Part shown: positions 1 to 64,000 of the stretch, in pieces
How positions within the stretch are numbered: position 1 is the stretch's first letter
Layout of the letters: each line of letters starts with the position of its first letter
DNA from: Chitinophagaceae bacterium
GTDB taxonomy: Bacteria > Bacteroidota > Bacteroidia > Chitinophagales > Chitinophagaceae
Direction: 5' to 3'
Length of the DNA: 64,000 bases
Assembly: GCA_019638595.1 (NCBI GenBank)
Contig: JAHBTJ010000003.1
Coordinates: 124,001-188,000, forward strand
The notes under the pieces: model-generated
Told to the model about the DNA's origin: nothing
Databases searched by the model: none
What the model saw: the letters and a program-made list of their open reading frames with translations, nothing else
Position numbers and translations under genes: made by a program

Positions 1-7
1 TAGTATT

Positions 8-868
8 ATGCAGCCGCTTCTTATAAAAGTAAACGTTCCTCAAAAATCGTCATTCAGCATCAATCGTTATTCGTACAAGGATCACTTTCCGGGTATATGG
101 CATTTTCACGAAGAATATGAGCTGACGCTTATTGAAAAAAGCTGTGGCAGCCGTATGGTAGGCGATCATATTGAGCGGTTTAAAGTAGGCGATCTCATTT
201 TTATAGGAAAGAATATGCCTCATACCTGGCGGAATGACGAAGACGGCGCTGAAGGTGTTTCTGAAGCATTGGTGATCCATTTTTTAGAAGACTTCCTGGG
301 AGACACTTTTTTTGGACTTCCTGAAATGTATAAGATCAGGCGTTTGCTGGAAAGAGCCAGAAGGGGACTGAAGATACCCGAACCGGTTTCCAGGAAAATA
401 GCCGGCTTAATGAAAAAGGTGGAAGCTGCCGACGGGGCTCAAAAAGTATTGCTGTTGCTGGATGTCCTGCTATTGCTTTCAGAATCGGAACAACTGGAAG
501 AATTAAGCTCCGAGGGGTTTACAAATTCAATGAACTACAACGATTCGGACCGGTTGAAACGTGTGTATGAATATATCATGAATAATTTCCAGGAAGATGT
601 AAGTCTTTCGAAAGCCGCGTCGGTAGCCCACATGAGCCCTACCGCGTTCAGCCGTTATTTTAAGAGCAGAACCCGCAAGTCGTATACACAGTTTGTAATT
701 GAAATGAAAATAGGGTATGCGTGCAAACTGCTGATCAATGAAAAAATGTCGGTGGCTGAAGTGTGCTATAAAAGCGGCTTTCAGAACCTGTCGAATTTTA
801 ACCAGCAGTTTAAATCCATTACCGGCCTTACCCCCAAAAAATATCAAACACTGCATGCTGTCAAGTAA
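8..868 (+). CDS. AraC-family transcriptional regulator
   Basis: A 286-aa protein with an N-terminal cupin-like sensor half (HFHEEYELTLI near residue 33; VGDLIFIGKNMPHTW near residue 60) and a C-terminal double helix-turn-helix (about residues 185-282), including SVAEVCYKSGFQNLSNFNQQFK and the closing GLTPKKYQ typical of AraC/XylS proteins. The family senses small carbon compounds and switches catabolic genes. The next two genes are convergent with it (dehydrogenase, sulfatase), so control of sugar or sugar-acid use is plausible but is inference. The ATG lies eight bases into the window, so its promoter is not visible. Confidence 0.92.
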   Translation: MQPLLIKVNVPQKSSFSINRYSYKDHFPGIWHFHEEYELTLIEKSCGSRMVGDHIERFKVGDLIFIGKNMPHTWRNDEDGAEGVSEALVIHFLEDFLGDTFFGLPEMYKIRRLLERARRGLKIPEPVSRKIAGLMKKVEAADGAQKVLLLLDVLLLLSESEQLEELSSEGFTNSMNYNDSDRLKRVYEYIMNNFQEDVSLSKAASVAHMSPTAFSRYFKSRTRKSYTQFVIEMKIGYACKLLINEKMSVAEVCYKSGFQNLSNFNQQFKSITGLTPKKYQTLHAVK

Positions 869-895
869 GGATAGCTGGCGTACACGGAAGGATCG

Positions 896-1903
896 TTACG
901 ATTGCATATATACTTCAGGGTTTACAACCTGTGGCAAACGCTGCCCTTTCAGCCCTGCAACAATATTTTCCGCCGCCACCCGCGCCATTCCTTCGCGTGC
1001 TTCTTTTGTAGCGGAGCCTATATGAGGCAGCACAGCAACCGTTGGCATGTTAAGTAAAGGATTATCAGGGCGCATCGGCTCAGGATTGGTGACATCTAAT
1101 CCTGCACCCCATATTTTACCCGATCGTAAGGCTTCCATCAGGTCATCTTCATTATGAACTGCCCCGCGGGATGTATTGATAAAGATAGCGCCGGCTTTCA
1201 TTTTGTTGAAAGCGTCCGCGTTAAAAAGATTCCTGGTTTCGTTGCTAAGCTGCGAATGAACGGAAAGGATATCGCTCTGCTCCAGCAATTCAGTAAAAGA
1301 AACTTTGCGGGCGCCCAATTCTTTTTCTGCGGTGCTATTGTTTCCCCGGTTGTGATAAATTATGTTCATATCATACGCGCCTTTGCACCTGCGTGCCAGC
1401 TCCAGTCCAATGCTGCCGAGTCCAAATATACCCAGGGTTTTATGCTTAAGCTCAATGCCCAATCCAACTGAAGGATCAGGTAACTTCCATTGACCTTTTG
1501 CAATCGAATTATGAAGAAAAAAAGCTTTTCTTGCTACTGCCAGGATCAGCAGGAACGCTATATCAGCGGTAGCGTTGCTAAGTACGCCGGGCGTATTCCC
1601 GATGGGGATCTTTAATTCATTGGCAGCAGCCACATCCACCCTGTCGTAGCCGGCAGAATACAGCGCGATCACTTTCAGGTGCCGGCATTGCTGTAAAAAA
1701 GCAGCGTCAATTTTGTCGCTTACACCGGTCAGCAACGCGTCGTGCTGTTTACAGGCGGCTACCAGCTCATTAGCAGGCATTACAGTACGCACTGGCACAG
1801 ACGTTGCCTCAAACCCATTTTTCAGGATGATTTGTGTAGCTATCGCAGGCACTTCTCCGGTAATCAAAACCTTCATCGCGTAGTGGTTTACTTGTAAATT
1901 CAT
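896..1903 (-). CDS. D-isomer 2-hydroxyacid dehydrogenase (glyoxylate/hydroxypyruvate reductase type)
   Basis: A 335-aa cytosolic NAD(P)H-dependent oxidoreductase that would interconvert 2-keto acids (glyoxylate, hydroxypyruvate or 2-ketogluconate) and D-2-hydroxyacids. The sequence shows the Rossmann GLGSIG motif (about residue 162), the NTSRGAVHNEDDL segment with the catalytic Arg, the Glu in NPEPM, and the LPHIGSAT segment with the catalytic His. Its ATG overlaps the stop of the upstream sulfatase as ATGA, suggesting coupling. A second in-frame Met at 1876 (MKVLITGEVP) matches the usual family start, so the true N-terminus may be nine residues shorter. Substrate cannot be fixed from sequence. 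Confidence 0.9.
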   Translation of the reverse strand: MNLQVNHYAMKVLITGEVPAIATQIILKNGFEATSVPVRTVMPANELVAACKQHDALLTGVSDKIDAAFLQQCRHLKVIALYSAGYDRVDVAAANELKIPIGNTPGVLSNATADIAFLLILAVARKAFFLHNSIAKGQWKLPDPSVGLGIELKHKTLGIFGLGSIGLELARRCKGAYDMNIIYHNRGNNSTAEKELGARKVSFTELLEQSDILSVHSQLSNETRNLFNADAFNKMKAGAIFINTSRGAVHNEDDLMEALRSGKIWGAGLDVTNPEPMRPDNPLLNMPTVAVLPHIGSATKEAREGMARVAAENIVAGLKGQRLPQVVNPEVYMQS

Positions 1904-3414
1904 TTCTGCTGAAGCAGCATTTTTTCTGCTTCCTCATCTTCATACAGCCTTGTTAGTTCCAGTAATTGTTTTTTTAGGGCGGCTGTTGTTTTTTTATAGC
2001 TACCGTTGTTATAAACGTTATTCATTTCTGCAGGATCTTTTTCAAGATCGTACAATTCCCAACCCTCTGTCCGCCTGTAGAAACGGATCAGTTTATATCG
2101 TTGGGTACGGATACCGAAATGTGGCGAAACAGAGTGTTCGCCGTTTTCATAGTAATGATAATACATTGCATCTCTGCCGGCTTTTTGTTTGCCGGCGAGC
2201 AAGGGCAAAAAAGACCTTCCCTGGATCTCCTGTGGGGGCTGTATGCCTGCAGCATCCAAAAGGGTCGGAGCAATATCAAGGTTCATTACAAAATCATTGC
2301 TTTGGCTGCCTGGTTTTATCATCCCGGGATAGCGCATCACCATAGGAGTACGGAAGGATTCCTCGTACATAAAGCGTTTGTCGAACCAGCCATGCTCGCC
2401 CAGGTAAAAGCCCTGGTCTGAAAGATAGATGACAATCGTATTTTTAGTAAGATCGTGTTTGTCAAGATAATCAAGCGTTCGCCCTATATTCCTGTCCAGG
2501 GAAGCGGCTGTACTGAAATAATCTTTCAGGTATCGCTGGAATTTCCATTCCGTAAGTGCGTTGCCGGAAAGATTTCGCTTCTTCAAATCCGCTTTTACCG
2601 TATTGTAATAATCATCGAACTTTTTCCGCTGAGCGGCATTCATGCGAACAACACTGCCCTCTTTTACTTCGCCGTCAAACATTTTAAGATCGTAACCCAT
2701 GATCATTGTTTTGGCTATCGTCATATCCTGCACACGGGCAGCCTCACGTCCATGATAATCATCGTAAAAGTTGTTTGGCAGGGCGAAGTTCACGGAGTCA
2801 AACCTGCCCATATCCAAAGTATCGGGTATCCATACACGATGCGTAGCTTTATGCCCTATTACGAGACAAAAAGGTTTGCTCTTATCCCTGCTATCCAGCC
2901 ATTGTTCGCTTATATCCTCTATAATATTGGTGGCATAGCCTTCTATTCTTTTACTACTTCCGTCCATCATCAAAAAATCAGGATTAAAATACTGTCCCTG
3001 CCCGGGTAATATTTGCCAGAAGCTGAATCCCTGCGGATGGCTGCCCAAATGCCATTTGCCGATCCAGGCTGTTTGGTAGCCTGCTGTGGTTAAAATTTTT
3101 ATGAACGAGGATTGTGCACCGTTAAAGCTGGAGTTTTCATTGTCCTTAAACCCGTTTTTATGACTGTATTTACCGGTAAGCAGTACAGCCCTGCTTGGAC
3201 CGCAAATGGAGTTGGTTACATACGCTTTTTTAAAAAGTACCCCTTCCTTCGCTATCCTGTCTATATGGGGTGTATTTGCCAGCGTATTGCCATAAGCGCT
3301 GATTGCCTGGTAAGCGTGATCGTCGGAAACAATTAAAACAATATTAGGTGGCTGTTGCGCGCTCAGAAAATGCGTACGGAACAGGCATAGTAATATGAGT
3401 GATACCGTTTTCAT
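1900..3414 (-). CDS. Secreted sulfatase (type I, formylglycine-dependent)
   Basis: An alkaline-phosphatase-fold sulfatase that would hydrolyse sulfate esters from glycans in the periplasm or outside the cell. Visible hallmarks are the metal-binding SDDHAY near the N-terminus, the CGPSRAVLLTGKYSH motif whose Cys is matured to formylglycine (C-x-P-S-R), and the C-terminal LYDLEKDPAEMNN typical of glycan sulfatases. I chose the Met at 3414 because it gives a clean signal peptide (MKTVSLILLCLF...LSAQ); an upstream in-frame ATG at 3435 adds seven residues. It shares ATGA with the downstream dehydrogenase. With the GH29 fucosidase a few kb away it fits use of sulfated fucose-bearing glycans (inference). 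Confidence 0.92.
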   Translation of the reverse strand: MKTVSLILLCLFRTHFLSAQQPPNIVLIVSDDHAYQAISAYGNTLANTPHIDRIAKEGVLFKKAYVTNSICGPSRAVLLTGKYSHKNGFKDNENSSFNGAQSSFIKILTTAGYQTAWIGKWHLGSHPQGFSFWQILPGQGQYFNPDFLMMDGSSKRIEGYATNIIEDISEQWLDSRDKSKPFCLVIGHKATHRVWIPDTLDMGRFDSVNFALPNNFYDDYHGREAARVQDMTIAKTMIMGYDLKMFDGEVKEGSVVRMNAAQRKKFDDYYNTVKADLKKRNLSGNALTEWKFQRYLKDYFSTAASLDRNIGRTLDYLDKHDLTKNTIVIYLSDQGFYLGEHGWFDKRFMYEESFRTPMVMRYPGMIKPGSQSNDFVMNLDIAPTLLDAAGIQPPQEIQGRSFLPLLAGKQKAGRDAMYYHYYENGEHSVSPHFGIRTQRYKLIRFYRRTEGWELYDLEKDPAEMNNVYNNGSYKKTTAALKKQLLELTRLYEDEEAEKMLLQQK

Positions 3415-3486
3415 GCAATAATAAAACTGCAGCAAGTTATTGATTAAATGGAAAACAAAAGGAATGTTCTGCTTTCCCTGCAGTTC

Positions 3487-4485
3487 TTACCCAATCAGCT
3501 CCAGCAATTGTTCATCCTGTATGGTACAGGCGCATTTGAAATGCCCCAGCGGGCATTGCCTGTACCCGTGTAAGCCGCAAGGCCTGCATGCCAGGGGTTG
3601 CCTGGTTTCAACTATAAAGCTTTTATCGGAAAGCGGTCCGTAGCCAAAAGACGGTATGGTAGAACAATACACAGCGGCAACCGGGGCGTTCATGGCCGAA
3701 GCAAAGTGCATAGGCGCCGAATCGTTTACGTAGTTGAGCACTGCGTCGCGCATAAGAGCAGCCGACTGCAGGAAGCTGAGCCTGCCGGCAAGCACTTCCA
3801 CGTTATTGGTGCGCTTGTTTTTTTGTGCGATCCCGTTGCACAGCGTTGCTTCTCCGGGCGCTCCCAGCAAGTATATTTTATAGTTGCCCGGCAATTGCTC
3901 AATAAGAGCGCTCCATTTTTCCGCAGGATATTGCTTGGTAAACCAAACGGAGGCGGGCGCTATACACACATAAGGCTGCTGTTTCATGGCAGCTACAAAT
4001 TCAAAATCCGCGGCGGATGGATACAGCCTGGGTTTATAAACGGTGTTGTCGGTAAAATCATTTATCAATAAAAGGTTGCGTTCAGTTTCATGCGGCGAAG
4101 TATGGGCTTTGTCCATCCTGTGTTTCACCTTTTTAGTGAATGCCCAACTGAATGGATTTTTATCAAAGCCTATTTTTTCTCCGGCGGCCGAAAAAGCGGT
4201 TAAAAAGCCGGTGGAGGCAAAGCGCTGCACGTTGATCACCTTATCGTATCTTTTTTTACGGATAACGGAAAGCAATTGTAAAAGCGTTTTGTATTTCCCG
4301 GCTTTTTTATTCCATACCAGCACTTCCTGTAAATAAGGGTGACCCTGCAATAATCCTTCATTGCCTTTGCGCAATAAAAAATCAATTTGCGCATCGGGGA
4401 AAAAAGCGTGTATTTTTTCGATAATACAGGTTGCCAGTACCACATCGCCTGTAAAGGCTGTTTGTATGATCAGGAACTTTTGCAT
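3487..4485 (-). CDS. Glycosyltransferase family 9 (heptosyltransferase-like)
   Basis: A 332-aa protein starting MQKFLIIQTAFTGDVVLAT, the GT9 N-terminal pattern (hhIixtafiGDhvlatp), with the family's second half CIAPASVWFTKQYPAEKW and LGAPGEATLC. Family members add ADP-heptose or related sugars to LPS core in the inner leaflet of the inner membrane. The Cys-rich end (ACRPCGLHGYRQCPLGHFKCAC) is seen in several GT9 proteins with the PCG-H-x-C-L pattern. It stands between the sulfatase and the tRNA-modification gene on the same strand. Donor sugar unknown. Confidence 0.88.
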   Translation of the reverse strand: MQKFLIIQTAFTGDVVLATCIIEKIHAFFPDAQIDFLLRKGNEGLLQGHPYLQEVLVWNKKAGKYKTLLQLLSVIRKKRYDKVINVQRFASTGFLTAFSAAGEKIGFDKNPFSWAFTKKVKHRMDKAHTSPHETERNLLLINDFTDNTVYKPRLYPSAADFEFVAAMKQQPYVCIAPASVWFTKQYPAEKWSALIEQLPGNYKIYLLGAPGEATLCNGIAQKNKRTNNVEVLAGRLSFLQSAALMRDAVLNYVNDSAPMHFASAMNAPVAAVYCSTIPSFGYGPLSDKSFIVETRQPLACRPCGLHGYRQCPLGHFKCACTIQDEQLLELIG

Positions 4486-4542
4486 GTATTATGTTTGTAT
4501 TCTTTCAATTTTTTGATGATCAGGCTGCTGCATTCTATTTTA

Positions 4543-5112
4543 TTAGCTACGTATCACGGTCGCGGTTCCATCCGTGTTCCATTTTATGATAGAAGAGGGT
4601 TGAGCCGGGCGTTCATCATCGCGCCGGTATTGTACTACATAATCCACTGCGCTGATCATCTGCGGATCAATCGCCCTGAAATTTTCGGGGGTGGGCTGCC
4701 CCGATATATTGGCCGAAGTAGACACCAGTGGTTTTTGCAGTCGTTTAATGATGTGCCGGCAAAATTCATCTTTTACCAAACGTATGGCTATGCTGCCGTC
4801 TTCAGCAATCAAATTTTCAGCCATACCGATAGCGCCGTTATAAATAACAGTAGTTGGTTTAACCGTATTTTCCAGGTAATCCAGCACGGCAGGATCGGGA
4901 TGCGCCACATATTGAAAAATATCCCGTTCATCGGTCAGCAGCACAATCATCGCTTTTGATTCCCGGCGTTGCTTGATATCATAAATTCTTTGTACCGCCT
5001 GCTCATTGGTGGCATCACATCCAATGCCCCAAACGGTATCTGTAGGATATAGTATTGTGCCTCCTGATTTCAGTACCCGTAAGCAATTTTCAACATCGTC
5101 TGCAAAATTCAT
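4543..5112 (-). CDS. L-threonylcarbamoyladenylate synthase (Sua5/YciO/YrdC family)
   Basis: A 189-aa YrdC-domain enzyme that makes threonylcarbamoyl-AMP from Thr, bicarbonate and ATP for t6A37 of ANN-decoding tRNAs. Sequence signs: GGTILYPTDTVWGIGCDATN near residue 18, the KQRRESKAMIVLL nucleotide-binding segment, and STSANISGQPTP near residue 130. Length matches the single-domain TsaC/YrdC class rather than full Sua5, which carries an extra C-terminal domain. It is divergent from dapD with a shared short intergenic region. Confidence 0.92.
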   Translation of the reverse strand: MNFADDVENCLRVLKSGGTILYPTDTVWGIGCDATNEQAVQRIYDIKQRRESKAMIVLLTDERDIFQYVAHPDPAVLDYLENTVKPTTVIYNGAIGMAENLIAEDGSIAIRLVKDEFCRHIIKRLQKPLVSTSANISGQPTPENFRAIDPQMISAVDYVVQYRRDDERPAQPSSIIKWNTDGTATVIRS

Positions 5113-5150
5113 TCAGCAAAAATAGTAATGCATCGGATACACAAACTGAT

Positions 5151-5158
5151 TATGTTTG
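5151..5158 (+). promoter_or_regulatory. Putative -7 box of the dapD promoter
   Basis: TATGTTTG matches the Bacteroidota -7 consensus TAnnTTTG and lies 18 bases before the dapD ATG. No clear -33 TTG is visible. Inference from motif only. Confidence 0.45.
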
Positions 5159-5176
5159 CAGAAAATATGAAGTAAT

Positions 5177-5989
5177 ATGGATATGCAATCTTTAATTGAA
5201 CAGGCCTGGCAGAACAGGGAACTACTAAAAGACGAAGAATACATTGAAGCCGTAAAATCTGTAATTGAAGACGTTGACAAGGGCAGGCTTCGCACCGCCT
5301 CGCCTACCGCGGATGGATGGGTTGTGAATGAGTGGGTAAAACAGGCTATATTAATGTATTTTGCCATTCAGCCCATGCAAACCTGGAGTATCAATCCTTT
5401 TGAATTTCACGATAAAATGCTGCTGAAGAGCGGTTACAGGGAACTGGGAGTTCGTGCAGTGCCGCATGCCGTGGCAAGATACGGCGCTTTTGTGGCACGT
5501 AATGTAGTATTAATGCCCTCGTATGTGAATATAGGCGCTTACGTTGACGAAGGTACGATGGTGGATACCTGGGCTACTGTGGGAAGCTGCGCCCAGATTG
5601 GAAAAGGAGTGCATTTAAGCGGTGGCGTAGGTATAGGCGGAGTGCTGGAACCTTTGCAGGCAAGCCCGGTAATTGTTGAAGACGGTTGTTTTATCGGCAG
5701 CCGCTGTATTGTGGTGGAAGGTGTTATTGTAGAGAAGGAAGCTGTGCTGGGAGCAAATGTTGTATTAACGAAAAGCACAAAGATCATTGATGTGAGCGGC
5801 AGCGAGCCTGTAGAATACAAAGGCAGGATACCTGCACGCAGTGTGGTCATTCCCGGCACCTATAATAAAAAATTCCCGGCGGGCGAATATGCCGTAAGCT
5901 GCGCGCTGATCATTGGCCAGCGCAAAGCAAGTACCGATCTTAAAACCAGCCTGAACGACGCGTTGCGCGATTTTAATGTAAGCGTATAA
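5177..5989 (+). CDS. dapD: 2,3,4,5-tetrahydropyridine-2,6-dicarboxylate N-succinyltransferase
   Basis: A 270-aa left-handed beta-helix acyltransferase of the DAP/lysine pathway: it transfers succinyl from succinyl-CoA to tetrahydrodipicolinate in the cytosol. The N-terminal helical domain (to about residue 90) is followed by hexapeptide repeats (NIGAYVDEGTMVDTWATVGS, QIGKGVHLSGGVGIGGVLEP, EDGCFIGSRCIVVEGVIV) and the C-terminal GTYNKKFPAGEYAVSCALI. Length and order match the family. It is monocistronic as far as visible, with an intrinsic terminator directly after it. Confidence 0.96.
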   Translation: MDMQSLIEQAWQNRELLKDEEYIEAVKSVIEDVDKGRLRTASPTADGWVVNEWVKQAILMYFAIQPMQTWSINPFEFHDKMLLKSGYRELGVRAVPHAVARYGAFVARNVVLMPSYVNIGAYVDEGTMVDTWATVGSCAQIGKGVHLSGGVGIGGVLEPLQASPVIVEDGCFIGSRCIVVEGVIVEKEAVLGANVVLTKSTKIIDVSGSEPVEYKGRIPARSVVIPGTYNKKFPAGEYAVSCALIIGQRKASTDLKTSLNDALRDFNVSV

Positions 5990-6003
5990 GAATTTTGTAA
6001 GAA

Positions 6004-6026
6004 GCCCCGGCGAGCCCGGGGTTTTT
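6004..6026 (+). terminator. Intrinsic terminator after dapD
   Basis: CCCCGG (6005-6010), a five-base loop, CCGGGG (6016-6021), then five T. It sits 15 bases past the dapD stop and ends eight bases before the next ATG, so the transporter downstream probably relies on read-through or a promoter overlapping this hairpin. Confidence 0.8.
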
Positions 6027-6034
6027 CTGTAAAA

Positions 6035-6967
6035 ATGCAACAACATAAAAATACAACCCTGTTCCTTGTTGGTTTTCTGCTGGCGCTTACGGGGGCTGTA
6101 TTGTTTTCTACCAAGGCGATCATTGTAAAAGTAGCATTTTCGCATATACGGGTAGACGCCCTTTCGCTGCTTACCCTGCGTATGTTTTTTTCGCTGCCTT
6201 TTTATATAAGCGCTGCCTGGTTTGCGGCGCGCAATGAACCCAATGCGCTTACTAAAAAGCAATGGTCATATATTTTTATATTGGGCGTATTTGGTTATTA
6301 CCTCAGCAGCCTGTTTGATTTTACAGGGCTGCAGTATGTAACTGCGGGTTTGGAAAGACTGATCCTTTTTTTATATCCTACGTTTGTAGTGCTCATCAAT
6401 ATGCTCCTGTTCGGGCAAAAAATAACTGCCACGCAAAAAAAAGCGTTGTTGCTTACTTATGCCGGTATCGCCATTGCTTATTGGGGCGAGCTGAATATGG
6501 AGAACAACCATGAAAATTTTTTGTGGGGCAGCCTGCTGATCTTTCTTTGTGCGATCACGTTTTCCATATATATAGCGGGCAGCGGCAGGCTGATACCCGC
6601 CGTAGGCGCCACCAGGTTTACCTCCTATGCTATGCTTGCCGCTACTGTAGGTATTTTTATTCATTATGCTTTTGCAGGCAAAACGCCCGTTGCGGATTTT
6701 TCAACCGTACATGCAGGGTACGGCGTGCTGCTGGCCATTATAGCTACCGTGTTACCTACGTTTATGATGTCGAACGCCATGAAACGCATTGGCTCCAATA
6801 ATGTAGCGATCATTTCGGCTATAGGACCAGTGTCAACAATAGTGCAGGCGCACTTTATATTACACGAGCACATGGCCGCGGCCCAATGGGCAGGCACATT
6901 GCTTGTAATAGGCGGCGTATTGCTTATTGGCTGGAAAAGCAACAGAAATTTGCGCGAGAATCAATAA
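6035..6967 (+). CDS. DMT superfamily transporter (EamA family)
   Basis: A 310-aa inner-membrane protein with ten predicted hydrophobic segments in two EamA halves; the first opens FLLALTGAVLFSTKAIIVK, and the second contains VLPTFMMSNAMKRIGSNNVAIISAIGPVSTIV, the conserved repeat-2 segment. Family members export or import amino acids, metabolites or sugars; the substrate here cannot be read from sequence. It follows the dapD terminator and precedes tRNA-Leu. Confidence 0.88.
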   Translation: MQQHKNTTLFLVGFLLALTGAVLFSTKAIIVKVAFSHIRVDALSLLTLRMFFSLPFYISAAWFAARNEPNALTKKQWSYIFILGVFGYYLSSLFDFTGLQYVTAGLERLILFLYPTFVVLINMLLFGQKITATQKKALLLTYAGIAIAYWGELNMENNHENFLWGSLLIFLCAITFSIYIAGSGRLIPAVGATRFTSYAMLAATVGIFIHYAFAGKTPVADFSTVHAGYGVLLAIIATVLPTFMMSNAMKRIGSNNVAIISAIGPVSTIVQAHFILHEHMAAAQWAGTLLVIGGVLLIGWKSNRNLRENQ

Positions 6968-6973
6968 TCCTCT

Positions 6974-6981
6974 TATATTTG
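6974..6981 (+). promoter_or_regulatory. tRNA-Leu promoter -7 box
   Basis: TATATTTG (TAnnTTTG) ends 12 bases before the tRNA 5' end; a TTTG at 6949-6952 lies 21 bases upstream and could be the -33 element. It overlaps the end of the transporter gene region. Confidence 0.6.
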
Positions 6982-6993
6982 CACCCCCAAACA

Positions 6994-7075
6994 GCCCAGA
7001 TGGCGAAATTGGTAGACGCACCGTCTTCAGGTGGCGGCGCCGCGAGGTGTGCAGGTTCGAATCCTGTTCTGGGCA
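6994..7075 (+). tRNA. tRNA-Leu (anticodon CAG)
   Basis: An 82-nt cloverleaf with a long class II variable arm. Acceptor GCCCAGA pairs with TCTGGGC; the anticodon stem CCGTC/GGCGG closes loop TTCAGGT, giving anticodon CAG; T-loop TTCGAAT is present; discriminator base A. No CCA is encoded, usual for this phylum. Confidence 0.96.
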
Positions 7076-7079
7076 CTAT

Positions 7080-7121
7080 AAAAGCTTTGTAAGTCTTTGA
7101 TTTGCAAAGCTTTTATTTTTT
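7080..7121 (+). terminator. Terminator after tRNA-Leu
   Basis: Perfect 10-bp stem AAAAGCTTTG (7080-7089) with CAAAGCTTTT (7105-7114), 15-base loop, followed by a T-rich run. Confidence 0.8.
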
Positions 7122-7145
7122 CTATGAATCGCTTAATAAAAAGAA

Positions 7146-7460
7146 ATGACAACTTTAGAACAGATCAGGCAGATTGCCATGGACTTACCTGCTGTTACGG
7201 AAACCCTTCATTTCCGGTTGCCCTGCTTTAAAATTGGCGACAGGGGGGTTATAACAGTTCAAAAAGGAGCCGCTATTATTTCGATGGCAGAAGATATGTG
7301 CAAGGCTTTGGCTGATAGTGAGCCGGATAAATACGAACTGGTAATAAGAAATAAAAAATATTTTATTGGCTTAAAGATTAACCTGAACCTTGTAACACCT
7401 GCAGAGATCAAGCCGCTCATTGCAACTGCATGGGAGTTCCAAAAAAACAAAATGAAATAA
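7146..7460 (+). CDS. MmcQ/YjbR family protein
   Basis: A 104-aa protein matching the small YjbR/MmcQ fold: opening LEQIRQIAMDLPAVTETLHF, central KIGDRGVITVQK, and a C-terminal KNKKYFIGLKINL stretch. The family is thought to bind DNA through a CyaY-like fold, but no specific role is established. Short stand-alone gene between the tRNA terminator and the convergent fucosidase. Confidence 0.82.
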   Translation: MTTLEQIRQIAMDLPAVTETLHFRLPCFKIGDRGVITVQKGAAIISMAEDMCKALADSEPDKYELVIRNKKYFIGLKINLNLVTPAEIKPLIATAWEFQKNKMK

Positions 7461-7469
7461 AGGAGCTTA

Positions 7470-9686
7470 TTATAAAAGCTCCAGTTCGGCTATGCTTAAC
7501 CTGCTGTCGCCACCGGCAATTTGAGTAGATTCGATGCGTATATACTTTGTTGTAACGGCGGCGGGTAAGTTAAACCTGCGTGGTGTGGGATCATTTACCA
7601 GGTTCCCGAATGTAAACTCGGCCGCAGTTTTCCAGTTCACACCGTCGTCGCTTACTTTTAGCACGCCTTTTTCCATCATACCATTTCCGTTACGTGTTTG
7701 AGGTGTATACACAAATGCTTTTATAGTAATGGCCGATCCCGCATCTATGGCAATAAAATGCGAGGCGCCTGTTGAATCCGATTGCCAGTACGTGGCGGCA
7801 TTCGCGTCAAAAGCAAGTGTTGCTTTATTCCTGCCCTGTTCACTATCTGCACCCAGCAATTTCCATTTGCCGGATGGTATTCCAAATTGCCGGCTGGCTA
7901 TACTTCCGGTTTGCGCTTTCAGCTTAGATACTGCCTTTACTTCTCCTTTCTCCAGCATAAAAGGAGCCGTGTAACGCCTGCCTGCTTTATCGGGCGCGGA
8001 TCCATTGGTTGTATAGTATATTTCAGCTCCTGCGTTCAGGTTTTTAGCGGCATTTTGCCCGTGCGGGTTCCAGCCGAAGGCATTGCGCAACGGTTCAATG
8101 GTAACCATCCCGTTTTTGTCGCGGGTAATTTGCAACTGGGGCGGGCGGGTTTTATAGTAGTGGGCTGTAATATTACTGATAGCGGGCGCATAACGGGCGG
8201 CAAGTATCCTTACCCGGAATTTGCCGGCACGCACTTCCGGAAAACGCAATATCCTTTTATAGCCTATATTGGTAGCAGTGGCTATTTCTTTCCAGTTGTT
8301 GTCTATCCATGCATCTACCGCATGTTGCTCCACCCGTTCTCCATTGGTGGCTATGGCTTCCTGTATCACCAGCCTGTTGATCGTTACCGGCGCCGGGGTG
8401 GTAATAACAATTTCACCGGGGTGCTGTATTACTGCATAGGTTACTTCGCTGTTGTCCAGTACATCTATAGGACCTCCGGCGTTTGCGAACAGGTTAACAT
8501 CATAGGTTTCGCGTATCCGCTTTCCTGTTTCATTCAGCACACTTACATCTTCGGGAGAAAATTTACCTTCGCGGTTGGGAGGGATATTGAGCAGGAAAGT
8601 AGAATTGCCTCCCACCGCTCTTTCATATATATCAAATACATCGTCTGCATTGCGTACTTTCTGGTATTGATCATCCCGGTAAAACCAGCCTTCCCTGATG
8701 GAAGTATTGGTTTCCGCCTGCTGGTAGTGCAGGAATTTACCTTTGTATAAATTGTCCCTGCTTCCTAAAGATTCATCGGTAAGGTCGGGAAAGTTATTCA
8801 TTTTGTTGGGATCTTCAGGATAGGGAATTATGTTCCATTCCGTATTCCTGGTTCTTCCTTCTTCATTACCACACCAGCGAATATCTTCCCTGCCAAAAAT
8901 TACGGCTTCGGGTGCGAGCGTGCGGATTAACTTTTTCCATGCCTGGTAATTGTATTGCTGTCCTCCCTTTCTTTTGGGATGGGCTCCATCAAACCAAACT
9001 TCGTGTATGGGGCCATATTCGGTAAGCAATTCAAACAACTGGTTTAAAAAGTATTCATTATAGTCATCTGCCTCAAATTCAAATTTGGTTGGATTGGAAA
9101 AAGGCCTGCCGGGTACCTCGCGGGGGATGGTGCGTTTGCTGTATTTGCTGAGGTTGCCGTATAAGCCTGTCGGACTTTCGATCTGGAAAAGGTCGGCCGG
9201 CGAAAGATATATACCCAGCTTCAGTCCGTATTTCTGGCATGAGTTGGAAAGCTCGCGTAAAATGTCTCCCTTTCCGTTTTGAAACCCTGTAGACATGATG
9301 CCATGTGCAGTATACCTGCTTTGCCATAAAACAAACCCGTCGTGATGTTTTACGGTGATGATCACCATTTTCATGCCGGCGGCTTTCATAGCTTCGCACC
9401 ATTGGTCGGTATGCAGTTCCTTTAAATCGAAAATGCGCGGATCTTCTTTCCCGCTTCCCCATTCCATGCGTGTGAATGTATTGGGGCCAAAATGTATAAA
9501 GGCGATAAATTCATTTTTCAGCGCCGCGTACTGGTTGGAAGTAGGAACAACATGCGCGGCTTTGAACAGGATGGATTCCTGCGTATCTTCTGCTGTAACA
9601 GGAATGGTATTATTATATTGTGCACGGAGGTGGTTGCAGCACAACAGCATCATAAGGATCGCTATATAATTTTGGTATTGCTTCAT
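7470..9686 (-). CDS. Secreted alpha-L-fucosidase, GH29, with C-terminal accessory domains
   Basis: A 738-aa protein with signal peptide (MKQYQNYIAILMMLLCC...RAQ), a GH29 catalytic domain to about residue 370 and accessory domains after it. Catalytic-domain signs are HFGPNTFTRMEWG, KHHDGFVLWQSRYT and VWFDGAHPK, whose Asp is the family nucleophile. Around residues 560-600 comes a chitobiase/HEX C-terminal-like segment (AEIYYTTNGSAPDKAG), and the last 130 residues resemble an F5/8 type C (discoidin) carbohydrate-binding module. It would release L-fucose from glycans outside the cytoplasm; the sulfatase nearby suggests sulfated fucosylated substrates. Confidence 0.93.
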   Translation of the reverse strand: MKQYQNYIAILMMLLCCNHLRAQYNNTIPVTAEDTQESILFKAAHVVPTSNQYAALKNEFIAFIHFGPNTFTRMEWGSGKEDPRIFDLKELHTDQWCEAMKAAGMKMVIITVKHHDGFVLWQSRYTAHGIMSTGFQNGKGDILRELSNSCQKYGLKLGIYLSPADLFQIESPTGLYGNLSKYSKRTIPREVPGRPFSNPTKFEFEADDYNEYFLNQLFELLTEYGPIHEVWFDGAHPKRKGGQQYNYQAWKKLIRTLAPEAVIFGREDIRWCGNEEGRTRNTEWNIIPYPEDPNKMNNFPDLTDESLGSRDNLYKGKFLHYQQAETNTSIREGWFYRDDQYQKVRNADDVFDIYERAVGGNSTFLLNIPPNREGKFSPEDVSVLNETGKRIRETYDVNLFANAGGPIDVLDNSEVTYAVIQHPGEIVITTPAPVTINRLVIQEAIATNGERVEQHAVDAWIDNNWKEIATATNIGYKRILRFPEVRAGKFRVRILAARYAPAISNITAHYYKTRPPQLQITRDKNGMVTIEPLRNAFGWNPHGQNAAKNLNAGAEIYYTTNGSAPDKAGRRYTAPFMLEKGEVKAVSKLKAQTGSIASRQFGIPSGKWKLLGADSEQGRNKATLAFDANAATYWQSDSTGASHFIAIDAGSAITIKAFVYTPQTRNGNGMMEKGVLKVSDDGVNWKTAAEFTFGNLVNDPTPRRFNLPAAVTTKYIRIESTQIAGGDSRLSIAELELL

Positions 9687-9800
9687 ATCTTACTTTATTG
9701 CCTGTGAACAAATGCTGTTGCTCCGGGGCGTTTGTTGATTATTTTGCCCGAAGGTAAAATACTTTTTATATGGACAAGCAAATGCTAAAGATTTTTACAA

Positions 9801-10253
9801 TTAGTCAAGAGGCATAGAAAAATTTACCGTGAATGTTGGGAGCGTTTGAGAACCGTTGGATGCTGCAAATGACACAGCGCCTTCTGCATTTATCTTTTCA
9901 TTTTCGTTTTTGCGTAAAGTAACCACCTGCACAAAGTCAACCTGGTTTTCGAAGTATTGAAACTGGTAGTTCTGTACCGCGTTCTTTCCTTTTTGCAGGG
10001 TTCCTCTTTCTTCAAACTTTTCAGCCAGCGACAATCCTTTCACCGGGGTGATCTTTATTTCCGTGGGGGAAGGTCCTTTTTTACCGGAAAACTGCGAGCA
10101 GATATACCATCCTTTATCTATATTGGCGGTAAGATGGATCTCGTAGGTATTACCGCTTATTTTTTTTGCGTAAAACGACCACTCTACCGGCTGCTGCGCA
10201 TACGAGCTCAAAACAAATAAACAGGCCGCGAGTGTTATGATCACTGTTTTCAT
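9801..10253 (-). CDS. Secreted DsbD N-terminal-domain-like protein
   Basis: A 150-aa protein with a signal peptide (MKTVIITLAACLFVLSSYAQ) followed by a single domain resembling the periplasmic N-terminal (DsbD-alpha/DsbC-like) domain: VEWSFYAKKISGNTYEIHL, DKGWYIC, and EFERGTLQKGKNA-like strands. No CxxC pair is visible, so it is unlikely to exchange disulfides by itself. Common as a stand-alone secreted protein in Bacteroidota; exact role unknown. Confidence 0.72.
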   Translation of the reverse strand: MKTVIITLAACLFVLSSYAQQPVEWSFYAKKISGNTYEIHLTANIDKGWYICSQFSGKKGPSPTEIKITPVKGLSLAEKFEERGTLQKGKNAVQNYQFQYFENQVDFVQVVTLRKNENEKINAEGAVSFAASNGSQTLPTFTVNFSMPLD

Positions 10254-10369
10254 TACAGATTACATTTAAATTAAAGTCAATGGTTTATTGCCAGGTACCA
10301 GGTATGTATAAGAGGGGTGAAAACGGCTAAACTGTTGTTAAGGTAGAAAAAAAAGACGAAAAAAGAAAA

Positions 10370-11437
10370 TCATTGCAAAGGACTGTGTATCAGGTTGCCG
10401 GGTAACGGATCGGCAAACCGTGGGTCTTTCAGCAAAACGGTGTCGAGCAGGGTATGTAAAAATGAAACCAGGTATTTTACTTCCATTTTGTCAGGCGGCG
10501 TACTGTTTATAATAAGAGAGTCCGCGCTGTTATCCGACACATCGCGGGTTTGCCAGTGGTCCAGGGCGGTAGAAAGCCCCCAGTAGCGCCCATCATGCAT
10601 ATAGGGAGCTGTGCGCGATACATTTCTCAGCGAGGGTGTTTTAAATTTTAAAGAGTCTTTTTTTTCACCGGTAATGGTCATTCTCCCAAAATCATTTAAA
10701 AAGCTGTCTACGGCTAGCCCGATATTGTGATATTGCAGGTCGGTAAATAAAGGCTCCGTATGGCAGGTCGCGCAGCGTTCCGTGAATATGCGGTATCCCA
10801 TTTGTTCCCATTCATTAAAAGCGGCTTTACCCTTTTTTACCATATCGTATTTTGAATCGGCGGAAACGATGGACCCCGTAAATTGAGCCAGGGCGTATAA
10901 AATCCGCTGGCTGTTAATTTGTTCGCTACCAAAAGCCTTTTTAAACATTTTTTTATACAGCGGGTCCTGCTTTATTTTTTCAATTGCACTATCAATGCCT
11001 GACGCCATTTCGTTCAGGCCGGTTAAAGGCGCCAGGGGTTGTGTTTCTATATGATTGATCGCGCCATCCAGGTGGAAATCTTTATGCCATGCCAGGTTAA
11101 AAAGGGGAGGAGCATTGCGCAGGGTAAAACGGTTGTTTACGCCATGACTGAATACATGCTCAAAATCTGCAAATGCAGCGAACTGCTGGTGGCAGGAAGC
11201 GCAGGCGGTGTACCCGTCTTTCGATAAGCGCCCGTCGTAAAACAATCTTTTTCCCAGCTCAAAACCTTCTTTGGTAAGCGGGTTGTTCTTATAATCATAT
11301 ACCGGTTGGGGAAAACCTTCCGGTATTCTTTGCTTTATGGGATGAACATTGTTACTATAAGGTGCAAACGATAGCTGGGCTGCTACAAACACCAGCAGCA
11401 AAATAATCATTGTTGATATGGTAAGCCTGCAGCTCAT
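10370..11437 (-). CDS. Di-heme cytochrome c peroxidase family (MbnH-like)
   Basis: A 355-aa exported protein (N-terminal hydrophobic segment) of the MauG/CCP family with two heme c sites, CASCH (residues 79-83) and CATCH (about residue 222), and the family segment LFYDGRLSKDGY. It lies directly downstream of an MbnP gene, with a 4-nt overlap. In characterised MbnP/MbnH pairs the di-heme enzyme converts a tryptophan in MbnP to kynurenine to make a copper site; that partner activity is inferred here from gene order and family. Periplasmic. Confidence 0.88.
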   Translation of the reverse strand: MSCRLTISTMIILLLVFVAAQLSFAPYSNNVHPIKQRIPEGFPQPVYDYKNNPLTKEGFELGKRLFYDGRLSKDGYTACASCHQQFAAFADFEHVFSHGVNNRFTLRNAPPLFNLAWHKDFHLDGAINHIETQPLAPLTGLNEMASGIDSAIEKIKQDPLYKKMFKKAFGSEQINSQRILYALAQFTGSIVSADSKYDMVKKGKAAFNEWEQMGYRIFTERCATCHTEPLFTDLQYHNIGLAVDSFLNDFGRMTITGEKKDSLKFKTPSLRNVSRTAPYMHDGRYWGLSTALDHWQTRDVSDNSADSLIINSTPPDKMEVKYLVSFLHTLLDTVLLKDPRFADPLPGNLIHSPLQ

Positions 11438-12195
11438 GGAACAAAAATGCTTTCGATACTGAACATATGCGAATAGTTTTCGGCATATTGTTTTGCCAGC
11501 GCTCCTTCCGAAGTACAGGCGGGATGTTGCGCAATAGAAAGCGGATGTACGGCGCTGAACCAGGCGTTTATATCCGCGTTTATATTTACCGTAGCCTTTT
11601 TCCCGGCTGCTATCATCAGCGTTTCCCCGAAATTAAGCTGTATGCGCTGCAATACATTATATGTTCCGTTAAATCCCCCGATATGATATTCAAACATACG
11701 ATGCGGTAAACCGGAAACCGGCGACCTGCCTTCGAGCTTTGCCATTACATACCCGCTTCGCCAGGTCCAGAACATATCATTCAGCGGATCCAACGCCCCT
11801 GTTTGAGCGCCGCTCACATTTTTTATACTGTCTACACCCAATAAAAAAGAAACGCTCCTGTAACTGCCTGCCGGAATGGGAAGGGTGATCATTTTGGATG
11901 CAGGGTTTGCTTCGTCTACCAGGAAATACTGATCTTTAACCCAATAGCTTTTTTTGCTTACCGCATCCTCCAGTTGCATATTGCTGATATAATACCTGAA
12001 TTTTCGCACGCTGAAAGATTCCCCCAAATTATTTTGGTACAGGCTGTCCAGCTCAAGCCTGCTATTGCCGGCAATATGTTCAATCTGCAAAGCAATTGTA
12101 CCGCTGTTCTTTTGCGCGTATGCATAACCGTGTTCCATCAAGATCAGCAATACGCATACAGCTAACCGTAGTGTAAAGGAGCTTTTCATTTTCAT
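11434..12195 (-). CDS. MbnP family protein
   Basis: A 253-aa secreted protein (signal peptide MKMKSSFTLRLAVCVLLILMEH...) with the MbnP pattern: an opening strand TIALQIEHIAGNSRLELD, then FSVRKFRYYISNMQLED, SVSFLLGVDSIKNVSGAQTG, and DPLNDMFWTWRSGYVMAKLEG. The WTW segment holds candidate tryptophans for modification. Translationally coupled to the di-heme peroxidase. No methanobactin operon is visible, so this is an orphan pair, probably binding periplasmic copper (inference). Confidence 0.88.
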   Translation of the reverse strand: MKMKSSFTLRLAVCVLLILMEHGYAYAQKNSGTIALQIEHIAGNSRLELDSLYQNNLGESFSVRKFRYYISNMQLEDAVSKKSYWVKDQYFLVDEANPASKMITLPIPAGSYRSVSFLLGVDSIKNVSGAQTGALDPLNDMFWTWRSGYVMAKLEGRSPVSGLPHRMFEYHIGGFNGTYNVLQRIQLNFGETLMIAAGKKATVNINADINAWFSAVHPLSIAQHPACTSEGALAKQYAENYSHMFSIESIFVP

Positions 12196-12210
12196 AGTTT
12201 CATTTATCTT

Positions 12211-12321
12211 TTAATAAGCCGGTTTACGTTCTAAAAAAGCCAGTATCCGTTCCGGCTCTTCTTTATCATCCCTTACCGCGGAAAGGATGGGGAGGATTTG
12301 ATCAAGAAGGCGGTGTTGCAT
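12211..12321 (-). CDS. Possible 36-aa small ORF
   Basis: ATG at 12321 gives MQHRLLDQILPILSAVRDDK followed by EEPERILAFLERKPAY and stop, with a charged, helix-forming composition. It lies 15 bases upstream of the MbnP start on the same strand, so it could lead that operon. I do not recognise it; it may be a remnant. The remaining bases to 12572 hold no gene I can support, only AT-rich sequence before the patatin gene. Confidence 0.35.
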   Translation of the reverse strand: MQHRLLDQILPILSAVRDDKEEPERILAFLERKPAY

Positions 12322-12572
12322 ATGCTTTCGTTTTTACTTTAATATAAATTGATCTTCGGGTAATGCCTGTTATTACCAGTCAAATCTATATTTTATGCCT
12401 GTTTTGGCGCTGAACTTTGATCTGCGAAAATCTGTAGAAAATTTAATATCTCCCTGTAACTCGGCTTGCTTTTTTTCAAATTTTTTTTTAGATTAGCTAT
12501 TCAATCCATGTAATCTTTTGATTTTCCTTCAAATCCGTTTCTGCTATTGCTGCTATTTAAAACGAAACGAAT

Positions 12573-14090
12573 ATGTCCATTCAGCGGAACAAAGAGAAAC
12601 CAACAGTTGCCGATTTTACCGGGATGAAGGAGGTAAGGGATTGTCTTACGGAATTACAGCAACATTTCAACGGGAATAATAAAAAACTACAGGTTTCCGA
12701 CGTGGTTGATGATAAGGGGCATCAATATGTAAACCTGGTACAAAAAGGAGGAGGGGTGCTGGGAGTTGCCCTGGTGGGGTATACGTATGTGCTGGAGCAA
12801 ATGGGTATTCGCTTTATACGCCTGGCCGGTACCAGTGCCGGAGCTATCAATACCGCGTTAATGACAATTATCGGGGCTAAAAAAGAGAACGGTATAGCAA
12901 AGGGCGATAAGGTAAAAGCCAAATCGGAGGAGGTGCTCGGGGAGATCTGTAACCTGAATTTTTTTGATCTGGTAGATGGCCACCCCGTTGCGAGATGGAT
13001 GATACGGAATGTTATTACAGATGAGAACTTTTCAAAGATCGTTTCCAGGTGGTGCATGAGAGCTGTACTGATCTTACTTGCCCTGTTTGCGGGAGATATT
13101 GTTTTCACCGGGCTTGCGTCTAAGTTCCCGTGGGCGGGCGTCGTGTCAATGATCTGTTACCTGCTTACGGGGTTTCATATACTTGTTTTGCTATGTATCC
13201 TGTTTTATATATTATATCTCGTAAAACGCCTTAAAAACGCGGGTTTCGGGATCAATCCCGGAGATTTTTTTTATGACTGGATGAAAAAATTAATGATAGA
13301 CAATGGGGTTGAAAATACCACAGACCTTAGAAATGTTGCTTCCACCCCGGTTCCGGGTCTGAAAATAACAGGTGAAAGAACAGATAGCATTGACGACTTG
13401 CAGGGAGATGTTACTTTTATTACTTCCGAAATTGTTTCGCAAAATAAAATTGAATTTCCCCTGATGGCGGAGCTCTTTAAGAAAAACATCAACGATGTGC
13501 ACCCCGCGGGTTTTGTAAGGGCTTCCATGGCCATCCCCATATTCTTTGAATCGTATTTTATTGATGAAATTCCGGCTACAGACCCGCACATAGCTGCGTT
13601 ATGGAAGGATATGTTAGGTGTGGAAGGCGATATACCTGCTACCGCAAGGTTTGTTGACGGAGGCGTATTGTCTAATTTTCCATTGAACCTGTTTTATAAC
13701 CCACATATAGATATGCCCAGGCTGCCTTCATTTGGAATAGACTTAGATGATGAGAAGCTGCCGGCCGGCACAAAGGTTGAAGAGGATGCCCCGGACGACT
13801 GTAGCAATAAGCCGCAACAGTGGAGCTTTGGCGGCTATTTATACCGTATATTCAATACCGTAAGGTTTTATTACGATAAGGATTTTTTAATTAAAAATGC
13901 TTTCTTCAAAAAGGGTATCGGCACTGTTCCGCTAAAAGGCTATAACTGGTTGAATTTTTTTATGACCAATGAGCAGAAAAAGGAAATGTTCTTACAGGGC
14001 GTAAGGGCTGCCGCTGATTTTCTGAAAAATTTTAACTGGGATGAATACAAGTCCAAACGGGTAGAAATGTATAAAAAAGTAACTCAATAA
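12573..14090 (+). CDS. Patatin-like phospholipase with internal membrane segments
   Basis: A 505-aa serine-Asp dyad lipase. Visible are the oxyanion glycine run KGGGVLGVALVG (residues 58-69), nucleophile elbow GTSAG (Ser88), and DGGVLSNFPLNLF with the catalytic Asp. Between the two motifs, at about residues 165-225, two hydrophobic spans (ILLALFAGDIVFTGL and VVSMICYLLTGFHILVLLC...YILYLV) interrupt the fold, predicting a membrane hairpin. It would cleave acyl groups from phospholipids at the inner membrane. The following gene, seven bases on, also encodes a membrane protein, suggesting a two-gene unit. Confidence 0.88.
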   Translation: MSIQRNKEKPTVADFTGMKEVRDCLTELQQHFNGNNKKLQVSDVVDDKGHQYVNLVQKGGGVLGVALVGYTYVLEQMGIRFIRLAGTSAGAINTALMTIIGAKKENGIAKGDKVKAKSEEVLGEICNLNFFDLVDGHPVARWMIRNVITDENFSKIVSRWCMRAVLILLALFAGDIVFTGLASKFPWAGVVSMICYLLTGFHILVLLCILFYILYLVKRLKNAGFGINPGDFFYDWMKKLMIDNGVENTTDLRNVASTPVPGLKITGERTDSIDDLQGDVTFITSEIVSQNKIEFPLMAELFKKNINDVHPAGFVRASMAIPIFFESYFIDEIPATDPHIAALWKDMLGVEGDIPATARFVDGGVLSNFPLNLFYNPHIDMPRLPSFGIDLDDEKLPAGTKVEEDAPDDCSNKPQQWSFGGYLYRIFNTVRFYYDKDFLIKNAFFKKGIGTVPLKGYNWLNFFMTNEQKKEMFLQGVRAAADFLKNFNWDEYKSKRVEMYKKVTQ

Positions 14091-14097
14091 CAATAAC

Positions 14098-14763
14098 ATG
14101 ATCAGTGAATATTTACATACATGGCATGTGTTTGTATGGAGCTTTGGCGCCATGCTGCTGGTTACCTTCTTTATGATGAGGCAAGCCAAAAATTTTATTA
14201 CACTGGATCCCATACCCCGCAGTTTTTCGATCATGGAGCTGGAGATACCTGCTACCGGGCAGGAATTGGTTAATATTATTAAGGGCATATTTAAATTGCC
14301 CGGTAATGATGGAAGAGCTGCAGTAAAGGCTGTTAAAAATCAGTTGTATCTCGATTTCCTCTTTATGCCACTGGCTTATGGAAGCATTGCCCTGGTTTGT
14401 TTGCGCGTGGCGAATAAAGTTTCGCAGGAGTGGCTGAAATATATATTCATTTTCCTCGCGGTACTGCAGCTTGTTGCCTGGCTGTGCGATATCGTAGAAA
14501 ATATCTACCTCTTAAAAAAAATGGGAGAAGGCGATGCCGTAAGCCTGCCTGCGAAGCAGGTGCATAAGGCTTATATTATAATGGTATCATCCAAATGGGC
14601 AATAGCGTTAACAGCAACTACTTTAGCCGTTAGTGCAATTATCTTTTTTTGGACTACCGGGAATTATTCCATGAGCTCCCTGAATGCGTGTGGCATTGCA
14701 GCGGCGGAAATACTGGCATTTTTAATCCTGCTTAAAGTGACAAAAAAGAGAGCGAATGCATGA
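14098..14763 (+). CDS. Multi-pass membrane protein of unknown function
   Basis: A 221-aa protein with five or so hydrophobic segments (WHVFVWSFGAMLLVTFFMM, LDFLFMPLAYGSIALVCL, YIFIFLAVLQLVAWLCDI, WAIALTATTLAVSAIIFFW, IAAAEILAFLILL). I recognise no domain. Close spacing to the patatin gene suggests co-expression and perhaps a shared membrane role. It ends 54 bases before the oldest CRISPR repeat. Confidence 0.75.
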   Translation: MISEYLHTWHVFVWSFGAMLLVTFFMMRQAKNFITLDPIPRSFSIMELEIPATGQELVNIIKGIFKLPGNDGRAAVKAVKNQLYLDFLFMPLAYGSIALVCLRVANKVSQEWLKYIFIFLAVLQLVAWLCDIVENIYLLKKMGEGDAVSLPAKQVHKAYIIMVSSKWAIALTATTLAVSAIIFFWTTGNYSMSSLNACGIAAAEILAFLILLKVTKKRANA

Positions 14764-14771
14764 ACGGTGTG

Positions 14772-14788
14772 GGTTGGTTTAACCAACC
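14772..14788. terminator. Small palindrome at the distal end of the CRISPR array
   Basis: GGTTGGTT and AACCAACC around a single T. It lies between the convergent membrane-protein gene (plus) and the array transcript (minus), a place where a two-way terminator would be useful. No long T-run, so weak. Confidence 0.35.
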
Positions 14789-14817
14789 GATTAATGTTTG
14801 TGTGTGGTAGTATATAA

Positions 14818-17800
14818 TGTTCAATTCTATCAAGTGCGATTAACAGCATTTATTCCGCGTCCTCCTTGCGCAAGTTCAACCCATTTCAATTCTATCAAGT
14901 TCGATTAACAGTGGGAAGTGAATTGTTTGATCCACTGCCCCCGGCATTTCAATTCCACTATCGGTTCGATTAAAAGCAAAACAGCAATAATGTGTTTGGT
15001 GGTCGCTATGGTATTTCAATTCCACTATCGGTTCGATTAAAAGTGCTGTAGTTGGTTATGTTGGTTTGTTAATATTCGATTTCAATTCCACTATCGGTTC
15101 GATTAAAAGTCATTTCCTTTGCGCGCACTTTAAGCAGATGGCGATTTCAATTCCACTATCGGTTCGATTAAAAGCAATGCCGAACGTTGTTAAAGTCTTG
15201 TCTTTGTAATTTCAATTCCACTATCGGTTCGATTAAAAGCCGGGTCGGAAAAAATCTTTTTCGCCTGTTCATAATGATTTCAATTCCACTATCGGTTCGA
15301 TTAAAAGGTACTACCAGCAGCGTTATTATTGATATTTAAGGCATTTCAATTCCACTATCGGTTCGATTAAAAGTTAAAGTACGGCGCTAAAGCTGTGCAG
15401 GAAAAGGTTATTTCAATTCCACTATCGGTTCGATTAAAAGCCCCGAATGATACGTCTATGTATCACGCGTTCTTAATTTCAATTCCACTATCGGTTCGAT
15501 TAAAAGGCAGAAAGCAGAGTTGGAAGACGATAAATGAAAGATTTCAATTCCACTATCGGTTCGATTAAAAGGGATTGTTGATTTTAAAATTAACAGCCCG
15601 GTAACGCATTTCAATTCCACTATCGGTTCGATTAAAAGATAAAATGATGAGGGACACCCGTAGACACCTGCCATATTTCAATTCCACTATCGGTTCGATT
15701 AAAAGGCATTGTTGTTTCCAGTTGTGGTGTTCACCCCGAATATTTCAATTCCACTATCGGTTCGATTAAAAGAACAAAAATCTGCCGCATGAGAAACACC
15801 TTAACCGCATTTCAATTCCACTATCGGTTCGATTAAAAGAGACTTTCAAAAAGAAGGAAATACGGTAACTTCAATATTTCAATTCCACTATGGTTCGATT
15901 AACAGAGTTTAATCATTTTTCAAATGCTTTTCAACTTCCTTTATTTCAATTCCACTATGGTTCGATTAACAGAATACCCTCCTTTATCCAGCCAGAAACG
16001 TAGATCACATTTCAATTCCACTATGGTTCGATTAACAGGAAATTTTCATTTTCGATCCTGTCCATAAAAGCATATTTCAATTCCACTATGGTTCGATTAA
16101 CAGCTCCCAGGCCGCATCTTTTTTGTCGGTGTACCGAAATTTCAATTCCACTATGGTTCGATTAACAGGGTGTACGATAGTTTTCACTGGTTGCCATCCG
16201 CTATTTCAATTCCACTATGGTTCGATTAACAGCCTCGCTGCTTTACCCAGTTTTCATGGTAGCAATGCTATTTCAATTCCACTATGGTTCGATTAACAGT
16301 GGTGCTGGCGCCATTTGCTTCCGCATTAAACTGGCATTTCAATTCCACTATGGTTCGATTAACAGCAGCAATTACTCTCATTTTATTGTAGCCGATAATA
16401 TTTCAATTCAACTTTGTTCGATTAACAGCGGTTACGCGTTAAAAAGTACGGCTGATCGTCCCGTATTTCAATTCAACTTTGTTCGATTAACAGAAAAATA
16501 TTTTTAAAAAGTAATCGCTTTAAAGCACATTTCAATTCAACTTTGTTCGATTAACAGTTGATGCGATATCGGGTTTACCTGTAGCCTCGCTTTATTTCAA
16601 TTCAACTTTGTTCGATTAACAGCCCTGCCTTCGCCGGACTACAGGATATTTAAAAAGATTTCAATTCAACTTTGTTCGATTAACAGTTTATCGTCAACAA
16701 TAAAACCAGGTATAGAAATACCATTTCAATTCAACTTTGTTCGATTAACAGGAGCCAAACCATTATTGCATTCTTCTCGTTACTGTATTTCAATTCAACT
16801 TTGTTCGATTAACAGGGTCGCAGCGATTGAGCCCAGATGGCAATACTGTTTATTTCAATTCAACTTTGTTCGATTAACAGCAAGTTCGGGATCGCAAACA
16901 ACATATATATATGACTTATTTCAATTCAACTTTGTTCGATTAACAGCAAAGGCGACATTACCGTGAGCGGGTCTGGTGCAACAATTTCAATTCAACTTTG
17001 TTCGATTAACAGGCACTATTGTATTGACTGCTACAACTCTCACGTAGATTTCAATTCAACTTTGTTCGATTAACAGTTTGTGATAATATAGTGTCATTAT
17101 CATTTCCCCCGATTTCAATTCAACTTTGTTCGATTAACAGTCCTTTTTGGAGAAAGTTTTGAGCTTATTCTTATGATTTCAATTCAACTTTGTTCGATTA
17201 ACAGTTGAAGGCTGTCGGTGAAATAAAGGCTATTCGGGAATTTCAATTCAACTTTGTTCGATTAACAGTATATCAGTATCATCAATAATCTCCTTTGCAG
17301 ATACATTTCAATTCAACTTTGTTCGATTAACAGTCTTTTGAAATCTGTCATCAGGGAGAATTCAATAATTTCAATTCAACTTTGTTCGATTAACAGAATG
17401 AATGTGGGCAAAGGTTACCTATTAACGCTATATTTCAATTCAACTTTGTTCGATTAACAGAAGATACGGTATTGACATATTCGCACAGGAATAAGATTTC
17501 AATTCAACTTTGTTCGATTAACAGTAGCTATAAATTCTGTTTCGGCGTTAACGTCTGCCATTTCAATTCAACTTTGTTCGATTAACAGTCAGGCTGCTGA
17601 TAATACCATTGGCGCCCGTAAGCAGATTTCAATTCAACTTTGTTCGATTAACAGACCGAAAATTGGTGCAGGCAGATAGTAGCAATGTTATTTCAATTCA
17701 ACTTTGTTCGATTAACAGACAGCATTGAGCGGCAGGATGTAGTTGTTTCTACTATTTCAATTCAACTTTGTTCGATTAACAGTTTATAGCTTTTTAGAAG

Positions 17801-19079
17801 CAAGGAGCTTTTTCCGCATTTCAATTCAACTTTGTTCGATTAACAGGGCTAAAACAAAATGGTACGCTGATATGCTTAATAAATTTCAATTCAACTTTGT
17901 TCGATTAACAGGTTTTCAAAACCGAAGAACTGTACGGTACCGAACAGATTTCAATTCAACTTTGTTCGATTAACAGAAGACATAAACAGGGCGCACCAGG
18001 CGGTTTCATCGTTATTTCAATTCAACTTTGTTCGATTAACAGCTGCAGTTTGTTTTCAAAGACACCTGCAATATCATATTTCAATTCAACTTTGTTCGAT
18101 TAACAGCGTACTCCTCGCCAGTATATTGATTGGTCAGCTTTATTTCAATTCAACTTTGTTCGATTAACAGAACCTCAATTAAAGGGTCGTTGTTGTAATA
18201 CAGGAATTTCAATTCAACTTTGTTCGATTAACAGTGATCCCAGCCGGAGTCTCAAGTCCAATACAATTTATTTCAATTCAACTTTGTTCGATTAACAGAA
18301 ACATTGGCACTTATGATATGAATAACTTTATTCTCATTTCAATTCAACTTTGTTCGATTAACAGGCCAAAGGTTCGCGGGTAATATGTGTCCGTATATTC
18401 ATTTCAATTCAACTTTGTTCGATTAACAGTCTATTAGCTCTGACTGTTCCATTATCAAGATTCTTATTTCAATTCAACTTTGTTCGATTAACAGAGGTTG
18501 CCCCTGTTTAATACTGTGCTGAATAAGTTAATTTCAATTCAACTTTGTTCGATTAACAGTAGCCTTGAACACATCTATAGTATTTCCAGATTTCATTTCA
18601 ATTCAACTTTGTTCGATTAACAGTCATCCGGGAATCCCTGAAGTCTCGCATATTCTCTGAATTTCAATTCAACTTTGTTCGATTAACAGTTACGCCATCA
18701 GAACAGGAAACAATAAATAACGCAAATTTCAATTCAACTTTGTTCGATTAACAGGCAGTTTCTTGAAGAGAAAAAAGCCGACTACCCTCAGATTTCAATT
18801 CAACTTTGTTCGATTAACAGGTTCTTTCAAAATTTTGATGCCGGCTTTGAAATTATATTTCAATTCAACTTTGTTCGATTAACAGTTCTATTCCGCTATT
18901 AAATGTGCGAATAGATGCCAGATTTCAATTCAACTTTGTTCGATTAACAGTTTCGACGATTAGCGCTCGTCTGTTGTCTCGTTGTATTTCAATTCAACTT
19001 TGTTCGATTAACAGCCCTATGTCTGTTTTTACTCTTGACGAAAATGGAAAATTTCAATTCAACTTTGTTCGATTAACAG
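14818..19079 (-). CRISPR. Type I-B CRISPR array, 66 repeats, 65 spacers, four repeat forms
   Basis: I counted 66 repeats and 65 spacers of 34-37 bp. Plus-strand repeats begin ATTTCAATTC and end TTCGATTAA(A/C)AG; the centre and length differ by block. R1-R2 (14818-14911) are 29 nt with TATCAAG in the middle, R1 being degenerate. R3-R16 (14946-15839) are 31 nt with CACTATCGG. R17-R24 (15876-16365) are 30 nt with CACTATGG. R25-R66 (16400-19079) are 29 nt with AACTTTG. Read on the minus strand, each repeat ends in the usual crRNA 5' handle ATTGAAAT, so transcription runs right to left from a leader beside cas2. The degenerate left end agrees that it is the old end. Confidence 0.98.
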
Positions 19080-19130
19080 CCGCCACACCGACGACTAAAA
19101 ATAGCCTGTATTTCAAGGCTTTAGCTTTTT

Positions 19131-19138
19131 CAAATATA
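19131..19138 (-). promoter_or_regulatory. CRISPR leader promoter, -7 box
   Basis: TATATTTG on the minus strand (TAnnTTTG), about 52 bases before the first transcribed repeat (ends 19079). The AT-rich leader spans about 19080-19156. No convincing -33 TTG. Confidence 0.55.
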
Positions 19139-19156
19139 GTGTTTTTTGTGTTAAAA

Positions 19157-19200
19157 GTTGTCGAAGCCTGATAATAGGATTTGCCTTAGGCTTCGACAAC
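19157..19200 (-). terminator. 13-bp inverted repeat between cas2 and the CRISPR leader
   Basis: GTTGTCGAAGCCT (19157-19169) and AGGCTTCGACAAC (19188-19200), perfect arms with an 18-base loop. On the minus strand it is followed by TTTT. It lies 87 bases after the cas2 stop and just upstream of the leader promoter, so it probably ends the cas operon transcript; a leader-binding role in spacer integration is an alternative. Confidence 0.6.
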
Positions 19201-19286
19201 TCGTATAAAGCTTTGCTAATAAAGGATTTTAAAAAAATTACCATGATGTCAAAGACCTTTCTTCTTGTTTTTACAGTAACCGACGA

Positions 19287-19550
19287 CTACAAAAACGTAT
19301 CTAACTCATTTTTTTCTTTCCCTACAATCTCTTTTTCCAGCCATTTCGCGTCCCTGCTCTTAAAAACAATCAGGCTGTCCTCTTCTATATTCATGATCTC
19401 CTTTGCTTTGTACTGCAGCTCTTTCAGCTTCACTTCGGTTATATCGCCCTCAAATACACTATTCTGTATCCAATTAAGGTACTGACGGCACAATTTAAGC
19501 ATTTTGCCTACTCGTTTTTCGCCTATATCATATACCAGGATTACATACAT
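19287..19550 (-). CDS. cas2: CRISPR-associated endoribonuclease/integration subunit Cas2
   Basis: An 87-aa ferredoxin-fold protein with the N-terminal MYVILVYDIGEKRVGKML pattern, Asp8 being the conserved acidic residue. With Cas1 it forms the complex that inserts new spacers next to the leader. Last gene of the adaptation operon, 57 bases after cas1, and the cas gene closest to the leader. Confidence 0.95.
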   Translation of the reverse strand: MYVILVYDIGEKRVGKMLKLCRQYLNWIQNSVFEGDITEVKLKELQYKAKEIMNIEEDSLIVFKSRDAKWLEKEIVGKEKNELDTFL

Positions 19551-19607
19551 TTTTTACTGTTTTACATCGCCAATTTCGAATCTCAAATCCACAATTTCAA
19601 ATTGCTC

Positions 19608-20612
19608 TCACCACCATGCTTTAAAAGGTTTATACTCTTCCATATTCAGGATATGCTTGGTGAGCTTATAACATTCCAGCTTTACTAAATGTTTATAGCT
19701 CACACTCCGGTTTAGTGAACGGTGCTTGATGGTTTCGTTCAGCCTTTCTTCAAAAGCACGTACAAATGTTTTACGGGCGGCATCTTTCAATACTACACTA
19801 TTTACCTGCACATCAAAATCTTTCGCCTGGATTTCTTTTTTGTTAAGCACTTTAAAAATAGTTCTGTCCACCAGGATCGGCTTAAATATTTCTGCCAGGT
19901 CAAGGGCAAGCGAGTATCTCCTGTAACCGGGTTCATGTAAAAAGCTGATGGTTGGATTAAGCTGGGTGTGATATATCTGCCCCAGGCATAGCGTGTAGCA
20001 CATCATATTGCCAAAAGATACCAGGGCGTTCACTTCATTCTTCGGCGGCTGCTTGCTGCGCCCGTCCATGGCGAAATCATTGAGTATAATATCAAAAGCA
20101 TCGTAATATACCTGCCGGATATTCCCTTCTACCCCCATCAGCATATCGATATCATTGCAGCCTGCAATGCCTTCGCTGCATCGTTCTATCACTTCGGTGC
20201 AGCTTTGCAGGTCCTTTCCGCGGGAATGATAATACCGGAGGTTTTTCAGGATATTGAATGCCGCCCCTTCTACAAATTTCTGTGCAAGGGTCAATCGCCT
20301 GGTCCTGCTACTGTAATGCTGGGTTTGCGATATCTGCATCTTACCCGCCAGCAGGTAGTCCTTCGGCATAAAGCTACCGGTATAATGCTCATAGTAATCA
20401 AAAAAATGAACGGCCACCTGCTCCTTACCCAGGAAATTATACAAAGCGCTGTTGGCATCCAGGGCCCCGAAACAATACAAATCACTAACCCCTTCCACAG
20501 GAATATATTTGGCAGGCAGTTCATTTCCTTCTTCGTCCACAGGAGTAAACTTTAGCGTATTGTCCTTTCGGCTCATGCGGCCGGGGTTGAAAAGGTAGTA
20601 TGTTTTTTTCAT
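19608..20612 (-). CDS. cas1: CRISPR-associated integrase Cas1
   Basis: A 334-aa Cas1 of the I-B type. Active-site residues are visible: Glu162 in GVEGNIRQVYYDAF, His226 in NPTISFLHEPGYRRYSLAL and Glu241 in DLAEIFKPI. The N-terminal beta-sandwich (YIPVEGVSDLYCFG) is intact. It cuts and joins prespacer ends into the leader-proximal repeat. Its ATG overlaps the stop of the GxxExxY gene as ATGA, so the two are coupled. Confidence 0.97.
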   Translation of the reverse strand: MKKTYYLFNPGRMSRKDNTLKFTPVDEEGNELPAKYIPVEGVSDLYCFGALDANSALYNFLGKEQVAVHFFDYYEHYTGSFMPKDYLLAGKMQISQTQHYSSRTRRLTLAQKFVEGAAFNILKNLRYYHSRGKDLQSCTEVIERCSEGIAGCNDIDMLMGVEGNIRQVYYDAFDIILNDFAMDGRSKQPPKNEVNALVSFGNMMCYTLCLGQIYHTQLNPTISFLHEPGYRRYSLALDLAEIFKPILVDRTIFKVLNKKEIQAKDFDVQVNSVVLKDAARKTFVRAFEERLNETIKHRSLNRSVSYKHLVKLECYKLTKHILNMEEYKPFKAWW

Positions 20613-21043
20613 TTGTCTGAACCGGGATTTTGAGGATAATCAGATGATTGGGATGATATATATGCCGGATGTTTTTTATTGGTCAGTCTTTTATACTCCA
20701 GGCTTTTTGCACCAAAATTGAGCAGTAAACCGATTTCCAGGTTATACGCTTCTAAATAATTAATTGCTTGCGCCAGATGGACATCTTCCATTGTGATAAG
20801 AGCTTTTAACTCCACGCTGATAATACCCGTTACGAGGAAATCAACTCTTCTGGTACCAATATGTATTCCATCATAATAAATTGACATTTCAAACTCTCTC
20901 GAAAATTCAATATGGTGTTTCTTCATTTCAATTTCCAGTGCCCGCTGATAAATTACTTCCTGAAAACCATTGCCCAGGGTGTTATGCACTTTAAAGGCGC
21001 AGGCAATAATTTCTTTAGTCAATTCGGCATATTTCATAGTCAA
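20609..21043 (-). CDS. GxxExxY family protein (PD-(D/E)XK-like nuclease) inside the cas operon
   Basis: A 144-aa protein with the family motif GFQEVIY (G-x-x-E-x-x-Y, residues 26-32), and a downstream nuclease-like core RRVDFLVTGIISVELKAL (D...E-x-K). GxxExxY proteins are found alone in many environmental genomes and are taken to be PD-(D/E)XK enzymes; their role is not established. Here it sits between cas4 and cas1 and overlaps cas1 by four bases, so an assisting role in prespacer trimming is possible but unproven. The start may be Met3 at 21037. Confidence 0.88.
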   Translation of the reverse strand: MTMKYAELTKEIIACAFKVHNTLGNGFQEVIYQRALEIEMKKHHIEFSREFEMSIYYDGIHIGTRRVDFLVTGIISVELKALITMEDVHLAQAINYLEAYNLEIGLLLNFGAKSLEYKRLTNKKHPAYISSQSSDYPQNPGSDK

Positions 21044-21139
21044 CTATTTTGTGAGTAATTAGTAGCGGGTTAACTTACCACATACCTATATACACCATTC
21101 ACAATCCCATATATCCCAAAATCCATCTAATATCCTGGT

Positions 21140-21646
21140 TCAGACCTCTTCCACATAGCACAGCTCATAATAGCTGCAGCTTTTGCATATCCGGGCATTG
21201 ATCGCTGCCGGGCACTGATCTGAACTGACAATCTCCTTCACGTCCCTCATCCACCTTTCTATTTCCGGTACATCATCCTCATTCCAGGCTACAAGTTCCC
21301 GCTGCTTTAATTTCGGATACTCAATAATAGCTTCGGGGCCATCAATCCCGTTCCTCACCAGCACATACAGGTAGTATTTTACCTGGGCAAAATGCGCCTG
21401 CTCTACTTTATCTGACTTTTTTACTTCGTGGATGGTTTTATTCCCGGCATCGTAAAAGTCTATTTTAATGCCATCAATGGAAAGTTCGGTATATTTCCTG
21501 GCCCTGTCCAAATAAGTGGTTTCGGCGATCAACTTACCTTCCGATACGGTTTCGGAAGTATGTTCCATCTGTATGCCGTTGGCAAACAACCACAGCTTAC
21601 GATGACAGATGTGCAGGTAGGCGATATGGGTTCCGGTAACTTGCAT
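21140..21646 (-). CDS. cas4: CRISPR-associated exonuclease Cas4
   Basis: A 168-aa RecB-type nuclease with an iron-sulfur cluster site: Cys14 (HICHRKLWLF) and Cys154, Cys157, Cys163 (CKSCSYYELC). The catalytic core shows IDFYD and EVKKS. Cas4 trims prespacers and selects PAM-flanked ends before Cas1-Cas2 integration. It lies upstream of the GxxExxY-cas1-cas2 block, with about 96 bases between it and the next gene. Confidence 0.95.
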   Translation of the reverse strand: MQVTGTHIAYLHICHRKLWLFANGIQMEHTSETVSEGKLIAETTYLDRARKYTELSIDGIKIDFYDAGNKTIHEVKKSDKVEQAHFAQVKYYLYVLVRNGIDGPEAIIEYPKLKQRELVAWNEDDVPEIERWMRDVKEIVSSDQCPAAINARICKSCSYYELCYVEEV

Positions 21647-21789
21647 TATTTCTGTTACTTACCATGAAAAACGAACATAAAATATACGATTTTCACGAAA
21701 AAAATAAATATTTTAATGATCGTATCCCCGATTTCACCGCTATACAAGCTCTCCGGGAATACTCATCAACCAGCGAAAAAATTATTTTT

Positions 21790-22206
21790 TTATAAATATC
21801 CCATTTCAGCAAGAAGTACCCTGATCTTTCTCCAATCCACATAAGGAGCTTTATGTTTTCCATATACCAAAGGACAGCCTACCGTTTTATCGTCAATCAT
21901 AATATGTCCATAGGCCTTTGGAGAAGCAGTCCAGGCATCCTGCGTGGGATGCTTTTGAATACCGTACAGCGGAATATCGTATTGCCTGAACCAGTTGATG
22001 GCATCAGTGAGGTAGTTTCCCGGCTGGTGGGTAGTGCCGGGATCTTTGGTATGCGGCCTGTCCATATTTGAGCGCATGGTAAAAAGAATCAGGTTATGCC
22101 CGCATGCCACTAACTCTTTCAGCACCGGCACTGCGCCGATATCGTCACCCACCCCGGGAAATTCGTTGGTAACTACTGTCCCGTCAAAATCGAGAATAAT
22201 ATCCAT
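21790..22206 (-). CDS. HAD-like phosphatase
   Basis: A short HAD-fold protein with motif I LDFDGTVVTNE at the N-terminus, motif II FTMRSN, and a late acidic IMIDDKTVGCPLV (motif III/IV). I chose the Met at 22206 (MDIILDFDGT) over the upstream in-frame ATG at 22233 because it matches the family start. It resembles the small HAD phosphatases found in phage and bacterial genomes; substrate unknown. It lies downstream of the shared CRISPR operator promoter, ahead of cas4, so it is probably co-transcribed with the adaptation genes. Confidence 0.8.
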   Translation of the reverse strand: MDIILDFDGTVVTNEFPGVGDDIGAVPVLKELVACGHNLILFTMRSNMDRPHTKDPGTTHQPGNYLTDAINWFRQYDIPLYGIQKHPTQDAWTASPKAYGHIMIDDKTVGCPLVYGKHKAPYVDWRKIRVLLAEMGYL

Positions 22207-22251
22207 TGCACGCTTTTTATAAATGTAAATCAATGTTTGACTGATATGCGC

Positions 22252-22386
22252 TTACCGGGAGCATTGATAGACCAGGATGCTGAGCAGGACCACCAACGCT
22301 ATCACATGTCCAATATGTATTTCAAACTCCATATCAGCTTCACCGGTTTCGCGGTATCGCCGTAGCCATTCCTTTATCTTTTTCAT
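22252..22386 (-). CDS. Small single-pass membrane protein, first gene after the operator promoter
   Basis: A 44-aa ORF: charged N-terminus MKKIKEWLRRYRETGEADME, then one hydrophobic helix (HVIALVVLLSILVY) and short tail QCSR. It starts about 60 bases after the -7 box of the promoter at 22446-22453 and ends 45 bases before the HAD start. Unrecognised; the layout suggests it belongs to the adaptation operon. Confidence 0.6.
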   Translation of the reverse strand: MKKIKEWLRRYRETGEADMEFEIHIGHVIALVVLLSILVYQCSR

Positions 22387-22445
22387 GGTATACTTATTTT
22401 TTCAATAATGAATAGCCCCGGTTGCTTATGAATCCGGCTTCCGGG

Positions 22446-22479
22446 CAAAATTATACCCAGCTACTGTCAACTTCTGTCA
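22446..22479 (-). promoter_or_regulatory. CRISPR operator-promoter P1 (adaptation operon)
   Basis: Minus strand, 5' to 3': TGACAG (22479-22474), four bases AAGT, TGACAG (22469-22464), ten bases, then the -7 box TAATTTTG (22453-22446). The same geometry recurs exactly at P2 and P3. The distal repeat overlies where a -33 element should be. It points at the small membrane protein, HAD, cas4, GxxExxY, cas1, cas2 run. Confidence 0.75.
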
Positions 22480-22483
22480 GCAG

Positions 22484-22545
22484 GAAGGTAAAATTGTAAG
22501 ACCGTAAAATGGTAAGACCGTGAGATTGTAAGATGTAAGGTCGCA
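22484..22545. repeat. Short degenerate tandem repeat; rest of the gap empty
   Basis: GTAAGACCGT recurs around GTAAGATG-like units (four or so imperfect copies, 11-17 bp apart). The wider gap 22387-22752 otherwise holds only P1 and no gene I can support. Confidence 0.5.
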
Positions 22546-22752
22546 AAGGGAGGGGATTGCGTTATTTTTCAATCCTGCCATCTCACCCAAAATTAATATT
22601 AAGCGGGGAAGCCTTTTTGCTACGTGGAGATAAGAAAAAAGACTGGCTATGTTATCTCTACCGGGATATTTTTACCTTTTCTTTTCAGTTTTGGTATGGA
22701 CAAGTGCCAATTATGTGATTTTTTCGCGTTTTTAGAAGTTATTGTGTGAAAT

Positions 22753-23217
22753 TTATCCGGAAACCGGGAGATCCGGCTTATTCCAAATTTCCAGGCAGGG
22801 GCAGTATTCTTTCAGCTCACATCCGGGCGCGTAGCCGGTACAGTAATCAAAGCCGATGTTGCCATGATCCACCACCATAAATGGCTTATTGAGCATACCG
22901 ACCATAAAGCCATATTTTATGTGCAGGGGCATCTTTTTCGGCAGGTCCAGACTGGCGTTCCAACTGCTTAACATGCGGGAGAAGGCATCCCATATAATGC
23001 GTAATTCCTTTTGTGTAAACTGCCCTGGCGGCGGAAAATTTTGCGACTCCAGTCCGCTGTAATAGCCAAGTGTGTGCTCTTCCATCTCACCCGCTACCCA
23101 GCGTTCAATTTCCTCAAAATGCACTTTAAGGGATTGTTCATGCTGTTGCGGCGGCTCACTGGTTGAGCGGTGGGCCGCTGCGATATCGGCAAGGAGGTGT
23201 GGAAGATAGGGGTGCAT
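22753..23217 (-). CDS. Hypothetical protein with cysteine-rich C-terminus
   Basis: A 154-aa soluble protein, mostly helical, ending CTGYAPGCELKEYCPCLE with four Cys and a nearby YGFMVGMLNKPFMVV segment. The Cys pattern could bind metal. I do not recognise the family. Its first 12 codons lie in a 38-bp repeat whose second copy sits on the far side of the AbiE pair (24933-24970), so the AbiE genes look inserted at its 5' end. Confidence 0.65.
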   Translation of the reverse strand: MHPYLPHLLADIAAAHRSTSEPPQQHEQSLKVHFEEIERWVAGEMEEHTLGYYSGLESQNFPPPGQFTQKELRIIWDAFSRMLSSWNASLDLPKKMPLHIKYGFMVGMLNKPFMVVDHGNIGFDYCTGYAPGCELKEYCPCLEIWNKPDLPVSG

Positions 23218-23219
23218 GG
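23182..23219. repeat. 38-bp direct repeat, left copy, flanking AbiE cassette 1
   Basis: Matches 24933-24970 at 34 of 38 positions in the same orientation. Together the copies bracket the toxin-antitoxin pair at 23230-24872. Confidence 0.8.
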
Positions 23220-23229
23220 TGGAAAAAAT

Positions 23230-24087
23230 TTAAAATATTTCAATGAAAAAGTTCCTTAATTCATCAATTACCTTCCCGCTTTCCACCCACATTCCTTTTG
23301 GCAACTGGTGCTTCAACCTGTATTCCCAACTATTATTTGCCTGTATTATACGATCTTCCCGGAAGAAATCGCCCGGTTCCTGAAATGAGATATTTTTAAA
23401 GCTGCATTTTTCCAGAAAAACCTTTTTCACTATATCCCAATCTATATCGGAAATATTGTTCTTAATGTACCAGAGGTCATAATAATCTCTTGCTTCTCCA
23501 CGGTTGCGTTGAAGCAATGAGCGCATTTTTTCGGCTAATATTTCGTGTATGGAGTAACATGGCACTTGTGTTGTAATAAGCTGCCTGTCGCTGTAAGGAT
23601 GAATAATGTCACGGGTTTCGCTTTCCAGCAACTGAAGCTCATGGCTTCTTGCATCAGATTCAATGAACGTATGACAATGTTCCCTGAAAACCGGAACTTC
23701 ATTCCTTCGATGATTAGCGCCCCAAAAGCATATCTTAATATCCCATCCCACGAAATTGTTCTTAAAAAATACTTCATCAAACGTCAGCAGGTTAAACAAA
23801 AGGCCTGTTCTGCCAGAAATATCTTTGCACACATTTATGATATCGTCCTCTGTCAACTTAAAACTTTTGTCTATGATGGTTAAATCTATATCTTCCGAGA
23901 AACGGTAGGAATCGAAGTAGCATTTTTTTAAACAGGTACCTCCTTTAAATAAAAACTTTTCTTTTGCCCAATGTTGTGCAAAAAGCCCGTTCAGGAAATG
24001 TCCTATCACATAATCTTTGTCAATGGTATTAGCCGGCACTTCTAATTGTTCGGCAAATTGCTGTATTTCCTTTTGGAGTATTTTCAT
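23230..24087 (-). CDS. AbiEii/AbiGii-type nucleotidyltransferase toxin
   Basis: A 285-aa nucleotidyltransferase of the type IV toxin class. The signature is FKGGTCLKKCYFDSYRFSEDIDLTII: GG-x-x-L followed by SEDIDL, whose acids bind metal, and later VPCYSIHEILAEKMRSLLQR and EARDYYDLW, typical of the family. Characterised members modify tRNA ends or other acceptors to stop growth after phage infection. It overlaps its antitoxin partner by one base. Confidence 0.9.
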   Translation of the reverse strand: MKILQKEIQQFAEQLEVPANTIDKDYVIGHFLNGLFAQHWAKEKFLFKGGTCLKKCYFDSYRFSEDIDLTIIDKSFKLTEDDIINVCKDISGRTGLLFNLLTFDEVFFKNNFVGWDIKICFWGANHRRNEVPVFREHCHTFIESDARSHELQLLESETRDIIHPYSDRQLITTQVPCYSIHEILAEKMRSLLQRNRGEARDYYDLWYIKNNISDIDWDIVKKVFLEKCSFKNISFQEPGDFFREDRIIQANNSWEYRLKHQLPKGMWVESGKVIDELRNFFIEIF

Positions 24088-24872
24088 CAGTACAGGTTAT
24101 TGGCAACAGACAAAATACTTTGTTCGCTGATATTCAGCCTGAGTTTCCACTTGTTTATATGCACTCCCTCATTCCTGCCTGCGGCATCAAAAAGTGAATA
24201 CCGTTCATTCACCTTAGCTAAAGCATAAGCGATAAAATGATCAGTGTCTTCCTTTTTAAACAGTTCAGCTAAATAGCCCATCCTTTTTATGGCAGAGATG
24301 TTGTCAACCGCACTGCAATAAGTTATCAGTTTTGCAGCATCCAGCCTGGTTTTTACAAAAGCTCTTACCAGTTCGTCAAATCCCCCGGAATATTCAGGCA
24401 GATCAAAACAGTCAACGATTGTTTTTTCTTTGTCGGTGATCCGGAACTGATTATTACCATAGCCCTGCCTTTCAATACCAATCATTTTGACGCTTTTTAC
24501 CTTTACGAATTTATAAGTAACCCCAAACACGGTTGTTGCTTTTTTTTGCCTCGCGGTTTGTACAAAAATGGTATTGGGAAATTGCTCTGTAAGTCCGTGA
24601 AGGTTTAAGGCCGTCCAGTAAGCAATTACGCCGTTTTCGGCTAAAAAGTTGCCGGTAACATATTCGTTGCGGAAATTATGACGGCAATACTTTCCCCGCT
24701 CAATAATATCTATCAACCCGTATTTGATAAGGGTGCGAAGTTGTGGCATCCAGTCCGCCAGTTTCAGTTTGGCCCTTTCTGCAAAAGACTGGCTGGTAAA
24801 GATGTCTAATTCGTATTCATCTAACAGTTTTAATAATGCATCAGGGGTTGATATTACCTTTTGTGGTACCAT
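24087..24872 (-). CDS. AbiEi-like antitoxin / transcriptional regulator
   Basis: A 261-aa protein with an N-terminal winged helix (RAKLKLADWMPQLRTLIKYGLIDIIERGKYCRH) and a C-terminal half with VTYKFVKVKSVKMIG and ITDKEKTIVDCFDLPEYSGG, the AbiEi pattern. These proteins repress their own operon and counter the paired nucleotidyltransferase. Immediately upstream of and overlapping the toxin gene. It does not belong to the CRISPR operons by motif: its own weak -7-like box (TAATATTG) lies just before the ATG. Confidence 0.87.
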   Translation of the reverse strand: MVPQKVISTPDALLKLLDEYELDIFTSQSFAERAKLKLADWMPQLRTLIKYGLIDIIERGKYCRHNFRNEYVTGNFLAENGVIAYWTALNLHGLTEQFPNTIFVQTARQKKATTVFGVTYKFVKVKSVKMIGIERQGYGNNQFRITDKEKTIVDCFDLPEYSGGFDELVRAFVKTRLDAAKLITYCSAVDNISAIKRMGYLAELFKKEDTDHFIAYALAKVNERYSLFDAAGRNEGVHINKWKLRLNISEQSILSVANNLY

Positions 24873-24932
24873 AATGCAATATTAGGGTATTTTGATAATA
24901 TAAAAGGTTATTTTTTAACTTAGCTGCCGGTT

Positions 24933-24970
24933 GATGTCGGCAAGGAGGTGGGGGAGATAGGGGTGTATGG
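24933..24970. repeat. 38-bp direct repeat, right copy, flanking AbiE cassette 1
   Basis: Partner of 23182-23219 (four mismatches). It is a stranded copy of the start of the gene at 22753-23217, lying just downstream of cas3. Confidence 0.8.
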
Positions 24971-24984
24971 AGGATGTTTATAGG

Positions 24985-27282
24985 TTACACAATGCCTTCA
25001 TCTACATCCTTCTCAATGGAAAAGTATCCAACGATCGGGTCATACTTTAAATTAATAGCAACCAATGTATCGCCATATAGCTTTTCTCTTGATAACTCAG
25101 GTTCATAATTATAAACCTGCACCAAAAGTTGATTAGCTTCTAAAAATCTTCTTTCAACTATTTTCTGTTTGTATTCTTCTTGAAGATTAAAACATAGCAC
25201 CTCAATCTTTTGATTGTTGTTTTTCAGAATGTCTTCCACCCAATCTCGCCAGTGACCTGCTATCCAGTCTCCCTCGAATTGATTAATAATTGAATTGTTT
25301 AAACCATTCTTAAAATCCTTCTGCTGTTCTTCATTATAACCATCTTTGTAAACAAGGTTACAAACATTGATTAAATCGTCTTCCCCTAATTCACAGTTAT
25401 TAAGTTTTGATAATTCATTCCAAGTATCCTCCAGAACCTTACTATCATAGAATGGAGTATTACCGATTGACTTCTCAAATACATACACAGGAACAGTGTC
25501 ATTTTGAAGATTTGCTTCTCTGTCAATCGGAACTATCCTTTTCTTGCCGGCTCTGTTGATTCTACCAAAACGTTGTATCAAAGCATCAATGGGAGCATTT
25601 TCCATAAAAGCAATATCATAGTCTATATCCAAACTGACTTCTACGGCTTGGGTTGCTATCAGTAATTGAGGACGTAAAGAAGCGTCTTTATTGGTAATGG
25701 ATTTCTCAATTATTGTCCGGTCTCTTTTATTAAATCCACTATGTAAAAGCTGTACTGAACTTTCAAATTCTATTTCCCTATACAGTTTTTGCGCAGTTTT
25801 TACATTGTTTACAATGATTAAAACAGATCTGCCTGCTTCTAAATAGTTTTTAATCAATCCAATTTCATCTCCAATTGTAGCATTGTTCATACAATACAAC
25901 TGATGCCTTTTTCTGTCCAATACAATTCTGTCCTGCTCTTTCATTTTGTCTGGACGAATGAGCTTTCCCTTGTCCCCCTCGTAGATTGTGTCAATAATGA
26001 GCTCCAACATAAAGTCGGGAATGGTTGCAGACAAAAAGAAAAATTGAGCATTAAATAATCTTCTGTATAATTTTATCGTTGATAAAAGCATTCCCGTCAA
26101 TAAAGCATCATAAGTATGAAATTCATCAATGATAAATAAGGCATTTTTATAGTCAAACAATGCAAACTCCCAACCTTTTCCTTTCAGGGATGTTTTTAAA
26201 ATCTGTTGTAGTGTAGCCACTTTTATCGGATAGAACAATTCTTTGGAAAGCGATTTTTTGTTCTTTGCTTCTTGTTCTATCTTTTGATAATCTCTCTCAT
26301 TATTGCTGTATTCTTCTGAAATCTGTTCGTAGAAAAAATCCAAAGTTTTTGAGTGTAAAGCGGTAACAACTTCTTCGTTGTAATGCGCTTGTAATCGGCC
26401 AACCATCGCATTGATGCTTGCCGTATAAGGTAACAGGTAAAATACTCTGGAATTTTCGGTTTGATTTGCAAATACCCAATTCAATGCAGCTTCTGTTTTT
26501 CCTGAGCCGGTAGGAGCATGCAAAATAACATCTGTTTTTACTTGCCGTAAGCGTTCCTGAAAGGGTCGAAAAGGGAAATATATACCATCTTTATTTGGCT
26601 GAAAATCCTTTAGTTCAAGCTGTTTATACTTAGGAATATCGTTTTCCTTTCTTGCAGAGCCTAAATGGTCTGCGGCTATCAACAAAGCTCTGTTTAGAGA
26701 TAATTGTTTTCGGTTCTTGTATTCTGGCAATGCTTTTACTTGATATTTTGCATTTAACAGCATCATAAACTCCTTTGGCAGCTTTTTTACGGAACCTCGT
26801 TCAATTGTCTCTATATTTAGCCCGAAAATCTGTACCCAGTCCAGCACATTCTTTCTTTGAAAAATTGAAGCATCAGCATCATGCCATTGCTCAAGGTATT
26901 CACTGATTTGATTAGGCGATAAAGTCCCCTTTGTTTCAGAATGTGTATCTACAACTCCTTTATGATGCGTAGCAATTGCAAATAGTTCATCATCTTCCAA
27001 CTGCAAATAATTAATGCAAAACAAAAGTGATACTAATTCGTGTCGAATATTCCCACCTCTATTTCCATTCAGCCTACTGACAAATTCTCTATGTATCTTA
27101 CCTATATCGTGCAACACAGCACATCTAAATAGCTTCTCTTCCCAATATATTCTCTCTTCTTCACTTAAAGGAAGCGAAAGTAATAGGTTTCTCCCGGCCG
27201 TAATAACATGCCGGGTGTGCATTTCGAGTGTGGTAATACCATCGCTCTTCGCAAAGAAACGGTCAAAATAGCTGTTATTCAT
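24985..27282 (-). CDS. cas3: CRISPR-associated helicase-nuclease Cas3
   Basis: A 765-aa protein joining an N-terminal HD nuclease (AVLHDIGKIHREF with His58-Asp59; ATHHKGV near 111) and a superfamily 2 helicase (Walker A APTGSGKTEAALNW, DEFH box in IIDEFHTYDAL, SATIP, and QRFGRINRAGKKR as motif VI). Cas3 is recruited by Cascade to unwind and degrade the target DNA. Its start overlaps cas5 by eight bases. It is last in the interference operon, ending before the stranded 38-bp repeat. Confidence 0.97.
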   Translation of the reverse strand: MNNSYFDRFFAKSDGITTLEMHTRHVITAGRNLLLSLPLSEEERIYWEEKLFRCAVLHDIGKIHREFVSRLNGNRGGNIRHELVSLLFCINYLQLEDDELFAIATHHKGVVDTHSETKGTLSPNQISEYLEQWHDADASIFQRKNVLDWVQIFGLNIETIERGSVKKLPKEFMMLLNAKYQVKALPEYKNRKQLSLNRALLIAADHLGSARKENDIPKYKQLELKDFQPNKDGIYFPFRPFQERLRQVKTDVILHAPTGSGKTEAALNWVFANQTENSRVFYLLPYTASINAMVGRLQAHYNEEVVTALHSKTLDFFYEQISEEYSNNERDYQKIEQEAKNKKSLSKELFYPIKVATLQQILKTSLKGKGWEFALFDYKNALFIIDEFHTYDALLTGMLLSTIKLYRRLFNAQFFFLSATIPDFMLELIIDTIYEGDKGKLIRPDKMKEQDRIVLDRKRHQLYCMNNATIGDEIGLIKNYLEAGRSVLIIVNNVKTAQKLYREIEFESSVQLLHSGFNKRDRTIIEKSITNKDASLRPQLLIATQAVEVSLDIDYDIAFMENAPIDALIQRFGRINRAGKKRIVPIDREANLQNDTVPVYVFEKSIGNTPFYDSKVLEDTWNELSKLNNCELGEDDLINVCNLVYKDGYNEEQQKDFKNGLNNSIINQFEGDWIAGHWRDWVEDILKNNNQKIEVLCFNLQEEYKQKIVERRFLEANQLLVQVYNYEPELSREKLYGDTLVAINLKYDPIVGYFSIEKDVDEGIV

Positions 27283-27955
27283 TTATAAATTCATGCAAAT
27301 AAAATGATACCGCTTTTGCTGCCTTAGTTTGATAAATGCTATTAAATTCCACTTCCATATCGTTGTCATGAGGTATTGATATAAATACCTTTGATGCTTG
27401 TGGAGTTCTACCGGAACCCACATTCTCATTTTCAAGATAAGACTCTGCTAACTGTACCAACTGTCCGCCTGCTTGCAACCCTGCCGAGAAGGGTAATAAA
27501 GAGCCTCCCAGACCCCCCTTATCTACTTTTTCAACCTCAACTATCGAAACATCGTCTATTTTTAAAATATCTTGTGAACGACCTAATGAGGGTGTTCCCA
27601 CAGGATTTTCAAAATACGCTTTCCAGTCTAATCGGTCAATCCATATTGTCAGCTTTGGCGAAGTATGAAACTCTCTTGTATAAGCATCCGTCCCTTTACT
27701 GTGCTGTTTTACTTTTCTGCCGTCATATTCCAAACGTTGTCTTGTTTCCAGATCCTGGGCAATAGTATCATAAGCATATTTGAATCCTATTCTGACTTCT
27801 TTGGATAAAACAATTCTGCCCAAACAGCATCCAATGATTCCCAATACCAAAGAATAACTTGGCGTATGCATGCAAACAGCATTACCGGAAAGTACAAAAG
27901 GTAATCGAGGAGTAGCCGTCCATCCTGAAAATTGTATTTCCAGTAATTTATCCAT
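27275..27955 (-). CDS. cas5: Cascade subunit Cas5 (type I-B)
   Basis: A 226-aa RAMP protein whose opening MDKLLEIQFSGWTATPRLPF and glycine-bearing YSLVLGIIGCCLGR match I-B Cas5 (Cas5t-like). Cas5 caps the crRNA 5' handle in Cascade. It overlaps cas7 and cas3 by eight bases each, showing tight coupling. Confidence 0.92.
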   Translation of the reverse strand: MDKLLEIQFSGWTATPRLPFVLSGNAVCMHTPSYSLVLGIIGCCLGRIVLSKEVRIGFKYAYDTIAQDLETRQRLEYDGRKVKQHSKGTDAYTREFHTSPKLTIWIDRLDWKAYFENPVGTPSLGRSQDILKIDDVSIVEVEKVDKGGLGGSLLPFSAGLQAGGQLVQLAESYLENENVGSGRTPQASKVFISIPHDNDMEVEFNSIYQTKAAKAVSFYLHEFINE

Positions 27956-28976
27956 TCTTTAAATAATTTTGAGTGAACTGGTTTACGATTTCGATTGGCG
28001 ATGCCAAAATAAATCCGTCTTTTAATTTTTCATTGACTTCATCTTCATTTTGCAGGTAACCTTTTCTGAATCCAACGTAAATCGGCGTTGCTAATTTGTC
28101 TTTGTAATCCTTAGATAATTCAAGCAATAAATCAATGTTTAGAATCGGTTTTTCTCCTGTACCGATAAATAAATTATTGAAAATTGGGTTGGCTGATTCA
28201 AGGCCTGCAAGAATTAAAACTTTAGGAGACACGTCAGCGCCAAATGCCGCTTGCTTTGCTCCGCCTCGTAAATAGGCCAAGCCTTTCAATATACCGGCAG
28301 CATTGTTCTTCCTGTTTTCAACTGCATTTTTTAATTCATATCTGGAGAATCTTCCACCTAAATCAGATTTAATAAGCTTATCTGCGTGCTTTTCTACTAC
28401 CTCAGAAGATAGCTCTTGTTTACTGCCGAGATTATCATACACTCCTAAACGATAATATTCCAAATTGAAAAAACCTTCTAAGTGCGTTGAATAGAATTTT
28501 GTGGAATAAGGTAATGGTGTTCCTTCTTTCAAGTGAACAAATGCCTCATCTATATTTACTGTACGCATATTTTTTATGCCTTTCAGAATAGAAGATTTAA
28601 AAGGTGAAGTTCTTTGAACACTTTCTTCTCCCTTGGCTCCGGCTTTCATATACCCGAATAAATCGTCTTCTGGAAATTCGATAGGATTTAATTCTGTAGC
28701 GATTTTGTTTGTATTTCCTTTTTCAGAACCCTCTCCAATTGCTCGCAATTCACTCGGATTCCAGTTGTTTTCTTCGTTGGTGGTATCTCTCAGCCACCTT
28801 CTCCAGGACTGTGCTGATACATAAGGCACTTCTTCTGTTCTGTTGTTTATTTTTTCTTTATAGGTTTTAGGAATGACACGATTTTTGTCCTCCTGAACAC
28901 CTAAGCCTGCGCCGTTAAGGAAAGTTGCTGTTGCATCAATTAACAATGCCCCTGTAATGTTGTTTAATTTTGCCAT
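27948..28976 (-). CDS. cas7: Cascade backbone subunit Cas7 (Cst2/DevR family)
   Basis: A 342-aa protein with the Cas7/Cst2/DevR opening NNITGALLIDATATFLNGAG, then EVPYVSAQSWRRWLRD and LAYLRGGAKQAAFGADVSPKVLILAGL. Six or so copies line the crRNA spacer. It is 13 bases downstream of cas8 and overlaps cas5. Confidence 0.94.
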   Translation of the reverse strand: MAKLNNITGALLIDATATFLNGAGLGVQEDKNRVIPKTYKEKINNRTEEVPYVSAQSWRRWLRDTTNEENNWNPSELRAIGEGSEKGNTNKIATELNPIEFPEDDLFGYMKAGAKGEESVQRTSPFKSSILKGIKNMRTVNIDEAFVHLKEGTPLPYSTKFYSTHLEGFFNLEYYRLGVYDNLGSKQELSSEVVEKHADKLIKSDLGGRFSRYELKNAVENRKNNAAGILKGLAYLRGGAKQAAFGADVSPKVLILAGLESANPIFNNLFIGTGEKPILNIDLLLELSKDYKDKLATPIYVGFRKGYLQNEDEVNEKLKDGFILASPIEIVNQFTQNYLKNG

Positions 28977-28989
28977 AATAGATTAGATA

Positions 28990-31002
28990 TTAATTTGCGG
29001 TTATTAATAATTTTTCTTTTAAAGGTTGGATTGCTGTTTGTTTCAATAAAAATTTAATTGTCAATACACAAATATTCCAAGTATTATTTCCCAGCGGGTT
29101 GCTTAATAGGCCTTCTATTGTCCATTTGTCATCTTTGATTTGTTCATTATCTTTTACAAACTGATTGGTGTTGTAAACCATTTCGCTGAGCAAGGAATAA
29201 AAATCATCATTCTCTTTGATGATACTATTTACTGTTCCATTGAATTTATTGTAAGGCGGTTCGTCTGAATTTGGATTTTGATATTTAGTATAATAATAAG
29301 CCTGATAATCATTTACAAAAGATTGAATGCCCGCAACCCAGTTTTGAATGAGCCTGTCATCTTTTAATTCACTTTTCCATGATGTAAATTCAAATTCCTC
29401 CTGCTCAGGTTGAGAAAAGAATATTCTCAATAATTCATTTAAACCAAACTTCCTAAAGTTAAAATCTTCATCATAAAATATTTCAATTACATTTTCAAGC
29501 TCAATTTCAAATTCACCAAGAGTGTCAAGAATGATTCTAGTGAACCCTACTTTTGTGTATTCATTCGGATTAGTCAGGTTTGACTTTATTGTATTGATTT
29601 TTGTATCCGTTTGAATCAAACTAATTATCCATTTGCAGGCGTTATAAACTTTTGTTTTTAACACCTCAACTTTAGGCAGCTCATTATTATAAATTTTCTT
29701 TTGTGTAAAAAAATGAACCAGTTTATGTAATTGGTAATAGCTGTTTCTTATCGGCAGCTCGCTCTTACTATCTAAAATAAAAATCTGATGCTCCAGTCCC
29801 CATTCATTGTTTTCTGTTGCCTTAACTAAAACTATAAATAGTTCGACCCGGTATTCCGAATCGTTCCAGGCATCTGTTTTGGTTAATATTTTTTCAAATG
29901 CTTTCGATTTATATTTTTCTATTAATCCGGCAATGTATTTTGCATTTGGGATAAATTTGCTTTTATCTATTTCAGTATAATAAGCCTCCAGAAATTCCGG
30001 CGAAACACCGTCATATTCTACTTTCTTTTTTCCACTTCCAAATACATTCGGATACAACAAAAACCAATCTTTATTACCTTCCAGGGATTCGATAAAACTG
30101 TAAGCGCTTTCATTTCTCGACAAAATACCTTTCAGTTCATTTCCTATTTTAGAATTTTTATAAAGCCTTTGCAATTTCCTTATCAGGGAGTTAGGTACTC
30201 TGTCAATCTCGCAGCTTGCACCCGTACCGGAGTTAGAAAAACTCCACATGTTTAAGTCGGAATATTTCTCTTCAAAATCTTCCTTTTCTGTAAGAATATT
30301 CAATACTTTAATCAGGTAATCTCCTTTGGCAAAGTCCCTTACATTTTCTATGGGATCTTTCACAGAAACAGCCTGTATTTTCTCGGCTAGTATTTTGGTG
30401 TTGTCGGCTACCATTCCTCTCGTTAATTCAAAATTGGAAGAATCAACCAATAAGATACCTCCTTTGTACAACAACGCAGATAAAGGCAAAAATTGGAGAA
30501 TCGGAATGCATATCGGATGTATCTGCACCGTGAATTTTGCCTGGGGCAACGCCTGTGCATCTGAGCCTAAACCACCAATAAGCGGAAACCATGTTCGGCT
30601 AATGTTGGTGTCCTTACTTTTAATTTCTTTATCAGACAAACCAACCTTCTTCAATGCTAATTCATAAAGTTCACTAAAAGATGCTTTAAATTTCAAGCCG
30701 GATATTTCGCATATTCTTGATCCTTCGCTTTCAAAGTTTGAAATAATGGTATTAAAGAGAGATTCATAAATCTTATCGCCATTTGTTTTGTCATTATGTA
30801 AAGGCCCATTTTTTGTAAAAAGCATTGTATAACTTTTCAGGCGCTTATTGATTTCTTTCAAATCAATTTTATCATAAATATCCTTTAGCAAAGAGGGACT
30901 AATTTCTGAAACACTCTTCAACTTAGCCAATGCCTCAATAGTCATTAATGCATTGTTGAGCATCGCGTTACCGGTATATGTTTTAAATATTGTCATAATC
31001 AT
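28990..31002 (-). CDS. cas8: Cascade large subunit Cas8 (type I-B, Cst1-like)
   Basis: A 670-aa protein in the first position expected for the Tneap-type I-B operon. The N-terminal part matches Cst1 proteins (MTIFKTYTGNAMLNNALMTIEAL and FPLIGGLGSDAQALPQAKF). The family is named for two CxxC pairs; here only single Cys remain at those places (RICEISGLKF near residue 98 and GASCEIDRVP near 260), so the zinc site looks lost. Large subunits read the PAM and recruit Cas3. The ATG at 31002 (or Met3 at 30996) lies inside the preceding cysteine-rich ORF. Confidence 0.88.
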   Translation of the reverse strand: MIMTIFKTYTGNAMLNNALMTIEALAKLKSVSEISPSLLKDIYDKIDLKEINKRLKSYTMLFTKNGPLHNDKTNGDKIYESLFNTIISNFESEGSRICEISGLKFKASFSELYELALKKVGLSDKEIKSKDTNISRTWFPLIGGLGSDAQALPQAKFTVQIHPICIPILQFLPLSALLYKGGILLVDSSNFELTRGMVADNTKILAEKIQAVSVKDPIENVRDFAKGDYLIKVLNILTEKEDFEEKYSDLNMWSFSNSGTGASCEIDRVPNSLIRKLQRLYKNSKIGNELKGILSRNESAYSFIESLEGNKDWFLLYPNVFGSGKKKVEYDGVSPEFLEAYYTEIDKSKFIPNAKYIAGLIEKYKSKAFEKILTKTDAWNDSEYRVELFIVLVKATENNEWGLEHQIFILDSKSELPIRNSYYQLHKLVHFFTQKKIYNNELPKVEVLKTKVYNACKWIISLIQTDTKINTIKSNLTNPNEYTKVGFTRIILDTLGEFEIELENVIEIFYDEDFNFRKFGLNELLRIFFSQPEQEEFEFTSWKSELKDDRLIQNWVAGIQSFVNDYQAYYYTKYQNPNSDEPPYNKFNGTVNSIIKENDDFYSLLSEMVYNTNQFVKDNEQIKDDKWTIEGLLSNPLGNNTWNICVLTIKFLLKQTAIQPLKEKLLITAN

Positions 31003-31123
31003 CTTTATTTATAAACCTACAACTATTGCAGATTTCGCAGAAACGGTCACATTCTTCGCTATCTTTCAAACAATGAGCACAAGACAACTTTGGCTTATTA
31101 ATGAGCTTAGTGGCATTTACCAT
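30983..31123 (-). CDS. 46-aa cysteine-rich ORF overlapping the start of cas8
   Basis: ATG at 31123 opens a frame with six Cys in 21 residues: C15-A-H-C18, C25, C29-E-I-C32 and C35, then a short acidic tail. The stop lies 20 bases inside cas8, so the two are translationally coupled. A GAGAAAAG purine run precedes the ATG, and TATCTTTG (31140-31147, minus) is a candidate -7 box. The spacing is zinc-ribbon-like. I do not recognise it as a named cas gene; the mostly missing CxxC pairs of this Cas8 make a supplied zinc knuckle an attractive but untested idea. Confidence 0.55.
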   Translation of the reverse strand: MVNATKLINKPKLSCAHCLKDSEECDRFCEICNSCRFINKDDYDNI

Positions 31124-31486
31124 CTTTTCTCGTTTTCAGCAAAGATAGAAAAAATTATAAATCCTATTGTATTTTTATCCTAATATTTATTAAATTTACT
31201 TTTATCAATACACCCCGCTTTCGTATCTTTATGTTGGCTTTGTGATGTTCGGAATTTAAAAATTGTATTTTTTTCCTATATTTAACATAATCGTACCAAA
31301 TTCATAAGGCCATTTTTATTTACTTTATCTCTTATCCCCCCATTTCAAATCTCCCCATATTTCCTTCAAACCACTCACCCATCAAACTTCTTTGCTCCTT
31401 CATAACTGATCCCCAACTCATATTACCGAATATATTTTATTGTATCCACATAGCGCCGGTTCTTTCTTTTAGAAACTTTTAGCTAA

Positions 31487-31520
31487 CAAACTTACCTGCC
31501 ACAACTGTCAGTTTCTGTCA
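31487..31520 (-). promoter_or_regulatory. CRISPR operator-promoter P2 (interference operon)
   Basis: Minus strand: TGACAG (31520-31515), four bases AAAC, TGACAG (31510-31505), ten bases, TAAGTTTG (31494-31487). Same spacing as P1 and P3. It lies about 365 bases upstream of the cysteine-rich ORF and cas8. That leader (31124-31486) holds no gene I can support, only a 29-codon open frame at 31332-31421 (minus) and AT-rich sequence. Confidence 0.72.
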
Positions 31521-31691
31521 CTCTTTGATTTTTATTTTCCATTTCACCACAGCCCATTCCCTGCGCATTGTCAAATAAATGTAAGTAGTTAACCCCGGTA
31601 TAAGCACCTACGGAAATCCTGGCAGAAGAAATATAATTAATATTTTATTTCCAAAATGCGCTATATTTACTGCAAAACAGAAACAAAATAA

Positions 31692-32309
31692 GTGAATTTC
31701 CTGGAATTTAAGGATAAGATGTTTCCGCTTGCCTGCTTTAGCATTCACCAGGTATATGCCTGGAAGCCGGGGTTTGACAGGAATAATCTTACCCGCTGGA
31801 TACAAAAAGGCTACCTCGTCCGGCTGCGGCAGGGGTATTTTGCCTTCCCGGAATACAGGGGAAAGAATGATTACACGCTCTATTTTGCCAACCGCATATA
31901 CCGGCCTTCTTATATAAGCCTGCATACGGCGCTGGCTTTTTATGGCATCATACCCGAAGCTGTGGTACAGGTCACCAGCATAACATCACTGAAAACAGCT
32001 TCGTTTACCAATGATTTCGGAGAATACGCCTACCGGAATGTGAAAGAGCGCCTGATGTTCGGTTACGAATTAAAGCCAATAGCAAACCAGCTCGCCATAC
32101 AATTTGCATCGGTGGAAAAGGCGCTGCTTGACCTGTTGTACCTGTACCCGTTTTATAATACTATGCCCGAAATGGAAGCATTGCGACTGGATGAGGATTA
32201 CCTGCACCATGATCTGAAAAAAGAGCTGCTGCTGGAATATGCTGCAGCATTTCAAAGCAAAGCGATGGACCATAGGGTAAAGCTGCTTTTAAAAACATAT
32301 GGATTATGA
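31692..32309 (+). CDS. AbiEi-like antitoxin of cassette 2
   Basis: A 205-aa protein with a winged-helix N-terminus (IHQVYAWKPGFDRNNLTRWIQKGYLVRLRQGYFAF) and the AbiEi-like ANRIYRPSYISLHTALAFYGIIPEA plus SVEKALLDLLYL. The frame opens with GTG at 31692; ATG at 31719 is an alternative. Overlaps the toxin gene by four bases (ATGA). It points away from the cas8 operon, on the plus strand. Confidence 0.85.
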   Translation: MNFLEFKDKMFPLACFSIHQVYAWKPGFDRNNLTRWIQKGYLVRLRQGYFAFPEYRGKNDYTLYFANRIYRPSYISLHTALAFYGIIPEAVVQVTSITSLKTASFTNDFGEYAYRNVKERLMFGYELKPIANQLAIQFASVEKALLDLLYLYPFYNTMPEMEALRLDEDYLHHDLKKELLLEYAAAFQSKAMDHRVKLLLKTYGL

Positions 32310-33094
32310 TAAGCATAACGCAAATAAAAAATTATTTTCCGGCACAGATACGGGACAATGCAGCTTTTTACAAGTATATGCTTAAAGAGTATTTGCAGTT
32401 GCTGATACTGGACTACCTGTCGTCTACACATTATGTGCAGAAAATCGTTTTTATCGGCGGCACCAACCTTCGCCTGGTGAAGGGAATAGATCGCTTTTCT
32501 GAAGACCTGGATTTTGACTGTAAAAATTTTTCCGGACCGGAATTCAGGGAAATGACAGATAGCATTATCCTCTTCCTGGAACGTTCCGGCTGGCGGGTGG
32601 AAACAAGGGATAAGGACAATCCAAAGCTTACCGCTTTCAGGAGAAGTATTTATTTTCCTGAATTGTTGTTTGACATGGGATTGAGCGGGCATAAGGAAGA
32701 GCGCCTCATGGTAAAAGTGGAAGGTCAGGACCAGGGTATAACCTATGAGCCTGTAATGATAAACATAAGCGGCTGCGGCTTTTTTTTCCCTTTTCCTGTA
32801 CCCTCCGATGCTGTATTGTGCAGCATGAAGATAGCCGCTATGTTAGCCCGCTCCAAAGGACGGGATCTTTACGACCTGATGTTTTTGCTGGCACAGGCAA
32901 AACCCGACTATGATTTTCTGGCAAAGCGCTGCGGTATCAGCAACCTGCAGCAGTTGAAAGAAGTTGTCAAAGACCGGCTTACCACCATAGACCTCAAAGT
33001 AAAACAAAGAGATTTTGAGCACCTGCTTTTCAATAAGGCCAATAGTGAAAAAGTATTGCGTTTTGACAGTTTTATGAATTCGTTAAAAGAATAA
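32306..33094 (+). CDS. AbiEii-type nucleotidyltransferase toxin of cassette 2
   Basis: A 262-aa nucleotidyltransferase with VFIGGTNLRLVKGIDRFSEDLDFDCK (GG-x-x-L and SEDLDF) and SMKIAAMLARSKGRDLYDLMFLL, the AbiEii pattern. Divergent in sequence from the toxin at 23230-24087, so the two cassettes are probably independent acquisitions rather than a recent duplication. It may act as an infection-triggered growth arrest module. Confidence 0.9.
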   Translation: MISITQIKNYFPAQIRDNAAFYKYMLKEYLQLLILDYLSSTHYVQKIVFIGGTNLRLVKGIDRFSEDLDFDCKNFSGPEFREMTDSIILFLERSGWRVETRDKDNPKLTAFRRSIYFPELLFDMGLSGHKEERLMVKVEGQDQGITYEPVMINISGCGFFFPFPVPSDAVLCSMKIAAMLARSKGRDLYDLMFLLAQAKPDYDFLAKRCGISNLQQLKEVVKDRLTTIDLKVKQRDFEHLLFNKANSEKVLRFDSFMNSLKE

Positions 33095-33164
33095 TACCAT
33101 ACGTATAAAAATGACATCAGTCACCTTCCGGCACCTGTAGGTATGGAGCGTATTACATTTTTCG

Positions 33165-33250
33165 CAGGCGGGTGAAGACACCCGCCTGTAGAGCGCACTA
33201 CCGGTCGGTGCCCGCCCGGATGACCAGTCGGACGGGTCTCCACCGATCGG
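33165..33250. repeat. GC-rich double-hairpin element
   Basis: First hairpin: CAGGCGGGTG (33165-33174), AAGA loop, CACCCGCCTG (33179-33188), a perfect 10-bp stem. Second: CCGGTCGGTG (33201-33210) with CACCGATCGG (33241-33250), enclosing CCCGCCCG (33211-33218) with CGGACGGG (33229-33236); the few mismatches are G-T. It lies between convergent AbiEii and cas6. REP/BIME-like or a two-way terminator; GC content contrasts with neighbours. Confidence 0.7.
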
Positions 33251-33293
33251 AAAGCTTGCATAAAGCGAAGATTTGGAATACACCCTCACTGCC

Positions 33294-34100
33294 TTAATTT
33301 TTATGCTCCACCCCAACACACCCCATTCCCTGCGCATTATACACCCCGGCGCCCGCGTTCAACAACAACTCCACCGCCTCTCTCATCCCCTTCACGCTCA
33401 ACCTGAAATTCACGAATCCCCTGATCTTCGTTTCCGCCTCTGTGCCGGCCTTGATCCAGATCAATCTCGATTTCGGCGGGTTTTTGTAAAGCAGCACTTC
33501 CATCTCCGCCTTTTCAAAAACCGCATCCATATGTTCTTCCCCATACACCGCCTTGTATTTTTCTTTCCAGTTGTGCATCAACTGCGGGATAAACTCCGGT
33601 TGCTCCGGCGAGAGAAAAGTGTAATGCTTATTTTCATTTATGATGCCGCATACAACAGGCGATAAAGGCTGCAGCACCATTTCCTGCACAGGTTCACCGG
33701 TAAATCCGTTTGGTAATGCTTCCACACCGGTTACGCTAAACGCTACCCGGCTTTTCTTATCGGCTATTTCAATGCGCTGGTTCATAAAAAGCCCTTTTAC
33801 AAAGTTCTCCGACGCCTGCGGCAGGTGAAAGCATACCTGCAATTCTGCATGGGGGGTAAGCAGCAATAGCCTGTCGCCCTGTATTGTAAAAGGCGTTTTT
33901 AAATCGGAAAAAGTAAAGAGCTTAAATGCTTTTAAACTGCCTTCTTTTCTGTAACCCGTATCGTGGAGAAAAGCGGCATACGCCGCATCAGCATTGGCCA
34001 GAATTTTATAAATAACGGCGCTCAGCGGGTACTGGTAGTTTACCGGCAGCAAGGGTTTGTGTTGGTCGCTATGTAGTTTTAGCAGAAAGCGCATTTGCAA
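33294..34100 (-). CDS. cas6: CRISPR repeat endoribonuclease Cas6, copy 1
   Basis: A 268-aa RAMP nuclease that cuts the array transcript within repeats to leave the 8-nt handle. N-terminal MRFLLKLHS, Tyr31 (AVIYKIL), His46 (FLHDTGY) and Lys60 (KLFTFSD) align with the Tyr-His-Lys active site known for archaeal Cas6, and the C-terminus has the glycine-rich GAGVYNAQGMGC. Start may be Met3 at 34094. It lies downstream of operator-promoter P3. A close paralogue is at 36514-37320. Confidence 0.94.
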   Translation of the reverse strand: MQMRFLLKLHSDQHKPLLPVNYQYPLSAVIYKILANADAAYAAFLHDTGYRKEGSLKAFKLFTFSDLKTPFTIQGDRLLLLTPHAELQVCFHLPQASENFVKGLFMNQRIEIADKKSRVAFSVTGVEALPNGFTGEPVQEMVLQPLSPVVCGIINENKHYTFLSPEQPEFIPQLMHNWKEKYKAVYGEEHMDAVFEKAEMEVLLYKNPPKSRLIWIKAGTEAETKIRGFVNFRLSVKGMREAVELLLNAGAGVYNAQGMGCVGVEHKN

Positions 34101-34112
34101 TTTTAAAAATTA

Positions 34113-34295
34113 TTATCCTGTTAACTCCAGTACTTTCTTTGCCTCCTCTAATATTTTCTTTTGCGGCAGTACAATTTGCTTTTCATATTGGGCCACCAGG
34201 CCCACTTTTGGCAATTTCCCATTCTTCAGGTCATGCCTGAGGTAGTTATACAACCATATATCCTGCCATATGACTACAAACCTACAGCGCTCCAC
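34113..34295 (-). CDS. Doubtful 60-aa ORF between P3 and cas6
   Basis: The frame reads well in its second half (KLPKVGLVAQYEKQIVLPQK, KILEEAKKVLELTG), like coding sequence, but its ATG overlaps the P3 promoter and lies upstream of the predicted start of transcription. It could be a remnant, or start at a non-ATG codon further in. Not recognised. Confidence 0.3.
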   Translation of the reverse strand: MERCRFVVIWQDIWLYNYLRHDLKNGKLPKVGLVAQYEKQIVLPQKKILEEAKKVLELTG

Positions 34296-34310
34296 TGTCA
34301 GCTTCTGTCA
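34277..34310 (-). promoter_or_regulatory. CRISPR operator-promoter P3 (cas6)
   Basis: Minus strand: TGACAG (34310-34305), four bases AAGC, TGACAG (34300-34295), ten bases, TAGGTTTG (34284-34277). Identical layout to P1 and P2. It overlaps the stop codon of the WYL regulator and faces cas6 copy 1, about 180 bases downstream. Confidence 0.75.
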
Positions 34311-35200
34311 CTCATCCAGGCTTTTATTCTTTTCATTAAAAAATCTTTGAACGCTTTGTTTTTGATGATCTCCACATCTTCGGGCAGGCCCATAACAAAA
34401 CGGCCGATACCGCTGTAGCCGGCTACGGGAATGGTTAACAGGTACCTTTCCCCCGACTCTTTTATATATTCCATGGCCAAAGGAAACTCTTCCTGCAACA
34501 GGTTGCGGGCTTTGAGCGTAAGCCGCAGGCGCACGGTGGCGACCGGTTGGGCGGCGCTGATCCTGAAAGCATCTGTAAACGGTTGCCGGTGAAGGGAAGT
34601 AAAGCGTTGCCCTGCCGGCAGTATCTCCACTTTCCTGATCCGGCTGAGCAGGAACTGCTTGGGCTGCCTGTCTTCCGTATCCAAAGCCCATACGCCTTCG
34701 TAAGCGGGCAGAAAATCGAAAGGCTCTACTTTCCGGTCGGTGATGGTTTGTGAGTTGGACGAACGATACTGGTGCAGCACCACCGTTTTCTTGGCGGCTA
34801 TTGCTTCTTTAAGCATGGTTACATGCTCCAATACAGAGCTTCCCTGTATTTCGATTAATGACCGGAAATCGTATAGCGTGTGAAGCTTTTTGATCAGCCT
34901 GGATTTTACCGAGGCGCTGCCATCCACCTGCTCCAACAGCCGGTACAGGATATAGGCCTCTTCCCCTGTAAAATGGAACAGGCGCTGCAATCCTTTGCCG
35001 GCAGGCTGTTCCAGCAGCAGGTTGTATCCATCGCCGCGGTTCACTACCAGGCCCGCCGACTCCAGGGTATTCAGGTAGCGATACACGGAGCGCTCTAATA
35101 TGCCCAACCGTTCGGCAATTTCTTTGCGTGAATATTTTCTGCCGCCGGATAGAAGCAGCATCAGGCGCAGCAATCGTTGTATTTTGGGTTGATCTGACAT
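34298..35200 (-). CDS. WYL-domain transcriptional regulator
   Basis: A 300-aa protein: N-terminal helix-turn-helix (SRKEIAERLGILERSVYRYL, residues 20-40), middle WYL (SH3-like) domain with VVLHQYRSS and FLPAYEGVWALDTEDRQPK, and a C-terminal WCX-like region. WYL regulators bind nucleic acid ligands and control defence operons, including CRISPR loci in other bacteria. Its gene end carries operator P3, and it is the only DNA-binding regulator in the cas region outside the AbiE pairs, so I infer that it reads the paired TGACAG sites. Confidence 0.9.
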   Translation of the reverse strand: MSDQPKIQRLLRLMLLLSGGRKYSRKEIAERLGILERSVYRYLNTLESAGLVVNRGDGYNLLLEQPAGKGLQRLFHFTGEEAYILYRLLEQVDGSASVKSRLIKKLHTLYDFRSLIEIQGSSVLEHVTMLKEAIAAKKTVVLHQYRSSNSQTITDRKVEPFDFLPAYEGVWALDTEDRQPKQFLLSRIRKVEILPAGQRFTSLHRQPFTDAFRISAAQPVATVRLRLTLKARNLLQEEFPLAMEYIKESGERYLLTIPVAGYSGIGRFVMGLPEDVEIIKNKAFKDFLMKRIKAWMSDRS

Positions 35201-35239
35201 TTTCTTATGTTTTACAGGTCTTGATTTTTTCCTGCAGTC

Positions 35240-36436
35240 TCAATACCCCATCCCCAGCATCCACAACGGCACCTTTGTACCTATGCCTGTTTCAATATCA
35301 TCTGCTGCTATCATATAGTTGCCTTTACTTTTTACCTGCCGGGCCGTTTTGCTTTTACCGCCAACTTCAATAAGCATATCGTTTACCAAAAAATCGCCTG
35401 AGGCGGGCAGGCTTACAGCATGCTTTTGGTTTACCAGTTGATTCAGTAAAAACGTTTCCCGGATGTTTCCCACATCCGGGGCAGCCTGCAGCGCATATAA
35501 GAGGCTGGTATTTTCGAGATACAATTTCTCCGGCTTTTGCAGTGCAGACACACCTTTGGTGGAACTATGCAGCAGGTTAAGCAGGCGCGCCCGCTGCAGG
35601 TGCTGCATCCACGCGTATATATATTCCCTGCCTGCATCCAGCCTGCGCGATAGTTCTGACACGTTGGGTTTAAATGGTACTGAAGCCGCCAGCACGCCCA
35701 GCAGCTTTTTTATTTTAAAGGCAGTAGCAACGGTATAGGATTCTGCATAACTTAAATCGGTTTCTATAATGGTGTTTATGATCTGGCTGATGCGGGATGG
35801 AATTTCTTCGGTATTGCTTTCGGTAAAAATGGGCAGGTAGCCCCAGCGCAGGTATTTTTTAAACCAGGGCAACGGCTGTAGCTGCTGTAATACCGCGGTG
35901 CTGATAGCTGCGTGATCTTTTATAATATCGTTCAGGGAATAAACGTTGGGAAAACGGAACCCCTGCAACACCAAAAACTCCCTGAAGGAAAGCCCCGGCA
36001 ACTCGTAAGTGATCACCCGCCTGCTCAGATCTGCCTCGCCCCGGTAAATGTCCAACGCTGAAGAGGATGAAAAAACAATACGCAGTTGCGGGTATCCGTC
36101 ATATATATTTTTCAGTTCGCGCGACCAGTTAGGGTATTTATGTACCTCATCTATAAACAGGTAACGCCCGCCATTTTTATAAAACCGGTCAGCCGTTTCC
36201 ACCAGGTTATGGGTATAAAACCAGTAATGATCTGCCGTAACATACAGCGATTCTTCCCGCGGTGCTTTTAAGCGGTATTTTATATACTGTAGCATAAGGG
36301 TGGTTTTACCAGTGCCTCGTGCGCCTTTTATGGCAAGCATCCGTTGGTTCCAGTTTAAATCATCGAGCAGATAGCGAAAGAAGGAGTCGTTCACCTGGCT
36401 CATCAGATTGTCCTGGAATTCATATAATATATCCAT
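35240..36436 (-). CDS. AAA+ ATPase with DUF4143-type C-terminus
   Basis: A roughly 398-aa ATPase: Walker A KGARGTGKTTLMLQYI, Walker B YLFIDEVHKYPNW, sensor IVFSSSSALDIY, arginine finger region SRRVITYELPGLSFREFL, and a C-terminal DUF4143-like winged helix plus restriction-endonuclease-like lid (DFLVNDMLIEVGGKSK). I chose Met at 36436 (MDILYEFQ). Members of this group are common in defence islands with unclear roles. Two inverted-repeat operators lie directly upstream. Confidence 0.88.
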   Translation of the reverse strand: MDILYEFQDNLMSQVNDSFFRYLLDDLNWNQRMLAIKGARGTGKTTLMLQYIKYRLKAPREESLYVTADHYWFYTHNLVETADRFYKNGGRYLFIDEVHKYPNWSRELKNIYDGYPQLRIVFSSSSALDIYRGEADLSRRVITYELPGLSFREFLVLQGFRFPNVYSLNDIIKDHAAISTAVLQQLQPLPWFKKYLRWGYLPIFTESNTEEIPSRISQIINTIIETDLSYAESYTVATAFKIKKLLGVLAASVPFKPNVSELSRRLDAGREYIYAWMQHLQRARLLNLLHSSTKGVSALQKPEKLYLENTSLLYALQAAPDVGNIRETFLLNQLVNQKHAVSLPASGDFLVNDMLIEVGGKSKTARQVKSKGNYMIAADDIETGIGTKVPLWMLGMGY

Positions 36437-36441
36437 AATAA

Positions 36442-36492
36442 TGTATTTTATAAAATACAAAATTATATATAAAATGTATTTTTATTAATACA
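36442..36492. promoter_or_regulatory. Two copies of an inverted-repeat operator before the AAA+ gene
   Basis: TGTATT, six bases, AATACA occurs at 36442-36459 (a perfect 18-bp palindrome, TGTATTTTATAAAATACA) and again at 36475-36492. Spacing is 33 bases centre to centre, about three helical turns. The region spans the gap between the AAA+ start and the cas6 copy 2 stop, so it most likely controls the AAA+ gene. Confidence 0.65.
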
Positions 36493-36513
36493 AATTTTAT
36501 AAAACAATGGTTT

Positions 36514-37320
36514 TTAATCAATTACTACCTCCAAACACCCCATCCCCTGGCTATTATATATACCCGTTCCCGCATTCAGTAACAACTCCGCAAACCTTTT
36601 TTCACCCATCACTTTCACCCCGAAATTCATCCAGCCCCTGATCTTTGTTTCTTCAGGTGCGCCCGCTTTAATAGTGATCAGTCGCGATTTGAAGGGCAGC
36701 TTTGCAGGAATAACTTCCATCATCAACAAGGCCGAGGAGGCGGTGCTCTCATCATAACAGGCGATTATTTTACTGCGCCAGTTATATACCAGGCTTTCCG
36801 TAAAACGTATATCTTCCGGAGATAAAAAATCATAATTCCCTTTTTCATTGGGCAACCCCGCCACAACAGGAGACAATGGTCTAAGCAGGATATTGATTAT
36901 TTCCTGTGGTTTGTGTGCCTGTAACGGATCCGGCAGCGATTCTACAGATTGAATGTCGAACCGGGCTTTACTCTTTTTATCGGCAATATCCAATTGCTGC
37001 TGCATGAATAATCCCTTAATAAAATTTTCCGCTGCCCGCGGCAGGTGGAAGCAAACTTCCAGTTCCGCATGTTGGGTCGTTAGCCGCAACCTGTCGCCTG
37101 TAATTTTAAAAGGTGTTCGTATATCAGAAAAAGTAAAAAGCTTAAAAGATTTCAGGCTGCCTTCCTGCCTGTAACCCTGCTCATGAAGAAATGTGGCGTA
37201 AGCGCCATCCGCACGGGCGATAATCTTATAAATAGCAGCCGAAACCGGATACGGGTAGTTTACAGGAATGATGGCAGCATTTTGTTGGGTAACAAGGGTT
37301 AGGTTAAAACGCATTTTCAA
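36514..37320 (-). CDS. cas6: CRISPR repeat endoribonuclease Cas6, copy 2
   Basis: A 268-aa paralogue of copy 1, alignable over the full length without gaps at the N-terminus. Tyr31 (AAIYKII), His46 (FLHEQGY) and Lys60 (KLFTFSD) are kept, as is GTGIYNSQGMGC. It differs most in the first 20 residues and the middle loop (near residues 125-160), where RNA contacts can vary. No TGACAG operator precedes it. Start may be Met3 at 37314. Confidence 0.93.
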   Translation of the reverse strand: MKMRFNLTLVTQQNAAIIPVNYPYPVSAAIYKIIARADGAYATFLHEQGYRQEGSLKSFKLFTFSDIRTPFKITGDRLRLTTQHAELEVCFHLPRAAENFIKGLFMQQQLDIADKKSKARFDIQSVESLPDPLQAHKPQEIINILLRPLSPVVAGLPNEKGNYDFLSPEDIRFTESLVYNWRSKIIACYDESTASSALLMMEVIPAKLPFKSRLITIKAGAPEETKIRGWMNFGVKVMGEKRFAELLLNAGTGIYNSQGMGCLEVVID

Positions 37321-37491
37321 TAATATTTCTGAAGAAGATGGATCAGGATCGAATACTAAAGTAAGATAAAAGTATTGTTTTTAAATTGGACGAATATTTG
37401 ATAGGTATATTTTGGCATATCCCGGAACTGAAGCCTGGCTGGTTATATTGTTATATGTAATTCCATTTCATCATCATTAAACATATCATCT

Positions 37492-37998
37492 ATGAGTACA
37501 GAAAATTTGCAAGACCGGGAAGCCATTGACAAGATCAAAGAAATGATCAATAAAATTGATATCGGGATGATGTGCTCCTTTGCCAGGGGCAGCGACTATC
37601 CCCACGCAGTGCCTATGAGCCGGCAGGAAGTGGATGAAGATGGTAATATATGGTTCCTTTTTTCCTCGGAAAGCGAAACCTGTCACAATCTTCAAAGCAA
37701 CAACAAGCTCAGCCTGCTTTATGCGCATGTGGGCGATTACAACTTTTTAAGCGTCAACGGTAGAGGTGAAATTTCCCGGGATGGGGAAAGAATTGATAAG
37801 TACTGGAATAAAATGATCGAAGCCTGGTTTGAAAAAGGGAAAGAAGATCCCCGTATACGCGTACTGAAAGTTATACCGGGTGAAGCGCATTATTGGGACA
37901 ATAAATCTAACAAACTGGTTACCTTGCTGAAAGTGGCTGCCAGCGCTATTTCGGGTCAGCAACCGGATATCGGCAGGGAAGGCAAGCTGAACTTATAA
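37492..37998 (+). CDS. Pyridoxamine 5'-phosphate oxidase-like protein (general stress protein 26 type)
   Basis: A 168-aa split-barrel flavin-binding protein: DIGMMCSFARGSDYPHAVPMS, NIWFLFSSESETCHNLQSNN and FLSVNGRGEISRDGERIDKYWN. Family members bind FMN or F420 and include Ctc/GSP26 stress proteins; true PNPOx activity is unlikely at this length. A plausible promoter (TATATTTTG-like, about 80 bases upstream) precedes it. The next gene, 23 bases on, is an FAD oxidoreductase. Confidence 0.83.
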   Translation: MSTENLQDREAIDKIKEMINKIDIGMMCSFARGSDYPHAVPMSRQEVDEDGNIWFLFSSESETCHNLQSNNKLSLLYAHVGDYNFLSVNGRGEISRDGERIDKYWNKMIEAWFEKGKEDPRIRVLKVIPGEAHYWDNKSNKLVTLLKVAASAISGQQPDIGREGKLNL

Positions 37999-38021
37999 TA
38001 TTTTACACCGCATCTTACACT

Positions 38022-39227
38022 ATGGATTTAAAATCGAACGAGCCGTTCTGGCTGGTGAAAAACGGGCTGCCGGCTACCTATCCCTCCCTGCAGGAAGACG
38101 CGAAATGCGATGTGCTGGTAGTAGGCGGCGGTATTACAGGAAGCCTGATCGCACACCAGTGCACCCGGGACGGATATAGCACCATCCTGGTAGATAAGCG
38201 GGAGATCGCCAACGGTAGCTCTTCAGCTACCACTTCCATGTTGCAATATGAAATTGATACGCCGTTGTACGAACTGATTGAGCAGGTGGGAGAAAAAGGA
38301 GCGGTAGCGGGCTACCGGGCATGCTCACAATCAATAGACCAATTGGGAATATTGGCCCGGCAAATAAGATCCAAAGCAGGGTTCAGGAAAAAGGATTCCC
38401 TTTATTTTGCCGCGTTAAAAAAAGATGTGAAGGGATTAAAGAAGGAATTTGAGGCCCGCAGGAAAGTTGGTTTTGAGGTAAGGTGGATGGAGGAGGATGA
38501 AATAGTAAAGAAATATGACTTGCACGAAACGTATGGCGGCATCCTTTCCAAACAGGGCGCAAGCGTGGATGCCTTTATGCTGGTGCACGAGCTCCTTGCC
38601 TACAACAAAAAAAGAGGACTGCAGGTATACGACAAAACTGAGCTCACCCAGGTAAAATATGGCAGTCGTATGAATAAAGCGATGCTGCATACAGGCGCGA
38701 CCGTTCGATGCAAAAAAATCGTGTATTGCGTGGGGTATGAAAGCGCTTCCATGATCAAAGAAAAGTTTGTTGATCTCATCAGCACCTATGCTATTGTATC
38801 TGAAGTAGCGCCTGCTGCCAGCCGTAAATACAAAGACCTGCTGATCTGGAATACTGCAGATCCTTACATGTATATGCGCACCACCGATGACGGACGGATG
38901 CTGATCGGCGGTGAAGATGAGGAATTCCGTGATCCGCAGAAGCGCGACGCGTTGATCGGGAAAAAGGAACAAAAGCTGCTTACCTCTTTTGAAAAGCACT
39001 TACCGCATATTCCTTTCCAATCCGACTTTGCATGGGCGGGTACTTTCGGGGAAACCAAAGACGGGTTGCCCTATATAGGCGAACACAAAGGCTTTAAAAA
39101 TTCCTATTTTGTTTTAGGGTTTGGTGGCAATGGGATCACGTTCTCCGTTACGGGGATGGAAATGCTGTCTGACTGGCTTACAGGTAAAAAGCACCTGCTG
39201 ACACCTTATTTTGCATTTGGGCGGTAA
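38022..39227 (+). CDS. FAD-dependent oxidoreductase (DAO family)
   Basis: A 401-aa flavoprotein with the dinucleotide-binding motif VLVVGGGITGSLIAHQC (near residue 30), SSATTSMLQYE substrate-loop segment, and GFGGNGITFSVTGMEML near the C-terminus. Related proteins oxidise amino acids or amine substrates; the Rieske domain found in some relatives is absent. It follows a PPOX-like protein, so both may serve redox stress. Substrate unknown. Confidence 0.86.
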   Translation: MDLKSNEPFWLVKNGLPATYPSLQEDAKCDVLVVGGGITGSLIAHQCTRDGYSTILVDKREIANGSSSATTSMLQYEIDTPLYELIEQVGEKGAVAGYRACSQSIDQLGILARQIRSKAGFRKKDSLYFAALKKDVKGLKKEFEARRKVGFEVRWMEEDEIVKKYDLHETYGGILSKQGASVDAFMLVHELLAYNKKRGLQVYDKTELTQVKYGSRMNKAMLHTGATVRCKKIVYCVGYESASMIKEKFVDLISTYAIVSEVAPAASRKYKDLLIWNTADPYMYMRTTDDGRMLIGGEDEEFRDPQKRDALIGKKEQKLLTSFEKHLPHIPFQSDFAWAGTFGETKDGLPYIGEHKGFKNSYFVLGFGGNGITFSVTGMEMLSDWLTGKKHLLTPYFAFGR

Positions 39228-39316
39228 ATGAGTGATTCATCCTTTTGTAAGAAACATTTGCATCCACCGGGCAGATGGTTTCAGCTCCATCGGCGCAGAT
39301 ATAAAGTAAGAAATAA

Positions 39317-39727
39317 TCAGTCCAGGAATCTTGCCTTTAATTCAGGTGTTGGAAGCATACAATTGTCAGATTTGCCAAACCATTTATACCTGTTTCGTGC
39401 CACCCAATCGTAGAGGGCATTCCGGATGAATGAAGGAATGATAATGAATGCGTACAACAATGTCCATAATCCACCTAATCTTTTTACCACCCGTAAGGCC
39501 GCCGTGCTCCTTGTATACGCTTTTTTATTTTCAATTAAAACGAAAGAGTCAAACCTGTTGGGTGATAACTGGTATTGTTTCAGTAGTTGTATCCCTGCAT
39601 TGCTTTGTAAGGATGTAAAATGGAATACTTTCTTTTTATCCTTGCGAATAACGAATTGCACGCTGCTGTTACAAAGATTGCATACACCATCGAAGAGTAT
39701 TACAGGATCGTCGCTTTCTCTCACCAT
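39317..39727 (-). CDS. DCC family thiol-disulfide oxidoreductase (DUF393)
   Basis: A 136-aa protein opening DPVILFDGVCNLCNSSVQFV, the DxxCxxC motif that names the family, then FTSLQSNAGIQLL and WDYVARNRYKWF-type ending. Thought to be a thioredoxin-like oxidoreductase, though no substrate is known. Convergent with the DAO gene. Confidence 0.88.
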   Translation of the reverse strand: MVRESDDPVILFDGVCNLCNSSVQFVIRKDKKKVFHFTSLQSNAGIQLLKQYQLSPNRFDSFVLIENKKAYTRSTAALRVVKRLGGLWTLLYAFIIIPSFIRNALYDWVARNRYKWFGKSDNCMLPTPELKARFLD

Positions 39728-39818
39728 GCAAAGATACAGCAGAGAATTATACGATTAAAGAGTGACCGGCTTACGGGTGCATTCCAAATTGTAGCACGAA
39801 ATAAATATACTTGTTGAA

Positions 39819-39887
39819 CGTCATCCCGGGCAAAGCGAGGAATCTCCTGCTATATTCAGGAGATGCCTCCTTACAGTCGGCATGACG
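39819..39887. repeat. Imperfect palindromic element (REP/MITE-like)
   Basis: CGTCATCCC at the left and CATGACG at the right with the inner arms CGAGGAATCTCCTG and CAGGAGATGCCTC around a 7-base loop. This GTCAT...ATGACG layout with CGAGGAATCTC is the look of interspersed palindromes common in Bacteroidota. The rest of the gap 39728-40102 shows nothing I can name. Confidence 0.6.
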
Positions 39888-40102
39888 ACCGCGCCAATTG
39901 GGAATGCTCCCCCGGCTTACAGGTAAGCCCGGATTTCTACTTTACCATAGCGATAGCGGTGTAACGAACAACAAGACGGCGTTAGTGGAGGCAATCAGCG
40001 CCCCGGCCCGCGGGTGCGTTTTCTTCCGGTTGCGACGCAATACAGTAATTTTTACTTATTGAAGGGGGAATACTAACTTTATGTAAACACAATAATTACC
40101 AT

Positions 40103-40495
40103 ATGCCATCAAAAAAGCAAAAAGCCTCCGCGGCCCGGGAGCAGCCTACTCTTTTTGAGAGGATAAGCGAAGCCGCCTCAGAACTGAAAACCGATATTGT
40201 TGCCGGAGCTACAGCGATCACAGAGACCGTGGCTGAAAAATTTACAGGAGTAAAAGAGGCGATCAGGAAAAAGGTTTCCGGGAAAGCAAAACCTGCAAAG
40301 AAAGCTGTTAAAAAAGCAGTGAAAAAAACAGTAAAGGCTGCCCAAAAAGCACCATCCGTTGCCGGGAAGACAGCTAAAAAAAGTTCCGGGGTAGCTAATA
40401 AGACCAACCTTCCTGCGAAAAAATCAGCGCCCAAAACCGCCAAAAAATCATCCGCCCGGAAAACAGCCCCGAAGAAAAAAGGAGGGAGAAAATAG
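40103..40495 (+). CDS. Histone H1-like Lys/Ala/Pro-rich protein
   Basis: A 130-aa basic protein: a short folded or helical start (LFERISEAASELKTDIVAGA) and a long tail of KKAVKKAVKKTVKAAQK and PKTAKKSSARKTAPKKK repeats. Such tails bind DNA without sequence preference and compact the nucleoid, as in bacterial H1-like proteins. Low-complexity, so function beyond DNA binding is open. Confidence 0.78.
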   Translation: MPSKKQKASAAREQPTLFERISEAASELKTDIVAGATAITETVAEKFTGVKEAIRKKVSGKAKPAKKAVKKAVKKTVKAAQKAPSVAGKTAKKSSGVANKTNLPAKKSAPKTAKKSSARKTAPKKKGGRK

Positions 40496-40567
40496 AGAGA
40501 ACATCCTGTCGTCTTCCTGTTTTCAATGACTGATGACTTCCGGCGTTGTTCCAGAAAAATCGGTACC

Positions 40568-43093
40568 ATGCATAACGTTCATCCTCCTGCTGCCTTCTGG
40601 CAATATGATGCCGGGTATTGGTTCCAAAAGCTGCAAAGTTCAGCAAGCGGGCTTAGCGAAATGGAGGCAACGCTCAGGTATAATGCATTGAATGAGCGTG
40701 CTGTTAAAAAGAGTTCGTTTCAGAAAAATATTCATTTATTTGTAAGGCAGTTTAAGAGCCCGCTGATGTTGCTTTTGATCGGGGCTGTTATATTATCGGC
40801 CTTCCTCGGCGATGCGTCGGATGTGTTCATTATACTCTTCATTGTTTTGTCTTCCGGCCTGATGAGCTTTTTCCAGGAGAGAAATGCCGGGAAAGTGATT
40901 GAAAGGCTGCAATCCCTGATCGCCCTGAAATGTACTGTTATAAGAGAGGGCGCGCCTGTCGAAATCCCTTCGGGGCAGGTGGTTCCCGGTGATGTGCTGC
41001 TGCTGCATGCAGGTGATATGATCCCTGCCGATTGTCTTGTAATTGAATCGAACCAGTTGTATATAAATGAGGCCAGCCTTACCGGTGAATCCTATCCCGG
41101 CGCTAAAGAACCCGGCGTGCTGGATGAGCATACCGGGCTTTTACATCGCAGCAACAGCCTCTGGCAGGGAACAAGCGTGGTAAGTGGCAGTGGTAAAGCC
41201 CTGGTCATACATACCGGGCAGGATACCCTGTTCAGGAATATCACCAGAAGCGTTTCTGAAGTGGTAGAAACCTCGTTTGAAAAAGGGATCAGGAATTTCG
41301 GGTTCCTGTTGATGAAGATTACGCTGCTGCTGTCTTCATTTATCCTGCTGGTTAACTTGCTTACCGGTAAAACCATACTGGAGTCGGGGCTTTTTGCATT
41401 AGCGCTGGCAGTGGGCATGGCGCCCGAGCTATTGCCCGCGGTTACTACCATTGCCATGAGCGCCGGGGCAAAGCGTTTGCTTGCAAAAAGAGTGCTGGTC
41501 AACAAGTTGAATGCCATACAAAACTTAGGGGAAGTAGATTTGCTCTGTACAGATAAAACAGGAACGATCACAGAAGGCATGATAGAGGTTGCAGAAATTT
41601 TGAACGCAGTGGGAGAGGCGGATGAATTTGTACGGGAACTGGCCTACTGGAATGCCGCATACCAGTCGGGGTATGCTAATCCCATTGATGAAGCGCTTAA
41701 AAAAATGCCGGCCAGGCCCCGGATGCAGGCTGCTAAAACCGGGGAGCTTCCTTACGATTTTCAGCGAAAGCGTTTAAGTATATGCATACAATCAGACAAC
41801 GGGCATTACCTGATCACCAAAGGGGCATGTAAAGAGCTGTTTACCTGTTGCAGCAAAGTTCGGCTGGGCAATGAAACATTCTGCGAAATGCAAACTGAAA
41901 AAAACAGGCTAAATGACCTGTTTGCGAAGTTTGGGAACAGTGGTTTGCGGGTGATAGGCGTTGCCTATAAGGAAATAAAAAGTGCACCGGTTACTGTTTC
42001 GGAAGAAACGGATATGATTTTTGCGGGGTTTGTTTTATTGCAGGATCCCGTTAAGGCAGGCATTACGGAGGTAATTGCTGAATTGAAGCAGTTAGCGGTG
42101 AGTATTAAAATCATTACCGGCGATAACCGGAACATTGCAAGATCTATTGCACGTAAGCTGGGTATTGCTGATCCTGTAATTATAGCAGGAGAAGAGCTGG
42201 CAGGGATTGCACCTGCAGCGCTTGCTGAAAAAGCGAAGCATACACATATTTTCGCCGAGATGGAACCGCAGCAAAAGGAACAACTGATCAAAGCGCTGAA
42301 AACATCGTACACCGTCGCCTATATGGGTGATGGCATTAACGATGTATCAGCCCTGAATGCAGCCGATGTGGGCATTTCGGTAGACAATGCGGCAGACGTG
42401 GCGCGGGAAGCCGCCGATTTTGTGCTGATGGAAAAAGACCTTTCTGTATTGGCTGAGGGAATTAAAGAAGGACGGAAAACCTTTGCCAATACCATGAAGT
42501 ACTTATATATCAGTACCGGTTCCACTTTCGGCAATATGATCAGTATGGCAATTGCTTCCCTGTTGCTTCCTTTTTTGCCCATGCTGCCCAAACAGATTTT
42601 ACTTACCAACTTCATTACCGATTTTCCCTACCTGGCCATTCCTTCGGACACGGTAGATGAGGAGCTGGTGGAAAAACCCGGCAGGTGGAATATGAACCTG
42701 ATCAGGAAATACACGATCATATTTGGCATTCACAGCACCCTGTTCGACATTATAACTTTCCTGGTGCTGTTATATCTGTTAAAAGCGCGGGAAGCTGTTT
42801 TTCAAACCGGGTGGTTCATAGAATCAGTCATGACGGAGCTTCTCATTCTTTTTATTATACGAACGCACCAGCATTTTTTTAAAAGCAATCCTTCCGGGCC
42901 GCTCATACTGCTTACTATTATAGGTGTGCTGGTAACGCTTGCTTTGCCCTACCTGCCTTTTGCTTCCGATATGGGATTTGTTCACTTGTCGCTGCTCAAC
43001 CTCGGCGTTATGTTCGGCATCGTTTTATTGTATATACTTACTGCCGACTGGTTAAAAGTTTGGTTTTTCAGAAAATATCAATCAGTGCAGTAA
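40568..43093 (+). CDS. mgtA: Magnesium-translocating P-type ATPase
   Basis: An 841-aa P3B-type pump: cation ATPase N-terminus, TGES in NEASLTGESYPGA, phosphorylation site LLCTDKTGTITEG, hinge GDGINDVSALNAADVGIS, and ten predicted membrane helices with LAVGMAPELLPAVTTIAMS, the MgtA/B signature in helix 4. It imports Mg2+. An upstream in-frame ATG at 40526 adds 14 poorly matching residues, so I start at 40568. It lies 73 bases after the H1-like gene; co-expression possible. Confidence 0.93.
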   Translation: MHNVHPPAAFWQYDAGYWFQKLQSSASGLSEMEATLRYNALNERAVKKSSFQKNIHLFVRQFKSPLMLLLIGAVILSAFLGDASDVFIILFIVLSSGLMSFFQERNAGKVIERLQSLIALKCTVIREGAPVEIPSGQVVPGDVLLLHAGDMIPADCLVIESNQLYINEASLTGESYPGAKEPGVLDEHTGLLHRSNSLWQGTSVVSGSGKALVIHTGQDTLFRNITRSVSEVVETSFEKGIRNFGFLLMKITLLLSSFILLVNLLTGKTILESGLFALALAVGMAPELLPAVTTIAMSAGAKRLLAKRVLVNKLNAIQNLGEVDLLCTDKTGTITEGMIEVAEILNAVGEADEFVRELAYWNAAYQSGYANPIDEALKKMPARPRMQAAKTGELPYDFQRKRLSICIQSDNGHYLITKGACKELFTCCSKVRLGNETFCEMQTEKNRLNDLFAKFGNSGLRVIGVAYKEIKSAPVTVSEETDMIFAGFVLLQDPVKAGITEVIAELKQLAVSIKIITGDNRNIARSIARKLGIADPVIIAGEELAGIAPAALAEKAKHTHIFAEMEPQQKEQLIKALKTSYTVAYMGDGINDVSALNAADVGISVDNAADVAREAADFVLMEKDLSVLAEGIKEGRKTFANTMKYLYISTGSTFGNMISMAIASLLLPFLPMLPKQILLTNFITDFPYLAIPSDTVDEELVEKPGRWNMNLIRKYTIIFGIHSTLFDIITFLVLLYLLKAREAVFQTGWFIESVMTELLILFIIRTHQHFFKSNPSGPLILLTIIGVLVTLALPYLPFASDMGFVHLSLLNLGVMFGIVLLYILTADWLKVWFFRKYQSVQ

Positions 43094-43328
43094 GCGGCGG
43101 GCATCCTGCTTTTTTCACTGGTCATTCCCGGTGTGGCGCAGGACAATAATACTATTTCATCTTTTCTCTTTGCAAAATTTACTAGGGTAAAGCCGTATAA
43201 AGCAACAAAAATCCCGGCTTCCCAAAAGAACAAGGGTTTCCTGAAAATAAAAAGCCCCTTTTTTCAGGGCTACAGTTTATTTTTGTTAGCATCTCAATTT
43301 CTTTGAGGTTCGGTGTTTTTATGTTGGT

Positions 43329-43532
43329 TTAGATTTCACGTTTAAAAGTGTAAAAAAAACTTTTAGTATCCCCATATCCTTCATTTTTATCTTCAACCGT
43401 TACAAGTTCCCAACCCTTATTTCCCATCTCATTTAATACTTTATCAATTTCGTCCAGATTAAAATTTACACCTATCTTAAACATACTTTTTTTTCTTTCA
43501 ATTACAACTGTTTTATATTCAAATCGTTTCAT
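43329..43532 (-). CDS. DUF4177-like small protein
   Basis: A 67-aa protein from the Met at 43532 (MKRFEYKTVVIERKK); upstream ATG at 43571 adds 13 residues that do not fit. FEYKTVVIE, LDEIDKVLNEMGNKGWELVTVED and FFYTFKR match the DUF4177 pattern. Function unknown. The stretch 43094-43328 holds no gene, only a GCCC/GGGC hairpin-like sequence near 43244-43270. Confidence 0.7.
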   Translation of the reverse strand: MKRFEYKTVVIERKKSMFKIGVNFNLDEIDKVLNEMGNKGWELVTVEDKNEGYGDTKSFFYTFKREI

Positions 43533-43653
43533 GAAATTTTGATTTATACAGTAAATGTATAAATTATTCACAAAACATTTTTCTCTTTGAATTTCTTTAG
43601 AATTTACCCAATCTATCTACCTGCAAGGCAATTTTAATCCCATAAGATGGCTT

Positions 43654-43702
43654 CTTCATAAGATACGGTTAAGCAACGGCTGCCATCGTTGCTCTTATGA
43701 AG
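43654..43702 (-). terminator. Hairpin after the response regulator gene
   Basis: CTTCATAAGA (43654-43663) pairs with TCTTATGAAG (43693-43702), with an inner stem AAGCAACG/CGTTGCT. Starts two bases past the regulator stop. No long T-run, so strength is uncertain. Confidence 0.55.
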
Positions 43703-43703
43703 C

Positions 43704-44327
43704 TTAAATGATCCCCGATTTGCTTGCCAGCTTTATTAAAGACGCGGAATTGTTCGTTTCAAATTTTGCCAGCAGGTTTTTCCGGTGGGTATCTACCGTA
43801 TTCAGGCTGATGAACAGCTTTTCCGCGATCTGGGGATTGGTAAGACCGTCTGCAATTAAATGCAATATTTCCTTTTCGCGCCGTGTAAGAACAGGCTGAT
43901 CTTTCAGCGCCTTCTTTTCCTGCGTGTTCATATTGATATCCACACTCAGGTACATCTGTCCGTCAATAACGGAGGATATTGCCTTTTCAATTTCCTCTTT
44001 AGAAGCGCTTTTCACCAGGAACCCGTCTGCACCGCTCTGTATCATTTGCGAAATATAACTGCGTTCGTTAAATGTGCTCATGCCTATGACTTTGATGGCA
44101 GGATATTCCTTTTTAAGCTTAGCGGTGAGTTCGATGCCGCTTATCTCAGGTAAGTTGATATCGGTAATCACTAAGTCAGGCTGTTTTTCCTCCACCATTT
44201 CCAAAGCCATGAAAGCATTGCTGGCTGCGGCACATAATTCCACATAAGCAATCTGCTGCAGCATTGCCCGCATGCCTTCAATCACCATCGGGTGATCGTC
44301 TACTACAATCACTTTTAATTTATCCAT
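43704..44327 (-). CDS. NarL/LuxR-type response regulator
   Basis: A 207-aa regulator: receiver domain (VVDDHPMVIEGM, phospho-accepting Asp in LVITDINLPEISG, Lys in LVKSASKEE) and C-terminal LuxR helix-turn-helix (LTRREKEILHLIADGLTNPQIAEKL, SLNTVDTHRKNLLAKF). Pairs with the histidine kinase overlapping it by eight bases. It probably controls the divergent lipoprotein/secreted-protein run at 46430-51123 or its own operon (inference from position). Confidence 0.93.
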   Translation of the reverse strand: MDKLKVIVVDDHPMVIEGMRAMLQQIAYVELCAAASNAFMALEMVEEKQPDLVITDINLPEISGIELTAKLKKEYPAIKVIGMSTFNERSYISQMIQSGADGFLVKSASKEEIEKAISSVIDGQMYLSVDINMNTQEKKALKDQPVLTRREKEILHLIADGLTNPQIAEKLFISLNTVDTHRKNLLAKFETNNSASLIKLASKSGII

Positions 44328-46281
44328 AAGGCTTTATTTCACATTCTATGTATATGGAGGCTCCGTTGCCCGGTTCGGACTGAATGTCTATTTTCCCGTT
44401 CAGGTATTTCACGCGGGATCTTATATTCCGCAAGCCCGCAGTGCTTTCGCCCGCTACGTTTGGATCAAATCCTTTCCCGTTATCTTCTACGGTTATGTTG
44501 AGGCGTTCTTCATCGTGCCGCATGATCTGGACGAGTATGACAGTCGCTCCGCTATGCTTCACAGCGTTGTTGAGCAGCTCCTGAACGATCCTGTAGATCA
44601 CCACTTCTGTAGAACTATCCAAACGTTTTTCCATACCGATAAATTCGCACCGGATGGTAAAATCCTGCTGCTGCGACAAGCCGTTGCTATAGTCCTGCAA
44701 TGCCTGCGGCAATCCGAATTTCAGCAAAGTTTCCGGCATCATATTATGCGCTACGCGACGCATTTCTGCAATGGATTCCTCCAGGTTATTTAATACCCGG
44801 TTGAATGCCGTTCCGTTTTCTTCGGTTAAAATAAGATTCCCTTTCATAGCTCCTAATTGTAATTTTACACCACTCAATAATCCTCCCAAACCATCGTGAA
44901 GATCTTTGGCGATGCGGGATCGCTCTTCTTCCTGTCCTTTTAAAAGAGATTGTGTGGCGAGTAGTTGTTTCTCGGTTTCCAGCTCTGTAATACGCTGCTG
45001 TTGCAGCTTTTGCCGCTGTGTATAGTTTCTGTATAAAAGAAATATCATGCATCCCAGCCCCAGGGCACTTGCTACAAGTATATAATTGAATATGTTCTTT
45101 TGTCTTATAGAAGCCTGTTGCAGTTTAATTTGGGTTTCTTTTTGCGCTGTCTGATATTGAATGTTCAGAAAGTTGGCGCTGATTTTTGATTTCTCATTAG
45201 AAATACTATCTGCTAATTTCGATTGCAATGTCAGGTATTCTGCTGCTGATCTGTAATTCCCCAGTTTGCCTTCGATTTCCGCCATTCCGCTTGCTGCATA
45301 CATTACGTACTCCTGAGAACCAGTTGCGGCGGCAATGGCATAAGTACTATCCATGTAGGCCGCGGCTTTTTTTAAGTTGTTGTTTAAATAATAAATGTAT
45401 CCTGAAAGATAATAGGTGGCCAACTTGTCAAAAGATGATAAACGGTTTACATTCGCAATCTCAATAGCCTGCAAAGCACTTTGAATAGCATCATTATATT
45501 TGCCATCTTCCATTAGTTGATGAGCTTTGTTACTCCTGGAGAGCCACCAGAGCTTGGGGCTTTTCAGCCGGGGCACCAGTTGTTCAAAGTTGTTGAAATA
45601 TTGTGCAGCCGTAGCTTTGTCTCCTGCATTAAGATACACAGCCCCTAAATTATTATAGGCTTTGGCAAGAATTAAAGTATCAACAGGTGTTTTGCCGGCA
45701 AAATCCAGGGACTCTTTATACATATTAATTGAATGTTCAAACTGCCGGAGATAATCATAAGCTTTACCAACACCGCCATAGCAAACAGCGGTCAGGTATT
45801 TGAAGTCTGTATTCTTTGATAGTTCAAGCGCCTTTAAAAAGCTGGATAGGGTTTCTTCCTTAAATGATCCCTGTGGTAACAGTATCATGCCCCTGGTAAA
45901 ATAGTACACAGACATCACCTCACTGTTTTTTGAAGTGTCTGTTTGATTTAATGTTTCCCTTGCCTGGTTAGCGATATAGATCGCGGTATCATATTTTCCG
46001 ATTTTAGTTATTGCCAATGCTCTATTCAGCAATGCAAATGCAGTTTGCACCTTGCTATTACAATGCCGGCTTACCTGCAATGCTTTCTCAAGCATAGTAT
46101 CCGCATAAAGAACCCCATAATCTTCTCCCATAAAAATCAACCGGTTATATGCTAAAGCGCCTGCGCTGTCCTGTTTGTTCTGCTGAATGATTGCTTTCAA
46201 TTCATCTGCATACTCCCCCTGTGCAAAACCGGCAGCAATATGCAAAAAACAAAAAACAAAAATCAGTAGCCTCTTTTTCAT
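44320..46281 (-). CDS. TPR-containing sensor histidine kinase (HisKA_3)
   Basis: A 653-aa sensor from Met at 46281 (MKKRLLIFVFCFLHIAAGFAQG, a signal peptide). Periplasmic TPR repeats to about residue 370 (YNNLGAVYLNAGDKATAAQYF, AYMDSTYAIAAATG), one membrane helix (IFNYILVASALGLGCMIFLLY), then RIAKDLHDGLGGLLSGVKL (His phosphoacceptor) and HATPase with EDNGKGFDPN and GLRNIRSRV. Typical Bacteroidota design sensing an extracellular or periplasmic protein partner. An upstream ATG at 46296 is unlikely. Confidence 0.93.
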   Translation of the reverse strand: MKKRLLIFVFCFLHIAAGFAQGEYADELKAIIQQNKQDSAGALAYNRLIFMGEDYGVLYADTMLEKALQVSRHCNSKVQTAFALLNRALAITKIGKYDTAIYIANQARETLNQTDTSKNSEVMSVYYFTRGMILLPQGSFKEETLSSFLKALELSKNTDFKYLTAVCYGGVGKAYDYLRQFEHSINMYKESLDFAGKTPVDTLILAKAYNNLGAVYLNAGDKATAAQYFNNFEQLVPRLKSPKLWWLSRSNKAHQLMEDGKYNDAIQSALQAIEIANVNRLSSFDKLATYYLSGYIYYLNNNLKKAAAYMDSTYAIAAATGSQEYVMYAASGMAEIEGKLGNYRSAAEYLTLQSKLADSISNEKSKISANFLNIQYQTAQKETQIKLQQASIRQKNIFNYILVASALGLGCMIFLLYRNYTQRQKLQQQRITELETEKQLLATQSLLKGQEEERSRIAKDLHDGLGGLLSGVKLQLGAMKGNLILTEENGTAFNRVLNNLEESIAEMRRVAHNMMPETLLKFGLPQALQDYSNGLSQQQDFTIRCEFIGMEKRLDSSTEVVIYRIVQELLNNAVKHSGATVILVQIMRHDEERLNITVEDNGKGFDPNVAGESTAGLRNIRSRVKYLNGKIDIQSEPGNGASIYIECEIKPYG

Positions 46282-46314
46282 CTTACAAAATACCATTGAT
46301 TTAAAATTTTAATC

Positions 46315-46334
46315 AATCCCCTGAACAGGGGATT
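46315..46334. promoter_or_regulatory. Palindrome between the histidine kinase and the lipoprotein run
   Basis: AATCCCCTG, AA, CAGGGGATT: a 9-bp perfect inverted repeat in the 148-bp divergent intergenic region. Operator or hairpin; a site for the adjacent response regulator is possible. Confidence 0.4.
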
Positions 46335-46429
46335 TTGCCTGCATTGAAATTAGCGTTTTAACGGGATTGTGGTAAGCGATAATGCTTTGCAATTTTACAT
46401 CATCAAAAAAACTTAAAAAATTTATACTC

Positions 46430-47164
46430 ATGAAAAAGTGTTTTCTTCTTCCTGCGATTATATTTTTAATATCGCTGGTATCCTGCGCCAAAACCGGGGT
46501 GGACCCCAAAGAGGAAGATAATGACCAAGGCAGCAAGCCACCGTTTGAAATATGGATGGGACTGAAAACCGGATCTACCGGAAACTGGGCTAACATAGAA
46601 TGGAAAGTGGTGCTGCCCGACGGAAGCTATTTCAACCAACTGCCGCCGGAAGGATTCCTGGAATTTTCTAAAAACCAAACCGGTGGCACCTGGGGCGCTT
46701 TTGTCATGAACGGCAATACCGGAAGCTTTCAAAACCAGTACGAAACCATCCAGGTAAAAAAAATAAGCGATACGGAGCTGGAAAAAGTTGGATATACGAA
46801 CAAATTATATAAGCTGGCTTCGGTGAATGGCTCAAAGCTCTCAGGCAAATACAATACTATACCCAACTGGTCTGTCATACCCAATTATCCCTATGGCCCC
46901 AACGATGCGCAACCCATGATCTCATTTAACGCAAACGGCACATTCAACGACCAGGGCATATTTGTTACCGATTTTCTCAGACCTCATAAGGATCCGCAAA
47001 GAGCGCCCGGGAACGGTACTTACGAAATAAAAAATTTCACGCTGATACTGAATTACTCCGATGGGAGAAAGATCACCAAAGCATTCAGCGGAGCGCTTAA
47101 TAATCAGGTAACCGCTACAAGCGAACTCGTTTTTATTGGGGGAAATCCTCTTTATAATAAATAA
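46430..47164 (+). CDS. Lipoprotein of unknown function
   Basis: A 244-aa lipoprotein from Met at 46430: signal peptide MKKCFLLPAIIFLISLVSC with lipobox LVSC at residues 16-19. Mature part is aromatic and beta-rich (FEIWMGLKTGSTGNWANIEW, ENFTLILNYSDGRKITKAFSG-like end), resembling small beta-barrel or lipocalin-like secreted proteins. First of three closely spaced plus-strand genes (14-bp gap), divergent from the two-component system. Confidence 0.8.
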   Translation: MKKCFLLPAIIFLISLVSCAKTGVDPKEEDNDQGSKPPFEIWMGLKTGSTGNWANIEWKVVLPDGSYFNQLPPEGFLEFSKNQTGGTWGAFVMNGNTGSFQNQYETIQVKKISDTELEKVGYTNKLYKLASVNGSKLSGKYNTIPNWSVIPNYPYGPNDAQPMISFNANGTFNDQGIFVTDFLRPHKDPQRAPGNGTYEIKNFTLILNYSDGRKITKAFSGALNNQVTATSELVFIGGNPLYNK

Positions 47165-47178
47165 AATAAACCGCTCCA

Positions 47179-49251
47179 ATGAAACAGCTACTATTCATAA
47201 TTGTTATACTTTTTATTTCCTTGTCATTGCCGGCGCAGGTCAAACCCAAAGAAAAAGCTCCTACTCAAAGAGAGCTTGAGGAGATGATGAAAGAAGCGCA
47301 GCAGATGATAGGCGAACTCAGCGATGAAGACAAAAAAGCGATGGATAGTCTCGGCATTAAAATCCCGGATTTTAAAAAAGTGCCCAAAGTTTCCGATAAA
47401 CAACTGGCGGATGCCGCTGATAAGGAAGGGCGCATTGTTCCAAAGCGTAATACGGCAAAAATTGCACAAATACCTAAAGCCATTGGCGCAGGGCAAATGC
47501 CGGATTACATTGCTGCTACAAACCAAAAATTATTGCCCTTATTGAATGCTGCTTTGAAAGGAAAGTCCGGTGAAATTTTTAATGAATTTAAGAAAAAGAA
47601 CCCATCGCCGGATTACCTTGGCAATGCTGCGATGGGCTTGTGGATGATGGGATATACCGAATTGGCGTATTGCATAATGGCAAAAGCCTGCGAGCAGGAT
47701 GCCTCAAATGCCAATAACCTCAACAACTATGCGGCTATGCTTACCATGATGGGAGCGGCGCATTTGGCCATTCCGGTTTTAGATAATCTTAATCTGAAAT
47801 TTTCTAACAACAATACCATACTCAATAACCTGGGGCAGGCCTGGTTTCTGTTGGGCGAAACACCAAAGGCAGAAAAATACATCAACGAAACCATTGCATT
47901 ATATGCCAATCATTCGCAGGCCAATTTTACCAAATGCCTGATTGAGGAAAGTAAAGGAAATATCCCCGCTGCCATTGTAGCCATCAAAAGGTCTATACAA
48001 GGAGGCCACACGCCTGAGAAAGAGACCAAACTTCAACAATTAGGTGAGAAACCTAACCCTAAAGACGATCGTTTCCCCCAGAATATGAAAAACGACCCTA
48101 TGAATCTTGGGGGCTTCAACCCGCCACGCTTTCCCATATCGGTGATGGAATGTGTAACGCTGGGTTTGGAGTGGGCTGAGTTCCGGGGCTTGCTTAATCA
48201 GAAAATTACTCAATTGGAAGCAGCCAAAGAGCAGGCCTCCAAAGCCGCTGAAAAATTTATGGCCCGCCGGCAGCAGGAAAATATTGCATTAATACAGGCA
48301 TCTCAACAGGCGGGTCAGTTGCTGGGAAACCTTACCTCGGCTCCCCTCTATGCCAAGCGGGCAGAAAGGCAACTGAACGAGGTTGTCATTACCTACGGCA
48401 GAAAAATCAATGACCACATGACAAAGGTGAAAGCCTTTATGGGCACAGGAAATGAACTCAGGCTCCGTTATGAAGAGAAAATGGCTAAGCTGAGAAAGGA
48501 AGACCTGGACCAAACCGGTGAAGGAAAACCTAATGCAAATTTTTGCCCGAAATACCGCGAAGCCAGCGATGCCTATTTGAAAGCATACAATAGCCAATTG
48601 GAAGTATTTTTTAAAGAATACCTGCAAATAGAAAAAGACTTCCTCAACCAGTCTACTCATTGGCGCATGTACACCGACTTTCCTGAAACCTATGAAGTGG
48701 CAAAATTGGGCGCACAGATTCAATGGCTGAAATACCTGGGTGCTACTGTGCCTTACGGATTTATTTCCATCACCAAATATGCATGCGATCCGCCCCCACC
48801 CAATAAGAGTCAAAAACTGCAAAAATTTGATGATGTAGCATGTAAGTATAAAAGTGAAATCAGGCTGCCCTGCAGCAAAATTACTTCTAACTGTAGCATA
48901 TTAAAAGGAGAGTTTGATTGTGAATTCCTGAAAATTTCTATCACTACGGATGCTGAGAAGGGGAAAACCTTTAGGGAACAACTTGTAGGCTGCACCTTTG
49001 AAGTGGGCGTTTCAAAAGGCATAAAAGACTTGCGTGTGGGACCCGTAAAAGTAGAAGCATCTGTAGGCGTAACCGCAGGCGTTGAAATAGACGGCACAGG
49101 TATAAAAGATTTTATTATTGGTGGTGGCATCGAAGCAGGTGTGGAGCTTGACGGAACTGCCGGAAGTACATCTGCCGGAGTAGGAGCAAAAGTAAGTTTG
49201 GTAAGCGGCCACGCCACAGCAGGCTTAACCGGAATATTTGAAAAATTATAA
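47179..49251 (+). CDS. Large secreted protein with TPR-like repeats and glycine-rich beta C-terminus
   Basis: A 690-aa protein with a signal peptide (MKQLLFIIVILFISLSLPAQ). Residues 20-60 are charged helix (RELEEMMKEAQQMIGELSDE), about 150-270 contain TPR-like repeats (YLGNAAMGLWMMGYTELAYC, ILNNLGQAWFLLGETPKAEKY), the middle is coiled coil, and the end is a regular beta stretch rich in Val and Gly (VKVEASVGVTAGVEIDGTG; VSLVSGHATAGLTG). No enzyme motif seen. Next gene begins nine bases on. Confidence 0.78.
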   Translation: MKQLLFIIVILFISLSLPAQVKPKEKAPTQRELEEMMKEAQQMIGELSDEDKKAMDSLGIKIPDFKKVPKVSDKQLADAADKEGRIVPKRNTAKIAQIPKAIGAGQMPDYIAATNQKLLPLLNAALKGKSGEIFNEFKKKNPSPDYLGNAAMGLWMMGYTELAYCIMAKACEQDASNANNLNNYAAMLTMMGAAHLAIPVLDNLNLKFSNNNTILNNLGQAWFLLGETPKAEKYINETIALYANHSQANFTKCLIEESKGNIPAAIVAIKRSIQGGHTPEKETKLQQLGEKPNPKDDRFPQNMKNDPMNLGGFNPPRFPISVMECVTLGLEWAEFRGLLNQKITQLEAAKEQASKAAEKFMARRQQENIALIQASQQAGQLLGNLTSAPLYAKRAERQLNEVVITYGRKINDHMTKVKAFMGTGNELRLRYEEKMAKLRKEDLDQTGEGKPNANFCPKYREASDAYLKAYNSQLEVFFKEYLQIEKDFLNQSTHWRMYTDFPETYEVAKLGAQIQWLKYLGATVPYGFISITKYACDPPPPNKSQKLQKFDDVACKYKSEIRLPCSKITSNCSILKGEFDCEFLKISITTDAEKGKTFREQLVGCTFEVGVSKGIKDLRVGPVKVEASVGVTAGVEIDGTGIKDFIIGGGIEAGVELDGTAGSTSAGVGAKVSLVSGHATAGLTGIFEKL

Positions 49252-49260
49252 AATAATACC

Positions 49261-51123
49261 ATGAAATTTATCACCTTTTTGATGCTTTTAACTGTTATAA
49301 GCAGCCATGCACAACGCAGCAGAGACGCTCAGTTAGAGGATAGTATTTTCTCCTGGAAAAGCATCCCTACACTGAAGCCTGCCGGTTACCCGAGGCCTTT
49401 TACTCCGGCACAGTTGAAACTTCCTGCACTTTTTATGCAGTGGTTGAAGAAAAGCTATATCCCTGTCGGAGCATTAGATTTTTCGTACGCAATAGCCGAG
49501 CCCAACAAAGAAGATGAAGTACAACCTTATGGTACCGGTATTAATGCGGCGGTATGGCGTGCCATGTGGGACAAAGCAGGCACTCAAGTAATAAGGCAGC
49601 CACATTCGGAAACTCCCGTGTGGATGCTAACTAATAATATCATAGATGCAGAACCTATACTGATGCTTACCACGCCGGGCAGGGCAGTGTTTACAAGGCG
49701 TTCGCCCGATATTGAAAAAGCATTTGCAGGCAGCAGCGAGCGCAGAAATAAATTGGTGAGAGCACTGCAATTAGAAAAACACGCGCAAATAGGTAAATAC
49801 ATCATTCAGTATTATGGTTGCGATGGTGATGGGTGCCAGCCAATGGTAGCCGTTTACCTGGCGCCAAATAATAAACTACCCATCCGCCAACTTACCCGGG
49901 GCGAAGTGCTGGATATGTGTGAGCAGGCCATGACGGCAGAAGCGCTGCAAAAAAAAGGAAAGCGATTTGATGCTGAAACACTGCTACGCTGTAAAACAAA
50001 TATTCAAAAGCTGAGGAACAAATACAGCGGGTCATTAAACCTGCCTGCTGAGTTAAGAAATACAGGTATCTGGGAAAACGACTTTGAAACTTACAATGAT
50101 ATTTTTGATACGGAAGATGCGAAGCGCCTTAAAAGAAACACTTATGGCATCTATACTTACGAAAACGGAGTGCTGCAAAAAAGCAAACAGGATCAGCCGC
50201 TGTGGATTTGCATTGGTTGGAAACCTACCGATATTCAATACAGTCCTTATGTAAGGGAAATACACCGCAGCATGATCACTCATTTTAATTTTGATTATGT
50301 GTATGATTATTTTTTCAATCTGGAAAATGTAAAGAACAAGCCCTACACTATTTTAAATGAAGGTATCCAAAAAACACATTTGGCCTCTTATAAAAAGAAA
50401 ACAGAAAGCAAACCCACCATTAACAAAAACCTCCCCGCCAACGTATATTTTTTTGATGATTTTTCAGGAAATAATGCAGGCGAAAAACCTAAAGGCTGGT
50501 ATATACCCAGTATCGGCGGGCCTTCGGTAATTGCCACTCCTAAAGGAGAAACGGAAAATTGGGTGAAAATAGAGCAATACAAATTGATGCCTGACGATAG
50601 CAATAAACCGCTGCCCGAAAATTTTAAAATGGAGTTTGATGCAGCTACCGATAAGGATTTTACGGAAAATACCGGCGGCGCTTTTTTGCTGAGGATCCAT
50701 AATAAAATGCTAACACCCGGCGGCGATTATAAAGACGCGCCAAGGCAAATTTCTATTGACTTAGACGCGAAGTCCGGTAATGAAAAGTTCTCACAAAATC
50801 CTACGGGATATGTACGGCTTAAAGCAACCTACACAGGAATGAACAATGCCCTGCGCTATGCTGCTAAGGAGCAATACAGCAATGATTTTTCAAACAAAAA
50901 GAACAAAATGCATTTTACCGTTATCAAAGCCGGCAAAAAAGTGAGCGCTTTTATAGATGGGAAGGAAATAACCGCATTAGATAAATATGGGAAACCCATA
51001 CCCGGGTTTAATGAGCTGCCGGACGACGCCAGGTTTACTTCATTCTATTTCGAGAATATAACCAGTCATAGCAGCAGGCAGGTGGGCATTTATATCACCA
51101 ATATTAAAATAACGGAGCAATAA
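49261..51123 (+). CDS. Secreted protein with C-terminal jelly-roll-like domain
   Basis: A 620-aa exported protein (signal peptide MKFITFLMLLTVISSHAQ). The first 400 residues are unassigned; from about 400 (VYFFDDFSGNNAGEKPKGWY... then MEFDAATDKDFTE) it resembles a LamG/concanavalin-like domain of the kind in secreted Bacteroidota proteins. It ends the three-gene run that may be under the neighbouring two-component system. Confidence 0.75.
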   Translation: MKFITFLMLLTVISSHAQRSRDAQLEDSIFSWKSIPTLKPAGYPRPFTPAQLKLPALFMQWLKKSYIPVGALDFSYAIAEPNKEDEVQPYGTGINAAVWRAMWDKAGTQVIRQPHSETPVWMLTNNIIDAEPILMLTTPGRAVFTRRSPDIEKAFAGSSERRNKLVRALQLEKHAQIGKYIIQYYGCDGDGCQPMVAVYLAPNNKLPIRQLTRGEVLDMCEQAMTAEALQKKGKRFDAETLLRCKTNIQKLRNKYSGSLNLPAELRNTGIWENDFETYNDIFDTEDAKRLKRNTYGIYTYENGVLQKSKQDQPLWICIGWKPTDIQYSPYVREIHRSMITHFNFDYVYDYFFNLENVKNKPYTILNEGIQKTHLASYKKKTESKPTINKNLPANVYFFDDFSGNNAGEKPKGWYIPSIGGPSVIATPKGETENWVKIEQYKLMPDDSNKPLPENFKMEFDAATDKDFTENTGGAFLLRIHNKMLTPGGDYKDAPRQISIDLDAKSGNEKFSQNPTGYVRLKATYTGMNNALRYAAKEQYSNDFSNKKNKMHFTVIKAGKKVSAFIDGKEITALDKYGKPIPGFNELPDDARFTSFYFENITSHSSRQVGIYITNIKITEQ

Positions 51124-51244
51124 CCAATTTAAAACGCAGGTTGCCGAAAATAATACAGATAGTGAATAATGAATGAATAACTAAGCAGTGTCAGATATCT
51201 TTACCAAAAAACGGCAGGTTCTTCATTTCATCCACCTTTTTTAC

Positions 51245-51340
51245 TGTTCCTTCAAATTGTATAATAGCGCTTACTGCGCTGCCTTTGCATGTATATACAT
51301 TTGTTGGTTGTGCAAATACACCAATAAGAATTTGATGTAT
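51245..51340 (-). pseudogene. Truncated second copy of the secreted-protein N-terminus
   Basis: About 96 bases closely match 53511-53613 (the N-terminal part of the broken gene at 53248-53636), keeping the same order and strand: secretion-signal end VFAQPTNVYTC then GSAVSAIIQFEGT, followed by unrelated residues and stop. The stretch 51124-51382 contains nothing else. Confidence 0.75.
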
Positions 51341-51382
51341 ATTTTAAGCCATTTTTTCTATTGTTCTGGTCGGACAATAATG

Positions 51383-52177
51383 TTATTTAATAAATTCTAA
51401 AGAGTGGTTTAAAATACTTGTCATTAATTCCGATCTCAGCTCCTTATCTGCCGGAAGCAAACAGGTATTCAGAAATTGTTCAAGAATTAATGAGTGTTGA
51501 ACTTCTGCCAAAAACGGTTGGTAGAAAGCGTTTTGCATGGATTTCCCACAGACAAACATACAGGTCGCTGCTCCAAAAGAACCAAAATAGACAGCATATT
51601 TGTTTTTGTTGTTGTATTTGCTTACCGCTTCTGAAACTAATAATTTTTTTTGGGAAGTTGCCAGCTTATTGAGTATTGTATCCTGAGCGAGTAGCATTTC
51701 TATATAAGTAAAGGAGAAAGTATATGCTCCCCTGTCAATATCACTTGTTAGCCGATTAATGCACAGAGGGTTCATTTGTTTATACCATTCGTATAATTTC
51801 TCCCCGGCATCATTCCGTTTACACAATTCTTGTAATCCGGAAAAGTTGTCTATAAAAAATTCCGTTCCTCTCTGCACTGAATTGCCCAATAAAATTTCAT
51901 TAACTAACGGGAAGTTAAGCCAACTTTGTATCAGCCCTTCAGTAGAGATACTTTGTAAAGTACTATAAGGAATTTGACACGCATTAAGTCTCTCATCACC
52001 AGATACTAATGTCCCCCATTCCGGTGTTCCTGGTTTTATTGGGTAAATATAAGTATCCTTAGGTTCTGGTATATCGCTACATGAAACCTGTGCACTGTCG
52101 TCATGTTTTTTACAACCGGATAATTGTATAGATACAAAAGCAAGCAGAACAACATAATTTAGTTTGTAATAGAGCAT
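51383..52177 (-). CDS. Lipoprotein paralogue, copy 1 (YPIKPGT family)
   Basis: A 264-aa lipoprotein: signal with lipobox IQLSGC at residues 19-24, then the shared YIYPIKPGTPEWGTLVSGDE segment, Cys-containing LNACQIPYSTLQSISTEGLI and a helical C-terminal half (YTFSFTYIEMLLAQDTILNKL). Not a family I recognise. Second half matches the gene at 53647-54387 and the broken gene at 54384-55091. It is 35 bases downstream of its short paralogue at 52213. Confidence 0.75.
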   Translation of the reverse strand: MLYYKLNYVVLLAFVSIQLSGCKKHDDSAQVSCSDIPEPKDTYIYPIKPGTPEWGTLVSGDERLNACQIPYSTLQSISTEGLIQSWLNFPLVNEILLGNSVQRGTEFFIDNFSGLQELCKRNDAGEKLYEWYKQMNPLCINRLTSDIDRGAYTFSFTYIEMLLAQDTILNKLATSQKKLLVSEAVSKYNNKNKYAVYFGSFGAATCMFVCGKSMQNAFYQPFLAEVQHSLILEQFLNTCLLPADKELRSELMTSILNHSLEFIK

Positions 52178-52212
52178 GTTTATAACGATTTTTTCCGGGC
52201 TTGTGAGCAGCG

Positions 52213-52581
52213 TTAAATTTTAGGATTCAATGACTGGTATTTTAAAAGCAATTCTTTTCCGGCATCTGTTCTATTTAATAACTTCTTAAAACCATTAAAG
52301 CCGTCAGTTAAAGCTGAAAACCCGGCTTGTAAATTATTTGCTGCCAAAATTTCATTGAAAAGGGGATAATTTAGGCAAGTAACAACAAGAGCCTGTGTGT
52401 TTAAGTTATTTAAAACAGTATAAGGAATATTACATGCTGCTGCCATTTCATCGCCTGATTTAAAATTCTTCCATTCTGCCGTTCCGGGCTTTATCGGGTA
52501 GTCATAAGGTGTGGAATCTTGTTGTGCAAAGCCATTAGTTAAGCTAACTATAAGAAAACAGAGGAAAATTATTCTTTTCAT
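52213..52581 (-). CDS. Short secreted paralogue, N-terminal half only
   Basis: A 122-aa protein with a signal peptide (MKRIIFLCFLIVSLTNGFAQ) and the shared DYPIKPGTAEWKNFKSGDE segment, through DAGKELLLKYQSLNPKI. It stops where the full-length paralogues continue into their C-terminal half, so it is a truncated family member or a stable N-domain version. The upstream block at 52796-52977 contains a good -7 box (TAGGTTTG at 52881-52874, minus). Confidence 0.68.
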   Translation of the reverse strand: MKRIIFLCFLIVSLTNGFAQQDSTPYDYPIKPGTAEWKNFKSGDEMAAACNIPYTVLNNLNTQALVVTCLNYPLFNEILAANNLQAGFSALTDGFNGFKKLLNRTDAGKELLLKYQSLNPKI

Positions 52582-52795
52582 AATATAAGTTTTGAAGGGG
52601 AATGAGTTATTTATAATGGCAAAGTATTCGCAAGTTGGGCTATTATTCTTGTTAGGAATTGATCTTGAATTTTCATAAGCGTTCTTTAATCGTGTTAGTT
52701 ATTGTGGAGTTAGTAGCATAAGCGAAAGGCGAGTATTTATCGTTTCTAAAGCAGGGCTGAACTTCAATCGAATTATTTCTTTTCTGCGAAAAGGG

Positions 52796-52977
52796 GTGTA
52801 AAGCGACAAATAAAAAATTAGCAACGAAAAGAAATTTCATAAGTTGTTGTTTTTGACTTAATGCTATTCAACCCAAACCTAATTTCTTCTTTTCATAAAC
52901 TGACATTACTGTAGGAACTCCTTGCTATGGATTGTTTTCAATAGAGGTGAGAATTAAATTTTTAAAAACGTTGCATT
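52796..52977 (-). repeat. Duplicated upstream block, copy A
   Basis: About 182 bases matching 55267-55445 with most positions identical; the stretches around GACTTAATGCTATTCAACCC and GAGGTGAGAATTAAATTTTT are perfect or nearly so. It lies upstream of the short paralogue (start 52581) just as copy B lies upstream of the start at 55091. The remainder of 52582-53247 shows no gene. Confidence 0.85.
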
Positions 52978-53247
52978 CAGGCAAATGCGGTACAGTATGC
53001 TATGGTAAATATAGAATAAATAATTGCTTAAAAAATTACATCTATCAGACTGTTTTTTATTTATCCAAATAGTGAGGGTTTTCCGAAATGTCTGCTGTAT
53101 TGGTAGGCAACGTTGCGGCTGGCGGAACGTAAGCGTATTAGTTGAGACGATGAGTAAGCCCCGCAGTGTCCAGCCAACATACAAACAAACCGAAGACAAT
53201 GAAATTCTCTGCCAATGATGTATCGTCTAAACAGCTAATTACCAGTA

Positions 53248-53636
53248 TTATTCGGAGACTTCCACCCAAGCCTCACCATTTGAACACCCATTTCTCTGGA
53301 CAACATATTGATATGAATTGCTCGAACCAACTACTGTTAGACTACTGCTTTTTGTCCAGCTATGGGTAGCTCCTGATATATTTTTCACAGAAAAAGTTCG
53401 TGCGCCAGTGCATAAGCCTGAGGTGCTGCCTGAAACCTTTGTTTGAGCGTAATATTTTCTGATGCACCCCAATTAAGGAACGCCTGGCGCCATGCGTTTT
53501 TCTGATCAGTTGTTCCTTCAAATTGTATAATAGCGCTTACTGCGCTGCCTTTGCAGGTATATACATTCGTTGGTTGTGCAAATACACATACACCAAAAAA
53601 GAATTTGATGTATAAAAGAGGTATTATTTTTTTCAT
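53248..53636 (-). pseudogene. Frameshifted secreted protein with PKD-like C-terminus
   Basis: From Met at 53636, a signal peptide (MKKIIPLLYIKFFFGVCVFA) leads to VYTCKGSAVSAIIQFEGTT and NAWRQAFLNWGASENI; the reading frame then shifts by one near 53470 and the other frame continues KVSGSTSGLCTGARTFSVKN to NGCSNGEAWVEVSE, a typical PKD-like secretion-domain pattern. Both halves look like real coding, so this is one gene broken by a frameshift with probable internal loss. Confidence 0.7.
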
Positions 53637-53646
53637 AACTGAGGAA

Positions 53647-54387
53647 TTATTTTGTGAATACTTTTGCATACGATAAAATAATATTTCTGAACGGTTCATG
53701 ATTAGCTTCAGTAGCCAATCCGGTAGTTGTATAAAAGGCTAAATCACTATTTGTATTTAGCTCGTTCATAAATGGTCGGTAGTTGTCAAGTTTCATTATT
53801 TGAGACAGCACCAATACACCTGATACTTTGCTTGTACCAAACGATTCACCATAAGTCATCTTTATCTCCTGCTTTTTTACGACTACTCTGGCAAGATCAA
53901 TTTTTTTACTATGGTCAAATTGGTTTAAAATAGAATCCTGGGTCAAAATTTCTTCATAGACAACCCAGCCTTCTATGTAATTTCCCCGTTCAACAGACGG
54001 GCTGTTTTCCGGAAAACAGCAGGGGGTCATCTGAATATATCTCTCATAAAGTTTTTGACAGGCATCGGGTCTTTTATTTAATTCTGTTGAGGCATTTAAT
54101 CTTTTCAGAACCTGATCCCTACCCTGAAAGACATTGCTATAAATGTTCCTTAATGGTATATTCGGATTATCCAGCAAACTTTGAATTAATGCGGGCGTTG
54201 ACATATTTATGAGAATACTGTCTGGTATTTGATAAAGGCTCCAGTCAGGGTTGCCAAATGCCACCGGATAAATATAAGTACCACTTGGCTTATCTATCTG
54301 GATACAGCATTCCCCTTTATTTTTCTTACAATTACAAAAAGCAGCTAATGCCATGATGATAATGAAATACCTTTTCAAATGGATCAT
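53647..54387 (-). CDS. Lipoprotein paralogue, copy 2 (YPIKPGT-related)
   Basis: A 246-aa lipoprotein: signal with Cys in ALAAFCNCKK, then KPSGTYIYPVAFGNPDWSLY, KLYERYIQMTPCCFPE and YIEGWVVYEEILTQDSILNQF, aligning with the gene at 51383-52177. The 3' end lies 11 bases before the frameshifted PKD-like gene, the same order as in the left unit. Family unrecognised. Confidence 0.75.
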   Translation of the reverse strand: MIHLKRYFIIIMALAAFCNCKKNKGECCIQIDKPSGTYIYPVAFGNPDWSLYQIPDSILINMSTPALIQSLLDNPNIPLRNIYSNVFQGRDQVLKRLNASTELNKRPDACQKLYERYIQMTPCCFPENSPSVERGNYIEGWVVYEEILTQDSILNQFDHSKKIDLARVVVKKQEIKMTYGESFGTSKVSGVLVLSQIMKLDNYRPFMNELNTNSDLAFYTTTGLATEANHEPFRNIILSYAKVFTK

Positions 54388-55091
54388 TGGTTTGCATTTA
54401 ATTGATTATAGAGTTCAGTTAAATCTGCTTCGTCACTGAGTTGCCCTGTTTCCAGAAAACGGGTAATGCCGTTATTTTTAGCTTTTAAAATTCCTTTTTT
54501 ATCCATTATTATTGCCGCAGGAAAGAGCGATGATTCCAGTCCTATAGGGCCAAACACATCCTGAATGCCAGCTTTAGCATCGTATTTTACTTTTATCTCC
54601 TTTAGCAGTAACTTTTTATCACTATCATCCATACTATTTTGAACAATGTTTTGTGCCAACAATATTTCTATAAAGCGAAACAACTCGCTAAACTCTCCTC
54701 TTTGTAATGATGGCCATTATTTGTCAATATTTGCCGGGCTCATAGTTCCATATATCCTTATTAAAACCTTACCCACATCTTTTCTTTCAAATAGTGCATC
54801 AATGCCGTCAAAGTTTTTTTTCACAGCATAAAAACCCGCCTGGGGAGTATTAAACGCGTTCATTAGTCCAAATAAAGGATAATTCAAACAGGTTTTTGCC
54901 AATGCTTCTGTTGTTAGATTACTTATTATTTCTTTCGGAATTTGACATTTACTATACATTTCTTCTGGTGAGCTGAATTTCCATTGTTCAGTCCCGGGTT
55001 TTATAGGAAAATCATATGGCGTATTATTAGTTTGAGCTAAAATTGTTAATGCACTAAACGGCAAAACAATTAATAATAAGATCATTTTCAT
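54384..55091 (-). pseudogene. Full-length paralogue split by an in-frame stop
   Basis: The first part (54717-55091) has a signal peptide and DFPIKPGTEQWKFSSPEEMY and ends MSPANIDK with TAA. The frame continues in phase, WPSLQRGEFSELFRFIEILL and AQNIVQNSMDDSDKKLLL, to the stop at 54384, aligning with RGAYTFSFTYIEMLLAQ of the copy at 51383-52177. A nonsense mutation (TAA at 54719-54717) in one gene therefore explains two apparent ORFs. It overlaps the next lipoprotein by four bases. Confidence 0.8.
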
Positions 55092-55266
55092 GTTAAAAGC
55101 TTTATTGTTATTGACTTTAAGGCATACTTGTTTTGCACAATTATGATAACAAAAATCAATGATTTATTGCAGCATAATTTAGTTTACTGGCGGGCTATGT
55201 TCTCTTGGTAATTGATATTTTTGTGCTTTCATGTCAGTTGCATTTTGCTCCTTTCCGGGGATGGGA

Positions 55267-55445
55267 GTGTAAAGCGATAAATAATAGATTAGCTACGAAT
55301 AGAAGCTAAAAAATTTTTGTTTTTGACTTAATGCTATTCAACCCAAATCCTAACTTCTTTTCGCAAACTGACATTACTGTAGGAGCTCCTTGCTATGGAT
55401 TGTCTTCAATAGAGGTGAGAATTAAATTTTTGAAAACGTTGCATT
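55267..55445 (-). repeat. Duplicated upstream block, copy B
   Basis: About 179 bases matching 52796-52977. The -7 box that reads TAGGTTTG in copy A carries an extra base here (TAGGATTTG, 55352-55344, minus), which should weaken it. It stands upstream of the nonsense-carrying paralogue. Confidence 0.85.
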
Positions 55446-55611
55446 AACCCCTACCTGGAAAAGACGGATTACGACGCCCCCGAATCTTGAAAAGTATATG
55501 GACAGACTGCATGGGCTTCCGGCAGTTATAGCGGTAAAAGAAAACTGCAAAATATCATTTTCCCGGGAGGGCTCTGTTACAATAAGAAAAACGACCAACC
55601 CCGAACCATAA
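55446..55611 (+). pseudogene. Remnant of an unknown gene, two frames
   Basis: Frame 1 (55446-55490) reads NPYLEKTDYDAPES and stops; a frame one base off opens at ATG 55498 and reads MDRLHGLPAVIAVKENCKIS to TTNPEP with stop at 55611. Base composition is unlike the AT-rich surroundings and coding-like. Probably the 3' end of a lost gene. I cannot name it. Confidence 0.4.
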
Positions 55612-55625
55612 AAATGAACAGTGTA

Positions 55626-55664
55626 TTTTCCTGTATTGCCCGTCTGAAGGGTAATACAGGAAAA
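55626..55664. terminator. Long perfect hairpin, likely two-way terminator
   Basis: TTTTCCTGTATT (55626-55637) pairs with AATACAGGAAAA (55653-55664), plus inner GCCC/GGGT, a 16-bp stem with 7-base loop. Runs of T and A flank it on either strand. A second stem AAACCGGAA/TTCCGGTTT (55668-55676 and 55699-55707) follows directly. Confidence 0.7.
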
Positions 55665-55706
55665 AAGAAACCGGAACTTCCGAGGTAAAACTCAAAAATT
55701 CCGGTT

Positions 55707-55724
55707 TGGTAGCCCTAACGGGAA
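55707..55724 (-). other. Sequence like the 3' end of a tRNA gene (possible attachment-site remnant)
   Basis: On the minus strand the 18 bases read TTCCCGTTAGGGCTACCA, which looks like the end of a T-stem plus acceptor and CCA. No other tRNA parts are nearby, so it may be a leftover attachment site from an element integrated at a tRNA. Between 55725 and 56297 I see nothing supportable. Confidence 0.3.
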
Positions 55725-56297
55725 AATTATCTAACTATATTATTGAAGATTTTCTGAAGTTTAGTGAATTACCTGACTGTCATTTTGGCAAAAAACAATA
55801 GCACATAGCCTACTTCATGGAGCGTAAGTTTTACTGTAAGATACAAAAAGTTTCATAAGCAATATTTAATTTATACCAAAACGGAGGTGAATTATCTTTA
55901 ATAATCTTTTTGTTTATACATGCTCTTTGACTGAAAGTATCTCATATAGTTTGTTTGATTTTTCCCGTATCCCGCGCACTCAAAAAAGTAGAGTAACTCA
56001 AAAGACAATAAGATATAACATACCTATTAAAACAGCCGTTTCTCTTAGAGAAAACACAAAGATAGAAACCACCTAACAATTCATAGCGACTATGCAGGCT
56101 TGCGTAAAGTAGTTGGGAAGCCAGACCTAGCGCGACTACCTAAATTACATTAGTTCGTTGATTTTCAACGTTCTTTCATTTCTACCCTATAAAAAGCTGT
56201 CTTGCATCGATAATTGGCTTATTTTCATTCTGTCTGAACTATCTTTACAAAAACACCTCATTTTTCCTGTCTGCTTCTACTTGTAACAACGGACCAA

Positions 56298-56408
56298 TTA
56301 TTTAAAAAATCGTATAATGGGTATCTTCCCATCTTCTTCTACCCAACCATTATTTAATCTTTCGGCAGTGTTAATGTCGTTATAGTTAAAACTGATTTTA
56401 AAAGTCAC
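56298..56408 (-). CDS. 36-aa GTG-start ORF coupled to the deacetylase gene
   Basis: GTG at 56408 overlaps the deacetylase stop by two bases. The frame reads VTFKISFNYNDINTAERLNN then GWVEEDGKIPIIRFFK and stop. Amino-acid make-up looks like real protein, not random AT-rich frame. It may be a small coupled gene, or the displaced tail of the deacetylase after a frameshift. Not recognised. Confidence 0.4.
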   Translation of the reverse strand: MTFKISFNYNDINTAERLNNGWVEEDGKIPIIRFFK

Positions 56409-57097
56409 TTTCTTATATAAAAGTCTTTCAACGAAATAAATTTAAATCCTAATTTTTTTAGTAGTGGTACAAGAATTTTAATTGTTTCGTAACATAAGTT
56501 ATTGTTTTTAGCCGTGATATTGTCTGCGCTAGAATCATGCATCAAAACAATTCCCTTATCTTCATGCAAAATATCAGCTAAATATCTAATTGCGCATTCT
56601 TCAGCACTTTTATTCTTTAGCCAATAGCTCCAGTCGCTCCCATCAATATCCCAATAAAAAGGTCCAACATAACTACTAGCATTCGCGATAGTATCATTTA
56701 AGTAATCGGCAACTTCGGGAGACCATTGCCCCCACGGGGCCCTGAACATAATGTGTTCTGGGGAATATTTTTGGATCAGTTGCGTTGTTTGTGAAACTTC
56801 GGATAAAATGTCTTCGCCATTGGCTAACCCTTTAACCATATTTATATGGGTATAGGTGTGGTTTCCAATTGTATGTCCGTAATACGAAATACTATCTAAA
56901 ACATCAGGATATTTTAAAATCGTGGAGCCCACACAAAAAAAGGTTGCTGATATTTCTTCCTCATACAAATACTGAGCTATTCTGACAGTTTTGGGTCCTG
57001 TTTGGTCACCCATAGTTTCTCCAGGTCCATCGTCAAATGTAAAACTCAGCGTTTTTCCCTCGTAGGAATTACCTTTTAATTGTTCCTTGTAAAACAT
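56405..57097 (-). CDS. Polysaccharide deacetylase (NodB domain)
   Basis: A 230-aa NodB-homology enzyme that removes N-acetyl groups from chito- or related oligosaccharides. Motif 1 TFDDGP with Asp22-Asp23 and motif 2 IGNHTYTH are visible, as are FRAPWGQW (motif 3) and IVLMHDS (motif 5). No signal peptide, so it would act in the cytosol. A strong AGGAGG lies 17 bases before the ATG, with ATT at normal spacing between them, so an upstream non-ATG start is possible. Confidence 0.93.
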   Translation of the reverse strand: MFYKEQLKGNSYEGKTLSFTFDDGPGETMGDQTGPKTVRIAQYLYEEEISATFFCVGSTILKYPDVLDSISYYGHTIGNHTYTHINMVKGLANGEDILSEVSQTTQLIQKYSPEHIMFRAPWGQWSPEVADYLNDTIANASSYVGPFYWDIDGSDWSYWLKNKSAEECAIRYLADILHEDKGIVLMHDSSADNITAKNNNLCYETIKILVPLLKKLGFKFISLKDFYIRK

Positions 57098-57256
57098 CTT
57101 AAAATGAATTTTTACCTCCTATGTAGGTTTTATATTGGTGGAATAGCTCATTGAAAACCTGGGTTGGTCATGAGAATACAGAACATCAAAAATTCATACC
57201 ATTTATAGTACACTATTAAAGTAGCGGGACTTAAGAGTTAAAATAAAGACATGAAT

Positions 57257-58648
57257 TTAAAAAATCATTTTTGTCACTAGTATATCAGGTCCCTTACACA
57301 TAGCACGCAGCAATGACATATAACGTTCTGCAAAGCGAGTAATGTATTTTGTTGAAACAAGCTCTATATTATAGTTAAAATCACAGATATATCCGTTTTT
57401 ATATTCTTCAACATTAAAGACTATTTTGTAATAGCCAGTTACATCTGTTTCCGAGATGTTTATAGCATCCCTATCACTAGCTGGTAGTTGGCTTTCTCCA
57501 ATAATATCCCGACCAATAAAATTCAAGAAAACGTCAGTATTCAACCTTAGATATTTCCCGTCTAATTCTAATTCATCATGATCAGAAATTATTAAATCGG
57601 CGACCTCTAAAATTTCAAAATAAACCTCTCTGACTATGGTTTTTACTGTCTCTGTTTTATTGATCTGATCATATAAATAAGCGCCTCCAACTAGATCGCC
57701 AACTATTAACTCAGAACCTGGCAAAAATCGATTAATAATCGGCATCGCCACCAATACTCTGTCATTACCCTCAAGTAGAAAAAAAAGTAACTTTAAAGCA
57801 GCAGAAAAAATTGATGAAATGCTAGATTTGCAATAAAATGAAAGATCTGTAATCGCTGTGTGCATTTCCTTATCGAGTACAAATTTACACGAACTAATTT
57901 TGGAATTGTCAAGAGCAGTTAAGATTTTAGATTCACAACCAAAGCCTGAGGTAGCTCCTAGTCCGTCCGAACAATGATTGCAGAAAAGTCCTGAACAACT
58001 CTTTATAAAACCACTCATCGGAACATCCAATTTCTTGGACCAATAGCTTTTTATTATCCTCAGTTTGTTTTGGAATTCTCCTCTCTGCCATTCAGTATAA
58101 TGACGTAACTGAACAGGATGAGGATCACTTCTGGGGATATTGCCTTTTAAAAGAGAATCGTAAATCTCGTTAAGCTCCTTTTTAATAACAGACAAAGACC
58201 ACATATCGGATATGATATGATGAATCGTGATATAGGTATAGTATGCGTCTTCCGCAACCCTAAAAATTCCTGCTCTGAATAATGGTATGTTGCTTAGTTT
58301 CCTTAACTCTCCGCGGAATTCCAATAATTGCTGTGAAATTAAAATATCCTGATTCAACTCATCTTTAAAATCATAATGGCAAATCGAAAATAATTTGAAA
58401 TCGTACGGATAAATAACCTGCACTAATGCTCCATCAATTATATCAAAGCTTGTTCTCAGACTTTCATGTCTCCTTACTAATATTTCAAATGATTTCTCAA
58501 GTAACACAATACTGGGATTTTTGAGATATAGCTTTAAGGTCAAAACATCAGGTAACTTGCACTCCTCCAAATTGGTATGGAAGTTCCATGACTGAACTTG
58601 TTCTTGGGCTGCAGCATAAAACGACAGTGATAAAGATTCTGACATCAT
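57257..58648 (-). CDS. Stand-alone condensation-domain protein
   Basis: A 463-aa nonribosomal-peptide-type condensation domain: HHIISDMWS (HHxxxDxW at residues 143-150), RHESLRTSF (C2-like motif), and the acceptor-side HYTEWQR. Such domains form amide or ester bonds between carrier- or CoA-bound acyl groups and an amine or alcohol. No carrier or adenylation domain is in the window, so a partner NRPS must be outside it, or it acts as an acyltransferase on a free acceptor such as the amino-sugar made by the deacetylase (inference). Confidence 0.88.
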   Translation of the reverse strand: MMSESLSLSFYAAAQEQVQSWNFHTNLEECKLPDVLTLKLYLKNPSIVLLEKSFEILVRRHESLRTSFDIIDGALVQVIYPYDFKLFSICHYDFKDELNQDILISQQLLEFRGELRKLSNIPLFRAGIFRVAEDAYYTYITIHHIISDMWSLSVIKKELNEIYDSLLKGNIPRSDPHPVQLRHYTEWQRGEFQNKLRIIKSYWSKKLDVPMSGFIKSCSGLFCNHCSDGLGATSGFGCESKILTALDNSKISSCKFVLDKEMHTAITDLSFYCKSSISSIFSAALKLLFFLLEGNDRVLVAMPIINRFLPGSELIVGDLVGGAYLYDQINKTETVKTIVREVYFEILEVADLIISDHDELELDGKYLRLNTDVFLNFIGRDIIGESQLPASDRDAINISETDVTGYYKIVFNVEEYKNGYICDFNYNIELVSTKYITRFAERYMSLLRAMCKGPDILVTKMIF

Positions 58649-58691
58649 TTAAAATTTTTTAATTTTGGCAATTGTGAAATGCTGTAAATTT

Positions 58692-59813
58692 CTATGGCTT
58701 CTTTCTCGAGCGTTTCAAATAAAGTAAAAGAGCTTTATTCCAAGCAACACATCCAACAAAGATTTTGAAAAAAGGGTAGGTTAATATATTTACAATAATT
58801 TTTTTTCGCATTTCAGTAAACTCCTGCTTAGCTAAGAAAACGGAGAATATGCATGTCAAAACGCTGACCATATAAGAGAAGAACAAGAAAATAGCCAAGC
58901 TTGTAATACTTATGCTTCCCAGAATCACGACTATCAAAGGAAAGAGAATCATGAGGATCACAATTAAGAAATCTAACATCAAGACTATTCCCATTGTATT
59001 AAATGACTTTACCTGGTTAAAATAATATTTGAACTCCTTTGTATAAGTTTCAATATATCCAAGATTCCATCTTATTCTTTGTTTCACAAGTTTCTTTAGT
59101 GATAAAGGTGGTCTTGTTAAACTTAAAACATCTTTCAAATAGTAAGTTCTAAAACCCATTTTTAGACCGATCACAGTAGCCTCTCTATCTTCACCATTTC
59201 TAAGTCCACTATGATTTGCATAAATAGATAGTAAAAAAGCTCTTTGATAACAGGCTCCGGCGCCAGGCATTACAGGAACGCATCCTTCTTTTTCATAAAA
59301 TTTGTAATAGCTTCTTAAAATTGAATATTCCATTTGCTGAAACTCGAAAACCATACCTTGCCCTTCAAAAGGAAGCAGCCTAAAATAGTAGCCTTTTGAC
59401 AACAAATTCTTTTCGTAACCATTTAGGTTTTCAAATATTCTTTCATAACCTGCTATGTCGGTGTCGAAATCGGATAAAACAACGTATTCGTGAGAAATGG
59501 CAGATGCGGTTAAATGTAAAGCACCAACTTTATTAGAATTTGGCGAAATAGAAGCGATATAAAACGGATAATAATTATTCTGTTGGAATGTCTCAATAAT
59601 AGCAAGGCTATTATCAGTGGATCCGTCATCAATTATGATCACATCTAATTCGTTTTTGAATTTTAACGCTATGCCTTTAAAATAACTGAGACGCTCAAGA
59701 ATATTACAGTTAGAAGCTTCATTATATTGCGGTACCAGCAATGCTATTCTATTGGAAGGGGGGATCTTTCCTATCCAGTCTAATTGATGCAATTGTTCAA
59801 CTGACAAAATCAT
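58692..59813 (-). CDS. Glycosyltransferase family 2 with QxxRW motif (processive type)
   Basis: A 373-aa membrane glycosyltransferase: IIIDDGSTDNSL (nucleotide-sugar site), DFDTDIAGYERI (DxD), NGEDREATVIG (ED motif) and QRIRWNLGYIE, the QxxRW motif of processive beta-glycan synthases such as NodC and cellulose synthase. The last 100 residues form three or so membrane helices (LMLDFLIVILMILFPLIVVI). With the NodB-type deacetylase it recalls nod gene pairs that make chitooligosaccharide backbones. Confidence 0.9.
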   Translation of the reverse strand: MILSVEQLHQLDWIGKIPPSNRIALLVPQYNEASNCNILERLSYFKGIALKFKNELDVIIIDDGSTDNSLAIIETFQQNNYYPFYIASISPNSNKVGALHLTASAISHEYVVLSDFDTDIAGYERIFENLNGYEKNLLSKGYYFRLLPFEGQGMVFEFQQMEYSILRSYYKFYEKEGCVPVMPGAGACYQRAFLLSIYANHSGLRNGEDREATVIGLKMGFRTYYLKDVLSLTRPPLSLKKLVKQRIRWNLGYIETYTKEFKYYFNQVKSFNTMGIVLMLDFLIVILMILFPLIVVILGSISITSLAIFLFFSYMVSVLTCIFSVFLAKQEFTEMRKKIIVNILTYPFFKIFVGCVAWNKALLLYLKRSRKKP

Positions 59814-59856
59814 TTGTTTTATATTACTAAATAAAAAAAATACGGTCTAAAGAAAA

Positions 59857-60558
59857 TTATTGATTGAAAAAGATACTTTTATAGCATCTTTTTAGAATGT
59901 TCGCTACTTTTTGAGGATGCTGAAGTATAAAGAAATGATTGCCGGGTAGCAATTCGTAACAAAAATTGGAAGTAGTGAATCTTGACCAATTCTCAATTTG
60001 TGAAACATGTTCTTCATCAGCACCCATCATGGCGAACAACGGTACTGTGGTACTAATATGTTCTTCTATAGTATTATTAACCAATCCAAAATCTGCTCTT
60101 AAAATAGGTTCAAAAAAATCCAATAAGGCCTTGCTTTTCAGAAAGCTTTCTGGCATGCCGCCCATTTTTTGAAGAACTAAGAAAAAATCATTTTGGTCTA
60201 ATGAATCTAAGTCCTTAATACCTAATTCAACTCCGGGGCCGGCGCTACCGCTAACTATAAGATAAGATGGCACAATTGAAGATTGTTCGAGCATATTTGT
60301 CACTCTCAACGCCAAAGATGCTCCAAGACTATGTCCATAAATTAGAAAGTAAGGGGATACAACCTTTTGTCTAATTTGGAAAAATATATCGTATGCTGCA
60401 TTCTCAAAGTCATATATCAGTGTTTCCTTTACTCTTTTTCCTCTTCCAGGTAATTCGAGAACGACAAATTCAAAGTCTTTCAAAAATGGCTCTAGAAAAT
60501 TATAGGAATAACAGCTTCCTCCGGCAAAATGCAATAAAAATAATTGAGGTCTGTGCAT
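59857..60558 (-). CDS. Type II thioesterase
   Basis: A 233-aa alpha/beta hydrolase of the GrsT/RifR type: LLHFAGGSCYSY oxyanion region, GHSLGA with Ser77, GADEEHVS with the Asp region, and the late PGNHFFI with His. Editing thioesterases of this class remove stalled or wrong acyl groups from carrier proteins, which implies a carrier-protein-based enzyme nearby. Minus-strand run between the exporter and glycosyltransferase. Confidence 0.9.
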   Translation of the reverse strand: MHRPQLFLLHFAGGSCYSYNFLEPFLKDFEFVVLELPGRGKRVKETLIYDFENAAYDIFFQIRQKVVSPYFLIYGHSLGASLALRVTNMLEQSSIVPSYLIVSGSAGPGVELGIKDLDSLDQNDFFLVLQKMGGMPESFLKSKALLDFFEPILRADFGLVNNTIEEHISTTVPLFAMMGADEEHVSQIENWSRFTTSNFCYELLPGNHFFILQHPQKVANILKRCYKSIFFNQ

Positions 60559-60596
60559 ACCTTTCCTTTGATTACTTATAAAAGCTTCAATAAAAA

Positions 60597-62267
60597 TTAA
60601 TTTTCGGTGTGCTGACGTTCTATAAAGGACTCCAATGACCTATCAACCAATCTTCCCTCCTCCATGCGAAACAACTTGTCGGCGCAATGGTAATACATAT
60701 CATCATGAGTGATGGCAATAATAGAAAATCCATCAATTTTTAATATGGGAATTATCTCCGTATAAAATTTCTTTCTGAAAAAAGGATCTTGATCTGCCGC
60801 CCATTCATCTATTACAAGCACAGGCTTCTCTTCTAATAATGCAACTACAAGGGCCAGCCTCTTTCGTTGACCGGCAGAAAGCTTAGTTGTGGAAAAAACG
60901 CCATCATTAATATTTACCTTACCAGTTAATTCAAATAATCCAAGATAATATTCCCACTTTTCATAATCAAATATTCCGTTGCTCAGTATCTCATCAAATA
61001 AATAAAAATCACTAAAGATAACAGAGAATGCGGTTCGGTAATAAGAATAATAATCACCATTGACTAATTTGTTATTTAGCTTGATCTCTCCGCTAGAGGG
61101 AGTGCAAATCCCCAAAATTGAGTTAACTAAGGTTGTTTTCCCGCTTCCGTTACTTCCACCAATAAAAATTACTTCTCCCTTCTTAATACAAAAATCAACA
61201 GGTCCAATTTCAAAACTATCTGCCACTCCCTTATACGAAAATAATAGACCTGAAATTGAAATTATTTCGAACTCACTCTTTGCAATTTTTTGTATCGATG
61301 CAGCATTCTTGAAATTTGCCGTTGTCAATTCATTGCACAAACTCATTAAATGATTGGCTGAAACCTTTGCTTTCATAAAATTAGGAATCATGATCATGAT
61401 CGTTTCTAATGATCCAAGCAGATAAATCAACGCGAAAACAAAATTTATCAGATCGTTTTTTGGGATGTTAAAAACAATACTAAATACTAGTAATGTAGAA
61501 GTGATAAGAATATAAAAGAGAATCTGCCCAATTATCTGATTATTTAGAAACCCGGTATAGGCTTTAATGTTGGTTTTATAAGAATCATCTGCAATTTTTG
61601 TAATCCTATGATGGAATAAAAAGTCTCCTTTCTGCGGTTCCATATATAATTCTTTAAAACCATCTAAAAGTGAGCTAAATGTGGACTGAAATCTATTTTG
61701 AAGCATCCTGACTTTTTCAAAATCCCTCTGATTCTTTTGCGTTGTTAAATAATATAGGGCCACTCCAAATACGGCAACAATGACAGTAATAATAAATAAG
61801 TGTAGTGATATAAAGGATAAATAGGCAAAGCAAGATATTGCCAAAACAAGGGCACTAAAAAATTCTATTAGGTTGAACGAAGTATCTGTTAAAACATATA
61901 TGTCGTGTAAAACAACCGAGTAAATTCTTTCCTTTCGGCTTGACAACTGCTCATTGTCCGCTTTCAACAAAATGGATATTACCTTCAATCTTAATTTCCA
62001 GAACAGCGTTTGTGATCGATCAATTATGATTAAACTTAAACGCCTTCGGCATAGAATGATAGATAAAATAATAGCTAAGAAAATATAGACATATAAATAA
62101 TCAACGGAAATATATGATCCTGCTTGAATATTATTAATCACCTTGGAAACTAAGGCAACAAATAAAAACCGTAATAACCCCGAGAAAATTCCAAGTAATA
62201 AACATATTATAACCCATTTTAGTCCTATCAGAGGAAAAATGAATCTAATTAGTTTTTTCATCCTCAA
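60597..62267 (-). CDS. ABC transporter of the cyclic-peptide exporter (SyrD/PvdE) type
   Basis: A 556-aa half-size exporter with about six helices followed by an ATPase domain: Walker A GGSNGSGKTTLVNSILG, signature LSAGQRKRLALV, Walker B VLVIDEWAADQDP, and the His-switch in IAITHDDMY. Family members export nonribosomal peptides and siderophores across the inner membrane. Start may be Met3. Confidence 0.9.
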   Translation of the reverse strand: MRMKKLIRFIFPLIGLKWVIICLLLGIFSGLLRFLFVALVSKVINNIQAGSYISVDYLYVYIFLAIILSIILCRRRLSLIIIDRSQTLFWKLRLKVISILLKADNEQLSSRKERIYSVVLHDIYVLTDTSFNLIEFFSALVLAISCFAYLSFISLHLFIITVIVAVFGVALYYLTTQKNQRDFEKVRMLQNRFQSTFSSLLDGFKELYMEPQKGDFLFHHRITKIADDSYKTNIKAYTGFLNNQIIGQILFYILITSTLLVFSIVFNIPKNDLINFVFALIYLLGSLETIMIMIPNFMKAKVSANHLMSLCNELTTANFKNAASIQKIAKSEFEIISISGLLFSYKGVADSFEIGPVDFCIKKGEVIFIGGSNGSGKTTLVNSILGICTPSSGEIKLNNKLVNGDYYSYYRTAFSVIFSDFYLFDEILSNGIFDYEKWEYYLGLFELTGKVNINDGVFSTTKLSAGQRKRLALVVALLEEKPVLVIDEWAADQDPFFRKKFYTEIIPILKIDGFSIIAITHDDMYYHCADKLFRMEEGRLVDRSLESFIERQHTEN

Positions 62268-62526
62268 ACAATCATTTTGCTTTTATATTGCCAATCGCTT
62301 GTTACAACAGAAATTGTGGAGTCAACAGTAAAAATATTAACTTACAAGCGCGATAAAATTAGCAAGAGAACATCAGCATAAATTTACCGAATAGTAATTG
62401 TAATCATTATTTACAATTAGAATGACAAATCCATTAAGCTGCAAACTTGACGTGTGAATTGAACACGTATAGAAATATTAACTAACCTAAATTGAGACTA
62501 TTCAAATCTATTACAGTAAAATCAAA

Positions 62527-64000
62527 TCAAAACTCATAGAATAACTCTTTTTCACCGTATAACCTCTCTGCTATTATTTTATTACTGTGACAAACCTCAA
62601 TCAGTTTATTAGATTGGACTATTGGATTAGATTCATCTGTATACTTTATTGAACTAATAAATTCCAGCCAAGGCTCCATCCCCATTGCGTATACATAAAG
62701 CTCTTTGGGTTTAAATACGTCAACTAGCGCCTTCCCCCTTTCGTAATTTGAACCTGCCAATCTCCTTGAATTGTCCATATCTCTTGGCAGGTCCTCTGTT
62801 AACAAAGGTCCATATAGCCATGATAGCGGAGCACCATCACATTCCATTCCGAGAAATAGGCTATCTACCGATCCAATAATCTTAAAAACATTATGATATA
62901 CTTCAGGTTCAACGTTACAAGAATCTGCGGCAAATAATAACGAGTATTTTCCAACTTTAACATGATGACAAAGCTTTGCTCTAATATCCAAATCCGAATG
63001 TTCGCCTATAAAAGGGATTCCAGTAATTTTACAATTCCCCTTACCGACACTGTCAAATTCTCCAATTTCTATGACATTCTCAAATCCTAGAATATCAAAC
63101 ATCAACTTTAGACTAGGATCCTGCAACGAGCCGTTTCCTGATCTAGGAACAACAATTTGTCCGATTCTGTGCCTCAATGAGAGTAGCGTTTCAAATAGAA
63201 TATGATCTTGGTGGTTGTGCGTAATAATAACATAGTCGATTCTATCTGGCAAATGGGCTTCTGAATATCTTGATACGTCAGTACTATAGCCATGATAACT
63301 TATAACTGGATCTACGAAGACACTTACATCTTTTGTCTCAATAAGTATGCATGCATGGCCGAAATATCTCATTCTTACTTTATCACCACTATAGGGTACA
63401 TATTTAACTGGAGGAGTTTGCGTAAAAAAACTATAAAAAAGCTCTATATCTTTTTCTTGTATCTTTAGCATGTCCACCATTTGTTGCACACTGCCCGGAT
63501 TTCTTCTCATTTTACTTAATAAGTCAATTGCAGGGTGTCGAAAAGGAATATCGACATGAATTACGTTTGGTTCATCTAGCCGAGGTGTACTTAAAACAAA
63601 TGGACGTTCGTCATTATTTGTAATCCAAAGTGCTATGCTCTGTGAGGTTTCATCATAACAACAGCTATTATACAGTAGTTTTTCAAAAAATCGAAATGAG
63701 GGATTGTTATTCAAATCGTACACCAGTTCAACATAACCTTTTAAGACATCAGGAACCTTTTTATAAATCTCATCCATCGAGTAGCCTTTAGCTGATGATT
63801 TTAATAAATCATTGAGCTCCTTGATCGCTTTTGAAAATTCAATCTGATATTTTTTTTTCTCAATCGTATAGTCTTTCAAAGCTATGGCTTCTTGTTTTCT
63901 TTCCCTTTCAAAGTCAACAAACGGTCCCCCGCGCATTTTGGGATTTTTAGCAGCCGCTGCGTGAATTTGTGGGTTTTGAATATAGGAATTTAGAATTTTA
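62527..64000 (-). CDS. MBL-fold metallo-hydrolase, 5' end beyond the window
   Basis: The metal site HNHQDHILFE (H-x-H-x-D-H) lies about 240 residues in, with FGHACILIETKDVSVFVDP before it and LFAADSCNVEPE after; the end (LYVYAMGMEPWLEFI) is conserved-looking. The frame is open through the first in-window Met at 63936 to the window edge (LNSYIQNPQIHAAAAKNPKM), so the start is outside. Such proteins occur in natural-product clusters with unknown substrates. The gap 62268-62526 to the ABC gene has no feature I can support. Confidence 0.85.
   Translation of the reverse strand, partial: KILNSYIQNPQIHAAAAKNPKMRGGPFVDFERERKQEAIALKDYTIEKKKYQIEFSKAIKELNDLLKSSAKGYSMDEIYKKVPDVLKGYVELVYDLNNNPSFRFFEKLLYNSCCYDETSQSIALWITNNDERPFVLSTPRLDEPNVIHVDIPFRHPAIDLLSKMRRNPGSVQQMVDMLKIQEKDIELFYSFFTQTPPVKYVPYSGDKVRMRYFGHACILIETKDVSVFVDPVISYHGYSTDVSRYSEAHLPDRIDYVIITHNHQDHILFETLLSLRHRIGQIVVPRSGNGSLQDPSLKLMFDILGFENVIEIGEFDSVGKGNCKITGIPFIGEHSDLDIRAKLCHHVKVGKYSLLFAADSCNVEPEVYHNVFKIIGSVDSLFLGMECDGAPLSWLYGPLLTEDLPRDMDNSRRLAGSNYERGKALVDVFKPKELYVYAMGMEPWLEFISSIKYTDESNPIVQSNKLIEVCHSNKIIAERLYGEKELFYEF

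Follow-up and report, generated by a model that had tools for sequence, protein, structure and literature searches.

A fixed-phase operator beside WYL regulator genes in a type I-B CRISPR locus and other immune operons of Bacteroidota

WYL activators are already known. DriD of Caulobacter crescentus is reported to control SOS-independent DNA-damage genes, and its consensus ATACGAC(X)7GTCGTAT is described as covering the -35 region, with a single distance to the -10 element in its promoters (PMC12340889). The mycobacterial PafBC, which works by sigma adaptation, is described as a heterodimer in which DNA is read by the PafB HTH only; PMC5656591 gives the P1 consensus as tTGTCRgtg-8nt-TannnT. 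SiwR of Mycobacterium smegmatis is presented as a WYL activator with an imperfect palindrome between its own gene and the adjacent target operon, located between -10 and -35; what it controls is a DinB-like gene pair rather than a defence system (PMC10693628). According to the same source, the defence-linked WYL regulators that have been studied act as repressors. BrxR and CapW, which adjoin diverse phage-defence systems, are reported to repress them (PMC9122601, PMC9122588), and Sll7009 of Synechocystis, whose WYL gene stands at a type I-D CRISPR locus, represses that locus as cited in PMC9122601; it is likened to the present case by locus type. A term search of a 2023 review of CRISPR regulation (PMC10013973) returned neither WYL proteins nor Bacteroides-type bacteria, and among the matches listed from open-licence PMC papers none concerned the operator described here or a WYL activator of CRISPR.

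The window analysed here is a stretch of 64,000 nt from a Chitinophagaceae bacterium (GCA_019638595.1, contig JAHBTJ010000003.1, positions 124,001 to 188,000 of the forward strand). The original prediction placed three TGACAG-N4-TGACAG-N10-TAnnTTTG sites on its minus strand, each preceding one cas unit and the third overlapping the stop codon of a WYL gene; coordinates, strand and spacings were all correct, and the three downstream units and the overlap are as described (Table 1). When up to three mismatches to the 34-nt pattern were allowed, the window yielded three matches with 0 mismatches each, compared with a mean of 0.06 after shuffling. The genome-wide scan called for by the prediction also gave few matches, which leaves the regulon reading intact: the exact pattern occurs three times in the whole 7.06-Mb genome, at the three window sites, and TGACAG-N4-TGACAG without the box occurs five times, three of them the window sites. 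A relaxed pattern (TGAC-N5-Y-TGNCA-N11-TAnnTTTG, at most one mismatch) found the window sites as its three exact matches in the genome plus one match with a single mismatch, and its reversed control gave three. The position weight matrix (PWM) scores of 38.7, 37.6 and 35.4 are in-sample and become 37.4, 35.6 and 33.3 with each site left out. The PWM scan found no fourth site in the window, where the next score is 15.1, overlapping site 2 on the opposite strand (reversed control up to 12.7), and no operator between the CRISPR array and cas2 or upstream of cas6 copy 2. The locus is of type I-B, with Cas8b, Cas7b, Cas5b and Cas3 all present. Site 2 is preceded by 45 nt left over from a cas6 3′ end (82% like 33294-33338), so the DNA near this site was rearranged. 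Another perfect -7 box, lacking the operator, is found just upstream of the first ORF of the cas8 unit (31140-31147), and the WYL protein therefore need not be the sole switch there.

Table 1. Genes, CRISPR array and predicted WYL-type promoters of the locus, in window coordinates
Feature	Position	Strand	Remarks
CRISPR array	14946..19079		64 repeats
cas2	19287..19550	-	
cas1	19608..20612	-	
GxxExxY protein	20609..21043	-	
cas4	21140..21646	-	
HAD-type ORF	21790..22233	-	BT0820 family match of 51 bits, under the curated cut-off of 165
44-aa ORF	22252..22386	-	One hydrophobic stretch; first gene past promoter 1
WYL-type promoter 1	22446..22479	-	Operator 22465-22479; -7 box TAATTTTG 22446-22453; PWM 38.7; heads 44-aa membrane ORF/HAD-like ORF/cas4/GxxExxY/cas1/cas2
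cas3	24985..27282	-	
cas5b	27275..27955	-	
cas7b	27948..28976	-	
cas8b	28990..31002	-	5.7e-200
46-aa ORF	30983..31123	-	7 Cys; opens cas8 unit and overlaps cas8 start
WYL-type promoter 2	31487..31520	-	Operator 31506-31520; -7 box TAAGTTTG 31487-31494; PWM 35.4; heads Cys-rich ORF/cas8b/cas7b/cas5b/cas3
cas6 copy 1	33294..34100	-	Downstream of promoter 3
WYL-type promoter 3	34277..34310	-	Operator 34296-34310; -7 box TAGGTTTG 34277-34284; PWM 37.6; heads cas6 copy 1, overlaps WYL stop codon
WYL regulator	34298..35200	-	300 aa; wHTH (recognition-helix R37, R41), WYL, WCX; PADLOC CRISPR-associated WYL, 1.2e-19
AAA_14/DUF4143 ATPase	35240..36460	-	Between cas6 copy 2 and WYL gene
cas6 copy 2	36514..37320	-	Upstream of WYL gene, same orientation

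The idea of one WYL-linked CRISPR regulon is supported by the rarity of the sites in the genome and by their conservation beside related WYL genes. All seven relatives at 41-56% identity, from the genome's own family, have a like site just past the WYL stop, and cas6 adjoins the WYL gene in six of the seven in the fetched DNA; none of three WYL relatives at 27-30% identity has the site. The exact 34-nt pattern had zero matches in 293 other genomes of the family, a search that was too strict because related sites differ by one or two letters. A set of 50 loci with related WYL genes includes the contigs of these seven closest relatives and several copies or near copies (L039/L040, L073/L074, L045/L046 and L062/L063). 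Of the 47 WYL genes used in the after-stop count (L040, a copy of L039, was left out together with L057, L077 and L079, which lie near a contig end), 30, mostly in other Bacteroidota, are followed by an operator chosen by letters alone (8/9 or better), and the -7 box is at the identical gap in 30 of these 30; the conservation check that the prediction had suggested thus did not refute it. After other ORFs, such letters were seen in 23 of 555 cases, and the two with a box are both sites already counted elsewhere (L034 and L052). Among 38 sites (29 by letters at 8/9 or better, five with 7/9, one from the full-PWM scan and the window's own three), every one has a box scoring at least 5/6 at gap 11; the other gaps from 0 to 31 yield 0-2 each. 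For the comparison of relatives' sites, L040 (copy of L039), L077 and L079 (partial) were left out. Nine further sites outside the PWM training set exceed the control maximum of 15.5; the L066 site drops to 12.5, under the control, when left out of the PWM. In the flanks examined, no site above control was found in 12 of the 50 loci (L041, L042, L047, L050, L056, L062, L063, L064, L075, L077, L078 and L079), and the sequence of L077 and L079 ends at the WYL gene. L064 was later resolved by a blind test, in which a motif-first search matched the head of a restriction operon whose last gene, 13 kb away, is the WYL gene of this locus. Zero of six loci with a related Cas7 but without such a WYL gene have a site above noise (best 11.6); the Cas7 of one such control locus is 87% identical. 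Taken from sequence comparison, linkage of the operator to the WYL gene is strongly supported. The operator is also found with other I-B cas genes (L031, L052), type I restriction (L046), Wadjet (L068) and Cas9 (L059), and thus it tracks the WYL gene, not cas. L046 and L059 are both from Breznakibacter xylanolyticus DSM 6779, a cultured host whose sites are clear. The element first described as the CRISPR operator of a WYL regulon is therefore WYL-linked but not specific to CRISPR.

Across 47 sites, the operator core is the 15-bp TGAC-N7-GWCA, and the paired TGACAG of the original prediction turns out to be one lineage's look of it. Position 13 is A in 28 sites, G in 11 and T in 8, and the final G of the second TGACAG (position 16) is not general outside the window's lineage; a perfect direct repeat was for this reason dropped as the definition. 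G2, C4, G12 and C14 are invariant across the 38 sites. The symmetry score over the 47 sites is 4.06 of 5 for a direct and 3.81 for an inverted arrangement, and the inverted repeat was dropped as a proven form since the direct one scores slightly higher. Because TGNCA is self-complementary, the two readings are indistinguishable by letters, and direct repetition of the halves is not thereby established. C15 is present in four of the five sites with G1 and in none of the 42 without it. The joint change T1>G and A15>C accompanies Ala for Glu at recognition-helix residue 36 in L035, L036 and L043, and it probably represents a single event on the tree.

The regulator itself has the HTH-WYL-WCX composition of WYL transcription factors (WYL 25.9 bits, cut-off 21.8; WCX 26.1, cut-off 23.9; HTH_11 25.9, cut-off 25), and its match to PADLOC model PDLC01457 together with its cas neighbours places it among the CRISPR-associated WYL proteins. 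The HTH is intact, R37 and R41 are nearly invariant among WYL relatives, and WYL-domain R187 is invariant in 44 alignment rows; copies, partial sequences and broken frames (L034, L040, L043, L063, L073, L076, L077 and L079) were left out of this alignment (A2). No WYL relatives were found among viral contigs. Foldseek ranks DriD first (1.5e-12), followed by PafBC (4.2e-12), BrxR (5e-8) and CapW (3e-7). The ranking rests on E-values, because agreement with full DriD chains is loose (TM 0.40-0.44, rmsd 14-20 A) and BrxR comes close (TM 0.34-0.39). PafBC is also the best PDB sequence match (2.9e-9), and DriD is absent from that search at E 1. DriD shares with the present protein the order HTH, three-helix, WYL, WCX, and its reported site likewise keeps a single distance from the -10 element. 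The GAC-N7-GTC core of that site agrees with the invariant G2, C4, G12 and C14 here, but position 13 varies. Unlike the DriD site, the operator here goes with a Bacteroidota -7 box and immune operons, and it has other outer letters and a second half that is oftener GAC or GGC than GTC. The proximal half, TTGWCAgtg, equals the published PafBC P1 consensus, whose first t is 17 nt before TA, as is position 10 from position 27 here; in contrast to the PafBC heterodimer, one gene product and two conserved halves are seen. Like the operators of DriD and PafBC, the present one covers the -35/-26 region, and its distance to the -10/-7 box is the same in all 38 sites. It is not of the BrxR/CapW type, since it has the form TGAC-N7-GWCA and leaves 11 nt between its end and the -7 box downstream.

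There is a good chance that a dimeric WYL activator of three cas units, acting through the fixed-phase operator, is the right explanation taken as a whole. The 300-aa protein beside cas6 would be a dedicated local regulator of the type I-B system, and as a dimer it would read the 15-bp operator, each subunit taking one of two TGNCA pentamers that lie 10 bp apart and face the same side of the helix. The operator would span approximately -38 to -24 and so cover the position of the -33 element, which is weak in Bacteroidota, at an invariant 11 nt from the TAnnTTTG -7 box. In the manner of DriD and PafBC, the WYL protein would then hold sigma-A RNA polymerase at promoters that lack a -33 element, and cas6, cas8-7-5-3 and cas4-1-2 would be switched on together. 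Binding of the three sites by the WYL protein is very probable from the sequence evidence. The original prediction left the choice between activator and repressor open; its placement of the distal half over the -33 region stands, and the invariant -7 phase tilts the choice toward an activator. Activation with sigma-A is quite probably correct, because the phase is invariant, the operator lies over -33 and DriD and PafBC are the top structural matches; most likely, the protein works like these two. Of 70 further TAnnTTTG boxes in these loci, 19% have a TTG at 17-22 nt, against none of the 38 operator sites; with so weak a baseline, the missing -33 element was rejected as strong proof of activation. 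By analogy with DriD, PafBC and SiwR, the signal may equally well be single-stranded nucleic acid as something else.

A less likely reading is that the WYL protein represses, covering the -33 region and holding the cas promoters closed until it is released by a ligand, in the way of BrxR, CapW and Sll7009. A protein bound to an operator at -38 to -24 would also stand in the way of polymerase, but a repressor does not need the fixed phase of 11 nt, which is seen in all 38 sites and in all 30 picked by letters alone, the operator differs from the CapW palindromes, reported to overlap -10, and from the BrxR 11-bp repeat with its 5-bp spacer, and the activators come first by fold E-value. It is improbable that another regulator binds the site, with the WYL gene linked for some other reason, such as an accessory role in the Cas machinery of the kind played by WYL1 in type VI-D. 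The same word does occur elsewhere: the motif-first search, over 395 genomes, gave 37 matches (16 in the control), and 17 of the 34 outside the source genome precede recA, rmuC or recC of one other family (f24). No WYL gene of this kind lies within 1.5 kb of these matches, so the operator word does not by itself prove this WYL protein. All nine f24 genomes searched carry a WYL gene whose HTH is similar. Among 25 recA loci taken from f24, 22 were readable, 11 had letters at 8/9 or better and 7 of those had the box at gap 11. The arms are seemingly one base further apart in some other loci. Against a different regulator, the site accompanies the WYL gene in systems of unrelated kinds, related loci that lack the gene also lack the site, the HTH with R37/R41 is preserved, and the change of both outer operator letters co-occurs with that of residue 36. 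Moreover, SiwR R38A-R42A is reported to have lost promoter response (PMC10693628), residues matched to R37/R41 by spacing only.

In regulation of the CreR type, a crRNA-like guide directs Cascade to repress promoters. Cas6 and Cascade genes are indeed the targets here, but we rejected such a guide as extremely unlikely, since no spacer matches the three promoter regions over more than 11 nt (9-13 for shuffled promoters) and the best repeat-like stretch in the window outside the array is a single 19/29 at 61256. Chance or recent passive copying of one sequence, to which the rearrangement near site 2 might point, is just as remote, given that the flanks of the three sites are unlike and relatives keep the invariant core while the spacer letters vary.

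Returning to the activator, its base-level operator and -7 phase make WYL-linked immune operons of Bacteroidota predictable from sequence, and whether single-stranded DNA switches immunity on becomes a directly testable question. More tentatively, and a little short of an even chance, one family of WYL activators sensing single-stranded nucleic acid might serve as a portable immunity switch of Bacteroidota that came to be attached to CRISPR I-B, Cas9, type I restriction and Wadjet, bringing in housekeeping polymerase by a single promoter design of fixed phase. If so, phage replication or DNA damage would induce unrelated defences, not de-repress them.

Judged from sequence, the 15-bp operator TGAC-N7-GWCA is real, conserved and linked to a WYL regulator gene, and would co-ordinate three cas units. 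The three minus-strand sites that contain it (TGACAG-N4-TGACAG-N10-TAnnTTTG) have exactly the sequence, coordinates, strand and fixed spacings of the original prediction, and the gene content downstream agrees with the claim that each lies upstream of one cas unit. A scan of the window for the complete pattern, tolerating up to 3 mismatches, recovered only these three sites (0.06 expected). Many unrelated genome-wide matches had been set beforehand as counter-evidence; they are few, with 3 occurrences of the exact 34-nt pattern and 5 of the paired hexamer TGACAG-N4-TGACAG in the 7.06-Mb genome. One additional match appears when a relaxed form of the pattern is used and one mismatch allowed, against 3 for the reversed control. 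These counts indicate that the putative regulon marked by the three sites is local, not global. No operator site was found by PWM scan of the window upstream of the cas6 copy 2-ATPase-WYL stretch or between cas2 and the CRISPR array. The -7 box (TAnnTTTG) close to the Cys-rich ORF is possibly a second promoter of the cas8 unit.

Operator sites and neighbouring features (window positions)
Position	Strand	Feature	Remarks
14946-19079		CRISPR array (one)	64 repeats in three repeat-length blocks: 31 nt (14), 30 nt (8), 29 nt (42)
22446-22479	-	Site 1	Heads 44-aa membrane ORF, HAD-like ORF, cas4, GxxExxY, cas1, cas2
23182-23223, 24933-24974		42-nt direct repeat (88%)	One copy on either side of the second AbiEi/AbiEii pair, which separates cas3 from the adaptation unit
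31140-31147		Perfect -7 box TATCTTTG	cas8 unit; no operator; ends 16 nt before Cys-rich ORF ATG
31487-31520	-	Site 2	Heads Cys-rich ORF, cas8b, cas7b, cas5b, cas3
31525-31569		45-nt relic of cas6 3' end	Before site 2; 82% like 33294-33338
31692-33094	other	AbiEi/AbiEii pair	Between cas6 copy 1 and cas6 relic
34277-34310	-	Site 3	Heads cas6 copy 1
34298-35200	-	WYL gene	300-aa regulator; stop overlapped by site 3

Relatives of the WYL protein were found at E 1e-20 or better in 11 of 294 genomes in the family search. All seven at 41-56% identity (window genome excluded) have a similar site directly after the WYL stop, and in six of them cas6 adjoins the WYL gene in the stretch fetched (G256 has no cas gene there), the gene pair for which the original prediction proposed a check of conservation. 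Three relatives at 27-30% identity have neither cas gene nor site in the fetched stretch. A 50-locus set from a scan of species genomes, nearly all Bacteroidota and including the contigs of the seven relatives, contains 22 loci with cas-like matches to window proteins (a few are cas3 only, 23-25%). By in-sample PWM scores, a site above the control maximum is present in 21 of these 22 loci and in 17 of the 28 others; 12 loci show none in the DNA scanned, two of which end at the WYL gene, and the L064 site was later found upstream. Searched by letters only (at least 8/9, -40 to about +160 of the gene stop), the operator follows 30 of 47 WYL genes, with the -7 box at the same gap in 30/30. Scored likewise, 555 other genes in those loci include 23 with an operator and 2 with the box, both being sites already counted. 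The WYL stop codon is the operator's first TGA (offset -3) in 10 of 35 non-window sites. Of six loci that encode a related Cas7 but lack this WYL gene, none has a site above noise. In one of these, G226, Cas7, Cas1 and Cas8 are 87%, 85% and 71% identical to the window's, and a WYL protein of another kind is encoded elsewhere in the genome; the remaining five are related to the window by Cas7 at 29-33% identity.

In 38 sites, G2, C4, T11, G12 and C14 are invariant and position 3 is A in 37; the box (5/6 or better) begins 11 nt after position 15 in 38/38. Of the 35 sites outside the window, 29 were chosen by letters at 8/9 or better, five had 7/9 and L034 came from a full-PWM scan, so the clean phase count is the 30/30 of the letters-only set. 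When each site is left out of the PWM in turn, the two weakest score 12.5 (L066) and 17.2 and the remainder 18.8-37.4 (reversed PWM control maximum 15.5 over 1.56 million positions). Nine extra sites outside PWM training score 17.0-33.8, eight of them 58-324 nt upstream of an ORF and that of L055 854 nt. The predicted paired TGACAG letters are there, but TGNCA is self-complementary, so the pair reads about equally well as direct or inverted (symmetry match over 47 sites, 4.06 and 3.81 of 5, respectively). In L035, L036 and L043 (two sites), T1>G is paired with the complementary A15>C, and residue 36 is Ala instead of Glu. This co-change, likely a single event, together with Ala36 speaks for inverted symmetry and for recognition of the site by the WYL protein. 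The WYL gene at L043:9962-10160 apparently has a frame shift that separates the HTH from the WYL domain, and its two operators both read GGAC..GACC.

The operator also occurs with genes for type I restriction (L046), Wadjet (L068) and Cas9 (L059), and is thus not specific to CRISPR; the WYL linkage of the predicted CRISPR regulon is supported. When 395 genomes of the phylum were searched starting from the motif, 37 matches were obtained versus 16 in the control. In G488, two divergent matches, 13 kb upstream of the previously seemingly siteless L064 WYL gene, head a co-directional operon that begins with HsdM and ends with HsdR and WYL. The 20-kb stretches around matches in six other genomes contain no WYL gene of this family. 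At the L068 Wadjet locus, WYL-type promoters at 9969 (-) and 10902 (+) face apart and flank the WYL gene; those of L168, 9928 (+) and 9974 (-), face apart, overlap each other and head a type I restriction operon.

An activator site of the DriD/PafBC kind accounts best for the operator. In Flavobacterium, TAnnTTTG is described as spanning -12 to -5 (PMC9723704), which would place the operator at about -38 to -24. A phase that is invariant across distant relatives would be expected of a protein in contact with RNA polymerase, not of one that only blocks it, and the WYL protein probably makes such contact at these promoters. The top structural matches of the WYL model are DriD and PafBC, both described as ssDNA-switched activators that work with the housekeeping sigma. 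The DriD consensus, reported with a GAC-N7-GTC core overlapping -35 at a single distance from -10 (PMC12340889), resembles our operator in its core and likewise keeps a fixed distance to the box; position 13 of our operator is A in 28, G in 11 and T in 8 of 47 sites. The PafBC P1 consensus TTGTCRgtg is given as 17 nt from TA (PMC5656591), the same distance as here. The SiwR palindrome is reported in the gap between the SiwR gene and its target operon (PMC10693628). The predicted structure (mean pLDDT 86.7, pTM 0.58) aligns with full DriD chains at TM-score 0.40-0.44 and rmsd 14-20 Å, so the kinship is by domains, not exact arrangement. That ssDNA might be the signal is guessed from the analogy with DriD, PafBC and SiwR.

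In another family, f24, the word TGACA-N5-TGNCA stands at the same distance from TAnnTTTG before recA (13 loci), rmuC (2) and recC (2) (L102-L107, L111, L113-L118, L110, L122-L124), so the word by itself does not identify the regulator. These genes were named by N-terminus, with one recA, both rmuC and one recC Pfam-checked. The f24 word may mark an SOS-independent damage regulon; 9/9 f24 genomes searched encode a WYL protein whose HTH is similar.
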